Notes under the pieces: generated by a model | What the model saw: the letters and a program-made list of their open reading frames with translations, nothing else | Database searches by the model: none | What the model was told of the DNA's origin: nothing | In this document: piece by piece, positions 1 to 64,000 of the stretch | How the letters are laid out: the number at the start of each line of letters is the position of its first letter | How positions within the stretch are numbered: the stretch's first letter is position 1 | NCBI GenBank assembly: GCA_025782575.1 | Contig: JALGYY010000004.1 | Coordinates: 1-64,000, forward strand | DNA length: 64,000 nt | Direction of reading: 5' to 3' | DNA from: a bacterium | GTDB lineage: Bacteria; Orphanbacterota; Orphanbacteria; Orphanbacterales; Orphanbacteraceae | Position numbers and translations under genes: made by a program

Positions 1-115
1 ACCTTTTCTGGACCAGGACTCTCATGCATGGACTTCTCCTTTCCTATTTATAGTACTCGGATATGTCCTTTAACTCTTCTCTTGACTCTGTCTCACGTTC
101 GCTGAACCGCTACAG

Positions 116-751
116 TCAATCTTCCGTCAAGTATAACTCTATAACGTGATCCGCGAACTCTGGTATGTCTGTGTACACACTGGAAAGGGCGCGAATCTTC
201 TCCTTGGCTTCCTCGTACTGATTTTCGGGGACGGAAAGTAGATTCAAGAGAGACGAAATGTGTGGGCCCTCCCCTTTGGAGAGGTCGCTCAGAATATTGC
301 TATAGCCAACCACAAGAAATTCCCGCGCTTTCTGTGCTGCTGGCTTTGTAGCATGCCCTTCTAACGGTCCGACGCCTGCCCGTTCGAGCGTTACCATATA
401 CTGCTGAGGCGAGTACTCATAGATGGCTCCCGTAGTAGCATCAGTCGAACTTCCCAATACGCCTCCCAATATTATGTTTCCCCAGAACCAGGAATTCATA
501 TTGGTATCCAGGCGGGTTGTGAACTTTTTATGGCCCTCCTTCTCGAATATCAGAGTCTGGCCCGATTTCTTTTTCATGTTCATCGTCAGGGGGGTCTTTC
601 CAAGAATCCTGCCGCCTACGGAAACTGTGGCGCCCTCGGGGGAGGAGTAAAAGGAAACCTCCTGGCTTGTGCCACTTACAATTGTTGCACACGCGGCCAG
701 TGTACTAACCAGGGCCACCAGAAGCCCCGCACGCATCGTGGAAAAAGACAT
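116..751 (-). CDS. PEGA-domain lipoprotein
   Basis: A 211-residue protein that starts with a positively charged stretch and a hydrophobic signal ending in the lipobox LAAC, so Cys21 is the probable lipidation site. Residues about 30-80 form a PEGA-like domain (SSPEGATVSVGGRILGKTP), a small beta fold common in bacterial envelope lipoproteins. It is followed by the FWGNIILGG...TGAIYEYSP stretch that often trails PEGA domains. The last 80 residues are polar and helical with no recognised domain. A role in binding envelope structures or peptidoglycan is inference from the family. It stands alone on the minus strand, upstream of no obvious operon partner. Confidence 0.8.
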   Translation of the reverse strand: MSFSTMRAGLLVALVSTLAACATIVSGTSQEVSFYSSPEGATVSVGGRILGKTPLTMNMKKKSGQTLIFEKEGHKKFTTRLDTNMNSWFWGNIILGGVLGSSTDATTGAIYEYSPQQYMVTLERAGVGPLEGHATKPAAQKAREFLVVGYSNILSDLSKGEGPHISSLLNLLSVPENQYEEAKEKIRALSSVYTDIPEFADHVIELYLTED

Positions 752-994
752 GAGTTCCTCCTGCTACCTACGAATGGATCGATTCGGTCAAGCCAGAAGC
801 CTTCCGCTGGCTTCGAAAGGAGACTAGTGGAATGAATCTCATTGATTGTGTGAATCCAGGGCAGAGTGAAGTAGAGCACGAAAGGAGCGGCAATGCATCT
901 CCTAGGCAAAAGACGATTCGATGTTCCGGGGGTAGGTAGTTGAAATTCTAGTTGATGTACCAACCGATCGCAAGGAGAAAGGAGTTAGGTGCCC

Positions 995-1906
995 CTAACC
1001 AACCCGTTCCTGCGTATCGTGCAACCCATCCACCAACCCTTCTATCTCCTCCCGCATCGCGATCCTTTCCAACCACTCACCCGGAATCCCACCCTCCCCC
1101 CAGTACGCACCGGCCACCTGCCCGCAGACCGCCGCGGTCGTATCCGCATCATCGCCCAGATTGGCGGCCATCAGGATCGCCTCCCGAAAGCTGTCCGCCC
1201 GACTGAAACACCACAAAGCCGCCTCCAGGCAATCGACCACATACCCGCTCCCCCGAATCGCGTCGACGTTCTTTTCCAGATACTTTCCGCGGGCAATCGC
1301 GACGATCTTTTCAGTCCCGACGAACGTCTCGCGATCCCCAATCAGTACCTCTTCTTTCGCGCAGCCTTGCAGTGCCCGGCAGATCAAGCGTGCCAGGAAC
1401 CGACTCGAATCGACGCATTCCATCGCGCCATGAGTCGTCCGCGAGCTCTCACCCGCGCGCTTTTCGGCCGCATCAACATCGGGGAAATAGAAGAGGGGAA
1501 TCGGCGCCAGTCGCATGATGCAACCGTTGCCGGCCGACAGTCGGTTGGTCGACCCGGAGAATGGCTCACCGGTCTCTTGAAAGCGCTCGAGCGCCCGTTC
1601 GATCGTGCCGCCAATATCGAAGCACGCTCCGGTACTGCTTAAGTAACCCTCTTCCTGCCACCAGCAATAACGTTCCATCTGGTCCCGCGCATCGAAGCCA
1701 CCCTTCTCGATCAGGCTCGTGGCGAGACAAAGAGCCATGGAGGTGTCGTCGGTCCATTGACCCGCCTCAAGATGGAAGGGGCCTCCCCCCACCATGTCGG
1801 TCAGCGGCTCGAAACTGCCCCGGGGGCGGAATTCCACAGTCGTCCCGACCGCATCCCCCACGGCCAGACCGAGCAGGCAGCCTCGGGATTTGTTGTGTAG
1901 ATCCAT
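995..1906 (-). CDS. ADP-ribosylglycohydrolase family protein
   Basis: A 303-residue, full-length member of the DraG/ADP-ribosylglycohydrolase family, which removes ADP-ribose from proteins, nucleic acids or small molecules using a binuclear Mg centre. Visible motifs are GDAVG near residue 17, the metal-binding WTDDT at 51-55, and the C-terminal GDDADTTAA near 251 that supplies the other metal ligands, so it should be active. The start at 1906 is chosen because AGGGAG lies 8-9 bases upstream and the paralog at 3155 starts at the same residue; the frame stays open upstream to 1933. Its first 93 codons are duplicated at 2808-3155. The substrate is unknown. Confidence 0.88.
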   Translation of the reverse strand: MDLHNKSRGCLLGLAVGDAVGTTVEFRPRGSFEPLTDMVGGGPFHLEAGQWTDDTSMALCLATSLIEKGGFDARDQMERYCWWQEEGYLSSTGACFDIGGTIERALERFQETGEPFSGSTNRLSAGNGCIMRLAPIPLFYFPDVDAAEKRAGESSRTTHGAMECVDSSRFLARLICRALQGCAKEEVLIGDRETFVGTEKIVAIARGKYLEKNVDAIRGSGYVVDCLEAALWCFSRADSFREAILMAANLGDDADTTAAVCGQVAGAYWGEGGIPGEWLERIAMREEIEGLVDGLHDTQERVG

Positions 1907-2077
1907 AGGTATTGCTCCCTGGTCGGAGGTCAATCTGCGCCAGTCGCGGGATGCTTTACCATGATACTGTTGTCATCCCTGGTGCCCGAAGAGATTCGTA
2001 ATTCGAACGCAGCTATCCTGGGAGTTGTGCCTCCACTGGCTCCGCCCCCACGCACTTCCGCCCACCAGACCACGGCC

Positions 2078-2818
2078 TCATGATCGTATCGATTCAAATG
2101 CTAGTTTGTAGTTAAAAATGAGTTGCTTGCGGGAGGTGGAGAGTTGACTCCGAGCTAGTTGTGAGAGTGCCTCGTCGCGGATCTCGGCAGGCACACGTGC
2201 CTCCGTGACCACGTCTTCCGCCACTGCTATCACGTCTTCCAGGGATACTGAGTTCTTGAACGCCTCGAATTCGTCTTCGTGACCCGCAATTCCCGCAGTT
2301 CGAGCACTTCCTGCCAGACCTGAGTAGTGGATGATGGAAGCGTAGGGCTTCCCGAAATCTCGTCGGTCGAGATGCTTGGAAACATCCTTACCAACCGCAA
2401 GAATACCTGCGTCGGGCGTCGCGACGAGATCAATCTCTTCCTGCAACAATGCGTACCATCTGTCATAGCGCTGGGTCCTGTCACGCCCGGCGTGCTTGAC
2501 GAGCATTGCCCCTTTGGAAAAGTCTGTAATGTGGTAGCGCTGCGTTGGTTCGCAAAGATAGCGTCGAATGCAGAAATGGAGGATTTGGACCTCTATTGAG
2601 GAGAGAAAGTTTCTGACACCGGCTTCTACTCGAGCTCTTGCCTCCCCTGCAGAGCGAGCCCACCGACCCAGGGACGGCTCCATGCATATCAGAACATAGT
2701 CGACGGGCACTGGGGGTTCGGGATTCGGGAGATAGACATCTCCATCCGACTCCGCGAGTGCCTTCATGCGTTTTTCAAGGTCGTGATATGCCGCCTGAAA
2801 ACCTACGTTAGCTGGCAT
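2078..2818 (-). CDS. Uracil-DNA-glycosylase-like protein (tentative)
   Basis: A 246-residue soluble protein. It has features reminiscent of the uracil-DNA glycosylase fold: an early beta strand and loop [13 protein letters not shown] (about 40-53), [12 protein letters not shown] in the middle, [12 protein letters not shown], and IIHYSG in the place of the usual H-P/S motif. These are pattern resemblances only; the family could not be checked. Its start overlaps the end of the truncated ADP-ribosylglycohydrolase fragment by 11 bases, so it lies between the partial and the complete copy of that gene, all on the same strand. A nucleic-acid repair or defence role is possible but inferred. Confidence 0.5.
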
Positions 2819-3155
2819 TATTGGACTCCCTCGCTACTAGTGGACGGATCTGACGTAAAAACCTGAAACTGCACGCGCCGGTACTGCTCAGATAGCCCTC
2901 TTCCTGCCACCGGCAATAGCGTTCCACCTGGTCTCGCGCATCGAAGCCACTCTTCTCGATCAGGCTCGTGGCGAGACAAAGAGCCATGGAGGTGTCGTCG
3001 GTCCATTGACCCGGCTCGAGATGGAAGGGGCCTCCCCCCACCATGTCGGTCAGCGGCTCGAAACTCCCCCGGGGGCGGAATTCCACCGTCGTCCCGACCG
3101 CATCCCCCGCCGCCAGACCAAGCAGGCAGCCTCGATATCTGTCGCGTAGATCCAT
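2808..3155 (-). pseudogene. 5' fragment of an ADP-ribosylglycohydrolase gene
   Basis: This 115-codon frame repeats the first 93 or so residues of the complete gene at 995-1906 almost exactly, including [10 protein letters not shown] and the metal motif WTDDTSMAL, up to SSTGAC. It then runs into about 20 unrelated residues ([10 protein letters not shown]...) and stops. The matching DNA is roughly 2872-3155 against 1628-1906, visibly about nine bases in ten identical. The C-terminal metal-binding half is missing, so it cannot be a working hydrolase. It keeps its own start and a plausible ribosome site (AGGGGAA). It may drive translation of the next gene by overlap. It is the product of a partial duplication. 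Confidence 0.85.
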
Positions 3156-3482
3156 GGTGTATTCCCCTGGGCGGGTTTTCGGCCGCCCTGAGAGTTGAAT
3201 GTTTGCTTTCCATTATATTGGGTGCGAGGGGCGGCCGGGAAGGAGGATGGGTGATTTTTTGGACCGATACCGACCCTCTTTCCCTCCTTCGGACCTGGTA
3301 AGCGGTTGTGGATAGGCCATGTGGCTCGACTGGGGGTTCAAAATGAGGTCAGGAAACCTGCATAGTTTTTCTGACTGACAGACGATCGGAGACGAGGCTG
3401 GTCGCTAGATGGAGTCAATCGATCTCAAAGCATCTCGTAACTTGAGTAAATTCAACACGGAAGAGTTTCTTGTGTGGACAGG
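3156..3482. other. Intergenic region with a decayed repeat
   Basis: No gene is supported here. The stretch 3201-3237 matches the CTTTCCATTATATTGG repeat family found again near 34901, 35257 and 46224. The part at about 3350-3385 (a GTCAG...TTTTTCTGAC dyad followed by TGACAGAC) matches 35030-35068. Nothing else is visible. Confidence 0.5.
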
Positions 3483-3764
3483 CTAAAGGACCATACCCCG
3501 GACGTTGGGCCAGAACTCGCATGCGTTTTCCACCTGTTCCTTCATGGTTCCCGTTGATGCGAGCGCCAGCATGGCGATGAGCGATCTGTTTCTACGGGTG
3601 GTGGGGATTCCGGCGGCGTTCATCGCAGTGTTCAGGTGCTGGTCGTAACGATTGTGAAGCGTAACGTCCCAGGCGATCAAATTCTGCCTGCTCGGATCGT
3701 CATTATCCTGTGTTTCGATGCGATACGACCACTTGACGAATCTGTCCTGGAAGTTTACGGCCAC
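3483..3764 (-). CDS. Hypothetical protein
   Basis: A 93-residue polar protein starting at GTG, two bases after the stop of the DUF1207 gene on the same strand, so the two are probably co-transcribed and translationally coupled. The sequence has no signal peptide, membrane segment or motif I recognise (it contains WDVTLHNRYDQHLNTAMNAAG). It is too short and unmotivated to give a function. A C-terminal fragment of a larger enzyme is possible. Confidence 0.45.
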   Translation of the reverse strand: MAVNFQDRFVKWSYRIETQDNDDPSRQNLIAWDVTLHNRYDQHLNTAMNAAGIPTTRRNRSLIAMLALASTGTMKEQVENACEFWPNVRGMVL

Positions 3765-3766
3765 GA

Positions 3767-4795
3767 CTATCGGCCTCCGATTCTGGCGAGAAGCCCCATT
3801 CCATAATAAGTGTAGTCAGGATCGCTCCGGAACTGTCCCGCCGGATTGACCCCGTGATAGTACCTGATAAACGGGTCGAGAGTGACCGCCGCGGTAGGGT
3901 TGTACCCTTTGGTTCGGAGGCCGATCATCGCGTTGACGCTGAGCTTCGTTTCGTCGCACCCCCCGGGGCAGGGATCGTATCGGTAGACGATCCGTTGCCG
4001 TAACTCGACGGAAACCCAGGGACGCCACTGGGAGACGGAGGCGGCCTGCATTCCGATGCCCGTCTGGTGCTTGCGAGATGTGACTGACACGGTACCTCCC
4101 TCAGGCTCGAGCAGATCGGTTCCATAGTAGCCCTCGCTATAGGGCCAGATCCCCTGGATTCGGAAGAGGAGCTCGGTCTCCTTGAACCATCCGATCTCGC
4201 GAAAATGGCGATACGAGATCCCGTACTCGATGTCTTCGTGAGAAACATTGATTCGACGAAATTCCGGATCTCTGACCGCCAGCAATGAAAACTCGTCACC
4301 AAGGTGCGTGCTCTCGTGACCTACGGCGACGCGGAACTGAAGAGCCGCGTTTCTGCAGGTCTGCCAGTGAGCCTTTGCCATTCCCGAGAATCGATAGTCG
4401 GTGTTGATGATCGGATTCGAGTTATCGGCGTCGTCGAGCGCGCCGATCATGTGAAAGCTGATGGGGAGCCAGAGACCGATCCCGAATGCCCCTCTTGTTG
4501 AGAAATCCGCCGATCGGGTCGGCTCCGATTCCCATCCGGCAATCGGAATCTCGAAGCCGAGGCCGATGTCCCAGCCGAAGAATCCCCCCTCCCGTGGGTA
4601 GTACCTGACGCCGTCGGATCGTCCGAAACTGATCATCGTCTGCGCGGCACGTACCTCCGCGCGGAGTGGGTCGAAATAACTGCGAGGCTCCAGGTACCAG
4701 AACTGGCTCTGGGCGTTTGCGAGGGTGGGTGTAATCAGGTGCAATGCAGCGATCGCGACCAGGACGAAGGCTGACGTTCGACAGTTCCCCGACAA
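3767..4795 (-). CDS. DUF1207 outer-membrane protein
   Basis: A 342-residue protein with a clear signal peptide (hydrophobic segment about 10-28, cleavage after NAQ or ANA). The body matches the pattern I know for DUF1207: an RSYFDPLRAEVRAAQ start, the VAVGHESTHLGDEF centre near residue 165, the SHEDIEYGISYRHF strand pair, and the terminal YYHGVNPAGQFRSDPDYTYYG. Alternating aromatic and polar residues suggest an outer-membrane beta barrel. The function of DUF1207 proteins is unknown to me. It is transcribed away from the ArsR operon, with about 210 bases between the two starts. Confidence 0.82.
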   Translation of the reverse strand: MSGNCRTSAFVLVAIAALHLITPTLANAQSQFWYLEPRSYFDPLRAEVRAAQTMISFGRSDGVRYYPREGGFFGWDIGLGFEIPIAGWESEPTRSADFSTRGAFGIGLWLPISFHMIGALDDADNSNPIINTDYRFSGMAKAHWQTCRNAALQFRVAVGHESTHLGDEFSLLAVRDPEFRRINVSHEDIEYGISYRHFREIGWFKETELLFRIQGIWPYSEGYYGTDLLEPEGGTVSVTSRKHQTGIGMQAASVSQWRPWVSVELRQRIVYRYDPCPGGCDETKLSVNAMIGLRTKGYNPTAAVTLDPFIRYYHGVNPAGQFRSDPDYTYYGMGLLARIGGR

Positions 4796-4937
4796 GATAT
4801 CCCTCCGGGTACTTCAGGCCCCGCTGGCTCGCTGGAGCTCAGGGCATTCTGTTTCGCGCTCCACGCGATGATACCACGACTACTTTTCCGTGCAACGCCC
4901 GGTAATCGCCGCGCCCGGAATAGCCCCAATCACGCCC

Positions 4938-4966
4938 TTGACACGGTGGCGGCCAGGTCATATACT
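4938..4966 (+). promoter_or_regulatory. Sigma-70 promoter of the arsR operon
   Basis: TTGACA at 4938-4943 and TATACT at 4961-4966 are separated by exactly 17 bases, a near-consensus housekeeping promoter pointing at arsR. The start point would fall inside the operator dyad at 4967-4988, so binding there should block transcription. Confidence 0.85.
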
Positions 4967-4988
4967 TAGATACATAGGAATGTGTCTA
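4967..4988 (+). promoter_or_regulatory. ArsR operator 1
   Basis: A 22-base dyad: TAGATACAT, four bases, ATGTGTCTA. Eighteen of the 22 bases lie in the two arms, which differ at one position. It begins directly after the -10 box, the usual place for an ArsR/SmtB autoregulatory site. A related site lies at 5310-5331. Confidence 0.75.
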
Positions 4989-5005
4989 TACATAGAGAAG
5001 AGACC

Positions 5006-5290
5006 ATGGACGAACTCTGCTGTCTGATCTTCCAGGCGATGGCCGACAAGAACAGATTGAAAATACTCGAGCTGCTCAAAGACGACGAATTGTGCGTTTC
5101 GGACATTTGCAGACGTTTCAAGATGACTCAACCTTCAATCTCACATCATCTCGACGTTCTGAAACGAGCCGGTCTCGTTACCAGAGAGAAACGTGGGCGG
5201 GAAGTCTATTACCGCTTCAATGGGGATGCGATTGTCAAATGTTGCGGCAAGCAATTTAAAGTGTTCGATATTCTGCTGAAGAAGCGGTGA
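5006..5290 (+). CDS. ArsR-family metalloregulator
   Basis: A 94-residue winged-helix repressor of the ArsR/SmtB family, the group that leaves DNA on binding metals, arsenite or other thiophiles. It shows the canonical order ALADKNRLKILELL-like helix (here AMADKNRLKILELL), then ELCVSDICRRF, the recognition helix TQPSISHHLDVLKRAGLV and the wing REKRGREVYYRF. The ArsR box ELCVCD is here ELCVSD, but Cys pairs occur at the N terminus (ELCCL), in DIC and near the end (VKCCGK), so a thiol sensor with a non-standard ligand set is likely. ATG 5006 is preferred; GTG 4982 lies inside the operator. It opens an operon with the Cys-rich peptide and the selenoprotein. Confidence 0.88.
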   Translation: MDELCCLIFQAMADKNRLKILELLKDDELCVSDICRRFKMTQPSISHHLDVLKRAGLVTREKRGREVYYRFNGDAIVKCCGKQFKVFDILLKKR

Positions 5291-5309
5291 GTTTTTTTTC
5301 GCCAATATA

Positions 5310-5331
5310 TAGATACTCCCCTATAGGTCTA
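5310..5331 (+). promoter_or_regulatory. ArsR operator 2 (putative)
   Basis: This 22-base site has TAGATAC at its left end and GGTCTA at its right end, matching the ends of operator 1 at the same spacing. It lies between arsR and the Cys-rich peptide gene, just before that gene's ribosome site. A second binding site for the same regulator is inferred. Confidence 0.5.
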
Positions 5332-5349
5332 TGAAAGGAGGTGAGAAGA

Positions 5350-5514
5350 ATGTCGGAAAACAAGAAGAGCTGCTGTTGCGAGGGTTTCTCCATCGATGTC
5401 CAAGAGACAGAAAAGGGCATCACGATTAACATCCACGGAGTAGACGCCGAAGCGACGGATAAGCTTAAGAAAATTGCCACGTGCTGCGGCGACAGTCCCA
5501 AGGACTGCTGCTGA
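5350..5514 (+). CDS. Small cysteine-rich peptide in the arsR operon
   Basis: A 54-residue reading frame. It begins at ATG 5350 behind AAAGGAGGTGA (5334-5344), an essentially perfect match to the anti-Shine-Dalgarno sequence, so translation should be strong. It has seven cysteines in three clusters: CCC near residue 8, CC near 45, and a terminal DCC. The middle (FSIDVQETEKGITINIHG) looks like two beta strands. No family is recognised. The cysteine clusters and the position between a thiol-type ArsR and a redox selenoprotein suggest metal or metalloid binding, or delivery to the next gene product; this is inference. It is shorter than common gene-calling cut-offs. Confidence 0.78.
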   Translation: MSENKKSCCCEGFSIDVQETEKGITINIHGVDAEATDKLKKIATCCGDSPKDCC

Positions 5515-5601
5515 TCACACTTGAATCCGGTTGCCTGCCTCCACGCCTGTCGGGGTTACCACCCCCTCAGGCTGGAGCAGACAACGGACAGGAGGTAAGA
5601 G

Positions 5602-5880
5602 ATGCTGCCGAAAGAACAGAGTATTGCGTTCGGACGGTTTTACAAGTCTGTCAGGGAGAACGAGGTCCTCGATCCAAAAACGACGCTGCTCCTTCACTTC
5701 GCCGTGGCGATGGCGGTCGGATGTCATCCCTGAATGGAACACTACCTTGGCGTGGCCAGGGCTGAAGGTTTAACAGAAGAAGAGCGTGGTACGGCCGAGT
5801 CGATTGTGATGGCCGTCGCCGCGGGCAAAGTCCGGGCACAGCTGCAGGAAGCGCGATCGCGAAAAACAGGGTCCGGGTAG
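5602..5880 (+). CDS. Carboxymuconolactone decarboxylase-like (AhpD-fold) selenoprotein
   Basis: Read through the in-frame UGA at 5731-5733, this frame gives 92 residues with selenocysteine at 44. The motif is AVAMAVGCHP-U-MEHYLGVARAEG, which fits the AhpD/CMD pattern of a helix, C-x-x-C, x-x-H and a following GLTEEE helix, with Sec in place of the second Cys. Codons on both sides of the UGA read as one family without a gap. ATG 5602 has AGGAGG seven to eight bases upstream. A hairpin at 5745-5761 fits a bacterial SECIS element. AhpD-fold proteins with C-x-x-C/U are thiol or selenol redox enzymes; a role against arsenic, metals or peroxides is inferred from the ArsR neighbour. An ordinary caller would report two fragments or none. 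The alternative is a nonsense mutation. Confidence 0.82.
5745..5761 (+). promoter_or_regulatory. SECIS-like hairpin
   Basis: CCTTGG at 5745-5750 pairs with CCAGGG at 5756-5761 (one G-U pair) around the loop CGTGG, which carries G at its second position followed by U. The loop begins 17 bases after the UGA, inside the distance range reported for bacterial SECIS elements, and lies within the coding sequence as expected in bacteria. Confidence 0.7.
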
Positions 5881-6024
5881 ATCCTGAAATGGCGGTGCAG
5901 GCGATCGGTTGCGCCCCGGCCTCCGTTCACTCGGACTGCTCACAAGACCGTATTGCTTGATACGGGCGGCTCTCCTGATTATCTAGCGTCAAAGGACAGT
6001 CCTTCATTGAGTCTTTGCGAGTAG

Positions 6025-6801
6025 ACATCAAACGCCCTCCCCGGTCGGTGTTCCAAGAACCCCCCGGCAACAATTGATGATCTTGCTCTTCTATCGGCAA
6101 AGCCTTCCTCGGTGACACTCTCATGGACGGCCGTTGGAGATGACGGCGACCTTGGAGGGGCGAGCTCGTATGACATTCGTTACTCCACAAGCATGATGAA
6201 AACAAGCGTTTGGCACTCAGCCACCGCCCTCCCCGGCGAGCCGACACCGGGCGTGTCAGGAACCCCCGAGGAATTTGAAATCCTCGGGCTCTCAGGTAAC
6301 ACAACCTATTTCTTTGCCATGAAAGCTGCCGACGAAGAGCAGAACTGGTCGGGAATGTCGAATGTTGTAATCGGAGAACTGGAGTCCGAGGTAGACACCG
6401 TCGATGCTCCTCCTGAACTTTCAGATGAAACGTACGAAGCGACAGTAATGGCTCTCTATCTCACTCGTGCTCTTATCGCACCGGAAAGCACAGTGATTGC
6501 CATCGCGGACCAACTCCGCAGAATAAGAGAAGCTTACGGCGATGAAATCCGCAAGCTGCGAACCATCTCATTCCGAGCGCCTGGGTACCGAGTCAGGTTA
6601 TTCTCCGGATTACGGAGGAGGCACGAGAGCAGATAGAAGCGGGAGAATTTCATGAACTCGATTCCCTGAACGAGGAACTGGAACTCCTGACCATTAAGAC
6701 GTCCCTTCTGAATTTGATCGTAGTTGTGCTGGTCTTCAGGGGGTTGATGCGTCCGGAGCCCGACTGGTGGGCTGATGCGCGGGGGTTCACTTCCTGGTGA
6801 A
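6025..6801 (+). pseudogene. Remnant of a fibronectin type III domain protein
   Basis: The frame from 6025 has no start codon and opens directly in a typical FnIII domain: PPATIDDLALLSAKPSSVTL, WTAVGDDGDLGGASSYDIRY, then the second half with NTTYFFAMKAADEEQNWSGMSN. After about residue 190 the meaning switches to another frame: VILRITEEAREQIEAG, a charged coiled coil and a hydrophobic segment TSLLNLIVVVLVFRG, stopping near 6801. So the gene has lost its 5' end and carries a frameshift at about 6565-6580. In other members of this lineage such domains sit in large secreted proteins. Its 3' end overlaps the convergent lipoprotein gene. Confidence 0.65.
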
Positions 6802-7215
6802 CGTGCGTCTGAAGCAATCGAGACAAAGATCCTCGAGTACAAGTGTGTCTGACAGTTCAATCACGGCCTGCTCATCAAAAGGAAACATGCTTCTCTCATA
6901 TCGAATGATGAGGTCATCGCCCTCCGTAACTGAGTATTGACTCTCTACGATCAGCGTGTCAGCTCGGTAGTGCTGGAACGTCCAATCATGGCCGAAGACA
7001 AGCGACTCTGAAAACCCAAGAGAGCTCGGGGTGAGTGTCGTCCCGGCAATTCCTCCAACCGAGATCACCCACTCCCAACTTCCTGTCAGTTCGGGCGGTG
7101 GCGTTGTGTTGCCCGGCCCCAAACCTGGCCTGTCATCATCGTCGCCGCACCCGAGAGCAAGGAGGAGTGCAAACGAAGTGATCAGTAGCACTGGTATGAT
7201 GAGACGGGAGCGCAC
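6787..7215 (-). CDS. Hypothetical lipoprotein
   Basis: A 142-residue protein starting at GTG 7215 with TGGAGGT just upstream; a longer frame to 7350 is open but lacks a ribosome site and would bury the signal peptide. The signal (RLIIPVLLITSFALLLALGC) ends in a lipobox with Cys near residue 23, followed by an acidic linker GDDDDRPG. The mature part (LTGSWEWVISVGGIAG...DDLIIRYERSMFPFDEQAVIELSDTLVLEDLC) reads as a small beta barrel resembling lipocalin-like stress proteins, but no family is certain. Probably monocistronic. Confidence 0.65.
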   Translation of the reverse strand: MRSRLIIPVLLITSFALLLALGCGDDDDRPGLGPGNTTPPPELTGSWEWVISVGGIAGTTLTPSSLGFSESLVFGHDWTFQHYRADTLIVESQYSVTEGDDLIIRYERSMFPFDEQAVIELSDTLVLEDLCLDCFRRTFTRK

Positions 7216-7441
7216 TTTGTACCTCCACAGCTGGGCCGAATAGGCTAGCGAGCCTTGCCGGGGGGAAGTCCGAATGCAAGGAGAGCGACTCTGAGGCCTG
7301 GAACTTCGCGATGCGCTCCAGGATCCTCTATGTGACCGTACCATACGCAAATTGTCCGCCGGCCGCTATGTGAAACGAATCTTTGCTTGTCATCTTGCGT
7401 ATCGCTCATGTTATGACTTCCCGAGGACAGAGGAGACCGAT

Positions 7442-8311
7442 ATGGACTTCCTTGAGATTCGACGCCTTGTTGTTATCGCCATGTTTTCAGACGACGTTCT
7501 CTTTGAGCGCCTCGTATTGAAGGGCGGGAATGCCCTTGAGCTCATTCACCATGTGATTAATCGCGGCTCTCTCGATATCGATCTTGCGATACAGGACGAC
7601 TTCGAGGACCTTGCCGACACCAAGAAACGAATTTTCGCGGCTCTTCATGACCGCTTTGATTCTGCGGGATTTCTCGTGTTCGATGAGCGTTTTGGTCCGC
7701 GTCCAAAGGTCCTGGGACCGGACAAACCGCCTACATGGGGAGGCTACCTCGCCGAATTCAAACTCATTGCCAAAGGACCGGCGTCCAATCTTAAACAAGA
7801 GGTCGACCGGATGCGTCGTGAAGCACACACCATCGGGCCTGGGCAACTGAGGGTATTTCGAGTCGAGATAAGCAAGCACGAATTCTGTTTGGGAAAGAGA
7901 AAGGCCGACCTGGATGGGTATTCGATCTATGTCTACACGCCGGAGATGTGCGTTCTGGAGAAGTTGCGCGCGCTCTGCCAGCAAATGCCGGATTACCCGC
8001 ACACCGGGGATACGAAGCGGGCGCGGGCGCGCGACTTCTACGACATCTTCGAGACCATTGAGCAATTAGGGATCGACCTTGGTACTCCGGAGAACCTTGA
8101 GCTTTGCCGGAATATCTTTTCGGCGAAAGAGGTTCCTCTTTCGCTCCTGCAAGGGCTTGCCGATATGAGGGAGTTTCATCGGCCGGACTGGGAGCTCGTT
8201 CGACTCACTGTTCCCGGGAACCCTCGGGAATTCGACTACTACTTCAACTATATCCTTCAGGTCGTTCTTCCCAGACTAAAGCCCCTTTGGGAAGAAGAGT
8301 CGCCATCCTGA
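7442..8311 (+). CDS. AbiEii/AbiGii-type nucleotidyltransferase toxin
   Basis: A 289-residue protein of the AbiEii nucleotidyltransferase family, the toxin of type IV abortive-infection modules, which acts by adding nucleotides to tRNA or another acceptor. Residues 27-32 (KGGNAL) and 43-48 (SLDIDL) carry the G-G and D-x-D signature of the polymerase-beta-like active site. The later YTPEMCVLEKLRALCQQ and RARDFYDIFE match the C-terminal helical region of the family. ATG 7442 follows AGAGGAGACC. The partner expected upstream is absent. Instead an AbiEi-like regulator gene converges from the other strand and overlaps its last 36 bases. Confidence 0.85.
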   Translation: MDFLEIRRLVVIAMFSDDVLFERLVLKGGNALELIHHVINRGSLDIDLAIQDDFEDLADTKKRIFAALHDRFDSAGFLVFDERFGPRPKVLGPDKPPTWGGYLAEFKLIAKGPASNLKQEVDRMRREAHTIGPGQLRVFRVEISKHEFCLGKRKADLDGYSIYVYTPEMCVLEKLRALCQQMPDYPHTGDTKRARARDFYDIFETIEQLGIDLGTPENLELCRNIFSAKEVPLSLLQGLADMREFHRPDWELVRLTVPGNPREFDYYFNYILQVVLPRLKPLWEEESPS

Positions 8312-9151
8312 GTCGTATTCGGGATCTTTCATGCCGTGCTGCAGGTAGAATTCGTGCTCCAGTCCCAGCCGGCGGAGACGTTCGAACTGTTCGCGGCCAT
8401 AGCCGGCTCGCTCCATAAGGAATCCAATAGCCTGATGATAAGGATAGACGTAGTCAAGTTTCTTCAGTGTGGCAACGAGTACGTTGGACGAGGCTCGTTC
8501 TTTGGCCGTCCGATAAGCATCCAGGACGTGGAGCACTCCTCCGGCGTAAACCGGCCGGACAACAATGTCGATGAGGGTACGCTCAAGCTTCGTCACATCG
8601 AGCCTCTCCCCTCCTGGTCCCTCGCTGCTTCCGGCCTCCAGTCGCCCGGTGTTCTTTCCGCTTAGAAGCACGGCTCGATTGTCATCCCACGTGAACACGT
8701 ACTGAGATTCGCGCTGCTTCCCGGAAAAGGCGAAGTCCAGGCGCTCTTGAGAAAGCGTCGCGCCTGCGGCGCGCGGCTTGGGCGACTGCTCGTCGTTTAC
8801 GTAAAGAGTCTTTGGAATCTGCTCACTGAGACCGTGAAGGAAGAGTGCCGTTCCATGTGAGAGATAGGGGTGTTTGCCAAGGGAAAGGGCGATCTGGTAT
8901 GGCGAGGGCTCTCCCCAGACGAATCGCTTCTGACTTCGATAGGATTTCGATTCAAGCTCAATGGTTCTCAGCCGACCTTCCTCCTCGAGAAACTCAACAA
9001 TCCGTCGCAGCGAGAGCCCCGGCGAAAGACGCCAGCGGCCCCTTTCCTCAGAAATCATCTTCTGGAATTCCCGGGGCTTGAAGACTCGGTCCCCGGCTCC
9101 TTCGAAATGTGCCAGTATTCTGTCTCGTGCCTTTTCGAGCGTAGATCCCAT
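8276..9151 (-). CDS. AbiEi-family antitoxin/transcriptional regulator
   Basis: A 291-residue protein. The N-terminal region (about 1-80) has a winged-helix pattern (RVFKPREFQKMI...LSLRRIVEFLEEEGRLR), followed by the AbiEi C-terminal type core: YLSHGTALFLHGLSEQIP, the LERTLIDIVVRPVYAGG helix, and AIGFLMERAGY. AbiEi proteins repress their own promoter and neutralise AbiEii. Start 9151 is chosen because of the GAGAG ribosome site and the palindrome at 9179-9212 just upstream, which overlaps a TATATA -10 with a TTGCGC -35 seventeen bases away. Its 3' end overlaps the toxin gene antisense by 36 bases, an unusual tail-to-tail arrangement for this pair. Confidence 0.8.
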   Translation of the reverse strand: MGSTLEKARDRILAHFEGAGDRVFKPREFQKMISEERGRWRLSPGLSLRRIVEFLEEEGRLRTIELESKSYRSQKRFVWGEPSPYQIALSLGKHPYLSHGTALFLHGLSEQIPKTLYVNDEQSPKPRAAGATLSQERLDFAFSGKQRESQYVFTWDDNRAVLLSGKNTGRLEAGSSEGPGGERLDVTKLERTLIDIVVRPVYAGGVLHVLDAYRTAKERASSNVLVATLKKLDYVYPYHQAIGFLMERAGYGREQFERLRRLGLEHEFYLQHGMKDPEYDSGWRLFFPKGL

Positions 9152-9178
9152 GTTCTCTCTTTCCCGTTTCGAGCCAGA

Positions 9179-9212
9179 CCTGTCTATAAGGTATATATAC
9201 CTTATAGACAGG
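9179..9212. promoter_or_regulatory. Perfect 34-bp palindrome (operator)
   Basis: A perfect inverted repeat with no loop, left arm CCTGTCTATAAGGTATA at 9179-9195. Its centre is GGTATATATACC. It lies 28 bases before the start of the minus-strand AbiEi gene and overlaps that gene's likely -10 box, so autorepression is the natural reading. Confidence 0.85.
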
Positions 9213-9283
9213 ATCGGCGCAAGACTGTTCGACATTCTGTAGAATCAATAGGTTAGCGTGAATCTCATAGCTACTTGGCTCCC

Positions 9284-9313
9284 AGTGACGTAGGTATATA
9301 TACCTACGTCACT
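9284..9313. promoter_or_regulatory. Perfect 30-bp palindrome (operator)
   Basis: A second perfect loop-free inverted repeat, left arm AGTGACGTAGGTATA at 9284-9298, sharing the 12-base centre GGTATATATACC with the palindrome 72 bases to the left but with different outer arms. It faces the plus-strand AbiEi gene at 9522, from which it is separated by about 208 bases. The bases 9314-9521 contain only a weak frame that starts inside the palindrome, which I do not call. Confidence 0.8.
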
Positions 9314-9521
9314 GCGTACCGTGCAATCGATCTCTCTGCCACTGCGGCAGGAATCTGGGAATTCCGGCGAGTCGCTTGGCAGCGGGGTGAACCGGTCCAT
9401 TCAACCTCCGGGGGGCTTGCCGGGGAGCTCGCCGGGCACCTGACCGAGACCCTCTCGAAATCACTCGGCAAATGTACCGAATAACGGCATGTTTCTAGAG
9501 TGATTCCGAGGAGGGGCTCTC

Positions 9522-10333
9522 ATGGCGGCAGCTGATCAGATTGCAGGATTGACTACTCAGGGACGATATCACTTTTCCACCGCTGAGATTGCTCGGATTA
9601 TGGGGACATCCCCGTCTGCCACGCGATCGGCGCTCCGAAGACTGAGGGAGAAGGGCCTGATTGCCACTCCGCATCGCGGTTTCCATGTGATAGTAGCTCC
9701 GGAATACCGGAGCGTTGGATGTCTGCCGGCCGATCAATTCCTCGGAAACCTGATGGAGCACCTCGGGCTTTCCTACTATGTCGCCATTCTCAGCGCGGCC
9801 CGGTATCATGGGGCGGCTCACCAGCAGCCACAGATTTTTCAGGTCATGGTGCAGAAGAATCGCCCCCCCATCGAATGTGGTGATGTCCGAGTCGCTTTTG
9901 CTGCGCGCCGAAACATCGAGGAGATTCCGACCCAATCGTTCAACACATCCCGCGGTCCCGTCCTTGTATCGAGCCCTGCGGCAACAGCACTTGACCTCAT
10001 CGGGTACCCGGCACATGCCGGCGGCCTTGATCATTCAGCAACCGTGCTGGCTGAGTTATATGAGTCGCTCGATCCGAAGGAACTGGAATTCGCAGCCGCG
10101 CTTTCTCCCACTTCCTGGGCCCAGCGTCTTGGCTACGTTCTCTCGTTCATGGGGGCAAACGAACATGCCGACTCGCTTTTCCAGTTCCTTGGCCACACCC
10201 GACACGAAACAGTCTTGCTTGACCCGAGTGGCGCCGAACGGCACCCTGGATTGACGACACGCAAGTCGAACAGGATCTCATTATCAGCCGTGCCCTGGTC
10301 GAGATATTCAGCCAGGCGAAAGTCGCCAGGTGA
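9522..10333 (+). pseudogene. AbiEi-family antitoxin, frameshifted
   Basis: The gene starts at ATG 9522 behind GAGGAGGGG and encodes an AbiEi protein: winged helix STAEIARIMGTSPSATRSAL with RRLREKGLI (about 19-50), GLSYYVAILSAARYHGAAHQ, RGPVLVSSPAATALDLIGYP, and a C-terminal helical part. Near 10230-10241 the frame breaks. The open frame runs on as nonsense to 10364, while the correct ending (PWIDDTQVEQDLIISRALVE...) is in another frame and stops at TGA 10331-10333. One base appears to be missing. It could be a real mutation or a sequence error. Its toxin partner follows four bases later and is truncated. Confidence 0.75.
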
Positions 10334-10336
10334 TCC

Positions 10337-10462
10337 ATGGAAAGGCGAGAGTTCAAGCACATAGAACAGGTTTCCCAAGAGACAATCATGCCTGAGAGTC
10401 ACACGAACATACTACCCAGCCTGGAAATCGCTCAAACATCGGGGCAGGACGTAAGTAATTGA
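10337..10462 (+). pseudogene. Truncated toxin partner of the second AbiE module
   Basis: ATG 10337 starts three bases after the corrected stop of the AbiEi gene, the spacing typical of AbiEi-AbiEii pairs. The 41-residue frame begins MERREFKHIEQVSQETIMP, compatible with an AbiEii N terminus, and then runs into CAGCCTGGAAATCGCT, a sequence that belongs to a dispersed repeat also present at 13466. The catalytic domain is gone. Assignment as AbiEii rests on position and a short stretch only. Confidence 0.45.
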
Positions 10463-10552
10463 AATAAAGCGCAATAGAAGCCACTCGAAGACCGGGTGTT
10501 TTAAAAGACCGTTGACAACCTGACCAAGTCAACCGATATCAATAACAGCACA

Positions 10553-10600
10553 CCCGCCACGCCTCTGCTTAGCATGCGCAACTCTGGCGGGTTTTTCTTT
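10553..10600 (+). terminator. Rho-independent terminator (putative)
   Basis: CCCGCCA at 10553-10559 pairs with TGGCGGG at 10585-10591, followed directly by TTTTTCTTT. The loop is long (25 bases) and could fold further. It would end transcripts of the broken AbiE operon. Confidence 0.55.
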
Positions 10601-10724
10601 GTCGGCGAGGCAATTTCGTGAGGTACGTAAAGCCCCCGCTATCTTTCGAGCAACAGGCCGATCAGCTAATCGTCCGAGGCCTGAAGGCGAGGGTGGTTTA
10701 GAATCCCCTTAGATTAGAGGAGTT

Positions 10725-10779
10725 ATGCCAACTAAAGACATCCTTCTATGAACCGCTTGTTCTCTCTTTGTCTTTAGGG
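10725..10779. repeat. CTAAAGACA hairpin element, copy 1
   Basis: CTAAAGACA at 10732-10740 and its exact complement TGTCTTTAG at 10769-10777 enclose 28 bases. The left side TTATGCC plus CTAAAGACATC recurs at 11008-11062 in the same orientation. Confidence 0.7.
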
Positions 10780-10866
10780 GACTTGCGCCGGGCCCAGCGT
10801 CACACCCCTTCGACGTGGGGGACAACTTTGGGGGTCGCCGCCCGCTGCTATCAGCGAAACAAGGGA

Positions 10867-10921
10867 GAATAGTTGACCGCTAAGTCACTCTCAATTCGAT
10901 AGTCAGGTTTACATAATCTGG
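10867..10921. repeat. GTCAGGTTTACATAATC element, copy 1
   Basis: A 55-base unit running GAATAGTTGACCGC, a short dyad around ATCG, and AGTCAGGTTTACATAATCTGG. The same unit occurs in full at 25064-25118 and, with one altered end, at 46321-46373. Confidence 0.75.
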
Positions 10922-11007
10922 TTGAGGAGGAGCACTGCCTGTTGCACCGATCTCAGGCTCCTGATTACCGAGCGACGCGGCATTGGGAACCCCCGAAACT
11001 AGTGGCG

Positions 11008-11062
11008 TTATGCCCGCTAAAGACATCTTTCTAAGCACCGATTTAGCCCTCCGTGTCTTTAG
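11008..11062. repeat. CTAAAGACA hairpin element, copy 2
   Basis: CTAAAGACA at 11017-11025 pairs with TGTCTTTAG at 11054-11062. Loop sequences differ from copy 1 apart from the first bases, so the stem is what is conserved. Confidence 0.7.
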
Positions 11063-11233
11063 CGCGCAATTCTCATCAGCATTCCGCTGCCCCCGCGGGG
11101 CGGCCGGCACCAGGCAAAGATCTTGAAGAATTCCCCGGAGACAGATTACAATCAACGCATACCATTTCATGTACATCCCTCCTCCCCCGTTCTTGTTGGA
11201 GTTACATACGCGCTTTCCGAAGGAGGTTCCTTC

Positions 11234-13363
11234 ATGATTCACTCCACTTGCCGTCCAATATCTTTCATTTTGCCACTCGTCATTTTCTTCATCGTCGCAC
11301 TGGTCTTCGTTTCTCCGATTCCGGCCGACGATACTCTCTATGTCGACGGCGGCGCCTCGGGGGCGAACGACGGAAGCAGCTGGGTTAATGCATACAACGA
11401 ACTTCGCGATGCGCTCGCCGGAGCGGCCGATCTGCCGGGCGTCGAAAAAATGGAAGTGTGGGTAGCCGCGGGAACATACGCTCCCGCGCCGCCGGGCGGC
11501 GACAGGGTCGAAGCGTTCTCCTTCTTTAAGGGCTACGAGTTCTATGGTGGATTTGCGGGCGGGGAGACCGAGCGGTCGGAGCGCGTTCCGCTGGTCAACG
11601 TCACCATCTTGAGCGGCGATCTGAACGGCGATGACGGTCCCGGTTTCGCAAACAACACCGAAAACAGCCGCCACGTCATGTGGACGAACGGCGCGTCCGG
11701 AGGAATGCGCATTCTCGACGGCTTTACTGTCACCGGGGGAAACGCGGACGGAGCCTCCTATGGCGGAAGGGGCGGCGGGCTTCTCATTTTTTCCCAGACC
11801 ACACGGGTGACCGGATGCCGGTTCGAAAGCAACTACGCCGTTCTCGACGGCGGGGGCGTCTACAACGAGGCATCGTCCTGGTTCACATCGTGCACCATCA
11901 TCGGCAACCGGGCGGATGACCGGGGGGGCGGCCTCTTCAATAACTGGTCGCGCCCTCGTCTGATTGACTGCACGATCGACGGAAACACGGCCGCCGGTTT
12001 CGGGGGCGGCGGCGTCTATAACGAGCATGGCGGTCCGACGTTCACCGGTTGTCTCCTCCAGGACAATACCGCCGAGGGTTCCTTCGGAAACGGATACGGC
12101 GGCGCGATGACCAATACGGCGAGCGACGCCACTGTCAGCGATTGCAGGTTCCTGCGAAACAGCGCCCTCGCCGTGGGCGGCGCGCTTTTCAACCAAACGG
12201 GGAGCGATGTGCTCTTCACTGACTGCTCGTTCGAAGAGGGGACCGGCTCGAGCGGGGCGGTGACGAACCTGGGGAGCGACCCCACGTTTATCGGGTGTCT
12301 CTTCTCCGATAACACGGGCGTCGGAAGCGGGGCGTTCAACAATACCGGCAGTGGAAATCCACTGCTGATCCACTGCACCTTTCTGGGGAACCTGGCGGGA
12401 GGCTTCGCCGGGGACGGCGGGGGATTCCGGAATTCGCAGGGCAGCCCGGTGCTCGTCGGCTGCCTCTTCAGCGGCAATGAGGCGGCCCGGAACGGCGGAG
12501 CTCTCGCCGACTACGGCCTTGGGACGCTCTCTCTGATCAACTGCACCATGGGAGCCAACTCCGCGGCGCTGAAGGGCGGGGGGATCTACGCGCTGAACAC
12601 GTCATCCGACATCTTGCTCGACAACTGCATCGTCTGGGGAAACACCCATGCCTTCGGGACGGGACAGAAGGCGCAGCTGAACGCGCCGGGTTCGGGTATT
12701 TTTTCAGTCAACTATTCCTGCGTGAAAGGATGGAACGGGAACCTCGGAGGCACCGGCAATTTCGGCGACGCCCCTCTGTTCATCGATCTCACGGGCCCCG
12801 ATGGCATCAGCGGGACTTCCGATGACGACCTCGGTCTCTCGCCCGGCTCCCCCTGCATCGACGCCGGCGACAATGATGCTCTCCCCGCCGACTCCCAGGA
12901 TCTCGACGGCGATGGCAATACCGCGGAACCGCTGCCAATAGAGTTGGCCGGCTTTCCCCGATTTTTCAACGACACACAGACGCTCGACACGGGAAACGGT
13001 AACGCCCCTGTTACCGATGTGGGGTCCTTCGAATTTCAGGGGATCGCCACTTCGGTAGAATCGCCGGGTGAGGCCGTCCCCGGCGAACCCGCCCTCCTCA
13101 CCAACTTCCCCAATCCATTCAACCCGGTTACGGAGATACGTTTCACGCTGCCACGTGCCGGTGTCGTAACGCTTTCGGTGCACGACGCCCGGGGCGCATT
13201 GGTAGCAACGCCGGTCAGGGGGGGGCACCGCGATGCCGGATCTTTTGTTACCGTCTGGGACGGGAAGGGCGAGGCCGGCAACAGCGCCCCATCTGGGATC
13301 TATTTTCTCCGCCTGCGCGGAGAAGGATTGAGCGCCACCCGAAAGATCGCCCTCATCCGGTAG
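11234..13363 (+). CDS. Secreted beta-helix protein with FlgD-like C-terminal domain
   Basis: A 709-residue secreted protein. Start 11234 follows AAGGAGGT and gives a signal peptide ending near SPIPADD; the frame is open upstream but without a ribosome site. Residues about 90-480 consist of repeats of the type GGGVYNEASSWFTSCTII and GGGLFNNWSRPRLIDCTID, the right-handed parallel beta helix seen in pectate-lyase-like and chlamydial Pmp-type proteins. The last 90 residues are a FlgD-like Ig domain (TNFPNPFNPVTEIRFTLP ... VWDGKGEAGNSAPSGIYF ... ATRKIALIR) of the sort that serves as a surface-sorting tail in this lineage. A surface adhesin or polysaccharide-binding role is inference. Confidence 0.85.
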   Translation: MIHSTCRPISFILPLVIFFIVALVFVSPIPADDTLYVDGGASGANDGSSWVNAYNELRDALAGAADLPGVEKMEVWVAAGTYAPAPPGGDRVEAFSFFKGYEFYGGFAGGETERSERVPLVNVTILSGDLNGDDGPGFANNTENSRHVMWTNGASGGMRILDGFTVTGGNADGASYGGRGGGLLIFSQTTRVTGCRFESNYAVLDGGGVYNEASSWFTSCTIIGNRADDRGGGLFNNWSRPRLIDCTIDGNTAAGFGGGGVYNEHGGPTFTGCLLQDNTAEGSFGNGYGGAMTNTASDATVSDCRFLRNSALAVGGALFNQTGSDVLFTDCSFEEGTGSSGAVTNLGSDPTFIGCLFSDNTGVGSGAFNNTGSGNPLLIHCTFLGNLAGGFAGDGGGFRNSQGSPVLVGCLFSGNEAARNGGALADYGLGTLSLINCTMGANSAALKGGGIYALNTSSDILLDNCIVWGNTHAFGTGQKAQLNAPGSGIFSVNYSCVKGWNGNLGGTGNFGDAPLFIDLTGPDGISGTSDDDLGLSPGSPCIDAGDNDALPADSQDLDGDGNTAEPLPIELAGFPRFFNDTQTLDTGNGNAPVTDVGSFEFQGIATSVESPGEAVPGEPALLTNFPNPFNPVTEIRFTLPRAGVVTLSVHDARGALVATPVRGGHRDAGSFVTVWDGKGEAGNSAPSGIYFLRLRGEGLSATRKIALIR

Positions 13364-13369
13364 AAATAT

Positions 13370-13438
13370 GGGGACACAATACGGAATAGGCTGGCGGTGG
13401 AGAGCGGACGGCTGAGTTGAATTGCGTATTGTGTCCCC
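13370..13438. repeat. GGGGACACAATACGGAAT hairpin element, copy 1
   Basis: GGGGACACAATACGGAAT at the left and ATTGCGTATTGTGTCCCC at the right form an imperfect inverted repeat around a variable centre. It begins seven bases after the stop of the beta-helix gene. The same ends are found at 19564, 32427 and 35154, and lone right ends near 32858, 36432 and 59183. Confidence 0.8.
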
Positions 13439-13462
13439 GGAATTGCCGAGTTCAGGATTCCA

Positions 13463-13510
13463 TTCAGCCTGGAAATCGCTCTCAATATGGGAGTCAGGTT
13501 TACATAATCC
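13463..13510. repeat. GTCAGGTTTACATAATC element, copy 2
   Basis: TTCAGCCTGGAAATCGCT followed by a CTC...GGGAG dyad and AGTCAGGTTTACATAATCC. The left half alone is found inside the truncated AbiEii remnant at about 10421-10436, and a variant (CTCAGCCCGGATATCACT) at 35095. Confidence 0.7.
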
Positions 13511-13598
13511 TATTCAATGGGAGCTTGGAGCAAAATGTCTTTGGGGGGTGACAAGGGCCTGCGCCTGACAGGGTGTCACGGCCCCCCGTCCTCAGTCC

Positions 13599-13997
13599 TC
13601 ACGCACGCTTTGTGGAACGACGGCGGGTAAGGGGTTTCAGTTTTGCAATGCTGCGAGCTTCTTCGGTCCTCATGGCGTGCCAGAGATCCCAATCCTGCTG
13701 CAACCCGAGCCAGAAGTCGGCCGGCATTTCCAGTACTCGTTCGAATCGCAATGCTGTATTTGGAGTAACACTCCGCTTTCCGCGCACGATCTCGTTCATC
13801 CGAGGGTAGGAGATACCGAGTCGAGCGGCGAGCTTCGTCTGGGTCAGGCCGAGTGGCTTGATGAACTCCTCGAGCAGCATCTCACCCGGGTGAGTCGGAG
13901 GCCGCTCTGTGGGAAGACGGCGCGCAGTCCCGCCGCGGTCCCCCAGTCGTTTGGCCTTACGCCTAGTGGTAGTCCGAGATTTCGACTTCGTGGGCAT
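13599..13997 (-). CDS. higA: HigA-family antitoxin
   Basis: A 132-residue protein with a basic N-terminal tail (KSKSRTTTRRKAKR) and a classic Xre/HigA helix-turn-helix: HPGEMLLEEFIKPLGLTQTK, LAARLGISYPRMNEIVRGKR, then ALRFERVLEMPADFWLGLQQ. HigA binds the HigB toxin and represses the operon. The start at ATG 13997 overlaps the toxin gene by 35 bases; the frame extends upstream only as a shadow of higB. Gene order toxin-first is typical of higBA. Confidence 0.93.
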   Translation of the reverse strand: MPTKSKSRTTTRRKAKRLGDRGGTARRLPTERPPTHPGEMLLEEFIKPLGLTQTKLAARLGISYPRMNEIVRGKRSVTPNTALRFERVLEMPADFWLGLQQDWDLWHAMRTEEARSIAKLKPLTRRRSTKRA

Positions 13998-14256
13998 GGC
14001 CCGCCTCCCAATTGAAACAGATACGATACTGGTCATTAATCCTGATGCTATGCTGCCCCCGACGGTCACCTCGTAACGGTTCCAGCCGATTCCCCGGAGG
14101 GATCGCCAGCTGGTGTACCTGCTGAACCCGATTAATCTGGTCAAGCTTGCGGCCAGCCACTCTCCAGATCGATTGGGGGCAAGTCTTTCGAGCAGCGCGC
14201 GTGTCGGCGCCGTTAAATACGTCCTCAGTCCCTTGATTGCCGAATGAGCGTATCAC
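13963..14256 (-). CDS. higB: HigB-family RelE-like toxin
   Basis: A 97-residue RelE-superfamily mRNA interferase. It matches the HigB pattern along its length: IRSFGNQGTEDVFNG, DTRAARKTCPQSIWRVA, LAIPPGNRLEPLRGDRRGQ, HSIRINDQYRICFNWE and the ending VEISDYH, including the basic and aromatic residues used for ribosome-dependent cleavage. It starts at GTG 14256 with no visible ribosome site; the -10 box ends only seven bases before it, so the mRNA is probably leaderless. It is followed by higA with a 35-base overlap. Confidence 0.93.
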   Translation of the reverse strand: MIRSFGNQGTEDVFNGADTRAARKTCPQSIWRVAGRKLDQINRVQQVHQLAIPPGNRLEPLRGDRRGQHSIRINDQYRICFNWEAGHAHEVEISDYH

Positions 14257-14263
14257 AGTTCAT

Positions 14264-14292
14264 ATTATAACGGCATCTATTACATTTGTCAA
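14264..14292 (-). promoter_or_regulatory. Consensus promoter of higBA
   Basis: On the minus strand TTGACA (14287-14292) and TATAAT (14264-14269) are both perfect and 17 bases apart. The predicted start point is at or within a base or two of the GTG start codon of higB (14256). Confidence 0.9.
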
Positions 14293-14408
14293 ACTAGATC
14301 CCACCCCGATTACCCGACTCACGAATCACCTTCTCCCCAACCCAACAATGTGATATCCTCACTATTAACGTGGCTCATGAAAGTCCTCTGCCCTCAACGA
14401 GGTACGAC

Positions 14409-16811
14409 ATGCGAACCTCGCCACATGGCGCCCTCCCTGCGCTTAATCAACTCTGCACACCTCTGTTCCGGCTCATCCTCCCCGCTCTCATCGCAACCAC
14501 CTTGATCGCCTCATCCGCCTACGCGACTCTGCCCGGCGAATGGGAGGGTTTCGGAGGGCCGGCCGGATGGGAGGCGCCGGTCGCGGCAATAATCAGAGAT
14601 GGAGACAACCTGATCATCGGCGGAGAATTCACCCGTATCAACTCGACGGATAACGGGTACATCGCCATGTGGGACAGCACGCGCTACCTCCTGCTCGGCC
14701 CGGGCGTTCCCGGTCCTGTTTACGCACTCCTTTCAACGGATAGTGGTCTCGTCGCCGGCGGCTGGTGGCTCGGTGATCTTCCAAAAGCATACTCTTCATT
14801 CGTTTCAATCTGGGACGGCGCTGAGTGGCAGCGGATGAGCGATGGTTTTAATAACCGTGTGAGCGCCCTTGCCGAGTTCGGCGGCGAGGTGATCGCCGGA
14901 GGACGATTCACGTGGGCTGGTGTGACCTCTCTCGGACGGATCGCTCGGTGGGACGGATCAGAGTGGTATCCGGTCGGCGGCGCCGGTTTCGATGGTGACG
15001 TGAACGCCCTGCTCGTCTACGGGGGGGATCTTGTCGCCGCCGGCGAGTTCACTGCAGTCGACGGCATCCCCGCGAACGGGCTTGCGGTATGGAACGGCAC
15101 GTCGTGGAGCGGCTTCCCCGGGGGAGGTGTCGAAACGGGGGCATGGGTGCAGACGCTCACAGTATACGGCGGCGATCTCATCGCCGGTGGATCGTTCCAG
15201 ACAATTGGCGGCTCAAGCATTCCCCATCTTGCGAAATGGAACGGCGCGAGCTGGCAATCGATCGGCACCGGCGTGAACGGCCAGGTGCGCACTGTTACCG
15301 TCCACGGAACCGATCTCGCCGTTGGTGGAATCTTCGACCAGGCGGGCGGCTCGCCCGCAGGAAACGTCGCGATCTGGGACGGCGCGAGCTGGCTCAACCT
15401 CGCCGGCGGGGCTGATGCCGAAGTCTCGGCGCTTGCTTCCTATGGCGGGAAGCTGGTCGCTGGCGGATGGTTCCAATCGGTCGGCGGCGATTCGCTCCCC
15501 TACTTCGCCCACTGGGACGGCGTCTCATGGGGAAATTTTTCTACGCAGACAACGCCGGGCGGCACGGACGGTACCGTTCGGTCCGTTCTTGAAACTCCCG
15601 ATGGAATCATCGTCGCCGGCAACATCACTCTCGCGGGATCAACCGCGGTTCAAGATGTCGCCCGTCTTGTGAACGGGGAGTGGGAAGCGATGGGCTCGGC
15701 TCTCACCGGCAAAGTCTGGGACCTCTACTCGTTTCACGATTCAATCTTTGCCGGGGGAGTCGGCTTTCAGGGAGTGCGGCGCTGGGATCCTGGTGTCGGC
15801 GATTGGGTTACGGTCGCGAATAACCTGAACCAGACTGTCGCCTGTCTAGGCGAGCACGATGGTTTTCTGATCGCCGGCGGCAACTTCCAGAGAACCGGCG
15901 ACGGAGACACCGTCTGCTTTGCCGCTCAACGGGTAAACGACAAGTGGATCCCGATGGGACGGCTCACAGGAGGAACGGTACGCGCATTTGATTACTGGCA
16001 GGGAAACCTGATCGCTGCGGGTGACATCCTGGAGGACACTTCATCAGGAGAGCAGTTTGATCGCGTGGCACAGTGGAACGGCACCAACTGGCAATCGATG
16101 GGATCCGGAATGAACAAACAGGTTCATTCGCTTACGAACTTTGAAGGTGAACTGATCGCGGGGGGCTATTTTGATACCGCGGGTGGAGAACCCGCAAGCA
16201 GTGTTGCTCGCTGGAACGGGAGCACATGGGGCCCCATGACCGACCCGACCCCCAGTCTGGGGGGGATCCTCTCGGTCAACGTCTACAATGGCGAACTGTA
16301 CGCGGGGGGCACCCCATTCGTCCGGTGGACCGGCTCCGATTGGGAGTCCCCCTTCGGCGGTGTTCAGGGTGTGGTCTACGACATGCAGATCATGACTTCT
16401 CTCGGCGGCCCGGCACTCATGGTCGGTGGCACATTTGATCAGGTGGGCCCGATATGGTCCGATCGGATCGGCCTCTGGCGAACGACCGGGATCCCGACGT
16501 CCGTTGCGACCGGCGATCCTCCGTTGAGTATCCATCGGCTGCTTCTCGGCCCGAACCGCCCGAATCCATTTAACCCTTCAACAGCGATCGACTTTCTGGT
16601 TCCGGAAGCGGGCATTGTAACTCTGACGATTCATGACATCGGCGGGCGGATCGTCGCCCGGCTCATCTCGGGGCATCAATTGCCAGGCAGCCGTACGGTC
16701 TACTGGGACGGCCGATCCGATAACGGGCGGCAGGCGGCATCGGGCGTTTACTTTACTAAACTGCAGGTCGGTGACCGGACAGAGTTCAGAAAGATCACCC
16801 TTGTCCGATAG
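14409..16811 (+). CDS. Secreted beta-propeller-like repeat protein with FlgD-like tail
   Basis: An 800-residue secreted protein; ATG 14409 follows ACGAGGT and gives a signal peptide ending in SSAYA. It contains about a dozen degenerate repeats of roughly 45 residues of the form ALLVYGGDLVAAGEF then a GIPANGLAVWNGTSW-type half, an arrangement typical of kelch-like beta propellers. The C terminus is a FlgD-like domain (GPNRPNPFNPSTAIDFLVP ... YWDGRSDNGRQAASGVYF ... FRKITLVR). It lies ten bases upstream of the next secreted gene, so the two are probably one operon. Ligand and role are unknown. Confidence 0.82.
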   Translation: MRTSPHGALPALNQLCTPLFRLILPALIATTLIASSAYATLPGEWEGFGGPAGWEAPVAAIIRDGDNLIIGGEFTRINSTDNGYIAMWDSTRYLLLGPGVPGPVYALLSTDSGLVAGGWWLGDLPKAYSSFVSIWDGAEWQRMSDGFNNRVSALAEFGGEVIAGGRFTWAGVTSLGRIARWDGSEWYPVGGAGFDGDVNALLVYGGDLVAAGEFTAVDGIPANGLAVWNGTSWSGFPGGGVETGAWVQTLTVYGGDLIAGGSFQTIGGSSIPHLAKWNGASWQSIGTGVNGQVRTVTVHGTDLAVGGIFDQAGGSPAGNVAIWDGASWLNLAGGADAEVSALASYGGKLVAGGWFQSVGGDSLPYFAHWDGVSWGNFSTQTTPGGTDGTVRSVLETPDGIIVAGNITLAGSTAVQDVARLVNGEWEAMGSALTGKVWDLYSFHDSIFAGGVGFQGVRRWDPGVGDWVTVANNLNQTVACLGEHDGFLIAGGNFQRTGDGDTVCFAAQRVNDKWIPMGRLTGGTVRAFDYWQGNLIAAGDILEDTSSGEQFDRVAQWNGTNWQSMGSGMNKQVHSLTNFEGELIAGGYFDTAGGEPASSVARWNGSTWGPMTDPTPSLGGILSVNVYNGELYAGGTPFVRWTGSDWESPFGGVQGVVYDMQIMTSLGGPALMVGGTFDQVGPIWSDRIGLWRTTGIPTSVATGDPPLSIHRLLLGPNRPNPFNPSTAIDFLVPEAGIVTLTIHDIGGRIVARLISGHQLPGSRTVYWDGRSDNGRQAASGVYFTKLQVGDRTEFRKITLVR

Positions 16812-16821
16812 GAGAGTGGCG

Positions 16822-19557
16822 ATGCACGCACAGATCATAAAAGGCGCTCTCCTTCTACTTCTCTTCGGCACTCCGGGATCGGTCATCGCCCGCACCTGGA
16901 TGGTCTTCCCGAATGGAAGCGGTGACGCACCTACCATTCAGGCCGGAATCGATTCCTCTGTGGCGGGCGATACGGTGCTCGTCGGGTGCGGAACCTATCT
17001 GGAATTCGACATCGTCATGAAGGGGGGCATTGTTCTCCGCGGTGAGAATGGGGACCCGACATGCGCCGTCATCGATGCAGACGAACTCGGCCGGGTGATG
17101 ATCTGCGACAGCCTGACCGGCGACACCAGAATCGAGGGACTGACGCTTTCGTGGGGAGTGAACCCTCCCCCCGGCGGGGACCGAAATGGCTCGGGCCTCT
17201 TCATCCGCCATTCATCGCCGCTCGTTTTGAACTGTGTTTTTGATAACAACTTCACGAGCTGGGTGGACGGGGGCGGCCTCTATTGCACCGACGCCTCGGC
17301 GCCACTCATCATCGGTTGCCGCTTTACCAACAATACGTCCGGCAACATGGGGGGAGGAATGTTCGCGTCTGATTCCTCCCTGGCGGTTTTGCGGAACTGC
17401 GAATTCGAGGGGAACTTCGCCTCCTGGTGGGGGGGCGGCCTCGCCTGTGCATGGTATTCGGACATCATCGTGGACTCGTGCGTATTCCGGGGAAACACGA
17501 CGAATCACTATGGCGCTGCCTTCGCCGCCACCAACCGGTCCCTCCCGGCCGTCTCACATACTTTATTCTTAAGTAACGACGCAAAAAGTTCTGCCGGTGC
17601 CGTTGTAGGGTACAAGAATTCCATTCCAGTATTCGAGAACTGTATCTTTTTCGACAATTTATCCGCGAAAGCTTCTGCCATTCTGGCAAGAGATACGTCC
17701 CGCGTCTATCTCGACAAGTGCATTGTCTATTCCAATCATGGTAGTCAAGCTGCCGATGCGTGGGGGTGGGGATCCGGTATATTTTTCAGCTGCTCTGATG
17801 TATTCGGAAATCCGGGCGGGGACTGGGTCGATGTGATCGCGGGACAGGACAGCATCAACGGAAACCTCTGGGTGAATCCCGGATTCTGCAATCCGGCACA
17901 GGAGGACCTTACGCTGGCTGCCGACTCCCCCTGTCTGACAGCTGCCTGCGGGCCGATGGGATTCTTCGGGGAGGGGTGCGCCGTTACACCTCCCGATCTC
18001 TGGTACATCAAGCCGGATGGAACCGGTACCGTACCGACGATTCTCGAAGCATTGCAGCAGGCGGATCATGGCGACACGCTTGTGCTTGCCGACGGCGTTT
18101 TCCAGGGGCCGGGTAATCGGGATCTCGATTGCGGGGGGAAGATCCTAACTATCTATTCGGAGAGCGGCGATCCGGCGACGTGCATTATTGATCTCGGGGG
18201 GAGCGCTTTGGAACCCCACTCCGGCTTTTACTTCTCCGCCGGCAACTACAGAAGCGGTTCGCTTCGGGGCGTCACGATCCGGAACGGATATGCCGAGGGA
18301 AGTTCGCTTAGCAACTCGGGCGGCGCTCTTCATGTGACATCGTACGACTTTACAATTACCGACTGCCGGTTCGAAGGGAACAGCGCCGTCAGCGGAGGGG
18401 GCGTGTACGCCCAACCGGACGTCTTCGTCGTGTCGGATTGCTGGTTCAGCGGGAATTCGGCAAGTGATGGGGGCGCGCTCGTCGTAGCCAGCGGCGATTC
18501 GGTTCTCATAGAGGACTGCGATTTCGTCTCGAATTCTTCCATCGGGTTTTATGGCAAGGCGGTGAGGATCGTGAGTACGGACGGGCTCTTCACCCGCTGC
18601 CGGGTAGACAGCAACGATGGGGGCGGGCTCAATGTGGTCGCCTGGGGAGATACCCCCGATATTATCGATTGCAAATTCCGTTGGAATAATGACAGTACGA
18701 GCGCCTATCCCGGCGCAGGCATTTCGCTCCTCTTCGACATCAATCAATGGGACAAGTGCACCGTTCGAAACTGCCTCATCGAAGGGAACACCGACCCGGC
18801 CGTTGGAGGGGGCATCTATGCAGAGCTTATCTATTATGATGATGTGAACAGTTATTTCTTTGGCCTGACGATTGATTCATGCACGATCGTCAACAATTCC
18901 GCATCCTCTGGTGCAGGGCTCTACATATACTCTGACTGGGCTCGTTGGGAAGTTAATAACACCCTGATTGCGTTCAACCGGGGTGGCGAGGCACTCGACG
19001 TCACTACCGGCCCGGCGCCGTCGTTCAGCTGTTCGGTGTTCACTTGTACCGATGTCTACGGCAATCCGGGAGGAGACTGGACCGGGTGTGTCGCCGGGCT
19101 TCTCGGTTTGGACGGCAACATCAGCGAAGATCCGCTCTTCTGCGACGCAGCAAACGGTGACTACACTCTGGACGCCTCTTCCCCATGTCTAACCGACCTC
19201 TCGTGCGGAAAGATCGGCGCGTTCGGGGAAGGGTGCGACGTGGTAACAGGGATGGCGGCGGGCGCACCCGGAATTCCCGCGAATGCCTTTCTGTCGAAGA
19301 ACCTCCCGAACCCGTTCAACCCGCTGACCACCGTTCGCTTCGGATTGCCGGGGCCGGCGAACGTAACCGTCGAAGTCCACGACATCGCGGGGCGCCGGGT
19401 CGCCACCATCGCATCGGGGCCTTACCGGGCAGGTACTTTCTCAGCCTTATGGGACGGCAGGGAGAGTAACGGCCGCCCCAGCGCATCAGGCATCTACTTC
19501 ATCCGAATGGAAACCCGCGACTTCGCGACGACAAGAAAAATCATTCTACTGCGCTAG
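16822..19557 (+). CDS. Secreted double beta-helix protein with FlgD-like tail
   Basis: A 911-residue protein starting at ATG 16822 behind TAGGAGAGTGG, with a signal peptide ending near SVIARTW. It carries two successive pectate-lyase-like right-handed beta helices. Each opens with a strand motif for the first coil (APTIQAGIDSSVAGDTVLVG; VPTILEALQQADHGDTLVLA), followed by repeats such as GGGLYCTDASAPLIIGC. Each ends with a DVYGNPGGDW segment, showing internal duplication of the whole unit. The FlgD-like tail (KNLPNPFNPLTTVRFGLP ... DGRESNGRPSASGIYF ... TTRKIILLR) closes the protein. Surface location is inferred. Confidence 0.84.
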   Translation: MHAQIIKGALLLLLFGTPGSVIARTWMVFPNGSGDAPTIQAGIDSSVAGDTVLVGCGTYLEFDIVMKGGIVLRGENGDPTCAVIDADELGRVMICDSLTGDTRIEGLTLSWGVNPPPGGDRNGSGLFIRHSSPLVLNCVFDNNFTSWVDGGGLYCTDASAPLIIGCRFTNNTSGNMGGGMFASDSSLAVLRNCEFEGNFASWWGGGLACAWYSDIIVDSCVFRGNTTNHYGAAFAATNRSLPAVSHTLFLSNDAKSSAGAVVGYKNSIPVFENCIFFDNLSAKASAILARDTSRVYLDKCIVYSNHGSQAADAWGWGSGIFFSCSDVFGNPGGDWVDVIAGQDSINGNLWVNPGFCNPAQEDLTLAADSPCLTAACGPMGFFGEGCAVTPPDLWYIKPDGTGTVPTILEALQQADHGDTLVLADGVFQGPGNRDLDCGGKILTIYSESGDPATCIIDLGGSALEPHSGFYFSAGNYRSGSLRGVTIRNGYAEGSSLSNSGGALHVTSYDFTITDCRFEGNSAVSGGGVYAQPDVFVVSDCWFSGNSASDGGALVVASGDSVLIEDCDFVSNSSIGFYGKAVRIVSTDGLFTRCRVDSNDGGGLNVVAWGDTPDIIDCKFRWNNDSTSAYPGAGISLLFDINQWDKCTVRNCLIEGNTDPAVGGGIYAELIYYDDVNSYFFGLTIDSCTIVNNSASSGAGLYIYSDWARWEVNNTLIAFNRGGEALDVTTGPAPSFSCSVFTCTDVYGNPGGDWTGCVAGLLGLDGNISEDPLFCDAANGDYTLDASSPCLTDLSCGKIGAFGEGCDVVTGMAAGAPGIPANAFLSKNLPNPFNPLTTVRFGLPGPANVTVEVHDIAGRRVATIASGPYRAGTFSALWDGRESNGRPSASGIYFIRMETRDFATTRKIILLR

Positions 19558-19563
19558 AGATCT

Positions 19564-19664
19564 GGGGACACAATACGGAATAGGCGAGTGAAGGGTGGTG
19601 GATCTGGGCATACACTACGGAATTGGTTAGCGACGGGCGCTGTTGAATTGCGTATTGTGTCCCC
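19564..19664. repeat. GGGGACACAATACGGAAT hairpin element, copy 2
   Basis: Ends as in copy 1, but the interior has a second, mutated left end (CTGGGCATACACTACGGAAT at about 19605), as if two elements were nested. It starts six bases after the stop of the preceding gene. Confidence 0.75.
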
Positions 19665-19717
19665 ATAATTAGTGCCCGTTCGTTTGACTTTGCCGGCGAC
19701 AGGCTCCGCTACGAGAC

Positions 19718-20038
19718 TCAAGTAGAATCAAACTCAATGATGTTGTCGGAGTTTCCCCTCGATTTCCTCTTTTCAGCGACGCTGGAGAGAAGATGGGGCG
19801 ACACATTCCATCTCTGACCGTTATCGGCGAGAACAGAAACTGTCTTCCGGTTGTACTTTACGATCACGCCGACAACTTCTCCCTCGCCCCGCCCTTGAAA
19901 GGAGACCTTCTCCCCGATCTTGAATTGCATCATCTCCGTATAGGTACTAACCGAGTCGAAAAACTTGAGTCGCTCTACAATTCGATGATTCAGGTCAACC
20001 AGCTCTTCCTTTGTCAGCTCGTCAAGATTGATATTCAC
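19718..20038 (-). CDS. Conserved small protein with SH3/KOW-like fold
   Basis: A 106-residue protein. The N-terminal helix pair LTKEELVDLNHRIVERLKF is followed by a small beta barrel (KIGEKVSFQGRGEGEVVGVI, VKYNRKTVSVLADNGQRWNV, then SPHLLS) of a type common as a stand-alone accessory protein, probably binding nucleic acid. I know the pattern but not a function. It overlaps the antitoxin gene upstream by four bases (ATGA), making a brnT-brnA-third gene operon, which suggests it is part of this module. Confidence 0.7.
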   Translation of the reverse strand: MNINLDELTKEELVDLNHRIVERLKFFDSVSTYTEMMQFKIGEKVSFQGRGEGEVVGVIVKYNRKTVSVLADNGQRWNVSPHLLSSVAEKRKSRGNSDNIIEFDST

Positions 20039-20328
20039 CCTGTTTTCTCGATTCCTTTGGTTGGCCTGAGTTCCTGGTCGAGACGCTCGGCAAGAAAAAC
20101 CTTGAGCAGCGATTGATACGGCACATCCCGCTTGTTCGCGAGTCGTTTCAGTTCGGCCAGCATCATCGCCGGGAGCCTGAGAGAGATAGTCTTTTGCGTC
20201 GGCTTAAGATTCGGCAGGATGATCCGCCGGGCGCTATCCCAGTCGACATAAACAGCAGAGTCCGCGGTCGCCCAGAACGTCCGCTCCTCATTTTCGGATT
20301 TGAACTTCGGCACCTTTTTCTTTTTCAT
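20035..20328 (-). CDS. CopG/BrnA-type antitoxin
   Basis: A 97-residue protein with the lysine-rich start and PKFKSENEERTFWATADS typical of CopG-type antitoxins of BrnT toxins, then the ribbon-helix-helix TQKTISLRLPAMMLAELKRL and ANKRDVPYQSLLKVFLAERL. It binds the toxin with its N-terminal part and the operator with the ribbon-helix-helix. It overlaps both neighbours by four bases. A decayed second copy lies at 25149-25327. Confidence 0.88.
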   Translation of the reverse strand: MKKKKVPKFKSENEERTFWATADSAVYVDWDSARRIILPNLKPTQKTISLRLPAMMLAELKRLANKRDVPYQSLLKVFLAERLDQELRPTKGIEKTG

Positions 20329-20624
20329 ATTTTGTACCTCCTCCGCTCAGACCTGGTCATCTCTCTTGCCGATATTATCCGAACGAGGTTTTTTCGAATT
20401 GTGAAAGGCACAAACAACTGTCGACCGGTATTCGTGCGACCCAAAACATGGTATCGGCGCTCCCGCTTAGACTCTCTGGAGTCTGCCCCGGCAACCAGGG
20501 GATCGTTGAAGAAGATCTCTTCGCACTCGGCATCGGTAACGTCGTGCTTGCTCCAGTTCTTGTCCCGATTGCCGGTGTCCCAATCAAATCCAATGCATTT
20601 CTCAAGATCGTCGTACGTGCCCAT
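20325..20624 (-). CDS. BrnT-family toxin
   Basis: A 99-residue BrnT ribonuclease-like toxin of the RelE superfamily. It shows the full signature: GFDWDTGNRDKNWSKHDVTD, ECEEIFFNDPLV, the RRYHVLGRTNTGRQLFVPFT strand pair and the terminal VRIISAREMTRSERRRY. ATG 20624 follows GAGGAG; the frame extends upstream to 20672 without a ribosome site. The toxin gene leads the operon. Confidence 0.9.
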   Translation of the reverse strand: MGTYDDLEKCIGFDWDTGNRDKNWSKHDVTDAECEEIFFNDPLVAGADSRESKRERRYHVLGRTNTGRQLFVPFTIRKNLVRIISAREMTRSERRRYKI

Positions 20625-20856
20625 GCGACTCCTCGTGTATATGACTGCAATATACACCGCCCTCATGCCCATGTCAAGCTAAGGGGCCATACCAATGGAC
20701 CCGGCAGCCTGTTGAAGCAGCTGTCGGGGTCATCCCAGGGAATCGGAAATGATATCGCTCGACGTCTTCTATGCAGATTGCGGGACTCACCGCTAAGGGA
20801 TGATATCATTACTCCACCGATGGCTCTCTTACCGAATGGCAGCAGGTAGAACAAGC

Positions 20857-23322
20857 ATGTCTGGTCGTAACCGAAAGAAGCTCCAGGCTGATCTGAACGC
20901 GGCTGAGATCCGGCTGTCTGAACTCGAAAAAGAAAGCACCTCTCTTCGCCGGCTGATCTCGCGCCTGCGGGACCAACTCGCTTATCCCGACGAACAGGAG
21001 TCAACCGGACGACAATCCGCCGACCCAAGAACGACGCCGCCAACAACACACCCTCGTACGAGCAGTGAGAAGATCGCCCTTTTTCGAAGCCTCTTTCGGG
21101 GTCGCACGGATGTCTTTCCCCGTCGCTGGGAAAACGCGAAGAAGGGAACGGCCGGGTACTCGCCCGCCTGTGCCAATGAGTGGGTTCGCAGCGTATGCGA
21201 CAAACCCCGCATCAAATGTGGTGACTGTCCCAATCAGGCATTTCTTCCCGTCACGGACCAGGTCGTTCTCGATCATTTAAGAGGACGACACACAGCCGGC
21301 GTCTATCCGCTCTTGAAAGACGAAACCTGTTGGTTTCTCGCGGTCGACTTCGACAAGGGAACTTGGCAGGAAGATGCAGCCGCGTTCGTAACGACGTGCC
21401 GCCGCTACAATGTACCGGTAGCCTTGGAACGTTCCCGGTCCGGAGATTGTGCACATGTCTGGTTCTTCTTCCAATCACCGGTCGGGGCGAAAGTCGCGCG
21501 CGAAATGGGCTGTTTCCTGATCACTCAGACGATGGCACGCCGGCCGGAATTGCCGATGAATTCCTATGACCGTTTCTTCCCCAACCAGGATACGATGCCA
21601 CGGGGTGGGTTCGGAAACCTGATTGCCTTGCCGTTCCAGGACGGGCCACGCAAAAAGGGAAACTCTCTGTTCGTTGATGACAGTTGGCGCCCTCTTGATG
21701 ATCCATGGCGCCTGCTCGCTTCGATTCGGCGTTTGGACTCAACGGATGTCAAGTCCCTCGCACGAGAAGCATCTGAGAAGGGACTTGTGATGGGTATCCG
21801 CTCTGAAGAACCGGAAGACGTTGCAGAATCACACGCCCCATGGCTGAAGACCCGCGCGAATAGCAGCAACAGACCGGTAATCTCGGAAGATCTCCCTACG
21901 CGGGTCCGAGCAACATTGGGACAGCTCCTCTTCGTCGAGAAGTCCGGCCTTCCCCCCGCACTTCTCAATCAGATCAAGCGCCTTGCCGCGTTTCAGAATC
22001 CCGAGTTCTACAAGAAGCAGGCCATGCGGTTTTCCACGGCGTTGACACCACGCGTGATTTCCTGCGCCGAAGATCACCCGCGACATATCGGACTCCCCAG
22101 AGGCTGTGTGGATGATCTTCTGGAGTTACTCTCCTTTTACGGTTCTGCTCTGGAAGTCGAAGATACTCGCACTGCCGGCGTCCATTTGAAGGTTCGCTTT
22201 CAGGGGAAGTTATCCGAGGATCAGGATCGGGCTGTCCAATCATTGCTTGTTCATGATACTGGCGTCTTTGTCGCTCCTCCCGGCGCGGGTAAGACCGTGG
22301 TGGGAATTCATCTTATTGCGCGACGGGCTTGCAGCACGCTGGTTCTGGTGCATAGAACGCCTCTACTCGATCAATGGGCTTCTCAGATTGGAGTTTTCCT
22401 GAATCTCAAACCGAAGGAAATCGGAAAAATCGGGGGCGGCAATCGCAAGCCCAACGGAAGGCTGGACGTGGCCATGATCCAAAGTCTTGTGCGCCGAAAT
22501 GATGTCGACGATCTGGTCGGAGAATACGGTCATGTTATTGTCGACGAATGCCACCATGTTCCGGCTGTTTCTTTCGAGCGGGTCATGCGGAATGTGCGCG
22601 CGAAATACATTACCGGTCTGACCGCGACACCGATCCGACGCGATGGCCATCATCCGATCCTCCGATTTCAGCTTGGGCCCGTCCGGTACTCGATCGACCA
22701 GAAGAGCCTGGCAGCAAGACAGTCGTTTGAATATCGGCTCGTATTGCGAGAGACGGCATTCGAAATTGGTTCCCATTCCGCGGACATGGGCATCCAGGAT
22801 ATTTACCGGCAGCTCTCCCTGAACGGGGATCGCAACAGTTTAATCCTTGATGATGTGATCAGTGCTCTCGACAAAGGTCGTTCCCCGATTCTGCTTACGG
22901 AGCGGCGTGATCATCTCGAGTTCCTTGCCGAGAGTCTGCAGGGATTTGCCAAGAACCTCATTGTCCTGCGCGGCGGTATGGGTATGAAACAAAAGCGTGC
23001 TGCTGCCGAACAGCTCGCCGCCATCCCTGATGACGAGGAGCGTCTCATCCTGGCCACCGGACGCTTCATCGGAGAGGGTTTCGATGATGCCCGCCTGGAC
23101 ACTCTCTTCCTTGCGATGCCCGTCGCCTGGAGAGGTACGTTGGTGCAGTATGCCGGTCGCCTTCATCGCCGACACGAATCAAAACGAGACGTCTGTATTG
23201 TGGACTATGTCGATCGAGGCGTGCCCATGCTCAGCCGCATGTTCGACAAGCGCATGCGCGGTTATCGCGCCATGGGGTATTCACTCGGAGACTCCTCTGA
23301 TTCGAGACTTCCCTTCGGCTGA
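20857..23322 (+). CDS. TOTE-type primase-helicase fusion protein
   Basis: An 821-residue protein. Residues about 1-45 form a coiled coil. A Cys cluster (CDKPRIKCGDCPNQAFLPV, about 112-130) precedes an archaeo-eukaryotic primase domain with FLAVDFDKG near 163 and ERSRSGDCAHVWFFF, the usual D-x-D and S-x-H catalytic elements. A linker leads to an SF2 helicase: Walker A APPGAGKT near 473-480, DECH near 562, GLTATPIRRDG, and motif VI QYAGRLHRRHESKR near 764. The arrangement matches the primase-helicase core described for TOTE conflict systems, thought to act in defence against invasive DNA. ATG 20857 is the best-placed start; 20800 is possible. It stands among toxin-antitoxin and mobile genes. 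Confidence 0.85.
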   Translation: MSGRNRKKLQADLNAAEIRLSELEKESTSLRRLISRLRDQLAYPDEQESTGRQSADPRTTPPTTHPRTSSEKIALFRSLFRGRTDVFPRRWENAKKGTAGYSPACANEWVRSVCDKPRIKCGDCPNQAFLPVTDQVVLDHLRGRHTAGVYPLLKDETCWFLAVDFDKGTWQEDAAAFVTTCRRYNVPVALERSRSGDCAHVWFFFQSPVGAKVAREMGCFLITQTMARRPELPMNSYDRFFPNQDTMPRGGFGNLIALPFQDGPRKKGNSLFVDDSWRPLDDPWRLLASIRRLDSTDVKSLAREASEKGLVMGIRSEEPEDVAESHAPWLKTRANSSNRPVISEDLPTRVRATLGQLLFVEKSGLPPALLNQIKRLAAFQNPEFYKKQAMRFSTALTPRVISCAEDHPRHIGLPRGCVDDLLELLSFYGSALEVEDTRTAGVHLKVRFQGKLSEDQDRAVQSLLVHDTGVFVAPPGAGKTVVGIHLIARRACSTLVLVHRTPLLDQWASQIGVFLNLKPKEIGKIGGGNRKPNGRLDVAMIQSLVRRNDVDDLVGEYGHVIVDECHHVPAVSFERVMRNVRAKYITGLTATPIRRDGHHPILRFQLGPVRYSIDQKSLAARQSFEYRLVLRETAFEIGSHSADMGIQDIYRQLSLNGDRNSLILDDVISALDKGRSPILLTERRDHLEFLAESLQGFAKNLIVLRGGMGMKQKRAAAEQLAAIPDDEERLILATGRFIGEGFDDARLDTLFLAMPVAWRGTLVQYAGRLHRRHESKRDVCIVDYVDRGVPMLSRMFDKRMRGYRAMGYSLGDSSDSRLPFG

Positions 23323-23386
23323 TCACGATCGCCCACCGCCGACAATCGAGGGCTCTGTTGTCAGCCGAACCGCTCTCTGTCGGCTG

Positions 23387-24634
23387 TTATTTCGTCTCCC
23401 ACAACGCCCGAACGGGAACGGCGAACAGTCGATCCCCGAACTTTGCAGTGGTCTCCCCATCATAGAGGACAACGCCTCCAGCAAAACGCTTCCCCGCTGC
23501 AGCCCGGAGCTTTCGCAATCCCTTGAAGTCTGCCCCGTTCACGGTCGCACCCGCCTTGACCTCGATGCCGGCCAGGATGCGCGCACCCCTTTCGATCACG
23601 ATGTCCACCTCCACACCATCCCTGTCGCGGAAGTGGAAAAAGCGGTGAGGTTCCTCGTGCCAACTCGCAAGGCGACTCAATTCCTGAAATACGAATGTCT
23701 CGAGAAGCTGCCCCAGAAGAGGCCGGTCAGCGGCGAGACTCCGGGCGTCCACTCCGAGCAGTGCACAGGCGAGGCCGCTGTCACCCAGATGAACCTTGGG
23801 CGTTTTGACAAGGCGGCTCAAGCGGTTGCTGTGCCAGGGGGGCAGCGCATCCAGCAGAAAGACCCGTTGGAGCAGAGTGACATAGCCTCTGATTGTCGGG
23901 CGCGAAACCTGAAATGGCGAGGCAAGGTCCGATACGTTTAGAAGCTGTGCGGTCTGGGCCGCGGCGATCGCGAGGAGCCGAGGCAATACCTCAAGAGAAT
24001 GGATGCGTGCCAGGTCGCGCACATCCCGCTGTATCAGCGTTTCCAGGTAGTCGCGATACCAGTTCATGCGCCTTCGGCCAACTGGTCGGGCCAGAGCGGG
24101 AACGTAGCCTCCCGCGACAATCCGTTCCGTCAGGGCGGTTGCCAGGCGATCGGTCTTTTTGAATTGGAAACCGTTCCCGAACAGGGCGTCGAGAAACACG
24201 CAGGATTTCCGGGCCAATTCACACTGTGCAAAGGGATGCAGCCGCTGAATGTGCATACGCCCCGCCAGGGAGTCGGCGAGTTTAGGCAGAAGCAACACGT
24301 TGGCTGATCCGGTTAGCAGGAAGCGGCCTGGCTCTCGCTCGCGATCGACGGCCACTTTCAAGGCCGCGAAGATAGCGGGCACCTTTTGCACCTCATCCAA
24401 TATGGTCCGCCGCGGCAGGTCCGACACAAAACCGATCGGGTCGATATCCGCTGCGGCCCGGGTCACATCATCGTCGAAGGTAAGATAAGTGTAGCCAAGG
24501 CGGTCTCCGACCATCTTTGCCAGCGTCGTCTTGCCGCATTGTCGCGGGCCGTGGATCAGGACGACCGGTGCATCCACCAGGGCTTCGACCAGTCGAGACT
24601 CTGCGAGACGGGTATAGAGTGTCTTCTCTTTCAT
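23387..24634 (-). CDS. AAA ATPase with DUF4143 domain
   Basis: A 415-residue protein of the AAA_14/DUF4143 family. It has Walker A GPRQCGKT at 29-36, Walker B RTILDEVQKVP around 76-86, sensor LLTGSANVLLLP, and ERIVAGGYVPALARP leading to the DUF4143 part. The C-terminal portion is a restriction-nuclease-like fold (FFHFRDRDGVEVDIVIERG ... GIEVKAGATV), with the D, E-x-K pattern intact. Members are widespread in archaea and bacteria, often near mobile genes, and their role is poorly understood. The start is separated from an array of four 14-bp direct repeats by one base. Confidence 0.88.
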   Translation of the reverse strand: MKEKTLYTRLAESRLVEALVDAPVVLIHGPRQCGKTTLAKMVGDRLGYTYLTFDDDVTRAAADIDPIGFVSDLPRRTILDEVQKVPAIFAALKVAVDREREPGRFLLTGSANVLLLPKLADSLAGRMHIQRLHPFAQCELARKSCVFLDALFGNGFQFKKTDRLATALTERIVAGGYVPALARPVGRRRMNWYRDYLETLIQRDVRDLARIHSLEVLPRLLAIAAAQTAQLLNVSDLASPFQVSRPTIRGYVTLLQRVFLLDALPPWHSNRLSRLVKTPKVHLGDSGLACALLGVDARSLAADRPLLGQLLETFVFQELSRLASWHEEPHRFFHFRDRDGVEVDIVIERGARILAGIEVKAGATVNGADFKGLRKLRAAAGKRFAGGVVLYDGETTAKFGDRLFAVPVRALWETK

Positions 24635-24635
24635 C

Positions 24636-24717
24636 GGCTGATTGTAAGTCCAGATCCGGCTGATTGCAAGAATTTTGTTCGGCTGATTGTAAGCTTGGAT
24701 AGCGGCTGATTAAAAGG
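24636..24717. repeat. Four phased 14-bp iterons upstream of the DUF4143 gene
   Basis: CGGCTGATTGTAAG at 24636, CGGCTGATTGCAAG at 24658, CGGCTGATTGTAAG at 24681 and CGGCTGATTAAAAG at 24704. Spacings are 22, 23 and 23 bases, about two helical turns, so all sites face one side of the DNA. They fill the promoter/leader region of the minus-strand ATPase gene and reach to one base from its start codon. Confidence 0.85.
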
Positions 24718-25063
24718 TAGCCATTTTCGCGCCCCAGGGGAGCATGGGAGGCCGCCTGCAGCGGAATCGACCGCCTGAATGGGTATTCATTCACGCGTCC
24801 CGGAGTTTTTTGATATGACAAGCCTGCTTCCGGTCTTCCGGGGTGACTTCCGGGTCGACTTCCGGGGTGACTGTTTCTTGTCGGTTGGTCACTGGGTCGC
24901 CGACTGGGTCGCTAACCGGTACGCCGACAAACGCGCCGACCGGTGCATTCCCATCGAAACCTCCAACCACCCAGGCAGGCCCCACCGATCTTCGGCGGAC
25001 GATCGCCTTGGGGGAGTTTCAGTGCCGGGAAGCTCTTCCGGGAGCTCCCAGTCGAGCCATAGT
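24718..25063. other. Gene-poor stretch with degenerate tandem sequence
   Basis: No gene is supported. On the minus strand a short frame (24791-24985) reads as degenerate V-x-x-P-V and VTPEVDPEVTPE repeats, resembling the linker of RecG-like/AlbA_2 ATP-binding proteins; it may be a remnant of one. On the plus strand the same DNA is a tandem of ACTTCCGGGGTG-like units. Confidence 0.35.
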
Positions 25064-25118
25064 GAATAGTTGACCGGCGAGTCACTATCAAATTGATAGT
25101 CAGGTTTACATAATCTGG
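25064..25118. repeat. GTCAGGTTTACATAATC element, copy 3
   Basis: Full unit: GAATAGTTGACCGGCGAGT, the dyad CTATCAAATTGATAG, and TCAGGTTTACATAATCTGG. Nearly the same sequence as copy 1 at 10867, in the same orientation. Confidence 0.8.
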
Positions 25119-25148
25119 TGGATAGGGAAAGGGGGTTTCATGTCCTTA

Positions 25149-25327
25149 TCATGGGGCCAGCATCATCGCCGGGAGCCCGAGGGAGAATGTCTTTTGCGCC
25201 AGCTTAAGATTGGGCAGGATGTTCCGCCCGGCACTATCCCAATCGACATACTCGGTGGAGTCGGCAGTGACCAGAATTTCCGCCCCTCATCTTCGGATTT
25301 GAACTTCGGCGCCCTCTTCTTTTTCAT
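25149..25327 (-). pseudogene. Decayed copy of the brnA antitoxin gene
   Basis: It begins MKKKRAPKFKSEDEGRKFWS, nearly identical to the antitoxin at 20035-20328. It then needs a one-base frame change to continue as TADSTEYVDWDSAGRNILPN, then LKLAQKTFSLGLPAMML, and stops at 25149 before the end of the ribbon-helix-helix. The DNA similarity with 20157-20328 is plain along the whole length. No toxin partner accompanies it; the RhuM gene lies directly upstream. Confidence 0.75.
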
Positions 25328-25361
25328 GAGTTCTATTCTAGCCGCGTTGCCCCAATGGGAG

Positions 25362-26414
25362 CTATCGCTTGCTCGTTCGATCGCGATCCGGCAGATCAGT
25401 CTCAGGCAGAGCCTTGGCGGCATCTTCCAGGTCTCTCTGCTGCGCCCGCTCGGCTTCCGCTTCCAGCAGGGCGCGGCGGCGAGCCGCAAAAGCCTCGTAC
25501 TTCGCCTCGGCCAGTTTGTCGGCTTCTTCTTTGCTGATCTTGCCCTTGTCAGCGAGTACGTCTCGCTCGTTGAATGCCAGAAACTCGTCCAGCCTGGCCG
25601 CCCAGTCATTCAGGAAGACCTGCTTTCGTCGACGGGCCTGATCCTCGGCGAAGTCCAGCCACATCGTCACAATGCGGTTCAGCCCGCTGATCTCCTCCTG
25701 GTTCAGGTAGTTCTTTGCGACCGTGACATCACCCTTTCGGACCACATCACCCTTCCAGGTGGTGAGCCCCATATTGGGACGGCTCTTGTCTGCACGGCCG
25801 GCGATCAGTTCAGCCGCGGTCTTACCGGTCGCTGCAAAGTGAAGCTTGTTCTGGATAGCCTGGAAGAACACCGGCACATTGGGCTGTTTTGAATCGTAGT
25901 CGGCGGCGAGAGCGAAGATTTCGCGTACTCGCAGGTACATGCGCTTCTCGCTGGCGCGAATGTCGCGGATCCGCTCCAGCAGCTCGTCAAAATAGTCGGG
26001 CACGCCGGACCCGGCGACCGGGGGGTTCTTCAGCCGCTCGTCGTCCATGGTGAAGCCCTTCACCAGGTACTCGCGCAGCCGCTCAGTCGCCCAGATACGG
26101 AATTGTGTGCCCCGGGGGGAGCGGACGCGGTAGCCGACGGCCAGGATGGCGTCGAGGTTGTAGTGCATTGTGTCGTACTTCTTTCCGTCCCCGGCAGTTA
26201 TCCGGAATTTCCGGATAACTGAATCCGATGGTAGTTCGCCTTCTTTGTATATGTTCAGCAAATGCTCGTTAATCGTGCGTACGTCCTTTTGAAACAACTC
26301 GGCAATCAGCGCCTGGCTCATCCAGATCGTCTCATCGGCAAATCGACACTCCACTCGGGTCCGGCCATCCGCGGTCTGATAGAGTACGATTTCACCGATA
26401 GGCTCTTCGCTCAT
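25362..26414 (-). CDS. rhuM: RhuM family protein
   Basis: A 350-residue protein matching the virulence RhuM family: IVLYQTADGRTRVECRFADE, TIWMSQALIAELFQKDVRTI with NEHLLNIYKEGE, then KKYDTMHYNLDAILAVGYRV, RSPRGTQFRIWATERLREYL, and the long KLHFAATGKTAAELI...MGLTTWKGD region. The N-terminal part is a DNA-binding-like domain also seen in phage antirepressors. Family members sit in pathogenicity islands, phage-like and defence regions; the molecular role is not established. The C-terminal 60 residues are a charged coiled coil. It overlaps the exonuclease gene by four bases. Confidence 0.88.
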   Translation of the reverse strand: MSEEPIGEIVLYQTADGRTRVECRFADETIWMSQALIAELFQKDVRTINEHLLNIYKEGELPSDSVIRKFRITAGDGKKYDTMHYNLDAILAVGYRVRSPRGTQFRIWATERLREYLVKGFTMDDERLKNPPVAGSGVPDYFDELLERIRDIRASEKRMYLRVREIFALAADYDSKQPNVPVFFQAIQNKLHFAATGKTAAELIAGRADKSRPNMGLTTWKGDVVRKGDVTVAKNYLNQEEISGLNRIVTMWLDFAEDQARRRKQVFLNDWAARLDEFLAFNERDVLADKGKISKEEADKLAEAKYEAFAARRRALLEAEAERAQQRDLEDAAKALPETDLPDRDRTSKR

Positions 26415-27127
26415 TCTTGCATTTCCGTCGCTTCCTTCACCCAGCCGTAAAACTTCCTCTTAGGCATCGGTCTGTCCATCCAGGACTGGCTGGGCTCGGG
26501 ATCCTGGATCACTTCTTCGACTGTCTTCAGGCGGGGCATCGGCTTGGAACTGATCGTTCCCTTGCCCGTTACCCAACGGGTTTCGCGGGCCTTTTGTATG
26601 GCGAGAATGACGAGGTTGGTCATCTGGCAATCACCCAGACAATAATCCATCACTCTCTGGAAGTTGCCTGCGCGCCATTCTGTCGGTGCGTCCGCGCTCG
26701 CCATCAGCTTTTCTTGCGTGATCCCCATCGCCTGCGCCACTTTTGCCAGGCCGACGGGAAAGCCGGCCAGGTTGAAGAACTGGAACATGGGATCGTAACT
26801 CTTGAGAGCGATTCGCGCGGCGAGCGCCATGTCTCCGGCCTGATGGCCGATCCATTTCAGATCGAAGCTCAAACCGTTCCAGGCGGAGACCATATATCCC
26901 GCCTGCTGCATCTCGCCGAGATACTCAAGCAGTTCATGTGCCCTTTGCTGCGTCATGCTGAGCGCCGGATGACCATCTTCACCGTCGGAATACCAAATTC
27001 GCTCATCCCCGTCATGGATAGCCGTTGCCGCAACCGAAATATGAAACGGCGCATACTCTTCCATCTCCTCGTGCGGGCCGAGCTCGAAGTCATCCGAAAT
27101 CTCGATGTCAAAGCTCAACAATTTCAT
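26411..27127 (-). CDS. PolB-type 3'-5' exonuclease domain protein
   Basis: A 238-residue stand-alone DEDD exonuclease of the kind related to the proofreading domain of family B polymerases. Exo I is LLSFDIEIS (D7, E9), Exo II is SAWNGLSFDLKWI, and Exo III is VMDYCLGDCQMTNL, so all four acidic residues are present. ATG 27127 follows AGAGGAAC; the longer open frame upstream belongs to a decayed transposase. It is coupled to rhuM by a four-base overlap, implying joint function, perhaps nucleic-acid degradation in defence. This is inferred from context. Confidence 0.82.
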   Translation of the reverse strand: MKLLSFDIEISDDFELGPHEEMEEYAPFHISVAATAIHDGDERIWYSDGEDGHPALSMTQQRAHELLEYLGEMQQAGYMVSAWNGLSFDLKWIGHQAGDMALAARIALKSYDPMFQFFNLAGFPVGLAKVAQAMGITQEKLMASADAPTEWRAGNFQRVMDYCLGDCQMTNLVILAIQKARETRWVTGKGTISSKPMPRLKTVEEVIQDPEPSQSWMDRPMPKRKFYGWVKEATEMQE

Positions 27128-27179
27128 GTGTTCCTCTAAACAAGTACGCCCGCTCCGCCTGAACTTACAGTGATCGAGG

Positions 27180-27982
27180 TACCCGCCTGTTTCCATGGTA
27201 CCACAACGACTCGGCTGCTCCTCTCGGTCACCGGGCGAAAAGGGGGTTGCCACCAGCGCCCCAGGGATCACGTCCCGCTTCCGGTGGGGTCGTTTATGGG
27301 AGGCACGCACAGCTTTGATCCGCAGCGAGTGGCCGACGTCGCACGAACCGATGCTGGAACATTTCATTCCATAGTGCCGGGCCGGACAGCGGTATTTCAG
27401 GCAGTTCCGGTCTTTCTCGCCCCCCCCGTACGCCATCTCCTGCCGGCCGCCCGCCTCCATGCAGTAGCAGTACACTTTCCCCCGGTGGTCATAGGCGACG
27501 TTCTGACGGCCGGGGACAATCCGTTCCCTCTCCCCGTCTTTCCAAAGGTCCCGGATATCGACCAGCGCTTTCCCCGCAGGCTGTTCCACAGCCGAGGCGG
27601 CCGTCAGCTCGTAGAACATCGCCCCTACCAGATCGCCATGGGCAAACAGCAAGGGCAGAAAGCGGCAGTAGACGTAGCTCGGGGGAACGCCGCGGCTCCC
27701 CTTGCCGGAATCGAACCCGCACACGAAGCGGAGCTGACCGTTTCGCTTCAGCTCACGTCGCAGACTCTCGATGCTGCCATGCTGAAAGACAATCCCCGCC
27801 AGAATCGAGTTCCAGAGAGGACGGAGGGGGTATTCATCGCGCCCCTGGCCGCGATGGCGCTCGAGGGCACTCATCAATCGCTCGTCGGGAAGGTGTTCCA
27901 GTAAGAGCTGGAGCCGGGAAAGATCGCCCAGCTCTTCGATTTCCTGCCGGCAAAACAGAGGGGCTTATGGTATTCCGGCCAT
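27180..27982 (-). pseudogene. Decayed DDE transposase (insertion sequence remnant)
   Basis: Starting at ATG 27982, the frame reads MAGIP, a TAA stop, then in the same frame FCRQEIEELGDLSRLQLLLE, HLPDERLMSALERHRGQGRD, EYPLRPLWNSILAGIVFQHG with SIESLRREL, the N terminus of an IS4/ISNCY-like transposase. After PPSYVYCRFL it jumps, missing the catalytic middle. It resumes at LVDIRDLWKDGERERIVPGR and QEMAYGGGEKDRNCLKYRCP with ARHYGMKC, which belong to the C-terminal third. The rest is garbled. So it has an early stop, a large internal deletion and a decayed end. Terminal inverted repeats were not found. Confidence 0.7.
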
Positions 27983-28705
27983 GGGCGGTCTCCTTGGTCC
28001 GGTGTTTCTTTATTTTACAAGCTGAATATACCAGACTACTCTGGAGGTTGCCCGTTTCCTTATTCTCCAAGCGTACGTTTTTCCGGCGATCCTTGGCACT
28101 GGAAGGCCGAGAAATGAATATTACTTTATGGATCACTCTCGAGAGTGCTTCCATGAGATTTCCCGAAGATACGCGTTCCGGTGAGAACAATACGTAGTAC
28201 CATACGTAGTGTTTCGATTTCGACCGTAGGGGAAGGCTGCCCACCCGCAACGTTGCTCGGCTGCCAGGATCAACTCGCGCGCCTTCCTGACGATTCGCCC
28301 TCTCCTTTCTCCACTGGGGTCAATTCTCGCCCCGGACCGAATGCCCGCGTCGTAACTTACGTAATTACGTCAAAATCCGGGGGAAACTCTATCGAACCGC
28401 CCACGTATCCTGCTGCTACTCGCCATCTTCTGAACTTCGCAAATGCCTCCTCACCGGCAATCGGGTCTGGCCGAACTACCCCGCTTTCCACCCGTACTTG
28501 TGATGGAGCCTACCTCCCGCCTAGCGACCACTGGGTGTGCGTCATCCCCACACGACCCCTCCCCACTCCATCTGTGATAGTATCCTTGATGAGTCCCCGG
28601 CACGGACAACTCAGGTTCGAGCCGAGTGAAACGCCTATTGCGGTGAGCGATGAGCCAACAATCGAGCGATCTTTCTGAGGATGTGACTCACCCGAGGGGG
28701 TTTCT
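27983..28705. other. Gene-free region
   Basis: A plus-strand frame at 28181-28678 is open, but its composition is Ser/Pro/Thr/Arg-rich with no family resemblance, and it has no ribosome site, so I do not call it. A 12-base palindrome ACGTAATTACGT lies at 28359-28370, and TACGTAGT occurs twice near 28192-28212. Nothing else is supported. Confidence 0.4.
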
Positions 28706-29533
28706 GTGCGATTCTTCTTTCCCCATCTGGCGATACTGCTCGCCTCCTACCTACTGCTCTGCGCGCTCGCCTTCCTCTATCAATCGAAACTCGTGTTCTT
28801 CCCGGATCGCCGGCTCGTGACTTCTCCGGATCGTCACGGATTGCAATTCAAGGAAATAGGGATCGAATCCGGAAACGGCGATCGCTTGCACGGATGGTTC
28901 CTCCCGGCAGACAGCGCTACACGTGCGCTGCTCTATTTCCACGGCAACGCGGGGAACATTTCACATCGAATCGAATCGTTGGGCATTTTCGTGGATCTCG
29001 GGTTGTCGGTGCTGATCTTCGACTACCGGGGATACGGAAAGAGCGAGGGGCGTCCGGGTGAGGCCAAGACTTACGAAGACGGCCGCGCGGCGTGGGAATA
29101 CCTGGTCAGACAGGAGGGTTTCCGTCCGGACGAGATATTTCTCTTCGGGCGCTCGCTAGGCGGTTCGGTGGCGATACGGCTCGCGACGGACGTGGAACCG
29201 GCGGGACTCGTCGTCGAATCGTGTTTCCCCTCGATCACCGAGATGGGGGTCCGTGTCTATCCGTGGCTCCCGGTGCGAATTCTATCCAGGATCCGGTACG
29301 ACTCGGAGAGCCGGGTCTCGACGCTCACCTGCGACAAGTTGTTCATCCACAGCAGGCAGGACGATGTCGTCCCGTTCGACATGGGACGCCGTCTCTACGA
29401 GATGGCTTCAGAACCCAAGCGATTCCTCGAGATTTCCGGCGATCACAACAGCGGCTTCCTGACTTCCGGCAGGACCTACACGGAAGGCCTGTGGGATTTC
29501 TTCTCTAACCGCTCCGGCGCAGTTGCTCAATAA
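28706..29533 (+). CDS. Alpha/beta hydrolase (ABHD13/BEM46-like)
   Basis: A 275-residue membrane-anchored serine hydrolase. An N-terminal hydrophobic helix (about 5-24) anchors it, followed by QSKLVFFPDRR, which is typical of this subfamily. The core has the oxyanion motif LLYFHGNAGN, the strand VLIFDYRGYGKSEG, the nucleophile elbow GRSLGG (Ser near 149), the acid in HSRQDDVVPF and the His in SGDHNSGF, so the triad is complete. The start is GTG 28706 behind GAGGGGG. Substrates of these enzymes are usually unknown; esters or lipids are likely. It appears monocistronic. Confidence 0.88.
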   Translation: MRFFFPHLAILLASYLLLCALAFLYQSKLVFFPDRRLVTSPDRHGLQFKEIGIESGNGDRLHGWFLPADSATRALLYFHGNAGNISHRIESLGIFVDLGLSVLIFDYRGYGKSEGRPGEAKTYEDGRAAWEYLVRQEGFRPDEIFLFGRSLGGSVAIRLATDVEPAGLVVESCFPSITEMGVRVYPWLPVRILSRIRYDSESRVSTLTCDKLFIHSRQDDVVPFDMGRRLYEMASEPKRFLEISGDHNSGFLTSGRTYTEGLWDFFSNRSGAVAQ

Positions 29534-29652
29534 AGGAAACCAGACGAGTCGCAGCTCATCCGTTGAGATATAATACAATCAAGCGTGACTCACGGTTGCC
29601 GCAACGTGAAGAGGTCCAAAGCCTGACAGAATAGCCTGGGGGACAACGCTGT

Positions 29653-30105
29653 ATGAACGCATCGGTTCGTCCCGCGATCTTTCTTCCCGTCGCGATCGTG
29701 CTCGCCCATCCGCTCCCTTCTCACGCGGGCAACACCAAGGACATCGTGCGCAGCTTGGGCGATAAGATTGTTGTTGGCCCCGCCAACACAGAGATCAGGA
29801 TCCGCGGGATCGGCATCGCCAACAACGTGTGGGCGGCTGAGCAAGATACAGTCGTTCTATACGCAAATCACGGTCCCGCGGATTTCGACGCGATTGCGGA
29901 GATGGGGATGAACGTGATCCGGTTCTACATGAACTATGAGACCTTCGAGGATGACGCGAACCCTTTCCTCTACAAAGAGTCGGGCTGGCGTTGGATCGAC
30001 CGCAATATTGCCTAGGCGGGGGCGTCGGGGCTGCGCCTGATTCTGAATATGTCGGTTCCGCAGGGCGGTTTTCAGCCGACCGGCGAAGGTCTCGACGCAA
30101 TTGCG
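29653..30105 (+). pseudogene. Remnant of a GH5-type glycoside hydrolase
   Basis: It starts with a signal peptide (VAIVLAHPLPSHAG) and the N-terminal part of a GH5-like TIM barrel: RIRGIGIANNVWAAE, ADFDAIAEMGMNVIRFYMNY, then GWRWIDRNIA. A TAG at 30013-30015 stands where homologous proteins have a residue, most likely Trp, and the same frame goes on as AGASGLRLILNMSVPQGGFQ. Near 30100 the similarity ends and the DNA becomes the antisense of the parE gene. The catalytic glutamates are therefore missing. An intact GH5 gene lies at 35343-36413. Confidence 0.7.
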
Positions 30106-30367
30106 CGCTATGCCAGACCGCGACAATCCAGACGAATTTCCCGGCGACTCTATAGAAAAACCGGTACGGTCGGACAATTACTTCGCGATGGGGAAGTCTC
30201 GGGAATTCAGGGATCGCTCTTCCCGATTCCGGATGCTCCTCCAATCGCCGCAACACCTTCCCAGCCTTTTCACGAAACCGGAGAGCAGCAGTCGGGTTGT
30301 CCTGGCGAATATACTCCAATCCCTCAAGAAACTGAGCTCGCGCCGAGGGCGTGAATCTGACCTTCAC
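29795..30367 (-). CDS. ParE/RelE-family toxin with read-on C terminus
   Basis: Residues 1-90 are a normal ParE/RelE toxin: MKVRFTPSARAQFLEGLEYI, NPTAALRFREKAGKVLRRLE, SGRAIPEFP, REVIVRPYRFFYRVAGKFVW and VAVWHSAQL, where such proteins normally end. Here the frame does not stop. It continues about 95 more codons through the antisense strand of the GH5 remnant (RRDLRRSAENRPAEPTYSES and on). The extension has the composition of noise. So the toxin gene lost its own stop at the rearrangement junction near 30100. Whether the extended toxin works is unknown. It follows the Phd-type antitoxin with a one-base overlap. Confidence 0.78.
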   Translation of the reverse strand: MKVRFTPSARAQFLEGLEYIRQDNPTAALRFREKAGKVLRRLEEHPESGRAIPEFPRLPHREVIVRPYRFFYRVAGKFVWIVAVWHSAQLRRDLRRSAENRPAEPTYSESGAAPTPPPRQYCGRSNASPTLCRGKGSRHPRRSHSSCRTGSRSSPSPQSRRNPRDRDLRIERLYLAQPPTRCWRCRSRGS

Positions 30368-30642
30368 TAGTCCCCGTCCCCAAGGAGCGCATCAGCCTCC
30401 TTCATGACACTAGCCAGGGTGTGTCCCTGACCCTCGCCGATCTCTTTTTCGCCGATTGCCAGAATTCTCAACAGTTCGCGCTCATGCTCCGATTTTTCGT
30501 AAGCATCCACGCTTTGGATTACCGCAATGGCCCGTCCTCGTTGAGTGATGATCAGCGGAACAGCCGAGCCCTGGAGCTTTTTGAGAATCGACGCGGCACC
30601 TTGCCGCAGATCGGTCACAGGAATAATATCGGGAATTTTCAT
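30367..30642 (-). CDS. Phd/YefM-family antitoxin
   Basis: A 91-residue antitoxin: IIPVTDLRQGAASILKKLQG, then SAVPLIITQRGRAIAVIQS, is the DNA-binding Phd fold, and the acidic C-terminal half (EKEIGEGQGHTLASVMKEAD) is the toxin-wrapping tail. ATG 30642 has AGGAGG upstream. It leads the two-gene operon with the ParE toxin. Confidence 0.9.
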   Translation of the reverse strand: MKIPDIIPVTDLRQGAASILKKLQGSAVPLIITQRGRAIAVIQSVDAYEKSEHERELLRILAIGEKEIGEGQGHTLASVMKEADALLGDGD

Positions 30643-30736
30643 TGTAACGCACCTCCTACAGTACGTTTAATTGTACGCCCTGGCGTCCGACAACGCAATC
30701 TTTCATTCGCTAATCCCTTCAAGGCCGCCCGGCATT

Positions 30737-32146
30737 CTATTTACCCATGCAGCACTTCTTATACTTCTTTCCGCTTCCGCAGGGGCAGGGGGCGTTCCGG
30801 GAGACCTTCGGTCGATTCCTCTTGTGAGGCTGCTGCCAGGAATATCGCGGCGGCGGCTCTCGCAGACCAAAAAGGGGGCCGGCGCTGTGGGGCACGGTAA
30901 ATCGAACCTCTTGATCATCATCATCGAGCCACGACTCAGAAATCGGTTCTAACCGGCCACTCTCGAATTCGTAACCATGCTTCGCGAACAATGACGACAA
31001 AGAGAGCGCACATGCGGAAACGACTCGCACATCCTTTTCGGTCAGAGGCCGGGGGGTGCCGTCCCGCTCTCGGTGATCCACATCCGGGTAGGCATCGGGG
31101 GAACGGACGGGCCAGTCGTGGCGGGCGATCTCCCGACGCATTTCGGGGTGCAGGTCCGCACCCCGCTCGAAACTGAGGCTGAGAAAGCTCGTACCGAGGT
31201 CGGCGGGGCGTGAACCCGGTTCTGCTGCTTTGGCTGCACGTCCGAATGCCTCGCACCCGTCGATAGAGGGGAAGAGCAGGAACCCGAGACTCTCGCCGAG
31301 AGAGCCGATGATGGAAATACACCCGGCTTCGATGTCCATGGACGGAATATCGACACGAATAAGCAGGTCGTCCGGCGTCCTTTCCCACGGAGCGACGCCG
31401 TAGAGGATACCGGCGGCCCGGAAGAGGGCGGCGAATGCGTCACTGGAAATACGGCCTCCATCGGTGTAGCCCTCCAGCTGCTCCGCGGACCTGGACATAG
31501 CTTTCGTGAAGTGCTCAAATATCTCGTCCAACTCCAGCGTCGGAGCTACGACGATTTCGATCTCGGGAAAAGCGCCCTTAAGCTCCATCGCCAGATTCTC
31601 GTCTGCAACCCGCAGGCGCGCCGGTCGTCTCGGCGGGCCGACCGCCGGATTCAGCATGGTCTGCCTCAGGTACCCGGCGTCCGAGAAATCCTGATCCTCT
31701 GGTCCAATGATATTTGTCGCCAGGATGACCATCTCCGGCATTTCGATCCAGAACAGAACGTCCGGCCGATAAGGCGTCCCTTCAGTAATGAAGAATGGCG
31801 CGGTAAAGTGGCCACCGATCCACTCGGCGACAGCTGTTCGGCCGTCCCAGGGGGTGCCCTCCCAGTGGTCGATCGTCCCACCATCCCAGCAAACCGGACA
31901 GCGCCAATGGATCTCCGCGGTCTTCGGTTCAATTCGTGCCTCCAGTTTACCCGGACATCGCTTTCGCCCGGGGCGCCTGCGGCAACGCACAGCCCCGTCC
32001 GGCAGGTGCCCGGAAGCGCTTTCGGTCGTTCCCCTGACGATCGAGCCAAGGTAGGCGACCAACGGTTTTGCTCGTGCTGTAAGCTCTGCGACGCTGCCTG
32101 CTTCGTTCAGAAAGTGAGTCAGATCGGTAACCATGAGGCGGGACAT
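30737..32146 (-). CDS. SEC-C motif protein
   Basis: A 469-residue cytosolic protein ending in a SEC-C zinc motif (NAPCPCGSGKKYKKCCMGK), the same small metal-binding module found at the C terminus of SecA. Near residues 60-95 there is a second Cys pattern (VRCRRRPGRKRCPG ... WRCPVC). The middle (YRPDVLFWIEMPEMVILATN; GISIIGSLGESLGFLLFPS-like segments) looks like two related alpha/beta domains of unknown function. ATG 32146 follows GGAGGAAAAA; the longer frame to 32281 has no ribosome site. SEC-C proteins of this type are common and uncharacterised; binding of RNA, ribosomes or SecB is only a guess. Confidence 0.78.
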   Translation of the reverse strand: MSRLMVTDLTHFLNEAGSVAELTARAKPLVAYLGSIVRGTTESASGHLPDGAVRCRRRPGRKRCPGKLEARIEPKTAEIHWRCPVCWDGGTIDHWEGTPWDGRTAVAEWIGGHFTAPFFITEGTPYRPDVLFWIEMPEMVILATNIIGPEDQDFSDAGYLRQTMLNPAVGPPRRPARLRVADENLAMELKGAFPEIEIVVAPTLELDEIFEHFTKAMSRSAEQLEGYTDGGRISSDAFAALFRAAGILYGVAPWERTPDDLLIRVDIPSMDIEAGCISIIGSLGESLGFLLFPSIDGCEAFGRAAKAAEPGSRPADLGTSFLSLSFERGADLHPEMRREIARHDWPVRSPDAYPDVDHRERDGTPRPLTEKDVRVVSACALSLSSLFAKHGYEFESGRLEPISESWLDDDDQEVRFTVPHSAGPLFGLREPPPRYSWQQPHKRNRPKVSRNAPCPCGSGKKYKKCCMGK

Positions 32147-32354
32147 TTTTTCCTCCTCCGCTTTTCGGCGGAGTTGGGCTTGATCTCGCGATCGCCTGGG
32201 ACCAGCGGCGGAGCCATGATAACATTTTGCGCGGGGTACCTGGGTTCGGGCGTGGGCGGAGTGATGTTGATTGCCTGACACGTCGCTTCAAGCCCAGTAA
32301 CCCGGCAACCTCCAGGGGGGGAGGTCCTGCGGCGTGTTCAAGATTATATTTAGA

Positions 32355-32398
32355 CAGGAAATCACTCCCAGAATGGGAGTCAGGTTTACATAATCTGG
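32355..32398. repeat. GTCAGGTTTACATAATC element, copy 4
   Basis: CAGGAAATCACTCCCAGAAT then GGGAGTCAGGTTTACATAAT and CTGG. Its CTCCC/GGGAG dyad replaces the ATCAA dyad of copies 1 and 3. A GGGGACACAAT element follows 28 bases later. The surrounding 32147-32528 contains no gene. Confidence 0.75.
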
Positions 32399-32426
32399 AA
32401 ATAGTGACTGTTCTCAATCGAATTCT

Positions 32427-32491
32427 GGGGACACAATACGGAATAGATTCGGGGTTGAGGGACGCTCTGCGGAATTAGGTATTGTGTCCCC
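32427..32491. repeat. GGGGACACAATACGGAAT hairpin element, copy 3
   Basis: Left end GGGGACACAATACGGAAT and right end AATTAGGTATTGTGTCCCC around a 28-base centre; preceded by AATTCT and followed by CGGATT. Confidence 0.8.
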
Positions 32492-32528
32492 GGATTAGTC
32501 TTGGAGGGTTAATGTGTCGGAATCACCG

Positions 32529-32774
32529 TCACGCCGCGACGAGCACCACTAGTCCCCAAACTATCAGCGCCACTCCGATGACCAGGGCGAGTGGACCAAA
32601 CACTTTTCGAACTGCAATGATCGCATGCTCTTCGCCAAGAAGTTTTTTCCAGATAAATCCTCTGCCGGTGTTTCGAACGTAGCCCTCGGCAAAGCCCTTC
32701 TTGAAAGTGGAGAAACTGCCGAGTGTAATGCCGATTATTCCCCCCACAAAAATCGCAAGAACTTCTCGTTCCAT
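32529..32774 (-). CDS. Small two-helix membrane protein
   Basis: An 81-residue protein with a hydrophobic segment at about 5-22 (VLAIFVGGIIGITLGSFST) and another at 60-80 (PLALVIGVALIVWGLVVLVA), separated by a basic amphipathic loop. No family is recognised. It starts at ATG 32774 with GGAGGGAGC-like ribosome sequence upstream. It stands alone between repeat elements. Confidence 0.6.
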   Translation of the reverse strand: MEREVLAIFVGGIIGITLGSFSTFKKGFAEGYVRNTGRGFIWKKLLGEEHAIIAVRKVFGPLALVIGVALIVWGLVVLVAA

Positions 32775-32836
32775 TTGCTCCCTCCGTGCCAGGGGCTCTT
32801 CGGCGATTTTACAAGGATTCGTCGTGCGGGCCGTAC

Positions 32837-32858
32837 CGAATTAAGTATTGTGTCCCCA
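32837..32858. repeat. Right half of a GGGGACACAAT element
   Basis: CCGAATTAAGTATTGTGTCC then CC: only the right end of the hairpin element is present, directly downstream of the stop-interrupted thioredoxin-like gene. Confidence 0.6.
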
Positions 32859-32870
32859 GAATACCGCGGC

Positions 32871-33377
32871 TTACGACCGCGCACTTCCCATGAGGCGGTT
32901 CATCTGTTCCTGGATCTTGGCGTACCGGTCTGATTCGATCGGGAGGTCGGTGAAGTCGTCTCGCCAGAATGTTCCGGTCTCTCCGGATGGCTGGGTGCCG
33001 TAATAGGCTACCTGCTTGCTCCACCCTGCTGCTTCCGGGGGAGAATCGCCCCACCGGACACCGGCCGGATAGAAAGCGGCAAAGTCCCACATCGGTGACT
33101 GTCTGGAATCCCGGCCGGACATGCTGCGACAGAGTGAACCCATCTGATGATCCGCGGGCATGGACGACGCCATGTCGCTCAGCCAGTTCGGGAACACTCC
33201 CACCGAGTATGCTTCCCCGCTCGAGCGCTTCGCATCCCAGTACTGATGCACCCGGGGATCATCAAACAGTCGGGACATCTCCCAGGCACTGCTCTCGGAA
33301 TCCGACCCGAGCATCTTCTCCCAGACAATAATCAGACTGAAGTCGTCGCTTGAATAGGTTTCGATTGTCTCTTTCAG
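32871..33377 (-). pseudogene. C-terminal part of the MerT-thioredoxin protein, cut off by TAG
   Basis: After the TAG that ends the preceding frame, the same frame continues for 168 codons without another stop: LKETIETYSSDDFSLIIVWE, KMLGSDSESSAWEMSRLF, DDPRVHQYWDAKR, then FYPAGVRWGDSPPEAAGWSK and RDDFTDLPIESDRYAKIQ. This is the continuation of a thioredoxin-like fold whose C-G-G-C motif lies just before the stop. The uniform coding character on both sides shows the stop is recent, or a sequence error, or read through. Confidence 0.7.
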
Positions 33378-34067
33378 CTATGCTTCGGCGGCGTACACGC
33401 AACCGCCGCATGTGGGAGAGAGTAGCACGACGATCCGATGCTTGGTCACATCAACATTGAACCGGTCCATCACCGGAAGTGTCGGGTCATCGCGTGAGAA
33501 TGGGCCACCCTGTGTAAAGCCGGCTTGTTCGGTGGTCGTCTTTTGTGTTCCACTTGCGGGGGCACAACATCCGGCGCCCGCACTCGCCCCGCCGGCATTG
33601 CCACTACCGCAGGCAGCAGCAGCATCCGAGGCGCAGCCCTCGGCCGGCGCACACCCTTCAGCGGACTCCACGCTGCATGCCGGCGCGCTCGTTCCCGCCC
33701 AACCGGTTCCACTGATCAGGGCGCCGATATGAGTCGGGAAGAAAGCAAAGGCGATCACCACCGCTGTCGATACCCACAATGTGATTCGGTTGAACCGCGC
33801 CATTTTGGATATTCCAACTGCGCAGCTGGTGTCTGATTCGCACGAGGGTCGACGCCTGTACTCGAGATAGAAGCCGGCGGCGAGAAAGATGACCGCGACA
33901 CCGATGAAAATGAGGTGATACTTCCCGAGAAAGAGAGTCAGGCCAGCGGCGGACATGCCGGTTCCGATAAGCACGGCAGGAAGCCAGCAACAGGCGGACG
34001 AAGCCGCAGCTGAAAGAATGGAACCGGCCGATGCGATGAATCCCGAAAAGCGCGAGGAACCGTTCAT
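33378..34067 (-). CDS. MerT-like transporter fused to a thioredoxin-like domain
   Basis: A 229-residue frame. The N-terminal 110 residues are MerT-like: three hydrophobic segments, the first with the vicinal Cys pair in SSACCWLPAVLIGTG that in MerT receives Hg(II). A low-complexity Cys/Ala/Gly linker (about 128-170) has eight cysteines. A thioredoxin-like domain begins at RIVVLLSPTCGGCVYAAEA, where TAG at 33378-33380 ends translation, and its other half is at 32871-33377. It overlaps the small thioredoxin-like gene upstream by four bases in a merR-led operon. Metal or mercury uptake with thiol relay is inferred. No mercuric reductase is in the window. Confidence 0.75.
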   Translation of the reverse strand: MNGSSRFSGFIASAGSILSAAASSACCWLPAVLIGTGMSAAGLTLFLGKYHLIFIGVAVIFLAAGFYLEYRRRPSCESDTSCAVGISKMARFNRITLWVSTAVVIAFAFFPTHIGALISGTGWAGTSAPACSVESAEGCAPAEGCASDAAAACGSGNAGGASAGAGCCAPASGTQKTTTEQAGFTQGGPFSRDDPTLPVMDRFNVDVTKHRIVVLLSPTCGGCVYAAEA

Positions 34068-34369
34068 CTTGCATCTCCCTGGGTAAGGGCCGCGGCAATC
34101 AGCTCGGCCGAAGGAGTTCCGGTATCACCATACAACCTGCAACTCATTCCGAAATCTTTTCGCCCGGTTGTGTCCGGTTCGATGTCCACCCCATTGACGC
34201 GGATGGTCGGCGAGCCGAGAAAGCGGAGACGAGTGGCCTCTTCCTGGGTGGGGACTTCGACTGATTCGACTTCCACGTCGAGCCTGAGATCCGAGATGAC
34301 CTGGTGGACTGCGTCGAGAGCCGGCTGATAATGCGGGCAACCACCAAAATAGAGAATTTCCAGTTTCAT
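34064..34369 (-). CDS. Small thioredoxin-fold protein of the mer-type operon
   Basis: A 101-residue protein beginning MKLEILYFGGCPHYQPALDA, a thioredoxin-like start with a single reactive Cys in GGCP, followed by VEVESVEVPTQEEATRLRFL and the cis-Pro segment GSPTIRVNGVDIEP, and a late Cys (MSCRLY). Such proteins accompany mercury and arsenic operons. ATG 34369 is chosen because AAGGGAG lies nine bases upstream, whereas the first ATG (34378) would touch it. It lies six bases after merR and overlaps the transporter gene by four. Confidence 0.8.
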   Translation of the reverse strand: MKLEILYFGGCPHYQPALDAVHQVISDLRLDVEVESVEVPTQEEATRLRFLGSPTIRVNGVDIEPDTTGRKDFGMSCRLYGDTGTPSAELIAAALTQGDAR

Positions 34370-34374
34370 GATAA

Positions 34375-34776
34375 TCATCTCCCTTCGAGGGAATCGAGAA
34401 TGGGGCAACAATCCGTCACTTCATTCGCCCCGCACGAGGCGACAAGTTTCGTAAGGACCCGTTTCATGCGGGACAATGTTTTTATTTTCCCCTGAATGTC
34501 TTCGATCTTCGACGTCGCCCGCTCCATCACCTCGCCGCAGGCTGCTTCACTGTCGACGCGGAGCGACAGAAGCTCGGCAATCTCACGAAGGGAGAAGCCG
34601 AGGTCCTTGGCTCTTCGAATGAACTGAATCCGATCCACCACTTCCGGCTCGTATGAGCGATACCCCGACGGACGCCTCGGGGGAGCGGGAATCAGATTTT
34701 CTCTCTCATAGAAACGAATCGTCTCCGTACCGATTTCGGCAAGCTTCGCGACCTGCCCGATAGTCAAGCTGCTCAT
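34375..34776 (-). CDS. merR: MerR-family mercury-type regulator
   Basis: A 133-residue MerR protein with helix-turn-helix LTIGQVAKLAEIGTETIRFY, wing (PPRRPSGYRSYEPE) and a long dimerisation helix. Three cysteines stand where Hg-responsive MerR proteins have them: AACGEV near 82, ASCGAN near 117 and DCCPIL near 126. It distorts its operator to activate the downstream operon on metal binding. The gene order merR, thioredoxin-like, MerT-like on one strand differs from classical divergent mer operons, so the promoter upstream of merR must serve all three. Confidence 0.88.
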   Translation of the reverse strand: MSSLTIGQVAKLAEIGTETIRFYERENLIPAPPRRPSGYRSYEPEVVDRIQFIRRAKDLGFSLREIAELLSLRVDSEAACGEVMERATSKIEDIQGKIKTLSRMKRVLTKLVASCGANEVTDCCPILDSLEGR

Positions 34777-34800
34777 GGCGACCTCCTTTGCTATGTATGT

Positions 34801-34832
34801 AGATTAAACCCCGTAGTTTACTACAAGGTCAA
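34801..34832 (-). promoter_or_regulatory. MerR-type promoter/operator
   Basis: On the minus strand TTGACC (34827-34832) is followed, after a long 19-20 base spacer, by TTAATCT (34801-34807). The spacer contains the dyad CTTGTAGT-AA-ACTACGGGG. Long spacers with such dyads are the mark of MerR-activated promoters. Confidence 0.7.
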
Positions 34833-34900
34833 GGTGTTTTTTTTGGGGGGGGGGCGAGGGCGCGGGGTGGGGCCGGGCCTCTGCCCCCCTGGAGGCTCCA

Positions 34901-34940
34901 GCTGTTCGCTTTCCATTGTATTGGTAGCGAGGGGGGTGGC
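34901..34940. repeat. CTTTCCATT repeat, copy 2
   Basis: GCTGTTCGCTTTCCATTGTA then TTGGTAGCGAGGGGGGTGGC. Copies with the same core at 3201 (copy 1), 35257 and 46224. Confidence 0.65.
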
Positions 34941-35094
34941 CGACCGACCTCCCTCAAGCCCTCTCCCCTTCCTCCGAATCCGCTAAGACATTGCAAAAGA
35001 AGCAAATATCATGATTCAGGGCCGAAATCTGGTCAGAAAAACTGTATAGATTTTCTGACAGACAGACCTGTGCCCCCCAGCTACGCGGATTCCA

Positions 35095-35143
35095 CTCAGC
35101 CCGGATATCACTCCCAACGGGGGAGTCAGGTTTACATAATCTG
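35095..35143. repeat. GTCAGGTTTACATAATC element, copy 5
   Basis: CTCAGCCCGGATATCACTCC, then CAACGGGGGAGTCAGG and TTTACATAATCTG; it abuts the next GGGGACACAAT element with only ten bases between. Confidence 0.75.
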
Positions 35144-35153
35144 CCGCTATTCT

Positions 35154-35212
35154 GGGGACACAATACGGAATAGGTTTGGGGCTGGCACCATGGAATTAAG
35201 TATTGTGTCCCC
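35154..35212. repeat. GGGGACACAATACGGAAT hairpin element, copy 4
   Basis: GGGGACACAATACGGAAT at the left, GGAATTAAGTATTGTGTCC plus CC at the right, flanked by TTCT and AGAA so that the dyad extends outwards. Confidence 0.8.
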
Positions 35213-35256
35213 AGAATAGCTGGAGGAGTCAGCCCCCGACCGGCCACCGAAGACAC

Positions 35257-35290
35257 CTGTTCGCTTTCCATTGTAGTGGTAGCGAGAGGG
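35257..35290. repeat. CTTTCCATT repeat, copy 3
   Basis: CTGTTCGCTTTCCATTGTAG then TGGTAGCGAGAGGG, 356 bases after copy 2 and 50 bases before the GH5 gene. Confidence 0.6.
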
Positions 35291-35342
35291 AGAGCGGCTC
35301 ACCCACCTCAAGCACCCTCCCCATCAGTCCGATACAGGGACA

Positions 35343-36413
35343 ATGAAGCGCATTCCAATTATCCTGGCGATCCTGCTCGCCATGCTCTCCGCCATAGGAT
35401 GCGGCGGGAGCGACTCCCCTGCAAACCCGGCGGACACAAGCACCGACCCCGACACGACCTCCATCCCGGAAAGTTTTCCCGGTGAGGTCCGTTTCACAAC
35501 GTCGGGTACCGAAATAAACGGTGTTCCTACTCGCCTGAGGGGCATGAACATGGTCGACCCGATCGCGCAGGCGACCTGGGGTCTTCCTGAAGAGGTCGGG
35601 CCGTATTCCCGTTCTTACTACGAAGAGGCGCGGACGTGGGGAGCGGAGATCGTGCGCATCCCGATCCACCCTGAATTCTGGCGAGAAGATATCGCGCAGT
35701 CCATGGGAGTGATGCGCCAGGTGGTCGACTGGTCTGCCGAGCTCGGCCTCTATGTGATTCTCGATTTTCATGGGATCGGAATGCTGCACCAGGGCCGCTT
35801 CGAAGAGGCGGTGACGACGACGAGCACTGCGGAATTTCTGGAATTCTGGCGACTGACATCGATCGAGTTCGCCGATGATGATCACATCGCGGCTTACGGG
35901 CTCTTCAATGAACAGGTGAATCTGAACTCGCCCGACACAACCACTGCAGCGGACTGGCTCGCATGGAAAGCGGACGCCGAGACGGCGATCGACGTCATAC
36001 GGGCAAATGATTCGGGAACGGCGATTCTGGTCGGCGGATTGCACTGGTCGTACGACCTGTCACTCGCGGTCGCCCATCCGATCGAACGGGACTATATCGC
36101 CTACGACGTCCACGTGTATCCCTTTACACCAGATTTCAAATCGTGGGAGGAGGCGATCGGAGAACCGTCACGCACATTACCGATATTCGTCGGCGAATGG
36201 GGCTGGGATGTCACCGGACTCTACGACGAACTCGACTTTGGTGAGCCGGGTGAGTATGGGCCGGCGGTAATCGCGTTCATGAATTCCCACAATTTTTCAT
36301 GGACCGCCTGGGTCTTCTCAGCCGTCTGGGATCCTCGCATGCTTACAGATTGGGATTATGGGGCGACTGATTTCGGTGCGTTTGTGCGGAGTGAGCTGGC
36401 GAAGGGGCAGTAG
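35343..36413 (+). CDS. GH5-type glycoside hydrolase lipoprotein
   Basis: A 356-residue lipoprotein with signal ILAILLAMLSAIGC and a Ser/Asp/Thr-rich linker (about 20-45), then a GH5-like TIM barrel. RLRGMNMVDP is the first strand, WGAEIVRIPIHPEFW the second, and LGLYVILDFHG the third with its conserved His. YGLFNEQV carries the acid/base Glu (NEP usual, here NEQ), ILVGGLHWSYD follows, AYDVHVYPF has the conserved His-x-Tyr, and FVGEWGWD has the nucleophile Glu. Both catalytic glutamates are present, so it should cleave a beta-linked polysaccharide such as cellulose, mannan or beta-glucan. The start is fixed by the signal peptide. Confidence 0.88.
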   Translation: MKRIPIILAILLAMLSAIGCGGSDSPANPADTSTDPDTTSIPESFPGEVRFTTSGTEINGVPTRLRGMNMVDPIAQATWGLPEEVGPYSRSYYEEARTWGAEIVRIPIHPEFWREDIAQSMGVMRQVVDWSAELGLYVILDFHGIGMLHQGRFEEAVTTTSTAEFLEFWRLTSIEFADDDHIAAYGLFNEQVNLNSPDTTTAADWLAWKADAETAIDVIRANDSGTAILVGGLHWSYDLSLAVAHPIERDYIAYDVHVYPFTPDFKSWEEAIGEPSRTLPIFVGEWGWDVTGLYDELDFGEPGEYGPAVIAFMNSHNFSWTAWVFSAVWDPRMLTDWDYGATDFGAFVRSELAKGQ

Positions 36414-36415
36414 AG

Positions 36416-36432
36416 TTACGTATTGTGTCCCC
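36416..36432. repeat. Right half of a GGGGACACAAT element
   Basis: TTACGTATTGTGTCCCC lies between the stop of the GH5 gene and the end of the convergent kinase gene, without a left partner nearby. Confidence 0.6.
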
Positions 36433-36435
36433 GGA

Positions 36436-39400
36436 TTAGCGGCGGATGCGGAGGTTCGCGTAGTCGACAAAGGGGCTCGTGAACGAGACGGTGAGGCCTT
36501 CGAGTTCGGGACGGCCGATACGGTACATCTGTTCGTGGTAGAGCGGTACCATCAGCGCCTCGCGAGCGATCAATTCCTCGATCTGACGATAGAGCAATTC
36601 CCGGGTAGCGGTATCTGTTTCGAACTGCGCCCGATCGATCAAGTCCTGTAATCCAGGAGCCGTACAAAGTGTTCGACAAATACCGACCCGGGAATCGAGC
36701 AGGCCCTGGATAATTGAATGCGCGTCGGGAAAGTCCGCGTACCAGCCACCGACCAGCATGTCTGTTTCGCCCGTATCATGTGCCCGTTCGTACTCTTCAT
36801 TCGTATTACCGATGATCTCGAGATCGAATCCGAGCTCTGTCAGCACCTCCGAACCCAGATCGAAAAGTTGTGGATGGTTTTTGCGGAAACCGGGATTGGA
36901 AAGCACGCGAAGCGTCCTCCGGTCACCGTCCGGATCGATCGGCTCTTCCGACCGGGGAACCAGGGATGACCAATTCTGCATTGACGAAGGAGCGTGTCCC
37001 AGAAGACCCGGCCCGAATATACCCTTGGCGACCACAATGGATTCGTCCGCTGTCTTTCTGATCGATTCGTGGATTGCCCGTGCAACTTTCCGGCGAAGCT
37101 CGACTGACGAGAAGACACCTGTCTTGTTGTTGAATGCGACGAAATTAACGCCGATACTTGGTGCTTCCCTGTAGCCCCGTCCCAGTTCGGCATCCCGGCG
37201 CAATGCGATCAGGCTTTGATGAGGAAATGAATACCCCAGGCTGCTTCGACCCTCTCGGAAACGGCTTTCCAATTCGTCCACTGGAGTATTGAATTCAAAG
37301 ACGAGCTTTTCACTCTTCGGGAAGCCCTTCCGCCAGTATCCGGGATTTCGTTCCAGCTCCAAAGCGACAGCGGGGTCGTACCGGATTACTCGAAACGCAC
37401 CGGTCCCGACGAGCCCCTCTCTCCAGGTCCTGGCAGATTCGAATTCAATTCCTTCTGGGACGATTGATGTGGCGGCGTTCGTCAGAAGGGCCAGGAAGAA
37501 CGGGCACGGCTCTTCCAGGTCGATCTCGAACTCCCGAGTCGAGAGAATGCGAAATCCCTTGAGGTCATCGGACTCTCCCAGAATGAAATCGCGCGCGCCG
37601 ACAATCATGGAGAGGACCCACTGATTGTCGCTCTCCTTGTCCCTCATGAGGCGCTCGAATGTCGAACGAACATCCCGTGCTGTCAACCGCCGGCCGTCGT
37701 GGAATTCCACATTGTCCCGCAGCCGGAAGGCAAACCGTTTGCCACCATCCATCATTCTTGCTTTTTCAGCGAGGCTTGGTGTGATGCCGGCATCCTGTGT
37801 GGCCCTCATCAGCGTATCGAATATGCCGGAACACAATTCTCCGTCGTCAACAAAGATAACGCGGGCGGGATCCAGGCGGCGGCCATCACCGACAATGCCG
37901 AGACGAATAGTCCCTCGACTGACCGCGCTCACATGAGCGGCCGGCGTCGCATCCCTCTCCGCTTTTCCGACGGACTCATAATTGACATAGGGATAGTTGG
38001 TTCCCAGACGAAGCCCCCTGACCTTCGGACCGGAGATCCGGTACTTGATATCATGATGAAGGGGCAGAATGATCGTTTCGTCTTCGAGGAACGATTCAAA
38101 CTGTCTGTAGGTGGACTCGCGTATTTCGAGCCGGCTCTCGGTACGGGCTTTTGTGAGCAATTCGTCAAGGATTTCCGAGCTATAGAATCGGCGATAGTGA
38201 CCGGACTTTGAGTTCAGCAGGCCATAGGCGATATCATCCGGATCAACGAAGTCGACCACCCATCCGCCGAGTAATACGTCGACACTCCCCGCTGTCACCT
38301 CCGCCGCCTCAGCCGCGGTCTCGGTAGGTGTCACGATTGTCGGTTCCACGCCCAACTCTCTCCAGGTGGCAAACAGGCCGTGAATCAACTGCTTGTGCGT
38401 ATCCTGTGCCATCGGGGAAATGCTGACCTTCAATTCGATCGGAGACGGAAGATTCAGGCTCGCTATCTGATCTCGGGCGTCATCCATGCTCATCGTGGTT
38501 CGGCGCCTGCCTGCGTCGTGACCGAGAAGGCCGGGTGGAATCAGCCCCATGGCCGGCTGACCATAGCGGCCGATCGCCCGCCAGACGAGATCCCGTGTAT
38601 TCACCACTCGCGCGAGCGCCTCCCGCAGCGCTTTGTGTCTCGCCACAGGACCGCTGATGCAATTGAAGAACGCAAAAAAAGTATTTCGGCCGAGCGCTTC
38701 CACAATCCGACCACGAAAGCGGGGGTCCCGCTGAATCGCCTCGAGATCCCCTTCTGTCAGATCTCGCGCAATGTCGATCGCCCCGGTCTCCAGTTGTGAT
38801 TTCCGATCCTTCGCGCTCATGCCGAGCATGAATGTCAACTGATTCACATTGGATGAATCCTGTTGCCAGTACTTATCATTTCGTTCCAATCGAACCTTCT
38901 CACCGTCATGCGCTCTGAAAAGAAATGGTCCTGTACCATAGAGATCGGTTCCGTCTCCATTCTCTTTCGGCACGCGACGCACGATTGCGGTCGCGCTCGC
39001 AGTGAGGAGAACGGGATAAATAGGAAGAGCCTCTTTCAGTTCGATCGAGAGAACGTAGTCCGACTCCAGCTGGATTCCTTCCAGTGAATCCGCTTCCCCG
39101 TCGTATAGAGCCTGCATACCTTTGATCGCTGTAAACGCGGCTGCCGGATCGTCCCGCCTGAAGCGAATCGCCTCTTCGAAGGCTCGCTTGATGTCCTCCG
39201 CCTTCATGTGATGGCCGTCGTGAAAGTGGACATCACGACGAAGGGAGAATACGATTTTCTTGCCCCCCTCGAACACTTCCCACTTCTCGCAGAGAAGGGG
39301 CTGCAGTGTTCCCTGATCGTCAGCATGGAGAAGTGTCTGGTAACTGTTGGCCAGTATTTCAGCCTCCTGGTCAAACGCCATGAGGGCGGGGTCGGTTGCT

Positions 39401-42114
39401 TTTACTGTCGAGCTCATCCCCACTACCAGATGTCCGCCTTTCGGAATCTCTTCGGCAATCGTATCCCGGCGTCCGGTTGAATCGAGCTTTTCGATCTCCT
39501 CCTGCATCAGGTTGGCGCTCTCGTGATTCCCTCGAAGATTCGCGATGGTGCCGGCAAGGATGAGCAATTCCCGCAGAGCATCTTTCTTTTCATGGGCACG
39601 CGCCTCTTCGATTCCCTGCTCGATATGGGCTTCGGCATTCTCCGTTCGTCTCGCCTGCCAGTTACATTGAGCCGCCACCAGAAGCGCATCGATCAGCTTC
39701 TCTTTCTCCTGGTTCTCGCGATACTTATTAACCGCACGCTCCGCCTGCTGAATTGCCGCATCGAGATTTCCTGCCATTCTTTCTGCGCGGGACAGAATAA
39801 GGCGAACATCCCCCTCCACATTCGGATCGCCTTCCCACTCATCGTCAAGAAAATCGAGAACTGTTTTTGCGGTTCGAACGGCCTCGTCCTGGCTGAAGGT
39901 TTCTAGTGACTTTCGGGCAAGCTCCAGTCCGTAAGACACGGTCTTCTCGGGAACGTCACCTTCGGAGTAGTGGTAAACAAGTTCGGGATAGACGTTTTCG
40001 AGCCGGCCGGCGTTTCTCTTTTCCAGGCGGGCGGCATACTTCCGATGGAGACCCCGCCGTTTCCGGCGTGACAGATCGGCGTAGAGAACATCATGCAACA
40101 CACCGCTGCTGAATGTCAGGCGGTCGCCTCGGGAGCGGGCGTCTTCCTCGATAATGCCGATCGAAACGAGTTTATCGACCGCGTCATCGAGATCATCTTC
40201 ATCTGAGGCAAGTGCCTCCAGATCATCGAACTCAAACGTTCTTCCAATGACTGATGCGATCGACAGAACGCGCCGCTGATTCTCAGGCAGAGTGCTCACC
40301 CGCTTCTCGATAACCTGCTGAATCGTCGCCGGAAGATCGCCGGATGAAATGTCATGATCTCCCGAAAGTTCCCAGGATCCCGTGTCATCGGGAGCGATCC
40401 CGCCGGAGTCGAGCAATGACCGGACAAGTTCTTTTGTAAAAAATGGATTTCCCTCGGCCGCATCGTAGAGTTGCTTCGTGAGCTTCTCCCCCACGCCGGG
40501 ACCACCGATCAATGTCTGCAGAAACTGACTGTGCTCGTCGGGCGCGAAAGCCTCGAGCTTGATGGAAGCGATCCTCCGGTCCCCTTCGAATCCTTCGATC
40601 ATTCGATCGAGCGGCCCCCGCTTGACCATTTCCGTGGTGCGATAAGTGCCGATTATCATCGTGGGAGTCGGTCCCAATCTTCTGATGATGTATTGGAGTG
40701 CATCAATCGATCCTTCGGCACCGTGAAGGTCTTCGAGAATCAGCAGAAGAGGTTTGCCCCCCGCCATCCGGGCAAGCACTTTGGCGAGCAGCTCGAATAC
40801 CTGAGTCTGATCCGTTGCGCCGGTCGCGCCGGACACACTGGCTGCATCGACTGAAATGGAACCGCTTGAAGCGGCTCGGAACTGCTCCATCTCGCTCAGC
40901 ATCGGAAACAGAGTGGTCAGCTGGGGAGCGAGATCGGAAAAATCGGGAATCTCGCTCGACGAACTCGCGGACTCTTTCTCCCGAAAATACTCCTGAATCG
41001 CTTCACAGAAACCGTGATAGGGAAATGCGCCGTCCTGTTCAACCAGGCGGCCGTGCAACACGCGAATGCTCCGCGCCCGTGCAAGCTCTTCCAGATGATC
41101 CGCCACGCGGGTCTTCCCGGAACCGGGCTCACCGCCGATCGTCACGAATTGACACTCCCCGCCGATCGCCGAATTGAGGCGTCGCTGAAGCTCAGCCATG
41201 ATCGCTTTTCGTCCGACGAACGGTGAAGCGGCCGGGCCCGGAGCCGTGATGACTCGTGTCGTCAGAATCGACTTGTTGATTTCGCTATCCCGCAACCGGG
41301 TTCGATATTTCCGGAGGCTCGACGCCAGCTCAGAACCGGACTGGGGACGCTGCTTCGGGTCTTTTTCGAGGCAGGACATGAGGATTTGATCGAGTGATTC
41401 GTCAATATCCGCTCCCATCTCCCGAGGAGACTGGGGGAGCTCATGGGCGATGCGATAAAGTATGGATTGAATTTCACCCGAGAACGGCGTTTTGCTCGTC
41501 AGGCACTCATAAAGAACTGTACCAAGTGCATAGATATCGACGCGGTAGTCACATGGCTGCCCCTGTACCAACTCAGGGCTGACATACGCCATGGTTCCCA
41601 TGAGAACTCCTGACCTGGTCATCCGTGTGGCGTTCGTATCCTGGGCCAGACCAAAGTCCATTAGCCGCGCCCGGATCCCTTCGCCATCACTCCGCGTGAT
41701 CATGATATTTTCCGGCTTGATATCGCGGTGCAGAATATTTCGGGAATGGGAATAGTCGAGCGCGGAAGCGATCTGGATCCCCAGGTCCAGCACCTCGCCC
41801 AGCGTCAGCGTATCCGACTGCAATATATGTCGAAGGCTTCGCCCGCTGACGACCGGCATCACATAAAAGAGAGAGTCTCCGTGATGTCCCAGATCGTAAA
41901 TGGGAACAATCGATGGATGATCCATCTGTCCCACGACCTTAGCTTCTGTGAGGAATCTCTGTTCCGCTTCCGGGGAGAGGAGTGCGGGAGGTATGAGCTT
42001 CACCGCGACTTCTCGGTTCAGTGACAGATCGTTGGCGCAATAGACAACGCCCATCCCACCACGACCGAGTTCCGATTTCAGTTCATAGCGATCGGAAAGT
42101 TTCTCGCCGATCAC
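36436..42114 (-). CDS. Kinase / STAND ATPase / tandem oligopeptide-binding fusion protein
   Basis: A 1892-residue protein with no signal peptide or membrane helix, so probably cytosolic. Residues 10-270 are a complete Hanks-type kinase: GRGGMG 18-23, Lys39, HRDIKPEN 129-136, DFG 153-155. Residues 297 to about 640 are an AAA_16/STAND ATPase with Walker A GEPGSGKT 328-335 and Walker B LLLILEDLHG near 460. A helical TPR-like stretch follows to about 880. Two SBP_bac_5-type solute-binding domains make up the rest: about 895-1390 (GHLVVGMSSTVKATDP ... LYGTGPFLFRA) and about 1405-1890 (GTIRLGIVGDGRRLDP ... LVGTGAFRVIRYDP). The start is GTG. I infer a peptide-sensing signalling protein; SgrR is a smaller precedent for a cytosolic SBP domain. 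Confidence 0.9.
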   Translation of the reverse strand: MIGEKLSDRYELKSELGRGGMGVVYCANDLSLNREVAVKLIPPALLSPEAEQRFLTEAKVVGQMDHPSIVPIYDLGHHGDSLFYVMPVVSGRSLRHILQSDTLTLGEVLDLGIQIASALDYSHSRNILHRDIKPENIMITRSDGEGIRARLMDFGLAQDTNATRMTRSGVLMGTMAYVSPELVQGQPCDYRVDIYALGTVLYECLTSKTPFSGEIQSILYRIAHELPQSPREMGADIDESLDQILMSCLEKDPKQRPQSGSELASSLRKYRTRLRDSEINKSILTTRVITAPGPAASPFVGRKAIMAELQRRLNSAIGGECQFVTIGGEPGSGKTRVADHLEELARARSIRVLHGRLVEQDGAFPYHGFCEAIQEYFREKESASSSSEIPDFSDLAPQLTTLFPMLSEMEQFRAASSGSISVDAASVSGATGATDQTQVFELLAKVLARMAGGKPLLLILEDLHGAEGSIDALQYIIRRLGPTPTMIIGTYRTTEMVKRGPLDRMIEGFEGDRRIASIKLEAFAPDEHSQFLQTLIGGPGVGEKLTKQLYDAAEGNPFFTKELVRSLLDSGGIAPDDTGSWELSGDHDISSGDLPATIQQVIEKRVSTLPENQRRVLSIASVIGRTFEFDDLEALASDEDDLDDAVDKLVSIGIIEEDARSRGDRLTFSSGVLHDVLYADLSRRKRRGLHRKYAARLEKRNAGRLENVYPELVYHYSEGDVPEKTVSYGLELARKSLETFSQDEAVRTAKTVLDFLDDEWEGDPNVEGDVRLILSRAERMAGNLDAAIQQAERAVNKYRENQEKEKLIDALLVAAQCNWQARRTENAEAHIEQGIEEARAHEKKDALRELLILAGTIANLRGNHESANLMQEEIEKLDSTGRRDTIAEEIPKGGHLVVGMSSTVKATDPALMAFDQEAEILANSYQTLLHADDQGTLQPLLCEKWEVFEGGKKIVFSLRRDVHFHDGHHMKAEDIKRAFEEAIRFRRDDPAAAFTAIKGMQALYDGEADSLEGIQLESDYVLSIELKEALPIYPVLLTASATAIVRRVPKENGDGTDLYGTGPFLFRAHDGEKVRLERNDKYWQQDSSNVNQLTFMLGMSAKDRKSQLETGAIDIARDLTEGDLEAIQRDPRFRGRIVEALGRNTFFAFFNCISGPVARHKALREALARVVNTRDLVWRAIGRYGQPAMGLIPPGLLGHDAGRRRTTMSMDDARDQIASLNLPSPIELKVSISPMAQDTHKQLIHGLFATWRELGVEPTIVTPTETAAEAAEVTAGSVDVLLGGWVVDFVDPDDIAYGLLNSKSGHYRRFYSSEILDELLTKARTESRLEIRESTYRQFESFLEDETIILPLHHDIKYRISGPKVRGLRLGTNYPYVNYESVGKAERDATPAAHVSAVSRGTIRLGIVGDGRRLDPARVIFVDDGELCSGIFDTLMRATQDAGITPSLAEKARMMDGGKRFAFRLRDNVEFHDGRRLTARDVRSTFERLMRDKESDNQWVLSMIVGARDFILGESDDLKGFRILSTREFEIDLEEPCPFFLALLTNAATSIVPEGIEFESARTWREGLVGTGAFRVIRYDPAVALELERNPGYWRKGFPKSEKLVFEFNTPVDELESRFREGRSSLGYSFPHQSLIALRRDAELGRGYREAPSIGVNFVAFNNKTGVFSSVELRRKVARAIHESIRKTADESIVVAKGIFGPGLLGHAPSSMQNWSSLVPRSEEPIDPDGDRRTLRVLSNPGFRKNHPQLFDLGSEVLTELGFDLEIIGNTNEEYERAHDTGETDMLVGGWYADFPDAHSIIQGLLDSRVGICRTLCTAPGLQDLIDRAQFETDTATRELLYRQIEELIAREALMVPLYHEQMYRIGRPELEGLTVSFTSPFVDYANLRIRR

Positions 42115-42253
42115 GGCATGCTCGGAAGAGTAGGCGCCGAATCAAGTGACATGTTGGTATACCGGGTAAGAGGGGGAACGTTTTAGGTTTCCCGTCTATC
42201 GTATCACAACTCCTGAACTGTGCCGCGCCTGTATTCCGCTTTGTGTCGCTTTG

Positions 42254-42292
42254 ATTCTTGAGAAGGGGACTGTCCTATCAAGAATATTTTTT
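42254..42292 (+). repeat. Hairpin with terminator-like tail
   Basis: ATTCTTGA (42254-42261) pairs perfectly with TCAAGAAT (42278-42285), with GGAC/GTCC inside, and on the plus strand a T-run follows. Both neighbouring genes are on the minus strand, where no U-run follows the stem, so it is more likely a repeat-type hairpin than their terminator. Confidence 0.4.
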
Positions 42293-42318
42293 CGCCTTAG
42301 TAGAAGAAGAGCGGCGCC

Positions 42319-43578
42319 TCACCCGACCAGATTCACCAAAAACAGGCTGATCGCCGGAATGTAGGTGATGACCATTAACGCGCCGAGCAGAAGCAGTAAA
42401 AACGGCAGGCTTGCCAGATACAATGAGACGACCGGTTCCTTGAATCGATAAGATGATATGAATAGATTGAGGCCGACCGGCGGCGTGATGTATCCGATTT
42501 CCAGATTCGTCAGGAAGATGATTCCGAGATGGACCGGATGAACACCGAAGCCGAGTGCCACCGGTACGATCAGCGGCACCACCACTATCAGAGCGGAGAA
42601 AATATCCATCAGACAACCGACCAGCAGGAGAAAGATATTAAGCAAGAGCAGGAAGGTATACTTGTTGTGAACGTACTGCTGCATCCATTCGAGCAGCAGC
42701 ATGGGCACTTCGGCATCGACCAGGAAATTGGTGAGCCCCAGCGCCGAAGCGAGAATGATCAGGATCCCGCCTACGAGTGTCATGCTCTCCCCCACGATGT
42801 GGGGAATCTGCCGTAGCTTGATGTCCTTGTAGATGAAGACCTCGACGATCAGAACATATCCCGCCGTCAGCGCCGCTGCCTCCATCACCGTGATGATTCC
42901 ACTGTAAATTCCGCCGAGAATGAAAATCGGTAACGGCGCTTCCCAGGCGGCTCCACGAAGAGCCTTGATCGCCGCCCCGGCCGACACTTTTTGACGGACC
43001 ACTCCATCCTTCCGCCCCACCCTGATGCCGTAAGCCGAAAGGACCAGAACCAGAAAGAGACCGGGGAGCAACCCCGCAAGAAAGAGCTCGTCTATACTCA
43101 CCGAAGCGACATACCCGTATAGAATGAGCGGCAGGCTCGGCGGAAAGAGAAGCCCCAGACTCCCGCCGGCAGTCAGGAGACCGAGATTGAAACGACGGTT
43201 GTAACCATCCATCGTGAGTGCCGGTAAGAGCAGTCCCCCCATGGCGATGATCGTCACGCCGCTCGCCCCGGTAAACGCGGTAAAGATCGCGCATGTGGCG
43301 AGAGCAACCACGGCGAGACCGCCGGGAAAGAGCGCCCGCGAAAGATTGACCAATCGCCCGGGCGCTTTGCTGTACGCGAACAGATAGCCCGCAAACGTGA
43401 ATAGTGGAATCGCTACCAGGATCGGCGAACCGGCGAGCGTATACATGGAAACGGCGACCGATGAGATGTCGATATCCGCCTGCCAGAAGAGGACGAGCGC
43501 GATCGTCCCGAGCACGGTAAAGAGGGGCATGCCGAAGAGTGCGAGCGCGATCAGAACAATGATGAGCCCGATTATCAC
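42319..43578 (-). CDS. dctM: TRAP transporter large membrane subunit
   Basis: A 419-residue protein with about twelve hydrophobic segments and the DctM family signatures: LALFGMPLFTVLGTIAL, GSPILVAIPLFTFAGYLFA, ASGVTIIAMGGLLLPAL, TAGGSLGLLFPPSLPLILYG, LVGCLMDIFSALIVVVPLI and IGYITPPVGLNLF. It couples sodium entry to solute import. The start is GTG 43578, overlapping the DctQ stop by four bases (GTGA); the longer open frame upstream is the shadow of dctQ. It is the last gene of the TatT-DctP-DctQ-DctM operon. Confidence 0.92.
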   Translation of the reverse strand: MIIGLIIVLIALALFGMPLFTVLGTIALVLFWQADIDISSVAVSMYTLAGSPILVAIPLFTFAGYLFAYSKAPGRLVNLSRALFPGGLAVVALATCAIFTAFTGASGVTIIAMGGLLLPALTMDGYNRRFNLGLLTAGGSLGLLFPPSLPLILYGYVASVSIDELFLAGLLPGLFLVLVLSAYGIRVGRKDGVVRQKVSAGAAIKALRGAAWEAPLPIFILGGIYSGIITVMEAAALTAGYVLIVEVFIYKDIKLRQIPHIVGESMTLVGGILIILASALGLTNFLVDAEVPMLLLEWMQQYVHNKYTFLLLLNIFLLLVGCLMDIFSALIVVVPLIVPVALGFGVHPVHLGIIFLTNLEIGYITPPVGLNLFISSYRFKEPVVSLYLASLPFLLLLLGALMVITYIPAISLFLVNLVG

Positions 43579-44171
43579 AGCTCGGTCATCTCCAGGCCTT
43601 CTTCCAGTGTTTCCGGTTCCAGTCCGATGAAAAGGTTCACCACACTTCGGTAACTGATCATGAAAAAAGCGACAGGCAATACGAGTTGCAGCGTCCAGAC
43701 CGGTACTGAACCGAATGCCAGATCGCCGTACAATCGCTCGTCCACCACGAGCCGAAGAGCAGCAATGCCCAGCATGAAAGTGGCGAGGGCGGTCGCCCCG
43801 TAAACAAGGGATCGTTGTAAGGGCTTCACTCCATCGGGCAACATACGGGAGAAGATATCGATATTGATGTGGCGGGCGCTGCTCGTCGCGAGGGCCGCAC
43901 CCAGGCAGCCGAGCCAAAGCACGATGTGACGCATGAGCGGATCAGCCCAGAGGACGCCGCCATGAAAGAAGTTCCGGAGTACGATCTGCAATCCACCGAG
44001 CGCGATGAGCGTGCCGAGGAGCAATCCGAGAAAGATGACTTCCAGCCAACCGAGGGCGTTGAACAAACCGTTCAGCATGTTGCGGCGAATCAGAATGGCG
44101 CGGCCGCCGGCGAGGGCGATCAGGGCCACACCGAACAGGTAGTAGATAGTGTTACCTTCGTTCAAGTTCAC
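43575..44171 (-). CDS. dctQ: TRAP transporter small membrane subunit
   Basis: A 198-residue protein with five hydrophobic segments; the extra N-terminal one is followed by the standard four-helix DctQ body (LEVIFLGLLLGTLIALGGLQ, VLRNFFHGGVLWADPLMRHI, LGCLGAALATSSARHINIDI). It supports the DctM channel and the docking of the binding protein. GTG 44171 starts two bases after the DctP stop, so the genes are translationally coupled. Confidence 0.88.
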   Translation of the reverse strand: MNLNEGNTIYYLFGVALIALAGGRAILIRRNMLNGLFNALGWLEVIFLGLLLGTLIALGGLQIVLRNFFHGGVLWADPLMRHIVLWLGCLGAALATSSARHINIDIFSRMLPDGVKPLQRSLVYGATALATFMLGIAALRLVVDERLYGDLAFGSVPVWTLQLVLPVAFFMISYRSVVNLFIGLEPETLEEGLEMTEL

Positions 44172-44173
44172 TT

Positions 44174-45205
44174 CTAATGAGCGGCCCGGTATTCGGCCAG
44201 CAATGTTTTGACCTGTTGTAACAGTTCGGCGCTGTAAATCTTGCCGACGCCGTCATCCCATGCACCCCGCCCCGTTTCGAAAAACTGCTCTCGAACTTTT
44301 TCGCTCAGCTCGATCACCTGCACTTCTTCCTTCTTCATCTCCACAATCGCTTCCCTGTTCTGCACTCGTGTCTGTTCGGTCAGGTCACGCAGAATCGGCG
44401 CCGCTACTTCCTTAAGGATTGCCAGGTCAGCCGGGGATACTTTCCGTAACCCCTTCTTCGAAATGAGGAGCGCTCCCATGCCGTGCGTAATTGGGATATC
44501 GGTCATGTAGGAAACGCGGGTGAACCACTGGAGCGCAATACACCCCAATGGCGAGTTATAGGCTGAGTTGATCACGCCGGTCTGCAATGATGTCAGTACG
44601 TCCGGAGCCGCCAGCGGAATAGGGGAAATGTCGAAAGCCTTGAAGAAGAGCTCCGCCAACGGGTCACCCGCCCACACCCACATGCGGGAGGCGGATAGCT
44701 CCTCCGGTGTGGTGATGGGCTGCTTGCTGAAGACGTAAATAAAGCCCGCATCCACCCAGCCGAGATTCAGGTAGCCCCCGTCATCGAAAGCCTGCTGCAG
44801 CTGATCGTCAATCTTGCCGCGCACAAAGTCGAGTTCATCATGATTCCGATACATGAACGGCATTTCCAATACGCGCACTTCCGAAGCGACCGAACCGAGA
44901 CCGTATCCGGTAAAGCCGCCGCCGTGCAGCTGGCCGTTTCGAATCTTCCGCAAGACATCCTTCTCATCTCCCTGCACACCGCCGGGATAGAACTTGAACC
45001 CCACGCGATTTTCAGTGCGAGCGCGGACCTCGTCGTCCATCTCGTGCATGGAGTTCATCCACGTGCTCCCCTCCGGCGCGAGAGTTGCGATCTTGATCAT
45101 GAAATCCGCCTTCGGTTTTCGGGCGTCGGCCGAACCGGAGGCGGTCATGGTAATCACCAGCCCCAATATCAGAGCGGAGAGACGGATATGTTTAGAATAG
45201 ATCAT
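44174..45205 (-). CDS. dctP: TRAP transporter solute-binding protein
   Basis: A 343-residue periplasmic DctP-type receptor. The signal peptide (about 1-28) precedes IKIATLAPEGSTWMNSMHEM, the typical first strand and helix, then VGFKFYPGGVQGDEKDVLRK, EVRVLEMPFMYRN, GGYLNLGWVDAGFIYVFSK and the ligand-region PLAAPDVLTSLQTGVINSAY. The Arg that clamps carboxylates in most DctP proteins falls in a region here reading SASRMWVWAG; whether it is used is unclear, and partners of TatT often bind hydrophobic ligands. It overlaps the TatT gene by 14 bases. Confidence 0.88.
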   Translation of the reverse strand: MIYSKHIRLSALILGLVITMTASGSADARKPKADFMIKIATLAPEGSTWMNSMHEMDDEVRARTENRVGFKFYPGGVQGDEKDVLRKIRNGQLHGGGFTGYGLGSVASEVRVLEMPFMYRNHDELDFVRGKIDDQLQQAFDDGGYLNLGWVDAGFIYVFSKQPITTPEELSASRMWVWAGDPLAELFFKAFDISPIPLAAPDVLTSLQTGVINSAYNSPLGCIALQWFTRVSYMTDIPITHGMGALLISKKGLRKVSPADLAILKEVAAPILRDLTEQTRVQNREAIVEMKKEEVQVIELSEKVREQFFETGRGAWDDGVGKIYSAELLQQVKTLLAEYRAAH

Positions 45206-46115
45206 CGACTTCTTCCAGTAGTTTGAGTGACTTCTCGGCGGCGATCATGTTCAGCAGTCTGTATGGATCATTCGGAATCGGCTCGGCGTTGATGATCCCT
45301 TCCAGAGTTTCCGTGAACAGATCGACATCCATCATGCGATAAGAGTAGTAACGGGCGTAGAAGTACCGGGAGAGGAGAAATGTGTTTCCGCTGACAGCGA
45401 AGGCTTCCTCGAAATTGGCCGCCGAAGCGTCTACATCGCCCCCCATGATTTTCGGCTTGAACGCATGAAGGGATCCTTGTAACACAAATGGCATCCCTTC
45501 GAAGAAGGCGCCGTCCAGTTCGATCGCCCGATCGAGCAGCGCTTGCACTTTGGAGATGTCCCGTATGACCGAAGTCTGGTCCAGGTGCAGACTGATGTAC
45601 TGTGACCAGCAGATCGCCGCCCACACCGCCGCCGGGACATCGTTCCTGCTCATGGAAGGGACCAGCTTTTCGAATTCTTTGAACGAGATCCCCCGATCCA
45701 TCGTCAATTCGCATGATCGAGACAGTGCGGTCCAGGCGTGGTTCAGTCCCTTGCTGTAGAGGAGCGAGGCGTAGTCCGGATCTTCCTCCTCCATATAGGC
45801 AAACCCATAAAAGAAGTAGAGCATGGCGGCGTTCAGCCGGATATCCTCGTTATCCGGGTCGGTCCGGACCATCCCCTCCAGCAGAAAGAGGTTGGACGGA
45901 ACGGCGTCACGGAAAGTACGGGTATCATCGGACAGAAAAGCCGCCTCCCTCGAGTTCTCGAGCAGCGGCACCATCACATGATCCACCGAATATTTGGTGA
46001 TGGAACAGCCGAACAGGGGCGTCAACAGCAGGGTCAGGCAGAATGCCCGTTGGAAGCGCAAGCTCACCCGACCGAGTCTGTTTGCCACGGAGCGTGACCC
46101 ACCGTTTATCAGCAT
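45192..46115 (-). CDS. TatT-type TRAP T-component lipoprotein
   Basis: A 307-residue lipoprotein with a signal ending LLTPLFGC and the mature body of the TRAP T-component family: MVRTDPDNEDIRLNAAMLYF, FYGFAYMEEEDPDYASLLYS, KGLNHAWTAL, then VPAAVWAAICWSQYISLH and FLLSRYFYARYYSYRMMD. These are TPR-like helical hairpins forming a trimer around a pore in Treponema TatT. In the TatT-TRAP scheme it pairs with the DctP receptor and may bring hydrophobic ligands across from the outer membrane. Start 46115 is the nearest ATG before the signal peptide; the frame is open further upstream without support. Confidence 0.85.
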   Translation of the reverse strand: MLINGGSRSVANRLGRVSLRFQRAFCLTLLLTPLFGCSITKYSVDHVMVPLLENSREAAFLSDDTRTFRDAVPSNLFLLEGMVRTDPDNEDIRLNAAMLYFFYGFAYMEEEDPDYASLLYSKGLNHAWTALSRSCELTMDRGISFKEFEKLVPSMSRNDVPAAVWAAICWSQYISLHLDQTSVIRDISKVQALLDRAIELDGAFFEGMPFVLQGSLHAFKPKIMGGDVDASAANFEEAFAVSGNTFLLSRYFYARYYSYRMMDVDLFTETLEGIINAEPIPNDPYRLLNMIAAEKSLKLLEEVDDLF

Positions 46116-46223
46116 GGCGTTATGGTCATTTCTCTCATTTTCCTGGTTTCCGAGATATTGACAGCGCCATTCTAGCATAGACCTCAGAATCCCACATGCT
46201 GGCCTCTGCTCCCTCCTTCCTCG

Positions 46224-46260
46224 CTGTTTGCTTTCCATTATATTGGTTACGAGGGAGGGG
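46224..46260. repeat. CTTTCCATT repeat, copy 4
   Basis: CTGTTTGCTTTCCATTATAT then TGGTTACGAGGGAGGGG, closest to copy 1 at 3201. It lies in the gene-free 46116-46377. Confidence 0.65.
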
Positions 46261-46320
46261 GCTGTTCTGCCCACGTCGCCTTTCTCTGAAACGATTGGGT
46301 CGCGCGAGGAGTTCCGTCGA

Positions 46321-46373
46321 ATAATAGACCGGTGAGTCACTATCGTTTTGAGAGTCAGGCTTACATAATCCGG
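46321..46373. repeat. GTCAGGTTTACATAATC element, copy 6
   Basis: ATAATAGACCGGTGAGTCAC, a dyad TATCGTTTTGAGA, then GTCAGGCTTACATAATCCGG. It ends five bases before the stop of the kinase gene on the minus strand. Confidence 0.7.
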
Positions 46374-46377
46374 GAGC

Positions 46378-48870
46378 TTATCTCTCCTCGGATTCTGCCC
46401 TGTTTTTCAGTTTCCGGTTCGTATCGCGATAGGGCGCAGCCTCTTCGGCCCGGCCCTGCTTCTCGAGCAGGATCGCGAGGTCCTGTCGGACAGCGACCAC
46501 TTCGGGGTGGTCTGGGGGGAGTGACTTTTCATAAATCGCGAGCGACTGCCGGTAGAGCGGTTCCGCATCAGAATATCGCTCGACCTTCGTCATGATGAAT
46601 GCAAGGTTGTTCAGGCTCAGGGCTATGGACGGATGGTCCGGACCAAGCGACTCTTCCTGAATCATGAGGGCCCGGCGCTGAACAGCCTCGGCGTCGGCGT
46701 ATCGTCCCTGACCGGTCAGGGCGAGTCCGATGTTGTTCAACGTGACGGCGATATCGGGGTGCATCTCGTCGAGAATTTTCTCGCGAATCGCGAGCGATTG
46801 GAGAAAAACCTCCTCCGCCTCTTCGTATCGTTCCTGCACTTTCAGGAACATACCCATGTTATTCAAGCTCAGTGCAAGAAGGGGGGCATCGGGATCGAGG
46901 AGGCGCCGGCGAATTTCGAGGGCACGCTCAAACAGGGGCTCAGCCTCCTCCAATCTCCCCTGCGAACCGAAGAAGACACCCATGGCGTCCGAGTATTCCG
47001 CAATCCTCAGCTCATCCGGATCGCTCGAGCTTTCTGTGATCTGCATTCCACGGGAGAGAAGAGCCTCCGCCTTTGCCGGTTCTCCCAGACTCCAGTGGAG
47101 GGCGCCCAGACCGTGCAGCGCTTCCGCCACCTGAGGATCATCCGGTCCGAGTTCCTCCTCGAGAATCGCAAGCGCCCGCCCGAAAAGCGGCATTGCCGCC
47201 ATCGGCTCTCCGGTCTGATAGAACAGGTTTCCGAGTAGTTTGAGATTCAGCACCACGTTCGGATCGTTTTCACCATAAAGCGCTTCTTTCATTTCGAGCG
47301 CTTCTTCCAGCAGGGGCCTTGCTTCGTCGTACAGTCCGAGATTCATGTACGTGCCCCCCATTGTACCCATCATCTCCGCCTGGACTTCCGGCTGGTCGGC
47401 CAACTCCATTGCAATGCGCGCCGCTCCATCGTCGAGAATCTCCCGCGCGGTAATCGCGTTTCCACGCGCCACTCCCGGATCGGAAACTTCGAACAGACCC
47501 GTCATGAACTCCGAAACCTGCTTCGCCGTCTCCCCCTCCTTCGCGGCAAGCCTCTCAGCATGGACGGCCCGCGCATAGAGGACGCTCATCCATGCTCCGA
47601 ACCCAACAAGGAGTACGACCACGGAAACAGCAAACCCAAAAGCCAGTTTGTTTCGCTGCACCACTTTTCTGAGCTGATAAACCGTGCTCGGAGGCCGCGC
47701 GAGGATCGGCTGGTTCACCAGGTAACGCGCGAGGTCACCGCCGAAAGCGGCGGCGCTCTGGTAGCGACGGGTCCTGTCTTTTTCCAACGCCTTCTGCACG
47801 ATCGAGTCGAGGTCACCTTTGAGACGGCGCTGAAGTTTTTGCGGGTCGGTTCGCCGCGCCTCCGCCACCTGAGCTGCACGGTCGCCGAGCCGCGTAATGA
47901 TCGTGCTTAACCGCGGCGGCTTTTCCTCCTGGATGACTCTCTGAATCCCGGCGAGTCCTACTTTTCGGAGGTCTTTCGATTCGAAAGGAAGCATGCCGGA
48001 GAGAAGCTCATAGAGAATGATACCAAGCCCATAGATATCCGACCGCGTATCGATGTCAAGACCACCCATCGATGCCTGCTCGGGGCTCATATACTCCGGC
48101 GTTCCGATGAGCTGGCCCTGTTCGGTAAAAAGCGTCTGCTCGGTCAGCGCCGCGCCTGTCGCTTTCGCGATGCCGAAATCGATCACCTTCGGAATCGGCT
48201 GGTCGTCCGCCGTTGCCACGAGGATATTGGAAGGCTTCAGATCGCGATGAATGATCCCCTTCTGATGAGCGTGCTGCACGGCCTGGCAGACGTGGCTGAA
48301 GAGTTCGAGACGATCGCGCAGGCCGAGGGAATTCCGGTCGCAATAGTCGGTGATCGGCTCTCCCTGCACGTACTCCATGACAAAGAACGGCCGGCCCTGC
48401 TCCGTCGCGCCCGCGTCAAGCACTTTGGCGATATTCGGATGATCCATCAGGGCAAGGGCCTGTCGCTCGGAGTCAAAACGGGCGAGCACCTCCCGCGTGT
48501 CCATGCCGAGCTTGACCAGCTTAAGCGCCACCCGCCGCTTGATCGGCCTGGTCTGCTCCGCGCGGTAGACAACGCCCATGCCCCCCTCGCCGATTGCTTC
48601 GATGAGGCGATAGGGACCGATCCGCTTGTCGTCGCGCTCGGCCTGTTCGGCGGTTATTGTCGGGATGTCGTCGTCCGATAGTGGGTCCGCGCCGGAGGTC
48701 TTGATCGTGTGGGGGTCTCTATGACGCTCGCGGAGCATCGCCTCTACATCGGCGCGGAGAGCGGCGTCCCCCGCGCATCTTTCATCGAGATAGGAAGCGA
48801 GGCGGTCGTCCTGCAGATCAGCTGCTTTGAAAATTATTTCACTGATGCGGGCGAGGCGACCCTGGTCCAT
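46378..48870 (-). CDS. Transmembrane Ser/Thr kinase with TPR array
   Basis: An 830-residue protein. Residues 1-75 are a helical region often seen ahead of such kinases (LARISEIIFKAADLQDDRLA). The kinase domain (about 86-370) is complete: GEGGMG 94-99, Lys117, HRDLKPSN near 209 and DFGIAKATG. A single membrane helix (FGFAVSVVVLLVGFGAWMSV, about 420-440) is followed by at least seven TPR units of the 42-residue kinesin-light-chain/TPR_10 type (such as LSLNNMGMFLKVQERYEEAE). The kinase is inside and the TPR array probably outside the inner membrane, so external protein binding may control phosphorylation. Its targets are not visible. Confidence 0.92.
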   Translation of the reverse strand: MDQGRLARISEIIFKAADLQDDRLASYLDERCAGDAALRADVEAMLRERHRDPHTIKTSGADPLSDDDIPTITAEQAERDDKRIGPYRLIEAIGEGGMGVVYRAEQTRPIKRRVALKLVKLGMDTREVLARFDSERQALALMDHPNIAKVLDAGATEQGRPFFVMEYVQGEPITDYCDRNSLGLRDRLELFSHVCQAVQHAHQKGIIHRDLKPSNILVATADDQPIPKVIDFGIAKATGAALTEQTLFTEQGQLIGTPEYMSPEQASMGGLDIDTRSDIYGLGIILYELLSGMLPFESKDLRKVGLAGIQRVIQEEKPPRLSTIITRLGDRAAQVAEARRTDPQKLQRRLKGDLDSIVQKALEKDRTRRYQSAAAFGGDLARYLVNQPILARPPSTVYQLRKVVQRNKLAFGFAVSVVVLLVGFGAWMSVLYARAVHAERLAAKEGETAKQVSEFMTGLFEVSDPGVARGNAITAREILDDGAARIAMELADQPEVQAEMMGTMGGTYMNLGLYDEARPLLEEALEMKEALYGENDPNVVLNLKLLGNLFYQTGEPMAAMPLFGRALAILEEELGPDDPQVAEALHGLGALHWSLGEPAKAEALLSRGMQITESSSDPDELRIAEYSDAMGVFFGSQGRLEEAEPLFERALEIRRRLLDPDAPLLALSLNNMGMFLKVQERYEEAEEVFLQSLAIREKILDEMHPDIAVTLNNIGLALTGQGRYADAEAVQRRALMIQEESLGPDHPSIALSLNNLAFIMTKVERYSDAEPLYRQSLAIYEKSLPPDHPEVVAVRQDLAILLEKQGRAEEAAPYRDTNRKLKNRAESEER

Positions 48871-49068
48871 CTACTCGTCTCCCGGTTCGAGGGAACCAGT
48901 GGCCCGTTGAGCCACAATCAAACTGAGCATAAAGGATTTATTTAGTGTATGCCAGAAGTCCATTGATTTTGAATTCGGGCTGCCGGCCATTTTCGCGATT
49001 GACCCGCAGGGCCGCACTCTGTACAAATCGTAGTGAGCCTGAACATAGAGCGGTCGGGAGCGAAAGAC

Positions 49069-49869
49069 ATGCGTATCGTAACAATTCTCTCCCTGGTGGC
49101 TCTATTGACAAGCGGTTGCCGGCATCAATCGCACTACACACGTTCATTGGATTCAGAGGAGTCCGTAGCTCTCGAAAAGCTCGCCGAAGGCTCAGGCTCA
49201 TGGGACCGTGAGGTTCAGGTCTTTGGCGCTTTGCGTGCGATGTTCCACGAGGGACAGATTGGAGCGATGGTCGCACTCGATACGCTGCTCCCCAACCCGG
49301 ATCTCTATGGAGTGGGTGCTCTTTCAGAACTTGCCGGTGAGATTACGATCATCGCCGGCCGGGCGTTTCTCTCTTACCCTGACGGTCCGAAAAACCCACG
49401 AACCGACACCTCATCGAATACAGATGCAGGTGCGTCGCTACTCGTAGTCACCACTGTCCCCGAGTGGAGCCGTGCGACCATCAATCACCCGATCCCATTT
49501 GATAATCTCGACGAGGAGATTGAGAAGCTCTCGGTCTCGGCCGGTATGAATCTCGGCGATCGAATTCCGTTTCTTCTGGAGGGAGAGTTCGAGGAACTGC
49601 GGTGGCATGTGATTGACGGGAGTCGATTGCATGCCGCGGGGACTTCTCACAATGATCATCTGGCGGCATCGGTTCAGGCGAAGCGCGATCGGGCATCGGC
49701 AACAATCATCGGATTCTACTCCGCCAACGATCAGGGCGTCTTCGTCCACATGGATTCGAAAACCCACCTTCATTGCGTTCTCGATGACCCGCTCGCAACA
49801 GGACACGTTGACCACGTCACGATCCCCGCCGGAGCGACGATCAAATTCCCCACAATCAGAGACGACTAG
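49069..49869 (+). CDS. Acetolactate decarboxylase-like lipoprotein
   Basis: A 266-residue lipoprotein (signal RIVTILSLVALLTSGC) whose mature part resembles alpha-acetolactate decarboxylase: QVFGALRAMFHEGQIGAMVA, LYGVGALSELAGEITIIAGR, AFLSYPDG, then ATIIGFYSAN and MDSKTHLHCV ... GHVDHVTI. The H-x-H and the later GHVDH offer the zinc ligands of that family. Known enzymes are cytosolic or simply secreted and lack a lipid anchor, and there are no acetoin genes nearby, so the substrate may differ. ATG 49069 fits the signal peptide. It diverges from the kinase gene at 48870. Confidence 0.72.
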   Translation: MRIVTILSLVALLTSGCRHQSHYTRSLDSEESVALEKLAEGSGSWDREVQVFGALRAMFHEGQIGAMVALDTLLPNPDLYGVGALSELAGEITIIAGRAFLSYPDGPKNPRTDTSSNTDAGASLLVVTTVPEWSRATINHPIPFDNLDEEIEKLSVSAGMNLGDRIPFLLEGEFEELRWHVIDGSRLHAAGTSHNDHLAASVQAKRDRASATIIGFYSANDQGVFVHMDSKTHLHCVLDDPLATGHVDHVTIPAGATIKFPTIRDD

Positions 49870-50014
49870 TTCACCGAAACGTTCCACACAAACGAACCAG
49901 GCGAGCTGAACCACCGACAGGGGTTGAAAGCCTCTAAGCATTGTGGTAGTATGGCTTTAGCAACCATGGGCTGCATCGACTTTACCAAACAAACCTCTTC
50001 CCGGAGCGAAACTC

Positions 50015-51922
50015 ATGCGCCATCGTTTACTGTCTCTATTTTTCGTATGTTCCGCGATTCAATTTCTGATACCGGTACCGTCCGTCCTCGCGGTCGATCC
50101 CTACGTGGACACCGGCCTGACCGCCGTTACCCCCCTTCCGGATTCCGATCTGGTCATCGTGCGGGAAAAGTTCTACGGAGCTACGGGGATCGACCTGAGT
50201 GCCTATGGAATCACCGGCGGCACCCACACTTACGTGCAATCCCTGTATTTCCGGCTATATGTGCAGAACGGTGCCGGACCCGCCGACTCGTTCTCCGGGC
50301 TGGTTATCCTGCCCCCGTCGGTCACGATCCTTGGGGTAATCACCGACGGGACGGACCTGGGTGGCCAGTCCGATGACGGCATCTACACCGAGTCCGACTC
50401 TCTGTTCGCCGTCGCGATCGACCCTGATACGTATTCCGCAACTGACCGGGGGTTCGAATCCGGAGGCGGAGCCAGTTCCGAATTTATCGGCATCATCGAT
50501 GCCAACACTCTCGCCTTCGGCCTGAACGTGAAGCTCGGAGTCGATGATTTCCGAATCATTATTGATTATGGTAACGCCTTCGATCCGGACCTCAGTTTCG
50601 ATGTACTCGCCGTGGACGTCACCCCGCCCGGCACGGCCGTGGCGGTGGCCGGGATCCTGGTGGGGGATATCAGCGATACCACTGTCTTCGGCAGCGGAGA
50701 TTACGGCGAGTTTCCCAGCCTGCAGGATATCCCGTTGACCTCCACGGTGGCCGCAACTTCGGCGGCCATTCTGCCATTCAACCCGGACGTCAGCCTCTAT
50801 CTGGCCCGGGATCCCACTTCGGGGTCCACCTTTATCGACAGCTATGACACTGATCTGGATATGCCATTGCCCGGGCAGTTTATTCTCGATTCCAACGTGA
50901 GCAATCCGCGCGGCGTCACCGATCATTCGGATGGCATGATCTATTGCAGCGGCCGTGATGGCGGCTTCGCAAGGATAGACCCGGTGGCACGGACTGTGGA
51001 AACGACTCTCCTGGCCAACCTGACCGGCAGCAACATCGACGCCACGAACCTGCCGGGTCATGCGGAAATCTTTGTGGTTCGCAACACCTCGGGCGTTACC
51101 CAGGTCGACGTTCATGACCCCACCGTCCCGATCGTGGTGTCCAGCTTCGGTGTCGCCGACGCCAACACTCCGGTCGCGATCGTCGATGGGAGCGACGGCC
51201 TGCTCTACGTTTTGGATAACGGAGGAACGCTCGCCTCGTTCGATGCGACAGGCGCCAGTTTTTCCTCGCTTGATTTGAACCCGCCAACCGGCAACTACGA
51301 CGGGATGACCAGCCGGACGGGAACCAACCTCCTTTACCTGTTGCGAGACACATCCGGCGATACCAGGATCGATGTCTTCAACATCACTACTCAACTGGTC
51401 ACATTCGACTTCGTAACTCTGCCTGTGCCGGCAGACCCGGCGGATATCGCTGACGGTCCCGACGATTTTCTCTACGTGATCGGTACGGGGAGCGGCCAGC
51501 CGGCGGGATACACCATCGTCGACCCCGACTCGGGTGTCGTGGTCTACTCACACGAAGTCATGGATTTTCCCGGTGTCTACCGGACGCTCACTGCTCTCCA
51601 GCCCCAGCCGACAAGTGTTGCTGATGGTTCAAGCGTCGTCCCCGAAGCCTCGATCCGTCATCTGGCCTGGCCTAATCCCTTCAACCCCAATGTCGAGATC
51701 CGCTACGACCTTCCTCACTCAGGTCCGAGCCGGGTGCGCGTCTTTGACGTGCGCGGCCGGCTCATTCGGGTTCTGCACGAAGGGAATGAATCACCCGGAT
51801 GGCGATCCCAGACATGGAACGGTCGAGATACCGAGGGTCGAGAAGCGCCCTCCGGGACGTATCTTTATCAGATCACCGCGGGAGGAAAGGACGTCGTAGG
51901 CAAGCTGGTCCTCATCCGGTAA
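50015..51922 (+). CDS. Secreted protein with FlgD-like C-terminal domain
   Basis: A 635-residue secreted protein. The signal peptide ends near SVLAVDP. The first 230 residues are a beta-rich domain of unknown type (RFYLRLYVQNGAGPADSFSG-like strands, GIIDANTLAFGLNVKLGVDD). Residues about 245-530 contain weak propeller-like repeats (SDGMIYCSGRDGGFARID, SDGLLYVLDNGGTLASFD, PDDFLYVIG). The last 90 are a FlgD-like tail (HLAWPNPFNPNVEIRYDLP ... TWNGRDTEGREAPSGTYL ... VVGKLVLIR). It ends ten to thirteen bases before the sulfatase-fold gene, with which it is probably transcribed. Confidence 0.78.
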   Translation: MRHRLLSLFFVCSAIQFLIPVPSVLAVDPYVDTGLTAVTPLPDSDLVIVREKFYGATGIDLSAYGITGGTHTYVQSLYFRLYVQNGAGPADSFSGLVILPPSVTILGVITDGTDLGGQSDDGIYTESDSLFAVAIDPDTYSATDRGFESGGGASSEFIGIIDANTLAFGLNVKLGVDDFRIIIDYGNAFDPDLSFDVLAVDVTPPGTAVAVAGILVGDISDTTVFGSGDYGEFPSLQDIPLTSTVAATSAAILPFNPDVSLYLARDPTSGSTFIDSYDTDLDMPLPGQFILDSNVSNPRGVTDHSDGMIYCSGRDGGFARIDPVARTVETTLLANLTGSNIDATNLPGHAEIFVVRNTSGVTQVDVHDPTVPIVVSSFGVADANTPVAIVDGSDGLLYVLDNGGTLASFDATGASFSSLDLNPPTGNYDGMTSRTGTNLLYLLRDTSGDTRIDVFNITTQLVTFDFVTLPVPADPADIADGPDDFLYVIGTGSGQPAGYTIVDPDSGVVVYSHEVMDFPGVYRTLTALQPQPTSVADGSSVVPEASIRHLAWPNPFNPNVEIRYDLPHSGPSRVRVFDVRGRLIRVLHEGNESPGWRSQTWNGRDTEGREAPSGTYLYQITAGGKDVVGKLVLIR

Positions 51923-51934
51923 TCTCGCTGTGTG

Positions 51935-53878
51935 ATGAAGGAATTCTTTAAATCGTCTCTCCTATGGGGAGCCTGGTCCGGGGTAGTTCTCCGGTTTCTC
52001 GTGCTCTCCCTCCATCTGAGAGTGTGTGAAATTCTTCCCGGCGATCATGGGATCGCCCTTGCCGGGGAGGTGGCCGGATCGGTGGTGATCTATGCGGCGA
52101 CGTCCGCGGCGATCGGCCTCGCGGGACGTCTTTTCGCCAGGACATGGCTCTCTACCGGATTCGACCGCGCTCTTCTCGCCACACTGCAGGCGATCGGTTT
52201 CTTCATCCTCTGGTTCGGACTCTGGTCTGACCGGATCACTATTGGCGGTTCCCGGCAGGGACCGCTCGTGCTCGCCGCCCTCGCCCTCCTCGTGATCGTG
52301 CTCTTCGCGGTCGGCCGCGCCCTCCGTGCGGCGAGCCCGACCGCTGCTCGGGGACTCCTCGTGGCAATCCCCGTTGTTGCGTTCGGGGCATCGATCAATG
52401 CACATTTCCATCAGCCCCTCGACCTGAAGAAAACCGCCCCGGAGATGGAGGAATCCGGATCAGCGCAATCTGAGCGGCAGCCGCCGAACATACTTCTTCT
52501 CATGGTGGACACGCTCCGTCGTGACTACGTCGACTTCAAGGGTAACTCCGGAAGCACACCCAACCTGGCGAAACTCGCGGAATCAAGCATCGTTTACGAC
52601 GATGCGATCAGCGTCGCACCCTGGACCGGACCTTCCGTGGCGAGCATGTTCACCTCGCGGTACCCTTCGGAACATGGCCTCACGTCGCGGTCGGTTCGCC
52701 TGCCGGAGCAGGAGATCACCGTGGCGGAAATTCTCTCCGCTCACGGATATCGCACGGTAGGGGTCGTCTCCAACAGCGTGCTGGGGCGTGATTTCGGTTT
52801 CAATCAGGGTTTCGACTTCTACATGGATGCCCGGCAGGCATTCCCCTTCGGCCTGTTTCTGGAGATCACTTCGCGATTCTGGAAACCGCACTTTGAAACG
52901 ACAAGTCCCTTCCCGATCAAGCTCTTCTTCCACAGAGTAAGCCGCTCCTACTCTCTCGCCGACAGGACAACGATGAACGCCGCTGCCCTTATGGAACAGC
53001 TCGACCGGGATGGGCGCCCATTCTTTTTCTTCCTGCATTATATGGATCCTCACAGACCGTTTTGCGCTCCCGAACGATTCATGGTAGGAGACGATGTCGA
53101 TCGGGGGCTGGTGGATGGGTTTGAGTACATGGAGTACGACTCCACCCGAAACGGGATGGCGATTGGCGGCACTCTTCTCGGTGATAATGATTACCGCCGG
53201 TTTCACGAACTCTATAGCGGGGAAGTTCGGCATGTGGATCATTGGATCGGAACGCTGCTCCAAAGAATCGAAGATGCCGGCCTTTTCGATAACACGTTGA
53301 TTCTTTTCGTGGCCGACCATGGGGAGTACTTCGGCGAGCACAACCTGGCAGCGCACTCTCATCTTTACGAGGAATGCATCGGCGTTCCCCTCCTGATTCG
53401 CCCGCCCGCCGGTTTGCAGTCCCGTAGACACGTACGGGGCGCCGTGCAAACCATGCAGATCCTCCCCACGATTCTGGCGGCGGCGGGGTTCCCCGGCACC
53501 GATACACTCACCACACTGAAACCTCTTCCTACGACCGGAGCCGCTCCCGACCAGCCTCTGTTCGCGGAGGCGGAAGATGGCCGGGAGCAGTACATGCGAA
53601 TGGTGCGCCTGGGGAAATGGAAGCTGATTCGAAGCAGCAGTGGTGAAGAGCTGTACGATTTAGACGGCGACTCGAGCGAGCTGGTGAATCTCCGCGCCGA
53701 AGCGGGGATTACGGGCGAAACCGGAACGAAACGCGACGGGACCGCCGGCGAGGCGTTACGAGATTTGCGGGAATTGCTCGACACGTTTCAGGTAAGCATG
53801 GAGAAGGCGGAAAAGCATACGATTTCAATAACGCCGGAGCAGGAGGAAGCCCTTCGCGCTCTTGGATATATGAAATGA
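51935..53878 (+). CDS. Membrane-bound sulfatase-fold hydrolase
   Basis: A 647-residue protein. Four to five hydrophobic segments (about 5-150) anchor a large alkaline-phosphatase-superfamily domain. NILLLMVDTLRRDYV provides the first metal ligand, and APWTGPSVASMFTSRYPSEH is the active-site region. The usual C/S-x-P-x-R signature for formylglycine is absent. The Thr of WTGPS would be the nucleophile, as in phosphoglycerol or phosphoethanolamine transferase-like members. FLHYMDPHRPFCAPERF and VADHGEYFGEHNLAAHSH supply the remaining ligands. So a phosphodiester- or phosphate-transferring role on envelope glycans or lipids is as likely as sulfate removal. GTG 51932 is an alternative start. Confidence 0.82.
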   Translation: MKEFFKSSLLWGAWSGVVLRFLVLSLHLRVCEILPGDHGIALAGEVAGSVVIYAATSAAIGLAGRLFARTWLSTGFDRALLATLQAIGFFILWFGLWSDRITIGGSRQGPLVLAALALLVIVLFAVGRALRAASPTAARGLLVAIPVVAFGASINAHFHQPLDLKKTAPEMEESGSAQSERQPPNILLLMVDTLRRDYVDFKGNSGSTPNLAKLAESSIVYDDAISVAPWTGPSVASMFTSRYPSEHGLTSRSVRLPEQEITVAEILSAHGYRTVGVVSNSVLGRDFGFNQGFDFYMDARQAFPFGLFLEITSRFWKPHFETTSPFPIKLFFHRVSRSYSLADRTTMNAAALMEQLDRDGRPFFFFLHYMDPHRPFCAPERFMVGDDVDRGLVDGFEYMEYDSTRNGMAIGGTLLGDNDYRRFHELYSGEVRHVDHWIGTLLQRIEDAGLFDNTLILFVADHGEYFGEHNLAAHSHLYEECIGVPLLIRPPAGLQSRRHVRGAVQTMQILPTILAAAGFPGTDTLTTLKPLPTTGAAPDQPLFAEAEDGREQYMRMVRLGKWKLIRSSSGEELYDLDGDSSELVNLRAEAGITGETGTKRDGTAGEALRDLRELLDTFQVSMEKAEKHTISITPEQEEALRALGYMK

Positions 53879-53892
53879 AGAAGGAAACAAGC

Positions 53893-55173
53893 ATGTCAGG
53901 CACCAAAGAGACGAACGTCCGAATCGAATCCTTGGCAACCGGAGGTGACGGGGTCGGCAGGATAGAGGGGAAGGTCTGCTTTGTGCCCCATGCCGCGCCG
54001 GGCGATCTGCTGAAAGTGAAGGTCGTTCGAGAGAACCGTAACATGGTACGCGCTGAAATTGTTTCCGTGGAGGAGCCGGGCACCTCACGCCGGGAATCTC
54101 CCTGCACTCTTGCCGGTATCTGCGGAGGGTGTCAATGGCTTCATCTCTCCTACGACGAACAATTGCGAACCAAAACCGGTTTTCTGCAGAAGGCTGTGGG
54201 AGATATTCCTGTTGAAGTTACCCGGTCACCGAGTGAACTGGAATACCGGTGCGTCGCGCGATTGCACTACCAGCCAACCGCAGACCGGAACGGCATTCTC
54301 GGCTTTGCTCAATCGGGGAGCCGTGAGCTGGTGGATATCAGCAACTGCCCTGTGCTCGAACCTGCCATAAACAAATGTCTGTCACAATTACGACGCCTTC
54401 TGCAAACCACGGTGGATCAACCTATGGAAGTGAGAGTAGCCCTTGGTCATAACGGGCCGGTCGTCTCTTTTACGACCGACAAACGCCTGCCGGTTCGGTT
54501 TTACAGTGCGGTCGAAGCTGCGTTGCCGGATCTCTTTTCAGGGGTGGTCGTTCATTGGGACGGGCTGAAGAGCGTTCTTTCTGGTGACGGAACTGTCACG
54601 GTTGATGGTGGTGATGGAAAGCCGCTCGTCTATCCCGCCGGCAGCTTCAGCCAGGCGAATACTTACATCAATCATCAGCTGTCACAAACCGTAGGGGAGT
54701 GGGCTGCGGGATTGAATGCCGGGCGGGCGATGGAGCTGTACGCGGGCGCGGGAAATCTGACTGTCATGCTCGCCCCGGTCGTTACAAAACTGGCGACGGT
54801 CGAACTGGATGGGGACGCCTGCCGCTATGCCCGGATGAATATTGCGTCACGAAACTTAAAAGGAGTAACCATTCACGTCGGAGATGCGCTGAAAGTTTAC
54901 AAATCGATCGGTAAGGGAGCTGACCTCGTCGTGCTCGATCCGCCGCGGCCCGGTGCCGGTCCTCTGGCAGGTGCGATGGCCGGCGCGCCCCACACAAACA
55001 TACTTTATGTATCGTGCGACATGGCCACACTGGGGCGGGACATCGCGACCCTGCAGAGAGGCGGATACAGGCCAGCGAAAGCAAGGGGGTTCGACATGTT
55101 CCCCGAGACATCACACATGGAAGCCGTCGTTCTGCTCACAAGAGAGTCGTCTCATCAACTCCCAGGACCGTGA
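53893..55173 (+). CDS. rlmD: 23S rRNA (uracil-C5)-methyltransferase, RumA/RlmD type
   Basis: A 426-residue SAM-dependent rRNA methyltransferase. An N-terminal TRAM domain (VRIESLATGGDGVGRIEGKV) is followed by the iron-sulfur cluster motif CTLAGICGGCQWLHL. The catalytic half has the RumA landmarks FSQANTYINHQL, MELYAGAGNLTVMLA for SAM, DLVVLDPPRPGAG and the nucleophile region ILYVSCDMATLGRD, ending in FPETSHMEAVVLL. ATG 53893 has AAGGA seven bases upstream; ATG 53875 would overlap the preceding stop by four bases and is an alternative. Which uracil it methylates (1939-type or 747-type) cannot be told. Confidence 0.93.
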   Translation: MSGTKETNVRIESLATGGDGVGRIEGKVCFVPHAAPGDLLKVKVVRENRNMVRAEIVSVEEPGTSRRESPCTLAGICGGCQWLHLSYDEQLRTKTGFLQKAVGDIPVEVTRSPSELEYRCVARLHYQPTADRNGILGFAQSGSRELVDISNCPVLEPAINKCLSQLRRLLQTTVDQPMEVRVALGHNGPVVSFTTDKRLPVRFYSAVEAALPDLFSGVVVHWDGLKSVLSGDGTVTVDGGDGKPLVYPAGSFSQANTYINHQLSQTVGEWAAGLNAGRAMELYAGAGNLTVMLAPVVTKLATVELDGDACRYARMNIASRNLKGVTIHVGDALKVYKSIGKGADLVVLDPPRPGAGPLAGAMAGAPHTNILYVSCDMATLGRDIATLQRGGYRPAKARGFDMFPETSHMEAVVLLTRESSHQLPGP

Positions 55174-55218
55174 AAGCCGTCCTTGAAATGGCGGAAAGCG
55201 GCGAAGCCTCGGTCAGAT

Positions 55219-55998
55219 TCAGTATAAGAGAACATCAAATCGCAAGGAAACTCCGGTTCGATCCGGAAGTCGTAGTCCAGTGGAACTCTCGAATACTCTT
55301 GAATCGGGAAAGGTGGCCTTCTTTGTATCGTACTCCTGCTCCACTCTATCTGAGAACGGGTGGCGATACACGTTGATGAGTCTGGCCATCCCATCGAGGT
55401 GGTCAAAGTTGAATTCTGACACTGGTCTTGTCGGCCCAGGGCTCCACGTCTTCTCTCGGAATTCCGCATTCATGGGAATGACTTGTAGAAAGTGCCCTGC
55501 CCTCGGGTCCTGTGCCAGAACCCGGCTGGCCCGGGCAGCGACGCGGCCCAATTGCTGCAGATGTGAAATTTCGGCCACAGAGAAGCAGGCGCACGGAATG
55601 TTATCGGGAGCGCCTTCCATGTCCCCAATATCCCACCCAGAGACCATGTAGGAGCATTCCTCATGTGGATAGCGAATATCGTGTGCGCTCATGCGATAAC
55701 GGATTCTTTTTTCCTCTTCCAGATGGTCCTCATGCCAGATCGCACGCTCTCTCTCCATCCTGGCAGCTCTGATCCGGTCGCGCTTCTTCTGTAACCTGGC
55801 GAGAATGCGCGAAGCGATGCGCTCCCTGCGATTCTCTGGGGGCTTCCGCGGCCATATGGGACCAGCGATCTTGAAGAGGACAATCTCACCCGCTATCTGA
55901 GGGAGCGGTGTTTCCGGCGTGACATAGTAAGTAGAAGATTCTGTCGAAACACCACTACTCCTGCTCAGTTCGCGGATCAGCCTTTCACGAATGGTCAC
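55219..55998 (-). CDS. Hypothetical protein
   Basis: A 259-residue protein starting at GTG 55998 behind AAAGGGGC. It has a basic, helical middle (about 55-95, RRERIASRILARLQKKRDRI) and a C-terminal half with ECSYMVSGWDIGDMEGAPDN and CFSVAEISHLQQLGRVAARA. I recognise no family. The lack of a signal peptide and the charged composition suggest a cytosolic protein. It follows the BACON-domain gene by 12 bases on the same strand and converges on rlmD. Confidence 0.55.
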   Translation of the reverse strand: MTIRERLIRELSRSSGVSTESSTYYVTPETPLPQIAGEIVLFKIAGPIWPRKPPENRRERIASRILARLQKKRDRIRAARMERERAIWHEDHLEEEKRIRYRMSAHDIRYPHEECSYMVSGWDIGDMEGAPDNIPCACFSVAEISHLQQLGRVAARASRVLAQDPRAGHFLQVIPMNAEFREKTWSPGPTRPVSEFNFDHLDGMARLINVYRHPFSDRVEQEYDTKKATFPDSRVFESSTGLRLPDRTGVSLRFDVLLY

Positions 55999-56010
55999 TT
56001 ATCAGCCCCT

Positions 56011-57306
56011 TTACGGTCCAGGCACCCGAAACTCGATCATCAGAACCGGCCGATTGGCGGCGTTCGGATTCTCCCGTGAATCGAATCGCTTCGCCGTTGT
56101 TCTCGTTTCGTTCCCTGAGAGTAGCCAGCCGAAGTTGCTGTCCGGGTCGTCGACCCAGCTCTGGAGATCAACAGCCATGAGGGAATCGGACCAGCTGTAT
56201 GACCCCGATCCTCCGACGGCAGTTACCCCGCTCGCCACCGGCTCGAAGTCCCCGCCTGGGGTCAGCCATGTTGTGGTATTGAAGAAGGAGTGATCCCATG
56301 TCGCATCCGAGGATTCTGCAGCAATCCCCCGGCCCTCGTTTCCGCCGGCGTCCGAATCCCCCTCTCCCCAGTCGCTAAGAAGACGATGAAGGCCGAATGA
56401 TTCCGACCCGACGATGGTACGAGACATGTGCAGAGTAAGCGTCGCACTCAGGATCCTAGATCCCGCCGGGACCTTACCCTCCAGTTCGAAGGCGAGCAGG
56501 CACCGGCGCACCTGTACTAACTTGGTTCGGCCTGAAAAAAGAAACTGACCGGAACCATTGCTGATCGAATTCTCTGGCGTCGATTCCTCGAAAATTGTGT
56601 TATCCCTCGTTGCAGAAAGAGAGATCGAGTCCGAAGACAAAGCTCCTCCTGCCTGGGTGAACGTCATCTCTCGAGTCAGATCGCCCGCTGTCACTCGAAC
56701 CGTGTCCACTCTTGGTGCCTCGCTCGGGTTTATCCCCCACGCTGCCATGACGGTCCCGTCACCGCTCCCCTCGCTCTCGTTGAGGGAGAGAATGCCGGCG
56801 AGACTGCTGATCGTCCAGTTTGTATTGGAAGTGATACTGACCGATAGAGAACCGGCGGCAGCGACGGTCGTGTCGGTCGGGGCGATCACCAGAATGGTCG
56901 CTCCCGTTTGCGCGACGCGAATTTCTTCAGAGAGGTCTCCGGCACTGACTGTAATTGTATCCGCCCGCTCATCGGGAGCTTCGTTCTCCGCGAACGAGAC
57001 TACGAGCATCTGATCACCATCCCCTTCGGCAGGGACAACGGTGAACCAGTCGGATTGGTGGCTTACTGTCCATGCGGTGTTCGATTTGACGCGAACCTCG
57101 ATTGATCCGGCGGCGGCGGCAACCGTCGTGTCCGATGGGGCGACGGAAAGCGTGAACACTTCCACCGGATCTGTCGAGTCGCCGCAGCCGTACCAGAGAG
57201 CCGCGAACAGGATAACGCCGGCCAGAGTCCGGACAGCGGTACCACGGCAGGCAAGGCCAAGGGGGGCACCCCGCCTGGAGCCCCCCCTCAGGCTCTTATC
57301 GAACAA
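56011..57306 (-). CDS. BACON/DNRLRE-domain lipoprotein
   Basis: A 431-residue lipoprotein. After a signal ending FAALWYGC there are two BACON-type Ig-like domains, about 50-135 and 137-220, each with the pattern SNTAWTVSHQSDWFTVVPAE or SNTNWTISSLAGILSLNESE, then V-T-x-T-x-A-G-D-L. The C-terminal 200 residues are a DNRLRE-like beta sandwich (DNTIFEESTPENSISNGSGQ, LLAFELEGKVPAGSRILSA, DLQSWVDDPDSNFGWLLSG). These modules are found in surface glycan-binding proteins. The start is uncertain: the only in-frame initiator is TTG 57306, overlapping the CHRD gene by 11 bases, and a strong hairpin covers it. Confidence 0.75.
   Translation of the reverse strand: MFDKSLRGGSRRGAPLGLACRGTAVRTLAGVILFAALWYGCGDSTDPVEVFTLSVAPSDTTVAAAAGSIEVRVKSNTAWTVSHQSDWFTVVPAEGDGDQMLVVSFAENEAPDERADTITVSAGDLSEEIRVAQTGATILVIAPTDTTVAAAGSLSVSITSNTNWTISSLAGILSLNESEGSGDGTVMAAWGINPSEAPRVDTVRVTAGDLTREMTFTQAGGALSSDSISLSATRDNTIFEESTPENSISNGSGQFLFSGRTKLVQVRRCLLAFELEGKVPAGSRILSATLTLHMSRTIVGSESFGLHRLLSDWGEGDSDAGGNEGRGIAAESSDATWDHSFFNTTTWLTPGGDFEPVASGVTAVGGSGSYSWSDSLMAVDLQSWVDDPDSNFGWLLSGNETRTTAKRFDSRENPNAANRPVLMIEFRVPGP
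57259..57289 (-). terminator. GC hairpin between the CHRD and BACON genes
   Basis: GGGGGGC (57261-57267) and GCCCCCC (57280-57286) form a very stable stem just after the CHRD stop on the minus strand and just inside the start of the BACON gene. There is no U-run. It may attenuate or mask the start rather than end transcription. Confidence 0.4.
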
Positions 57307-58387
57307 GGGTCATCTGGCGAGTCTCCTCGAACCGGCCGCTCCGCATGTGCGCGATGTAAGTTCCGGACGAAACATCGTTCCCCCGGGAATCCTTGCCGTC
57401 CCAGGTTCCGGTAAACGAACCGGCGTCCCGGAACCCGCTCTCGAGAACTGTAACCAGGCGGCCGACGATATCATAAACGGAAAGCACGACCTGGCCTGGT
57501 TCGGCCAGATCAAATCGGATTCGTGTTGTCGGATTGAACGGGTTCGGTCTGTTCGCATGCAATGCAAATGTTGCCGGAATAATCCCCCCCTCCGGGCCGT
57601 CGACCGAGACCGAAGCAAGATCGAGGATCTGCCCGCGAATTTCGCCTCCGGGGAAAGCGGAAGTATGCAGATTCACGTAGGTCAGCCCGGCGAGAATATC
57701 TGCCTCTTCGGCTTCAGAGAAACTCCAGACGCCGATTTTGGGGCTGCCTGTAATAGGAGCGAGGCCGAAGAGAATACCGCCGATCGAGCCAATGGCCGCG
57801 GGGCCATGAATGTGGCCCACCGGTTCCGGCGTACCTAAGCCACTGTAGTCGATTCGAAACGCAAGCGTGTTCGCCGCCTGGTCGAGGAAGAACGTGCCGG
57901 ACCCGGTTGCCGACGATCCCGTCGGGGGGACCGGCTGCACGCCGTCAAGAGTAGCCGTCAATTCGATAGCCGCGGCGTTCACCAGAATCTGCCCGCGGAT
58001 CTCACCTCCGGGAAAGCCTGTAGTGTGGATGTTCACGTATGTCAAACCGGCGAGGATATTCGCCTCCATGAATTGCGGGAAATTCCAGACACCTACTTTG
58101 GGAGTGCCGGTGCCGAGGTCGAAGAGGACGGCGCCATTCGATCCGACATTTGCGGGGCCATGAATATGGGCCAGGGTCTCGGCGGAACCGAGCCCGGAAA
58201 AAGTGATCTCATAGGAGAGAGTGTTCGCCACCGGATCGAGGATGAACGATCCCGATCCGGTACCGGCCGATCCGGTCGGCGGTACTACCTGTGACTCATC
58301 GATCGAGGCTGTCAGGTAGGTGGCACCGTAAGCATGCGGCGCCAGACAGAGCAGTAGCAGAACGGTGAAACGAAGCTTGAGCGACAT
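57296..58387 (-). CDS. Two-CHRD-domain secreted protein with FlgD-like tail
   Basis: A 363-residue secreted protein: signal peptide to about 22 (LLLLCLAPHAYG), then two CHRD domains (about 23-140 and 141-265). These share TLAHIHGPANVGSNGAVLFD or PVGHIHGPAAIGSIGGILFG, and ILAGLTYVNIHTTGFPGGEI followed by RGQI. The GEIRGQI ending and the H-I-H-G-P motif are diagnostic of CHRD. The FlgD-like tail follows (HANRPNPFNPTTRIRFDLA ... TWDGKDSRGNDVSSGTYI ... TRQMTLVR). ATG 58387 has AAGGGAG upstream. It leads an operon with the BACON lipoprotein. The function of bacterial CHRD proteins is not known to me. Confidence 0.88.
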   Translation of the reverse strand: MSLKLRFTVLLLLCLAPHAYGATYLTASIDESQVVPPTGSAGTGSGSFILDPVANTLSYEITFSGLGSAETLAHIHGPANVGSNGAVLFDLGTGTPKVGVWNFPQFMEANILAGLTYVNIHTTGFPGGEIRGQILVNAAAIELTATLDGVQPVPPTGSSATGSGTFFLDQAANTLAFRIDYSGLGTPEPVGHIHGPAAIGSIGGILFGLAPITGSPKIGVWSFSEAEEADILAGLTYVNLHTSAFPGGEIRGQILDLASVSVDGPEGGIIPATFALHANRPNPFNPTTRIRFDLAEPGQVVLSVYDIVGRLVTVLESGFRDAGSFTGTWDGKDSRGNDVSSGTYIAHMRSGRFEETRQMTLVR

Positions 58388-58638
58388 CCGGGACTCCCTT
58401 CGTCTTAGTAGGTTTTTGATCCGGCAGGCGGAAACAGGCCGGCGCAGATTCCCGCGGGGGACGGAGTCGCTGAAGGGCGAGATGATGATGCGCGTTCGAC
58501 ACCAGCCGGGATCGTGCCATATCGCCGTCTATTACGCCAGATACGGCTGCAGGGGGGAACGTATATTAGAGTATAGCAGAAACTCCCGTCGCCTTCCACC
58601 GGCGCCGCGCCTGACCGCGTCTCTGGTATGCTAGGCAC

Positions 58639-59142
58639 ATGAGGAAGTATCTCGCCGTGGTTGCCATACTCGGTTTCACCGCGGGCGCGGGAGCGACTGA
58701 GCTGACTTTACGGATCGGGCAGGGCGGATTTCGCGATGACCGCGCCCCCGACGGAAAGCTTGGCGGCGGTCAAGTCTGTCTGGACATCAAGCACAGCGGA
58801 CGACCGCTGGCCGTTTCAATCGGGCACGAGTATTACACAAAGAGCCCCGACCCGACTCAATCTTATGAGATACGCGACATTCTAATGGGCGCCGTCTTCT
58901 ACGTGATACGGCTGGCCGAGGGACGTCCGACCGATCTCTACCTGGGGGGCGGCATGGGCCGGCTTCGCATTCCTCAGGGCGAGAAGGCCGCCATGTTCCA
59001 GGCCATCGCCGGAATCCGCACCAAAGCATTCTGGAAGATCGGGATCTACGCCGAGGGGAAGTACATCCACAGCAGGGGAGAACTGATCCACTTCAACGAG
59101 GCCGCCCTCCTGGTCGGCATCTCTTACAGTCTGCGCTTGTAA
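58639..59142 (+). CDS. Hypothetical outer-membrane beta-barrel-like protein
   Basis: A 167-residue protein with a signal peptide (to about AGAGA, residue 18) and strands alternating hydrophobic and polar residues: ELTLRIGQGGFRDDRAPDGK, RPLAVSIGHEYYTKSPDPTQ, TDLYLGGGMGRLRI, FWKIGIYAEGKYIHS and the terminal LLVGISYSLRL, which ends in an aromatic-x-hydrophobic pattern typical of barrels inserted by BamA. No family is recognised. It is followed by half of a GGGGACACAAT element. Confidence 0.6.
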   Translation: MRKYLAVVAILGFTAGAGATELTLRIGQGGFRDDRAPDGKLGGGQVCLDIKHSGRPLAVSIGHEYYTKSPDPTQSYEIRDILMGAVFYVIRLAEGRPTDLYLGGGMGRLRIPQGEKAAMFQAIAGIRTKAFWKIGIYAEGKYIHSRGELIHFNEAALLVGISYSLRL

Positions 59143-59165
59143 CAGACCGGGAGGACTTCGAGAGA

Positions 59166-59183
59166 GTTCCGTTTTGTGTCCCC
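59166..59183. repeat. Right half of a GGGGACACAAT element (diverged)
   Basis: GTTCCGTTTTGTGTCCCC, followed by GGAATAC, resembles the right end of the hairpin element with a changed centre. It lies 24 bases after the preceding stop. Confidence 0.5.
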
Positions 59184-59286
59184 GGAATACGGGGGCGGGA
59201 TATGTTACTCTTCAGGTCAATAAGGGGCCTGTAAAATACTGTGAGCCCCGTAATTCGATCCTCCCGGTAAAATGATCGGATGGGCC

Positions 59287-62001
59287 ATGCCTCTGAAATC
59301 AGGCCAAGCACTTTCCCATTATAAGATTCTCGAAAAGATAGGCGCCGGTGGGATGGGCGAAGTGTATCGCGCCTATGACACGCGACTGGAGCGGGAGGTC
59401 GCGGTCAAGGTCCTGCCCGAAGCCTTCGCGGCGGATCCGGAAAGGCTGGCGCGGTTCGAGCGTGAGGCGAAGTCCATCGCTGCCCTCTCCCATCCGAATA
59501 TCGTGGTGATCCATTCGGTCGAAGAGTCCGACGGACTTCACTTCCTTACAATGGAGCTGGTTGAAGGGAAGACACTGACCCATTCCATTCGGAAGAACGG
59601 ACTGCCACTCGATCAGATCTTCAAAATCGCCTCCCAGGTACTCGATGCGGTAAACACCGCCCACCGGCAGGGGATCATGCACCGGGACCTCAAGCCGGGC
59701 AATATCATGGTCACAAGCGAGGGCCGGGTGAAGGTCCTGGACTTCGGTCTAGCCAAACTCATGGAAGAGCCTGCCGCACCTGCCATGAGCCTGCAAATGA
59801 CTGAGCCTGTCACAGCGGAGGGGCATATCGTGGGAACGGTCGCCTACATGTCCCCGGAACAGGCCGAAGGGAAACCGGTTGATCCTCGCAGTGATATTTT
59901 CTCTCTCGGCATTATCCTGTACGAGATGGCGACCGGTAAGCGGCCCTTTCAGGGTGATACGAGTGCCTCGCTCATCTCTTCCATCCTGAGGGACATGCCT
60001 CCGCCGGTTACCGAACTGAACGACAACCTCCCCCGTCACTTTGGCAGGATTGTAAAGCGCTGTCTCTCCAAGAACCCGAAAGATCGTTACCAGACCGCGG
60101 CTGATGTGCGTATCGAGTTGAAAGGGTTGAAGTCCGAGCACGATTCGGAAGGTCTTCTGGCGCGGCCGGACCCACGATCGGGATCACAGCGCCGGCACGC
60201 GTCACGCCCCCGGTTTGTCCGAGGAGGCTTTCTCTTTCTAGTCGCCGTCCTTCTCGCTGCGGGAGGCTATTTTGCCGTCAAGCGGTTTGCGCCTCCCGGC
60301 GAGGGGATACCTGTTTCCGCAGGCGATGAGGACGAGGCTTTCGTGGTGGCAATCGCACCATTCTGGGGAGCGAACACGGAGGCGATGGAAGAGGGCAAAG
60401 TGATGCAGACCCTGGTGGAGCGTGAAGTATTTGAAGAATTGGGAAGAGAGGAAAACGTGACAATTCTAGGGAAGGAGATTTCTGAGATTCCACGCTCCCA
60501 TGCGGCCGCTCACTCACTCGGGGAGAGGCTTGGCGCAACGGCCGTGATCTGGGGTGAAGTTCTTGTCCTTCGTGGCGAGGTGGACATACAGCCCTACATT
60601 ACCATGACAAAGCCTGTCTCGTCTCGAGAGGATGAATCGCCCGACGCTCTCGAAATACGTCTCGACGAACCCGACCAATTGAGCGTGCGAAAAGCAAAGG
60701 CGGAGGAAATGGGAGATCTGGCTCTGCTGGTGGCGGGAAGCTTCTACAGAGAGAAAGATCCGGAAAAAGCTCTTGTCTTGCTTCGAAGAATCGCCCCCCC
60801 CTCGCGGGAGAGCGTGCGCGCGCAGGGACGGATATTGGAAGATCTGAAGAAGTGGGAGAAAGCGGAGCGACACTACCGAAGATCGATCGAACTCGATCCG
60901 GAGTGGGCCAAGCCCCATGATAATCTGGCCCATCTGCTTCACTATCAACTGGACGACAGTGATGGAGCCATTCGGGAATATGAAAGAGCGATCGAGATCG
61001 ACCCGGAATGGACCAAGCCACATAGCGGGTTGGGACGTCTGCTCAGGGAGCGTGGAGATTACGCGCGAGCCACGAAAGAGTTTGAAAGAGCGATGGATCT
61101 TGATTCAAAAGATTCGTGGCCTCATCACGAACTCGGCCATGTTTATGAAGAGCAGAAGATGTACAGCGATGCCGAAAGAGAGTATGAGAAGGCAATCGAA
61201 CTGAACCCGGATCGTGCCTGGAATTATGTCTGCTTCGCCAAATCCTACAAGTTGCAGCTACGTTACGAGGAGGCCCTTGCCAAGTTCGAGGAGGCGGCTC
61301 AAGTTGATACTACCCTGGCCTCGCCACACAACGAAATGGGGTTGATCTATTATGGACAGGAGAGATACGAAGCTGCACTGGCAGAGTTTGAAAGAGCGCT
61401 CGAACTCAAGCCGGATTGGACGAGCCCCCTTAATAATCTGGGCCTTGTGTATCAACTCCAAGGTCGGATAGAGGAGGCGATTGCAACGATTCAAAAGGCC
61501 ATCGAGATTGACCCGGAGGATGCTGACTACCACTTCGCCTTAGGTCTATTTTACGTGGACATGGGTCGATTCGAGGATTCAGATTTAGAACTGGAAAGGG
61601 CCCTCGAACTGAATCCTGACGATAAATTCTCGCATCTCCATTACTTCATAGGTCGTTACCGGGCCGGGAATGCTGGTGCAGCGCATGCGCGTATCGGTGA
61701 GTTCGCAAAACGCCTCGAAGGGGATGAGTGGATTATCCCTGTCATCCGTTTCTACGCCGGGGAGGTCGGGGAGGAAACGGTGTGGGAAGCGGCGAATGAC
61801 ACACTCCCTGAGGGAAAAGTGCAAAAGCAATGCGAAGCGTACTACTACCTTGGAATAGCGCACCTGCTCGGAATGAACAGAACCCCGGCGGACACGGCAA
61901 AGGCGAAAGAGTACTTCGAGAAATGTGTCGCCACGGAAATAACAGGCTACATTGAATACACATCTGCCAAGGCGGAACTGGAACGCATTAACCGGAACTG
62001 A
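59287..62001 (+). CDS. Transmembrane Ser/Thr kinase with TPR array
   Basis: A 904-residue protein. Residues 8-270 are a complete kinase (GAGGMGEVYRA, HRDLKPGNIM, VLDFGLAKLM, MSPEQAEG). A membrane helix lies at about 313-331 (GFLFLVAVLLAAGGYFAV). Residues about 345-450 (FVVAIAPFWGANTEAMEEGK ... RLGATAVIWGEVLVLRGEVD) resemble the TolB/FlgO-like domain that follows such kinases. From about 520 there are eight or nine TPR units (such as KPHDNLAHLLHYQLDDSDGA and WTSPLNNLGLVYQLQGRIEE). ATG 59287 is chosen because related kinases begin M-P-L-x-x-G; ATG 59272 is possible. The thioredoxin-fold gene follows 27 bases later. Confidence 0.92.
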   Translation: MPLKSGQALSHYKILEKIGAGGMGEVYRAYDTRLEREVAVKVLPEAFAADPERLARFEREAKSIAALSHPNIVVIHSVEESDGLHFLTMELVEGKTLTHSIRKNGLPLDQIFKIASQVLDAVNTAHRQGIMHRDLKPGNIMVTSEGRVKVLDFGLAKLMEEPAAPAMSLQMTEPVTAEGHIVGTVAYMSPEQAEGKPVDPRSDIFSLGIILYEMATGKRPFQGDTSASLISSILRDMPPPVTELNDNLPRHFGRIVKRCLSKNPKDRYQTAADVRIELKGLKSEHDSEGLLARPDPRSGSQRRHASRPRFVRGGFLFLVAVLLAAGGYFAVKRFAPPGEGIPVSAGDEDEAFVVAIAPFWGANTEAMEEGKVMQTLVEREVFEELGREENVTILGKEISEIPRSHAAAHSLGERLGATAVIWGEVLVLRGEVDIQPYITMTKPVSSREDESPDALEIRLDEPDQLSVRKAKAEEMGDLALLVAGSFYREKDPEKALVLLRRIAPPSRESVRAQGRILEDLKKWEKAERHYRRSIELDPEWAKPHDNLAHLLHYQLDDSDGAIREYERAIEIDPEWTKPHSGLGRLLRERGDYARATKEFERAMDLDSKDSWPHHELGHVYEEQKMYSDAEREYEKAIELNPDRAWNYVCFAKSYKLQLRYEEALAKFEEAAQVDTTLASPHNEMGLIYYGQERYEAALAEFERALELKPDWTSPLNNLGLVYQLQGRIEEAIATIQKAIEIDPEDADYHFALGLFYVDMGRFEDSDLELERALELNPDDKFSHLHYFIGRYRAGNAGAAHARIGEFAKRLEGDEWIIPVIRFYAGEVGEETVWEAANDTLPEGKVQKQCEAYYYLGIAHLLGMNRTPADTAKAKEYFEKCVATEITGYIEYTSAKAELERINRN

Positions 62002-62028
62002 CTTCTGCTCACAGGGAGAACTTGTCAA

Positions 62029-62595
62029 ATGAATCTCAAGCCGAACCGGAACGGCGTTTTCCTGCTGCTGGTCGGTCTTCTCGTTCTTCTTGCTCCGCCG
62101 GCTGTGAGCCCGGTGGAGCCGCCCTTGCAATCCCGGCGCGGCTCGATGTCGGACGACAAGATATTGTTCCCGGACTTCGTGACCGATATCGACGGCCGGA
62201 TGATCGACGTAGGGGCACTTGCCGGCAACCACAATCTCGTCGTGGTCACACTGAAGGCGCCCTGGTGCTCTGTTTGCCAGAGACAGCTCGTCCGAATCCG
62301 GGAGCGCCTTCCGGAACTGGAATCGTGCGGCGTCACGTTTCTGGTGCTCGCTCCGGGAACACCCGAAGAACTGAACTCCATTCGTGAACGAACGGGTTTT
62401 CGTTTTCCGTTTGTCGCCGACAACGAACTTGCTATCGCCCGCTCACTTGGAATTGCCCTGACGAAAAGCGAGATACTACCCTGCATGCTTCAGATCCTGC
62501 CCGATCGCAGGATCGGCTGGCGCCAGCTTGGTCGAAGCGGCATCTACTTCGGCGACCAGGAGCTTACCTCCTACTTTGACTGTTCCCGCGTTTAG
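62029..62595 (+). CDS. Thioredoxin-fold (AhpC/TSA-like) protein
   Basis: A 188-residue protein with an N-terminal hydrophobic signal/anchor (GVFLLLVGLLVLLAPPAVSP), then a redoxin fold: ILFPDFVTDIDGRMIDVGAL, NLVVVTLKAPWCSVCQRQLV with a C-x-x-C motif (about 82-85), FLVLAPGTPEELNSIRERTG, FRFPFVADNELAIARSLGIA, and a late ILPDRRIGWRQLGRSG. It is probably a periplasmic thiol oxidoreductase or peroxiredoxin-like protein. ATG 62029 has GGGAG nine bases upstream. It may be co-transcribed with the kinase gene. Confidence 0.78.
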   Translation: MNLKPNRNGVFLLLVGLLVLLAPPAVSPVEPPLQSRRGSMSDDKILFPDFVTDIDGRMIDVGALAGNHNLVVVTLKAPWCSVCQRQLVRIRERLPELESCGVTFLVLAPGTPEELNSIRERTGFRFPFVADNELAIARSLGIALTKSEILPCMLQILPDRRIGWRQLGRSGIYFGDQELTSYFDCSRV

Positions 62596-62780
62596 CTTCT
62601 TCTCCTCCTCCCCGGCAGGTGGCTCACGTGTCCGGAAACCTGCCTAAATTCCCCATGATCTGGCCGCGTCGACCGTTTTGCATTAGATTCAGTTGAGGAT
62701 CTGTCTTTCACAGGGCGGTTCTACGCGAAGCAGCGCCGAGGCCAATCACATAATCTGATATTCAAAAAAGGACGTCATCC

Positions 62781-63527
62781 ATGAACAGACAGTCCATCGC
62801 ACTGATCTCCCTCCTGGGTACCTTGCTCATTCCGCAGACAGCTCCGGCCCACAACATCATCCTCCAGCCTAACGGCGGCGAAACTTTCACAGCCGGCGAT
62901 GTAGTGACGATCGAATGGGCTATCGGTATCAATCATAACCTCCAGAACTGGGATATCTGGTACACAACGGCAGACAGCACAACGAACTCTTCATGCGGGA
63001 ATTCTTCCGGTCCATGGACCGCGATCCAACTGAATATTCCACCCACTTGCTCGAACGGTGGGGGCGGACTCTGCTCTGCCGGCCCATGTGTGACGACGTA
63101 CCTGTGGACAATTCCGACATCCCTGGCGTCGAACACGGTGAAGATCCGCGTTCGCATGGACAATTCGGCAACCGATTATTACGATCGCTCCGACGCGCCC
63201 TTCTCGGTCCTTGCCCCGACCAGCCTCCCCTCCCCGAACGTCGCAGCCAGGTTTGTTCTGGAGCAGGCCCGGCCCAATCCGTTCAATCCTCAGACGACCA
63301 TCGGATTCGTGCTTCAGGAGGATGTGCCTCTCTTGCGACTTGTGATTCATGATGTGCGGGGGGCAGGTGTGAAAACCTTGATTGACGGACCCTACTCGGC
63401 CGGGCGCGGATCCGCAATATGGGATGGTACGGATGAGTCGGGAATAGAAGTCGCAAGCGGAGTGTACTTCTACAGGCTGCAGGTGGATGCTGAGAATGCG
63501 ATACGCAAGATCGTACTGGTAAGATAA
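62781..63527 (+). CDS. Secreted protein with Kre9/KNH-like domain and FlgD-like tail
   Basis: A 248-residue secreted protein: signal peptide to about 23 (TAPAH), then an Ig-like domain starting LQPNGGETFTAGDVVTIEWA and ending TIPTSLASNTVKIRVRMDNS, which matches the Kre9/KNH-like (Ser-Thr-rich glycoprotein N-terminal) type. Four Cys lie in the middle. The FlgD-like tail (LEQARPNPFNPQTTIGFVL ... IWDGTDESGIEVASGVYF ... AIRKIVLVR) completes it. It is the shortest protein here with that tail. ATG 62781 has AAGGA upstream. Confidence 0.8.
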   Translation: MNRQSIALISLLGTLLIPQTAPAHNIILQPNGGETFTAGDVVTIEWAIGINHNLQNWDIWYTTADSTTNSSCGNSSGPWTAIQLNIPPTCSNGGGGLCSAGPCVTTYLWTIPTSLASNTVKIRVRMDNSATDYYDRSDAPFSVLAPTSLPSPNVAARFVLEQARPNPFNPQTTIGFVLQEDVPLLRLVIHDVRGAGVKTLIDGPYSAGRGSAIWDGTDESGIEVASGVYFYRLQVDAENAIRKIVLVR

Positions 63528-63720
63528 ACGGAAGCTCGCGGCTGACTTCCCGCGTCTCCTTAAAGAAGATTAAGCAGTAATGTAATACACTGAATCCGTT
63601 TATGTTCGAATTCTAGTGACTTCTACTAGATTCCATGTTAGTGTGCTTTCGGAATGAGTCAGGACGAATTCGGCTCCAGTCGGCCCATCCCATCCAAAAC
63701 CCAAGCAGAGGAGGCTCCCC

Positions 63721-64000
63721 ATGCCGTCTTGCTCTCGGGCAACATTAGTTTCTCTAGTCGTTTTCCTAGTCTCCATAGCATCGATCTCGATCTCCGGTGC
63801 TGAAGAGTACCCCCCGCTTCTCCAGCAGAACAACGCAACAGCCTTTCCCGGGAATAATCCTGCGGTAGCTGGAATCATCTTCACCAACACCCATGCCTAC
63901 GGCGACGTAACGATCAAAGTTGACGTGCATAACAACTTTTTAGGCGATTTCACCAAGTATTGGTGGGTATACACGGTAACGAATCACACGTACGATCCGA
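63721..64000 (+). CDS. Secreted protein, partial at the window edge
   Basis: ATG 63721 follows GAGGAGGC. The first 26 residues are a signal peptide (TLVSLVVFLVSIASISISGA), then EEYPPLLQQNNATAFPGNNP and DVTIKVDVHNNFLGDF, read open to the last base. The mature start suggests a beta-rich secreted protein. No family can be named from 93 residues. A minus-strand frame over the same bases is a shadow. Confidence 0.7.
   Translation, partial: MPSCSRATLVSLVVFLVSIASISISGAEEYPPLLQQNNATAFPGNNPAVAGIIFTNTHAYGDVTIKVDVHNNFLGDFTKYWWVYTVTNHTYDP

Follow-up and report, generated by a model that had tools for sequence, protein, structure and literature searches.

The proton relay of AhpD has the form Glu-x11-Cys-x-x-Cys-x3-His. 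AhpD of Mycobacterium tuberculosis (1gu9/1knc) combines the CMD fold with a C-x-x-C-type pair. CMD/AhpD selenoproteins with a C-x-x-U motif have been listed as predicted families (Table 1 of PMC13188914), and ArsR-like regulators and arsM have been documented near hgcAB (PMC7438021). We analysed a window of 64,000 nucleotides from a member of the Orphanbacterota (assembly GCA_025782575.1, contig JALGYY010000004.1, positions 1 to 64,000), in which an initial annotation had proposed a bacterial selenoprotein of this already described kind. The gene, here called CMD-U, encodes a product sharing the fold and the type of redox pair with the M. tuberculosis protein, but it has neither the Glu-x11-Cys nor the Cys-x3-His element, and it is 92 residues long against about 175. 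The features of the locus are collected below.

Features of the CMD-U locus (window positions; L020 is a locus in another genome)
Feature	Position	Strand	Basis
Sigma-70-like promoter, TTGACA-17-TATACT	4938..4966	+	11/12 consensus matches (consensus match only)
Predicted ArsR operator O1, TAGATACATAGGAATGTGTCTA	4967..4988	.	Directly 3' of the -10 box; motif match
arsR, ArsR/SmtB-type repressor, 94 aa	5006..5290	+	HTH_metalloreg 97.9 bits, cut-off 55
Terminator-like stem with T-run, end of arsR	5273..5299	+	Sequence; counterpart in L020
Predicted ArsR operator O2, TAGATACTCCCCTATAGGTCTA, 5' of the Cys-rich gene	5310..5331	.	Motif match
54-aa Cys-rich ORF (CCCEG...CCGDSPKDCC), no known family	5350..5514	+	Counterpart in L020
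Intercistronic hairpin, -41.6 kcal/mol, no U-tract	5515..5601	+	z -4.47, 0/200 shuffles
Ribosome-binding site AGGAGG	5590..5595	+	6 bases 5' of ATG 5602
CMD-U, 92-aa CMD-fold selenoprotein, C41-H-P-U44	5602..5880	+	Translation, Pfam, orthologues, structure model
U44 codon, UGA read as selenocysteine	5731..5733	+	55 distinct orthologues with UGA, 10 with TGC
Bacterial SECIS apical hairpin, CCUUGGC-GUG-GCCAGGG	5745..5761	+	Conservation, covariation, codon freezing

The reading frame and its product

The frame opens with ATG at 5602 and closes with TAG at 5878-5880, and codon 44 of its 92 codons is the single in-frame UGA; the initial annotation had described it in this way, including the good ribosome site. 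With the UGA translated as Sec, Pfam CMD (PF02627) matched at 38.6 bits against a gathering cut-off of 23. This match spans the UGA, and the view that conserved sequence continues beyond it held up, the conserved block being E-H/Y-Y-L-G-V-A-R. The AlphaFold model consisted of four helices with a pLDDT of 91.4, and its closest solved folds were 3bey, RclX (7y4r) and other CMD proteins, at a TM of about 0.66 and modest E-values (0.001 and above). Sequence and model together show the predicted product to be small and all-helical, with the CMD fold and a putative C41-x-x-U44 redox pair.

In the alignment with 3bey, Tyr48, which is invariant in the family, replaces the AhpD His that lies four residues past the second Cys. 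Twelve residues before the first Cys, where the relay Glu would stand, the protein has Leu29. Membership of the classical AhpD alkylhydroperoxidases was rejected, since the relay Glu and His are missing. The earlier description "AhpD-like" is hence apt for the fold and the C-x-x-U motif, but not for the catalytic residues of AhpD.

Selenocysteine decoding and the SECIS hairpin

The source assembly (4.88 Mb, 95% complete) contains the full set of genes that the initial annotation had suggested looking for: selA (525 bits), selB (379 bits), selC, the tRNA-Sec gene (72.7 bits, anticodon TCA (UCA)), and selD (379 bits), all away from the CMD-U locus. The selD gene carries an in-frame UGA of its own, in ...KAGUAAKHP.... 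A second CMD/AhpD-type gene of the same genome (COG2128-like; contig C46:43682-43819; L050/L147) has an in-frame UGA in ECRYULVHHG. Because of the selA, selB, selC and selD set and this second UGA-containing CMD gene, it is very probable that UGA is read as Sec in this organism.

The first scan yielded 22 relatives, whose genomes carry the labels Thermoanaerobaculia, Neomarinimicrobiota, Phycisphaerae and Deltaproteobacteria/Desulfuromonadales, 20 with TGA at the codon and none with Cys; it was biased to the peptide E-H-Y-L-G-V-A-R, whose patterns had located the loci. When 277 genomes of a single class were searched with a profile, a much less biased approach, about 54 strong orthologues came back, most of them with TGA. 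In all, 55 distinct TGA genes were compared with 10 TGC genes, one TTA gene and one CGA gene. The UGA orthologues came mostly from Desulfuromonadia, with others from further phyla, and kept the frame past the UGA. The 10 TGC codons align with the UGA, where the initial annotation had expected Cys. To judge from these alignments, the same UGA in 55 orthologues is not a product of chance. Cys forms made up one nested group among the Sec forms, apart from one fragmentary row of unsure place, in a tree built on few columns and with many weak forks. The TTA and CGA genes (L028 1597-1599; L038 6013-6015) retain an intact SECIS stem and represent either a recent natural loss of Sec or a sequencing error. 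Among seven genomes of the phylum examined, the six others lacked the CMD-U gene, and it is therefore sporadic in the phylum; a search of viral contigs and phages gave no relatives.

A hairpin downstream of the UGA had also been noted, with a stem of 6 bp beginning 17 bases on. The hairpin is present, but its stem has 7 bp with one U.G (arms 5745-5751 and 5755-5761) and starts at the 12th base after the UGA; the figure of 17 is closer to the GUG loop, which starts at the 19th. Its energy is unremarkable by itself (z of -1.06, and +0.71 in a longer stretch), and Rfam gave nothing meaningful on the CMD-U locus. The predicted hairpin is convincing through comparative evidence and not through energy. 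In Sec genes the six inner pairs were formed in 328/330 cells, with all six in 53/55 genes, compared with 27/60 cells and 0/10 genes for the Cys forms. The 7-bp stem was 99.2% paired on 53 distinct rows, a value reached by 0/500 shuffles, while slid versions of the stem were only 21-60% paired. Compensatory substitutions were seen in four stem pairs (C-G to U-A twice, U-A to C-G, and G-C to A-U), and RNAalifold recovered the same stem unaided. Covariation, together with the loss of the hairpin in the Cys forms, thus supports a bacterial-type SECIS, for which a check had been advised.

Codon use within the stem was nearly fixed: CTT for Leu49 in 49/52 genes (background 14%), GGC for Gly50 in 51/52 (37%), GCC for Ala52 in 48/51 (44%) and AGG for Arg53 in 35/36 (10%). 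Conserved residues outside the stem spread their codon use over several synonyms; the binomial figures for the stem codons ignore relatedness, and the contrast with neighbouring conserved codons is independent of them. The loop of the family hairpin is GUN, and the third base of the Val51 codon falls in it, where all four GTN codons are used. In the Cys genes L-G-V-A-R is replaced by LGQVE, LKQQQ or LPQAE. Since the Cys forms lack both the hairpin and this peptide, it is the SECIS that imposes L-G-V-A-R on the protein, and the family offers a natural experiment in which a change from Sec to Cys removes both the element and the peptide that it forces.

On the comparative evidence, the UGA at 5731-5733 is almost certainly decoded as Sec, and there is a high probability that the gene is a CMD-fold C-x-x-U selenoprotein. 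SelB with Sec-tRNA would read this UGA, aided by the hairpin just 3' of it, as comparison of the orthologues shows. If the UGA were a true stop followed by decaying sequence, the product would be the 43-residue ORF that ends there, and the two orthologues that have lost the UGA could be cited in favour; the conservation of the frame, the SECIS and the C-terminal half across phyla makes this very improbable. A simple stop or a pseudogene at the UGA was rejected because of that conservation. The initial annotation had named a genome lacking Sec machinery, or relatives with the frame decayed past the UGA, as grounds for abandoning its proposal, and neither was found. The analysis bears out a selenoprotein gene that is easy to overlook, from a phylum with sparse sampling.

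The ArsR locus and the neighbourhoods of the family

The arsR product has Cys pairs near both ends (DELCC and VKCCGKQ). The operator motif matched twice in the window against 0.02 matches expected; genome-wide it was not enriched (7 matches vs 10 in the control) and no regulon was defined, so support for the operators comes from their placement and not from their count. Another genome (L020) has an orthologous arsR, 67% identical and flanked by the same two predicted operators, with a terminator at the matching place after it (GGGCGCGCGCCC-TTTTTTT) and then a Cys-rich ORF at 10456-10632. A search for the Cys-rich peptide on plasmids found none. The hairpin at 5515-5601, which occurs once in the window, lies just 5' of the CMD-U ribosome site and may be a processing or regulatory element.

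The term "ArsR operon" used in the initial annotation is plausible: CMD-U would be co-transcribed with its upstream neighbours and controlled by ArsR through the predicted operators. As O2 sits between arsR and the Cys-rich gene, the Cys-rich gene and CMD-U may form a separate ArsR-controlled unit. Alternatively, CMD-U could be a real selenoprotein gene outside the ArsR regulon, its adjacency being incidental and its transcription starting or being processed in the 5515-5601 gap. The strong hairpin in that gap fits this arrangement, and so does L020, where unrelated genes separate the arsR/Cys-rich pair from the CMD-U gene over about 4 kb. Nevertheless, the window genes are on the same strand with a gap of only 87 bases, a search for a promoter in the gap found none, and in an unrelated genome, too, the two units are no more than about 4 kb apart. 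We therefore consider a place outside the regulon possible but rather unlikely. One known system that this locus resembles is the Tso operon, whose regulator TsoR (NF045707) is likewise an ArsR/SmtB-type repressor of a selenoprotein operon; the window ArsR, however, scored only 60 bits where the cut-off is 115, and no other Tso gene was seen to adjoin it.

Elsewhere in the window, a convergent AbiEii/AbiEi-type toxin-antitoxin pair was found at 7352-9235, and a second AbiEi antitoxin gene with no obvious partner at 9522-10364. A truncated copy of a neighbouring ADP-ribosylglycohydrolase gene (2808-3155 and 995-1933) points to partial duplication.

Across the family, with neighbour families named by profile scan of one example each, three settings were recognised, and they largely track the tree. 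In 18 Desulfuromonadia loci the CMD gene is directly 5' of selA, often with selB next. At about 22 loci it is flanked by an ABC-2 transporter and Hsp33, with nuo genes further on. The third setting is the clade of the window gene, which also takes in other phyla, and whose members include genes that follow hgcA and/or hgcB, or arsM. Nine loci have hgcA and/or hgcB upstream, six with Cys and three with Sec (one hgcA and one hgcB were scanned, at 451 and 132 bits), and one Cys CMD gene starts about 10 bases past arsM (361 bits). Where the CMD gene, Cys or Sec, is 3' of hgcA and/or hgcB (L094-L099, L093, L106 and L118), a Cys-rich MarR-like regulator (CCDECC) is often upstream. The one methyltransferase fusion scanned (L123) was MduS, at 643 bits, and four further candidates (L124-L127) have the same motif. 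On pDA100 of Photobacterium sp. DA100 (L143 2558-6291), an unannotated stretch carries selA-selB and then a Cys-form CMD gene, a long-branched row within the window-gene clade. Small Cys-containing ORFs ending V-P-W-(L/I)-A-I-R were seen just 5' of CMD-U in two Neomarinimicrobiota (L018 5636-5833; L144 4685-4960); a further UGA was sought at these ORFs, and they end in ordinary stops. No research paper joining hgcA and CMD was found in a literature whose coverage of selenoprotein neighbourhoods is incomplete, one review listing both separately; the hgcAB and arsM neighbourhoods are apparently unreported, on a provisional reading.

Candidate roles and comparison with known systems

CMD-U would most likely act as a selenol/thiol reductant or relay serving the handling of thiophilic metal(loid)s, and the upstream ArsR-type sensor would de-repress it. 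We put forward this metal(loid) role tentatively, because of the hgcAB and arsM neighbours of the clade, the methyltransferase fusions and the ArsR/Cys-rich setting. HgcA is absent from the window genome, and the link to methylation is therefore by clade only. The metal(loid) role also has against it that CMD-U is sporadic in the phylum and that other clades have different neighbours, selA-selB or the ABC transporter, Hsp33 and nuo genes. A more specific proposal, which we regard as doubtful, is that the Sec and Cys CMD proteins would be dedicated accessories of soft-metal(loid) methylation, acting as redox partners for HgcAB and for methyltransferases of the ArsM/MduS type, whether encoded separately or as a fused domain, with Sec and Cys switched within hgcAB loci. 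Since its members adjoin hgcAB, arsM or selAB, the family is open to testing as a possible reductant or accessory factor that bacteria would use in methylating mercury and arsenic.

Two other roles were weighed against metal(loid) handling. CMD-U could serve in oxidant defence, as an AhpD/RclX-type selenol peroxidase or reductase that clears peroxides or chloramines and takes no direct part in metal(loid) chemistry. Among the closest solved folds is RclX of Pseudomonas, a protein examined in the context of hypochlorous-acid stress, and the redox chaperone Hsp33 is encoded downstream in about 20 orthologues. The absence of the AhpD relay, with Tyr48 invariant and Leu29 in place of Glu, and the metal(loid) neighbours and ArsR of the window clade render this role unlikely. 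A part in selenium metabolism, in which CMD-U would handle reduced selenium or protect the Sec machinery, for example as a perselenide/selenide carrier for SelD, seems more unlikely still. It is the 18 Desulfuromonadia genes immediately 5' of selA, and the Cys form just 3' of selA-selB on pDA100, that suggest such a part. However, selenoprotein genes may travel with sel genes in transfer, the window genome keeps its four sel genes elsewhere, and the window clade is not sel-linked except for the long-branched Photobacterium row.

Compared with named families, CMD-U shares the Pfam CMD domain, the C-x-x-U motif and the status of a computational prediction with the CMD-like C-x-x-U selenoprotein (PF02627) of PMC13188914; that family is broadly defined and known here by its listing, and CMD-U may or may not fall in the same subfamily. 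None of the named stand-alone families passed with the window protein. The GSU3128 family, or "distant AhpD homolog" (NF041047), also consists of small stand-alone CMD proteins with C-x-x-U, but a score of 34.9 bits, where the cut-off is 110, makes CMD-U a relative and not a member. The best NCBIfam matches were the CMD domains of MduS (NF045649) and ArsM_AhpD_UU (NF041537), at 43 and 39 bits, and the family members scanned agreed in 21/21 cases. Both of these proteins carry a C-terminal CMD/AhpD domain with C-x-P-U, as a fusion to a methyltransferase, whereas CMD-U stands alone, with no N-terminal methyltransferase and with other sequence after the UGA.

Follow-up and report, generated by a model that had tools for sequence, protein, structure and literature searches.

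Loop-free palindromes with a fixed core and covarying arms as probable operators of a convergent AbiE antitoxin family

Our analysis of a 64,000-nucleotide stretch of bacterial DNA (the window) reveals two divergent AbiEi genes with two long, loop-free palindromes between them (Table 1). The left AbiEi is paired with a toxin gene, AbiEii, whose KGG and S.D.D motifs are kept across relatives; the two genes are convergent, with tails that overlap by 36 bp (8276-8311). The AlphaFold model of the left AbiEi (pLDDT 96) has 6y8q (Foldseek E 3.3e-7) and 1zel (Z 14.3) as its best matches, and PADLOC assigns the protein to AbiEi (E 5.7e-19); its Pfam AbiEi_1 score, 15.9 bits, lies under the 22.2 cut-off. 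In type IV AbiE systems, which act in phage abortive infection, neutralisation of the toxin by the antitoxin involves no stable complex between the two proteins. With its convergent genes, the left pair is a variant of type IV AbiE toxin-antitoxin systems that departs from the bicistronic co-directional operon by which such systems are defined.

The AbiEii remnant of the right operon is 71% identical to a Legionella AbiEii and out of frame with the right AbiEi reading frame. Because the toxin of the right AbiEi is reduced to a 34-residue remnant, only the left pair is intact as a system. The imperfect inverted repeat directly upstream of the right AbiEi is likely that gene's own operator. The orphan protein itself is possibly a retained antitoxin or repressor.

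Table 1. Features of the AbiE locus (positions in the window; a dot marks features without strand)
Feature	Position	Strand	Description
AbiEii nucleotidyltransferase toxin	7442-8311	+	PF08843 (E 8.8e-21); alignment with relatives
Left AbiEi antitoxin (P0001 family, 291 aa)	8276-9151	-	N-terminal winged helix and AbiEi C-terminal domain
Palindrome 1 (proximal), CCTGTCTATAAGGTATATATACCTTATAGACAGG	9179-9212	.	34 bp, perfect, loop-free, arms of 17 bp
Common 14-bp core AGGTATATATACCT, copy 1	9189-9202	.	
Putative -35 TTGCGC	9217-9222	-	17 nt from -10 TATATA in palindrome 1; weak match
Palindrome 2 (distal), CAGTGACGTAGGTATATATACCTACGTCACTG	9283-9314	.	32 bp, perfect, loop-free, arms of 16 bp
Common 14-bp core AGGTATATATACCT, copy 2	9292-9305	.	
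Putative -35 TTGCAC	9321-9326	-	18 nt from TATATA of palindrome 2; weak match
Imperfect inverted repeat	9454-9510	.	26-nt arms, 73%, 5-nt gap; directly upstream of right AbiEi
Right AbiEi, canonical AbiEi_4 and AbiEi_1	9522-10364	+	Orphan; outside the palindrome system
AbiEii remnant of right operon	10226-10327	+	34 N-terminal residues, then stops

Palindrome 1 lies 27 bp upstream of the left AbiEi start codon, and its centre is 103 bp from that of palindrome 2 (median spacing in the family, 104 bp). A first-pass annotation of the window had described perfect palindromes of 34 and 30 bp that share a core, have unrelated outer arms, lie between the divergent AbiEi genes and are too long to be expected by chance. 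The length of the first is correct, whereas the second is 2 bp longer than described and ends at 9314 rather than 9313; the shared core, the unrelated arms and the position between divergent genes are as it had reported, the start codons being at 9151 (ATG, minus strand) and 9522 (ATG, plus strand). The runner-up among loop-free perfect palindromes in the window is 16 bp long, and the maximum in 30 first-order Markov shuffles is 14-22 bp, which excludes a chance origin. We also looked for a dispersed repeat family, which the annotation had named as one of two cases against its reading: the core AGGTATATATACCT has two copies in the whole 4.88-Mb genome, both at this locus, ruling out a REP-like palindromic repeat. 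A shorter core, GTATATATAC, occurs at three places in the same genome, two of them at this locus; the third is within coding sequence and lacks arms. Palindromes 1 and 2 both combine arms of at least ~13 bp with an AT-rich TATATATA centre, as is typical of cruciform-forming sites.

To place these sites in a family, we scanned 84,980 species genomes and found 170 relatives, of which 80 were retained. Five plasmid relatives of the left AbiEi, at ~40% identity, come from Burkholderia, Paraburkholderia, Hymenobacter, Phycisphaera and B. subtilis; all five are convergent with AbiEii, four of the five have perfect upstream palindromes, and the Phycisphaera plasmid has an imperfect 34-bp palindrome on the same core. 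Most of 19 further relatives, on plasmids and in genomes, also carry upstream palindromes. Toxin and antitoxin are convergent in 75 of the 76 relative loci with a detected toxin. The first-pass annotation had proposed looking for similar palindromes at other AbiE loci. Within 500 bp upstream of AbiEi, 74 of 86 left-type loci, from many phyla, carry one to five of them (22-62 bp, ~104 bp apart), and arrays of two or three at this spacing are the rule upstream of a single left-type AbiEi; near AbiEi in canonical (right-type) loci, long palindromes were found in 0 of 22. The 86 upstream regions hold 174 long palindromes, versus a rate of 0.018 per 760 bp in the remainder of these loci. Twelve of the 86 loci had no palindrome at the first scan: two (L035, L038) begin at a contig end; in one (L012), the upstream region and a portion of the toxin have been lost; and, among the others, several have imperfect palindromes on the core and a few have none. 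The longest members are found at L084, where a palindrome of 62 bp around a 2-nt centre spans positions 280 to 219 bp before AbiEi, and at L114:1926-1977, where a palindrome of 52 bp is perfect.

The system is sporadic. It is present in 2 of 299 Burkholderiaceae, in 9 of 399 genomes of the Pedobacter frigiditerrae family and in 1 of 7 genomes of the window's phylum (its own included), with no left AbiEi gene found in the sister genomes; searches of E. coli and of a phage collection gave no match, and the Riemerella plasmids are identical to one another. Palindromes are also present in more distant relatives, among them a clade comprising Streptococcus, Lactococcus and some Staphylococcus plasmids in which the toxin and antitoxin genes are divergent. 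At L100, L102, L104 and L137-L142 (Streptococcus, Lactococcus, Lactiplantibacillus and some Staphylococcus plasmids), the palindromes lie between the divergent genes, and thus the same sites could control both.

Because selection on the core avoids circularity, an exact match to the 10-mer GTATATATAC within 600 bp upstream was the sole criterion for including sites in the analysis of core and arms. This 10-mer gives 162 sites in 67 loci, whereas the remaining 561 kb of these loci hold 3. Seven other genomes contain 23 GTATATATAC sites, 20 of which are the ones that precede AbiEi. At positions 6-8 from the centre, copies are identical in 82, 59 and 61% of comparisons within loci versus 44, 35 and 31% between loci, which suggests an inner core specific to each locus. 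Core type tracks the AbiEi tree (16 changes versus 35 in shuffles); covariation between AbiEi residues and the core (G or A at position 6) was not demonstrated in the few independent pairs. On a Streptococcus suis plasmid with a split AbiEi, the sites are degraded. Together, this degradation, the loss at L012, the agreement of core and tree and the genome specificity link the sites to the antitoxin. The palindromes are probably operators of the left AbiEi, which would bind them.

The arms follow a different rule from the core. Specifically, positions 6-14 from the centre are fully complementary in 102 of the 162 sites, and at least 8 of these 9 positions are complementary in 133 (expected, < 0.1). 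Positions 11-14 are 83-93% self-complementary, while copies within a locus agree at 28-35%, near background. Because copies from the same locus differ yet stay self-complementary, the arms do not confer specificity at most loci. Self-complementarity drops to 64% at position 15 and to 48% at position 17, and ~15 of the 162 core sites lack good arms. The onset of arm length is sharp at 13: arms of 11, 12, 13, 14 and 15 bp are found in 3, 3, 23, 44 and 34 palindromes, respectively. That the outer arms match themselves while their letters vary suggests that the folded shape of the DNA may count, and not its sequence alone.

Compensatory changes on both arms are seen in close relatives with alignable flanks (L085/L086, L006/L075, L004/L078 and L044/L046): four positions changed on both arms in the Pedobacter pair, one in the Hymenobacter pair, two in the Burkholderiaceae pair and four in the planctomycete pair (L044/L046). 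Such changes cannot arise if the bases of each arm are read independently; intrastrand pairing, via selection or copying, can produce them. The distal palindrome of L085/L086 has four consecutive arm positions with transitions on both arms, next to a near-identical upstream flank, and represents fast, concerted arm turnover. At L013 (-256), L036 (-141) and L067 (-47), an indel by the core breaks the centre, and the outer 8-13-bp arms are still complementary.

We propose that the palindromes form an operator array of the left AbiEi that combines a sequence-specific core with structure-specific arms; the model as a whole is evenly poised. Upstream of the start codon of left-type AbiEi genes, the palindromes overlap or abut the putative promoter. 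The AbiEi winged helix would read the central 14-20 bp as a symmetric pair and repress its own promoter, with the proximal site covering the -10 element and the distal site, ~100 bp away, adding a second binding site or promoter. Beyond ~8 bp from the centre, the arms are constrained to self-complementarity over at least 13-14 bp and free in sequence. Since they are complementary without a fixed sequence, the arms would act through intrastrand DNA pairing; that they work as extruded or single-strand DNA hairpins is a proposition with about equal weight for and against. In its simplest form, this would be a cruciform that starts to extrude at the TATATATA centre when the DNA is negatively supercoiled, and the cruciform would couple transcription of the antitoxin to DNA topology. 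With 18 kcal/mol taken as the cost of cruciform formation, a rough estimate of the critical sigma is -0.055 to -0.059 for 26-28 bp and -0.045 for 34 bp, which would place the observed minimum length where extrusion becomes possible at native supercoiling, a consistency rather than a proof; the threshold so estimated may exceed the unconstrained supercoiling of living cells. More tentatively, and at somewhat lower probability, DNA secondary structure conserved by covariation could be part of the recognised signal throughout a widespread family of toxin-antitoxin operators. The cruciform or hairpin would then be what the antitoxin or RNA polymerase responds to, and the toxin-antitoxin balance would sense topology or single-stranded or resolvase-attacked DNA, for example during phage infection.

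The main rival holds that these are ordinary duplex operators. AbiEi would bind B-form DNA as two monomers that face each other, each on a half-site of ~13-14 bp. Arm symmetry would have no function of its own; intrastrand template switching (quasipalindrome correction) at the AT-centred core would restore it, so that arms drift in sequence and stay perfect. We consider this rather unlikely, and part of the family fits it well: the clade of Streptococcus, Lactococcus and Staphylococcus conserves a 26-bp sequence, AAGCTATGGTATATATACCATAGCTT, arms included, as in an ordinary duplex operator, and a betaproteobacterial group has a partly fixed arm (TGCTAYG..GC). Variable arm lengths with abrupt ends are what fold-back copying would leave, the concerted multi-base change in L085/L086 beside a nearly unaltered flank is of the same kind, and S. 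agalactiae AbiEi binds 23-bp inverted repeats as a duplex (PMC7319586). However, template switching leaves the sharp onset at 13 bp without explanation, and long palindromes are > 100-fold less frequent in other parts of the left-type loci and missing from canonical AbiE loci. The armless third GTATATATAC site of the window's own genome also argues against it, although that site is within coding sequence.

Placement of the promoter bears on whether the palindromes instead act as RNA. The first-pass annotation had placed the left palindrome over the -10 box of the minus-strand gene; the TTGCGC-17 nt-TATATA arrangement makes this plausible, but the match stays under the consensus threshold, and a sigma-70 consensus scan of the window gave nothing above it. 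Across the family, 9 sites have TTGAC at a distance of 21-29 bp from their centre on the side that faces AbiEi, and 0 have it on the opposite side. This polarity implies that, in some family members, the core serves as the -10 region and transcription would begin within the right arm. Some palindromes of Pedobacter and Hymenobacter instead adjoin a TAnnTTTG-like -7 element, so transcripts there could begin with a hairpin. Toxins of the AbiEii type act on RNA, and transcribed palindromes might form stem-loops that serve as a 5' UTR stabiliser, an attenuator or a small RNA antidote to the nucleotidyltransferase. This reading is improbable: with the -35/-10 placement of the window and other species, the RNA would hold at most half of the proximal palindrome, and the core is fixed through its centre, which a loop would not need. 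Moreover, mismatches in near-perfect sites (G-T, 5; A-C, 9; other, 31) give no sign of G-U tolerance in either transcription direction, so the constraint looks like one on DNA, not RNA.

The first-pass annotation had assigned palindrome 1 to the left AbiEi and palindrome 2 to the right AbiEi, with arms conferring each protein's own specificity. The position between divergent genes and the unrelated arms had made this attractive, but it is now very improbable: arrays of two or three palindromes with differing arms precede single left-type AbiEi genes, canonical AbiE loci have none, and the right gene, whose start is 207 bp from palindrome 2, has its own imperfect inverted repeat. The annotation had further suggested that the repeated sequence could extrude as a cruciform, which agrees with the data, or be a phage-sensing trigger; the phage collection yielded no member of the family. 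DNA transaction sites (mobile-element targets, recombination or replication sites) can hardly account for the palindromes either, since, although several relatives are on small plasmids or beside recombinase genes and palindromes can be targets of some insertion sequences, the sites are always upstream of AbiEi with -35 polarity, the relatives are mostly in genome contigs with no common third gene seen, and no insertion or excision was seen.

Known systems share parts of this arrangement. S. agalactiae AbiEi binds inverted repeats in its promoter, two of 23 bp separated by 3 bp, and represses its own promoter, and the Rv2827c promoter has four 23-bp repeats with 13-bp gaps within each pair, which are bound with negative co-operativity (PMC7319586). 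Like S. agalactiae AbiE (AbiEi structure 6y8q), the system described here combines an AbiEi fold, an AbiEii nucleotidyltransferase and inverted repeats in the AbiEi promoter. Unlike that bicistronic operon, its genes are convergent (divergent in the clade noted above), and its sites are loop-free palindromes in an array, with arms that are complementary without sequence conservation; palindromes 1 and 2 do not have the 23-bp, 3-bp-spaced layout. M. tuberculosis Rv2827c-Rv2826c likewise has several promoter inverted repeats, and Rv2827c (1zel) is the closest full-length fold match of the left AbiEi, but its genes are co-directional. Canonical AbiE on Legionella and Rhizobium plasmids, to which the relatives of the right AbiEi belong, has the same AbiEi/AbiEii pairing and, unlike the left pair, is bicistronic with a 4-bp overlap and without long palindromes. 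Palindromes of the ColE1 type, with arms of ~13 bp, extrude as cruciforms at native superhelicity; their arms are similar in length to those here, but they occur singly and do not make up a conserved operator family. Integron attC sites are DNA hairpins conserved in structure over sequence, as the arms here appear to be, but they are recombination sites with bulged bases, and the palindromes here have neither bulges nor cassettes.

AbiE systems and inverted-repeat autoregulation are already known. In a search of open-access literature, we found no description of a convergent AbiE branch with arrays of loop-free palindromes and covarying arms, or of the core as an operator. The convergent branch is now defined, and its antitoxins, including the annotated relatives of the left AbiEi, are mostly labelled hypothetical proteins. 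In scope, the family covers about a hundred related gene pairs with similar palindromes in very different bacteria. Operators normally owe their conservation to a protein that reads their bases; in ~160 probable operators from distant phyla, the arms stay self-complementary while their bases drift. This covariation is of the kind used to infer RNA helices, yet it lacks RNA-like wobble. Whether cruciforms serve as regulatory elements has long been debated. If the arms extrude, the family would be a natural, large-scale data set on this question, and a fixed core with covarying arms would be a computational handle for finding more.

Other repeats and a second gene pair lie further along the window. 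Strong symmetry without the AbiEi core is present at 26195-26221, an inverted repeat with 13-bp arms and a 1-nt loop (CAGTTATCCGGAATTTCCGGATAACTG). Two intergenic segments to the right of the orphan AbiEi, 10720-10750 and 11005-11035, are alike (TTATGCCAACTAAAGACATCC and TTATGCCCGCTAAAGACATCT) and form a possible short direct repeat. Adjacent small ORFs at 13599-14256 on the minus strand, of which one has an HTH_3 antitoxin-like domain and another resembles a RelE/HigB-type toxin by eye, lie 4 kb away from the AbiE genes and probably encode a toxin-antitoxin pair of type II.

Follow-up and report, generated by a model that had tools for sequence, protein, structure and literature searches.

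To our knowledge, solute-binding domains are almost always placed outside the cytoplasm, and bacterial sensors known to detect peptides inside the cell are few. Pfam domains of the solute-binding protein (SBP) type do occur as sensor domains of both cytosolic and membrane signalling proteins, according to one report (PMC9602780). A precedent for intracellular use is provided by the regulators SgrR and DsvR, transcription factors in which a helix-turn-helix (HTH) part is followed by a cytosolic SBP_bac_5 sensor; glutamate is reported as a ligand of SgrR, and DsvR is expected to respond to a sugar-like inducer (PMC13060122). A second related system, PknG-GlnX-GlnH of actinobacteria, forms a signalling chain of kinase, TPRs and SBP in which a Hanks kinase with TPRs is controlled by an amino-acid-binding SBP (PMC8546545). 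Here the chain is divided across the membrane among three proteins, with an external lipoprotein as its SBP and no STAND ATPase.

Further relatives are found among the STAND proteins and the large Hanks kinases. STAND proteins are held in a closed, nucleotide-bound form until their sensor is engaged, and then self-associate. In MalT, the TPRs bind sugar and a C-terminal DNA-binding domain provides the output. HstK-type kinase-AAA proteins join a Hanks kinase to a similar AAA/TPR block, with a C-terminus of GAF and histidine kinase parts, not a pair of SBPs, and the TOMM kinase/cyclase family (TIGR03903) likewise combines a Hanks kinase with such a block. Finally, in Acidobacteriota a related SBP domain stands behind a cytosolic signalling domain in fusions of MCPsignal with SBP_bac_5, which have a chemoreceptor-type output, one SBP and mostly an N-terminal hydrophobic segment.

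In this work, we describe a gene that brings these parts together in one chain. It lies in a stretch of 64,000 nucleotides, hereafter the window, and encodes a protein with a kinase, a STAND-type ATPase, a TPR array and two SBP_bac_5 domains, which we refer to as the giant kinase. Like 6mfv and MalT, it has a TPR superhelix behind its ATPase core, but it differs from them in its N-terminal kinase output and in the separate SBPs after the TPRs. Residues 295-775 resemble TIGR03903 at 274.7 bits, below the NCBIfam cut-off of 705.75, and the C-terminus is the SBP pair, not a cyclase. In contrast to SgrR and DsvR, whose output is DNA binding and which have one SBP and no ATPase or kinase, the giant kinase contains no HTH family recognized by Pfam and begins with the kinase. 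A literature search, with most subscription journals outside it, found no paper describing kinase-STAND-SBP_bac_5 proteins, in agreement with what an earlier note on this DNA had claimed for the domain order, while cytosolic SBP_bac_5 sensors as such are known from SgrR and DsvR; domain databases may list the architecture. The family is a new order of known parts among the STAND-kinase signalling proteins.

Architecture and location of the giant kinase

The gene and its domains are as follows.

36436..42114, minus strand: whole gene, Pkinase-STAND-TPR-SBP5-SBP5, 1892 aa (GTG start; stop included)
41341..42087, minus strand: Hanks-type Ser/Thr kinase domain, residues 10-258 (Pfam; family alignment)
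40105..41247, minus strand: STAND-type ATPase core (AAA_16 298-488 with helical and winged-helix parts), residues about 290-670 (Pfam; AlphaFold2 model; structure matches)
41110..41133, minus strand: Walker A, residues 328-335, GEPGSGKT (family alignment)
39448..40104, minus strand: TPR helical array, residues about 671-889 (AlphaFold2 model; TPR structure matches)
37939..39438, minus strand: first SBP_bac_5 domain (K1), residues 893-1392 (Pfam; family profile; tree)
36439..37926, minus strand: second SBP_bac_5 domain (K2), residues 1397-1892 (Pfam; family profile; tree)

The open reading frame of 1892 codons has no internal stop. Since the frame extends for just 9 more codons upstream of the GTG (open frame of 1901), and since most relatives share a short MIG...Y lead with the kinase immediately after it, the GTG start is taken to be right. 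Pfam assigns Pkinase to residues 10-258 (1e-51), AAA_16 to 298-488 (8e-19) and SBP_bac_5 to two stretches (5.5e-95 protein-wide).

No membrane helix was detected by a hydropathy scan, in which the highest 19-residue Kyte-Doolittle mean was 1.47, and none of the 36 family rows reaches a mean of 1.9 (36/36). From hydropathy and the position of the kinase at the N-terminus, neither a signal peptide nor a lipobox was found, and thus none of the export features by which a transport SBP is recognized. Because a membrane helix is absent and only a short lead precedes the kinase, the giant kinase is soluble and cytosolic, as far as the sequence tells, and its SBP domains, having no export signal, must see internal ligands.

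These results bear on much of what the earlier note had read from the letters. The single chain of 1892 residues with kinase, STAND ATPase, TPR and two complete SBP_bac_5 domains is borne out by Pfam, the profiles and an AlphaFold2 model, and the domain search that the note had proposed gave the Pfam boundaries listed above. Its view that the protein lacks a signal peptide agrees with the clean hydropathy scan and with the kinase starting directly after the lead, and its view that the binding domains see internal ligands follows from the missing export signal. The architecture survey it had called for returned 29 further intact one-frame proteins in Acidobacteriota and Planctomycetota. With these relatives in identical order and a single open frame in the window, a frameshift join of two separate proteins, which the note had named as a refutation, is out; the signal peptide that it had named as the other refutation did not turn up in the hydropathy scan.

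The kinase and the STAND-type core

The window kinase has the Hanks fold together with the catalytic Lys (in VAVK), HRD (129-131) and DFG (153-155). In the 27 rows inspected (Planctomycetota rows left out), the catalytic Lys and HRD are present throughout and DFG in 26, with DYG in L175. One related open frame, L169, is without the kinase. An acidobacterial relative, the 2142-residue frame at L164:2548-8973 (minus strand), has two kinase stretches (13-281 and 285-552) ahead of the ATPase.

Walker A and Walker B of a P-loop NTPase are both present in the window protein, and Walker A is kept in all 27 rows displayed (Planctomycetota rows left out). The order typical of STAND proteins, from NTPase to winged helix to superstructure-forming repeats, is predicted by an AlphaFold2 model of residues 290-890 (8 sequences; pLDDT 82.2, pTM 0.67), with the arrangement of the domains unsure. 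After the ATPase part, the model has about 13 regular helices that match TPR structures, in a region with no Pfam match. Foldseek ranks 6mfv first for this model (E 5.4e-12), an entry whose title names a STAND protein carrying tetratricopeptide repeats, and next come CED-4, Apaf-1, 8bob from the maltose system and plant NLRs; the global TM-score against 6mfv is low, at 0.27, which leaves the domain arrangement unsure. By VIA-align, which here mostly probes model residues 310-596, the plant NLR RPP1 was aligned across 342 residues (Z 16.4, 5.3 A), and the C-terminal part of the model matches many TPR structures.

Two solute-binding domains from one old duplication

Profiles built for the first and the second SBP domain (26 rows each, from 27 available, with L154 left out) give near full-length matches to solved OppA-type proteins (E 1.9e-58 and 2.1e-73, respectively), by which both window domains belong to SBP_bac_5. 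The best matches of both are peptide binders, including oligopeptide- and murein-peptide-binding proteins, and both profiles also match NikA and heme- and agrocinopine-binding proteins. AlphaFold2 on the second domain (3 sequences) reached a pLDDT of 40.6, and this model was set aside.

Identity between the two domains averages about 31%. A tree of 94 SBP domains, restricted to matches with more than 380 aligned SBP residues, places the 27 first domains in one clade and the 27 second domains in another, and the two clades are sisters (SH-aLRT 100 each). Here and in the whole-protein tree described below, the searches were quick and support is by SH-aLRT only; L176, SgrR and NikA sit on long branches, and their placement is unsure. 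As each set of domains is one clade and the two are sisters, the pair is, judging from the tree, the product of one old tandem duplication that is older than the spread of the family and has been kept since.

Whether the domains still bind small ligands has to be considered here, as they may have become protein-docking modules or an inert scaffold for the kinase. This reading, for which no ligand being known would speak, along with the relative L176, in which only the second domain is present and the first has been lost, is to be judged against the selection on both domains. For three pairs of close acidobacterial relatives with usable dS in all four regions (L151-L152, L151-L154 and L152-L154), dN/dS is 0.05-0.09 in the kinase and ATPase/TPR parts and 0.06-0.13 in the two SBP domains (10 pairs were computed, of which the 7 with saturated dS in at least one region are not quoted), which argues against decay; by this measure both SBP domains are under purifying selection. 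Both are also full-length, show many invariant columns in the 26 rows of each profile and have been retained in tandem since the old duplication. We thus regard the docking or scaffold reading as distinctly unlikely, even with the loss of a ligand-contacting Asp in some members (see below).

The MCP-type SBP domains included in the same tree are not one clade, so that a single origin of cytosolic SBP_bac_5 is unsupported. The proteins that carry them are found in Acidobacteriota, are about 1040-1220 residues long and have MCPsignal followed by one C-terminal SBP_bac_5 (6/6 Pfam-scanned): L177:6482-9691, L178:7118-10525, L180:6471-9587, L184:2816-6160, L185:6689-9874 and L186:6251-9898. Similar frames are present in L105-L109 and L138-L150. 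Most have hydrophobic N-terminal segments, with none in L180, and they would be chemoreceptors whose SBP is seemingly cytosolic. No paper pairing SBP_bac_5 with MCPsignal was found in the literature search, again with most subscription journals outside it.

Clues to the ligand

In OppA, one Asp (Asp445 in Escherichia coli, Asp419 in Salmonella) bonds the amine of the peptide N-terminus (PMC5736914), and a docking and dynamics study treats this contact as a salt bridge (PMC6305025). Its equivalents in the window protein are the following.

38251..38253, minus strand: Asp1288, first SBP domain, equivalent of OppA Asp445 (E. coli) / Asp419 (Salmonella) (alignment; PMC5736914)
36733..36735, minus strand: Asp1794, second SBP domain, same OppA-Asp position (alignment)

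Residue 445 of E. coli OppA was checked to be the aligned D in this comparison. Among 27 first and 27 second domains (Acidobacteriota and the window, with the Planctomycetota rows and L212 not included), the position is D in 22 and 23, respectively; it is thus missing from five first domains, two of which have E, and from four second domains. It is D in OppA and DppA, P in NikA and, as a further difference from the giant kinase, N in SgrR. All 18 MCP-fused SBP domains have D, as do 8 of 18 stand-alone rows; among these eight, L108 and L110 group with the MCP-type, and L108 is an MCP fusion cut by its contig.

The OppA residues that touch the rest of the peptide (e.g., R413, R404, Y109) are not kept in the giant-kinase family. 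SBP_bac_5 peptide binders hold the peptide largely via its backbone, so this loss may be expected, but it may be expected of a changed ligand as well. Some contact positions also differ between the two domains: position 161 is D in 20/27 first domains and Y in 10/27 second domains, and 109 differs too.

Most members retain the Asp that holds the amine, which favours a ligand carrying a free amino group; a short peptide, as the simplest molecule of this kind, is our leading guess. The remaining contacts known from OppA are not conserved, and several of them are unlike in K1 and K2, so that the two domains need not share a ligand, nor need their ligands be oligopeptides. The same layout of sensor and kinase could also serve a non-peptide ligand, such as an amino acid, a sugar, a metal chelate or an opine-like compound, as in NikA, AccA and SgrR. 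SBP_bac_5 members bind many ligands, as the profile matches to NikA and to the heme- and agrocinopine-binding proteins illustrate, the glutamate and the expected sugar-like inducer of SgrR and DsvR (PMC13060122) are of this kind, and the contacts to the peptide body are gone. However, the amine-holding Asp, absent from NikA and SgrR, is present in most members, and the best solved relatives are mostly oligopeptide or murein-peptide binders, so that we consider a non-peptide ligand rather doubtful.

The suggestion of the earlier note that the ligands would be internal "peptides or sugars" therefore holds better on its peptide side, as the amine-holding Asp favours a free amino group. Its description of two different binding domains is right in that the contact positions differ, but the domains are paralogues of one tandem duplication. 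Less can be said for the ligand-ratio sensor that it had proposed, in which each domain would recognize a ligand of its own and the two would act on the kinase in opposite ways. The domains did diverge before the family spread, and ligand-contact positions such as 161 and 109 differ; beyond these differing pockets there is nothing positive, opposite effects have left no sign, cooperative binding, an AND gate or one merely structural copy would fit equally, and L176 has only the second domain. We hold a ratio sensor to be highly unlikely.

Distribution and genomic context

Thirty proteins combine the kinase, the ATPase and a pair of SBP domains in a single frame: that of the window, 23 from Acidobacteriota and six from Planctomycetota. 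Six more are cut or deviant and were set aside: L013 and L174 run into a contig end, L181 has its kinase on a different contig, the locus of L212 breaks off ahead of the kinase, L169 lacks a kinase in frame and L176 has a single SBP. Of these, L013 from Pyrinomonadaceae was among the first relatives, with 53% identity over the first 1200 residues and a first SBP domain that ends at the contig edge. Whole-genome searches with the SBP half, in which the best 2-6 candidates per genome were scored and the counts are hence lower bounds, found long fused proteins in at least 6/119 Pyrinomonadaceae genomes, at least 16/396 Acidobacteriota genomes and at least 5/294 Planctomycetota genomes (the phylum of a Gemmataceae MAG). 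At least one of 235 genomes from the phylum of a "Deltaproteobacteria" MAG has a 2020-residue frame, seen from its SBP part, with the kinase part not read. Among the best 2-6 candidates per genome, no long fused protein appeared in 249 genomes from the phylum of a Gemmatimonadota MAG, and in a 386-genome sample centred on the window genome it was found only there. Two proteins with both SBP domains occur in one genome in six acidobacterial cases (G168, G188, G368, G393, G476, G507), and the second family protein of G491 has one SBP. The family, apparently undescribed, is scattered and, by these sequence searches, spread over several phyla.

A tree of 36 whole-protein rows makes acidobacterial L174 the sister of the window protein (98), inside a group in which acidobacterial proteins are mixed with two from Planctomycetota. 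As the window protein is nested among acidobacterial proteins and the gene is absent from all six other genomes examined of its phylum, the window copy was probably gained horizontally, with Acidobacteriota as the simplest source.

The same two observations would also suit an assembly artefact, in which separate genes were fused in error or contaminating DNA was included. An error of fusion is refuted by the 29 other proteins with identical order in one frame, and contamination is unlikely because the gene lies inside a 231,768-base contig, the listed contamination of the genome is 0.28% and the GC matches (0.561 against 0.571 for the window); altogether, an artefact is extremely improbable. 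For the flanking RNA methyltransferase, the best full-length matches have about 30-37% identity and come from other families. Phylum-mates are no closer: identity is 31-34% along almost the entire protein in G003, G005 and G006, the matches in G001 and G002 are partial, and G004 has none.

Clustering of flanking open reading frames across 29 loci revealed no conserved neighbour that could be an operon partner, with one cluster in six loci (its L013 member is another kinase) and none in more than six; the Pfam scan of neighbours covered those of the window only. The gene follows a TRAP operon of the same strand at a distance of 204 bases, with a weak terminator-like site between them (consensus scan only). 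A separate membrane protein and an external SBP beside the kinase gene, as in the PknG type, are thus lacking: the SBPs are on the kinase chain itself, neighbours are not conserved and the TRAP operon adjoins. This operon (42319-48870, minus strand), directly upstream of the giant kinase, contains the TRAP genes DctM, DctQ and DctP and a TAtT component, which follow a TPR-bearing Ser/Thr kinase of 830 aa.

Elsewhere in the window, a MerR-family regulator and a MerT-like transporter (33378-34776, minus strand) are possibly a metal-resistance cluster. A protein with an AEP-TOTE primase domain and a ResIII helicase (20800-23322, plus strand) is a component of a TOTE conflict system, near which RhuM (25362-26414) and an AAA_14/DUF4143 protein (23387-24634) are encoded. 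Used as a query against the window genome (G000), the giant kinase matches 36 places, almost all of them through its kinase domain; for the SBP part, a single place besides the gene itself reaches an E of 0.001 or better. This genome thus has many Hanks kinases and few SBP_bac_5 proteins close to the query.

A proposed ligand-gated kinase of the cytosol

The reading that we find reasonably probable is that of a cytosolic one-component ligand sensor, a ligand-gated STAND kinase that likely senses short peptides or similar amines. The C-terminal pair of OppA-type clamshells would bind and close on a small intracellular ligand, most likely a short peptide or another molecule with a free amine, and the TPR array would relay this binding to the STAND ATPase, which would then leave its closed state, open up and self-associate. 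Hanks kinases are commonly activated when brought together; self-association would gather the N-terminal kinases, which would be activated by trans-autophosphorylation and then phosphorylate cell proteins as the output. Ligand binding, the kind of ligand, the STAND-type relay and the kinase output are the steps that we infer in this explanation. A possible, more tentative extension is that such proteins are NLR-like receptors by which bacteria monitor their own peptide pool: the cytosolic OppA-type pair would read imported, murein-derived or proteolysis peptides, perhaps two ligands at once, and pass the signal via the STAND ATPase to the Hanks kinase.

If the ligand-gated kinase is real, the family would offer a compact receptor whose ligand could be sought by screening the C-terminal half alone in ordinary binding assays, and a testable case in which phosphorylation is driven by an NLR-like switch. 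Its patchy occurrence in Acidobacteriota and Planctomycetota, sometimes with two copies per genome, suggests a design that is in use and is passed between phyla.
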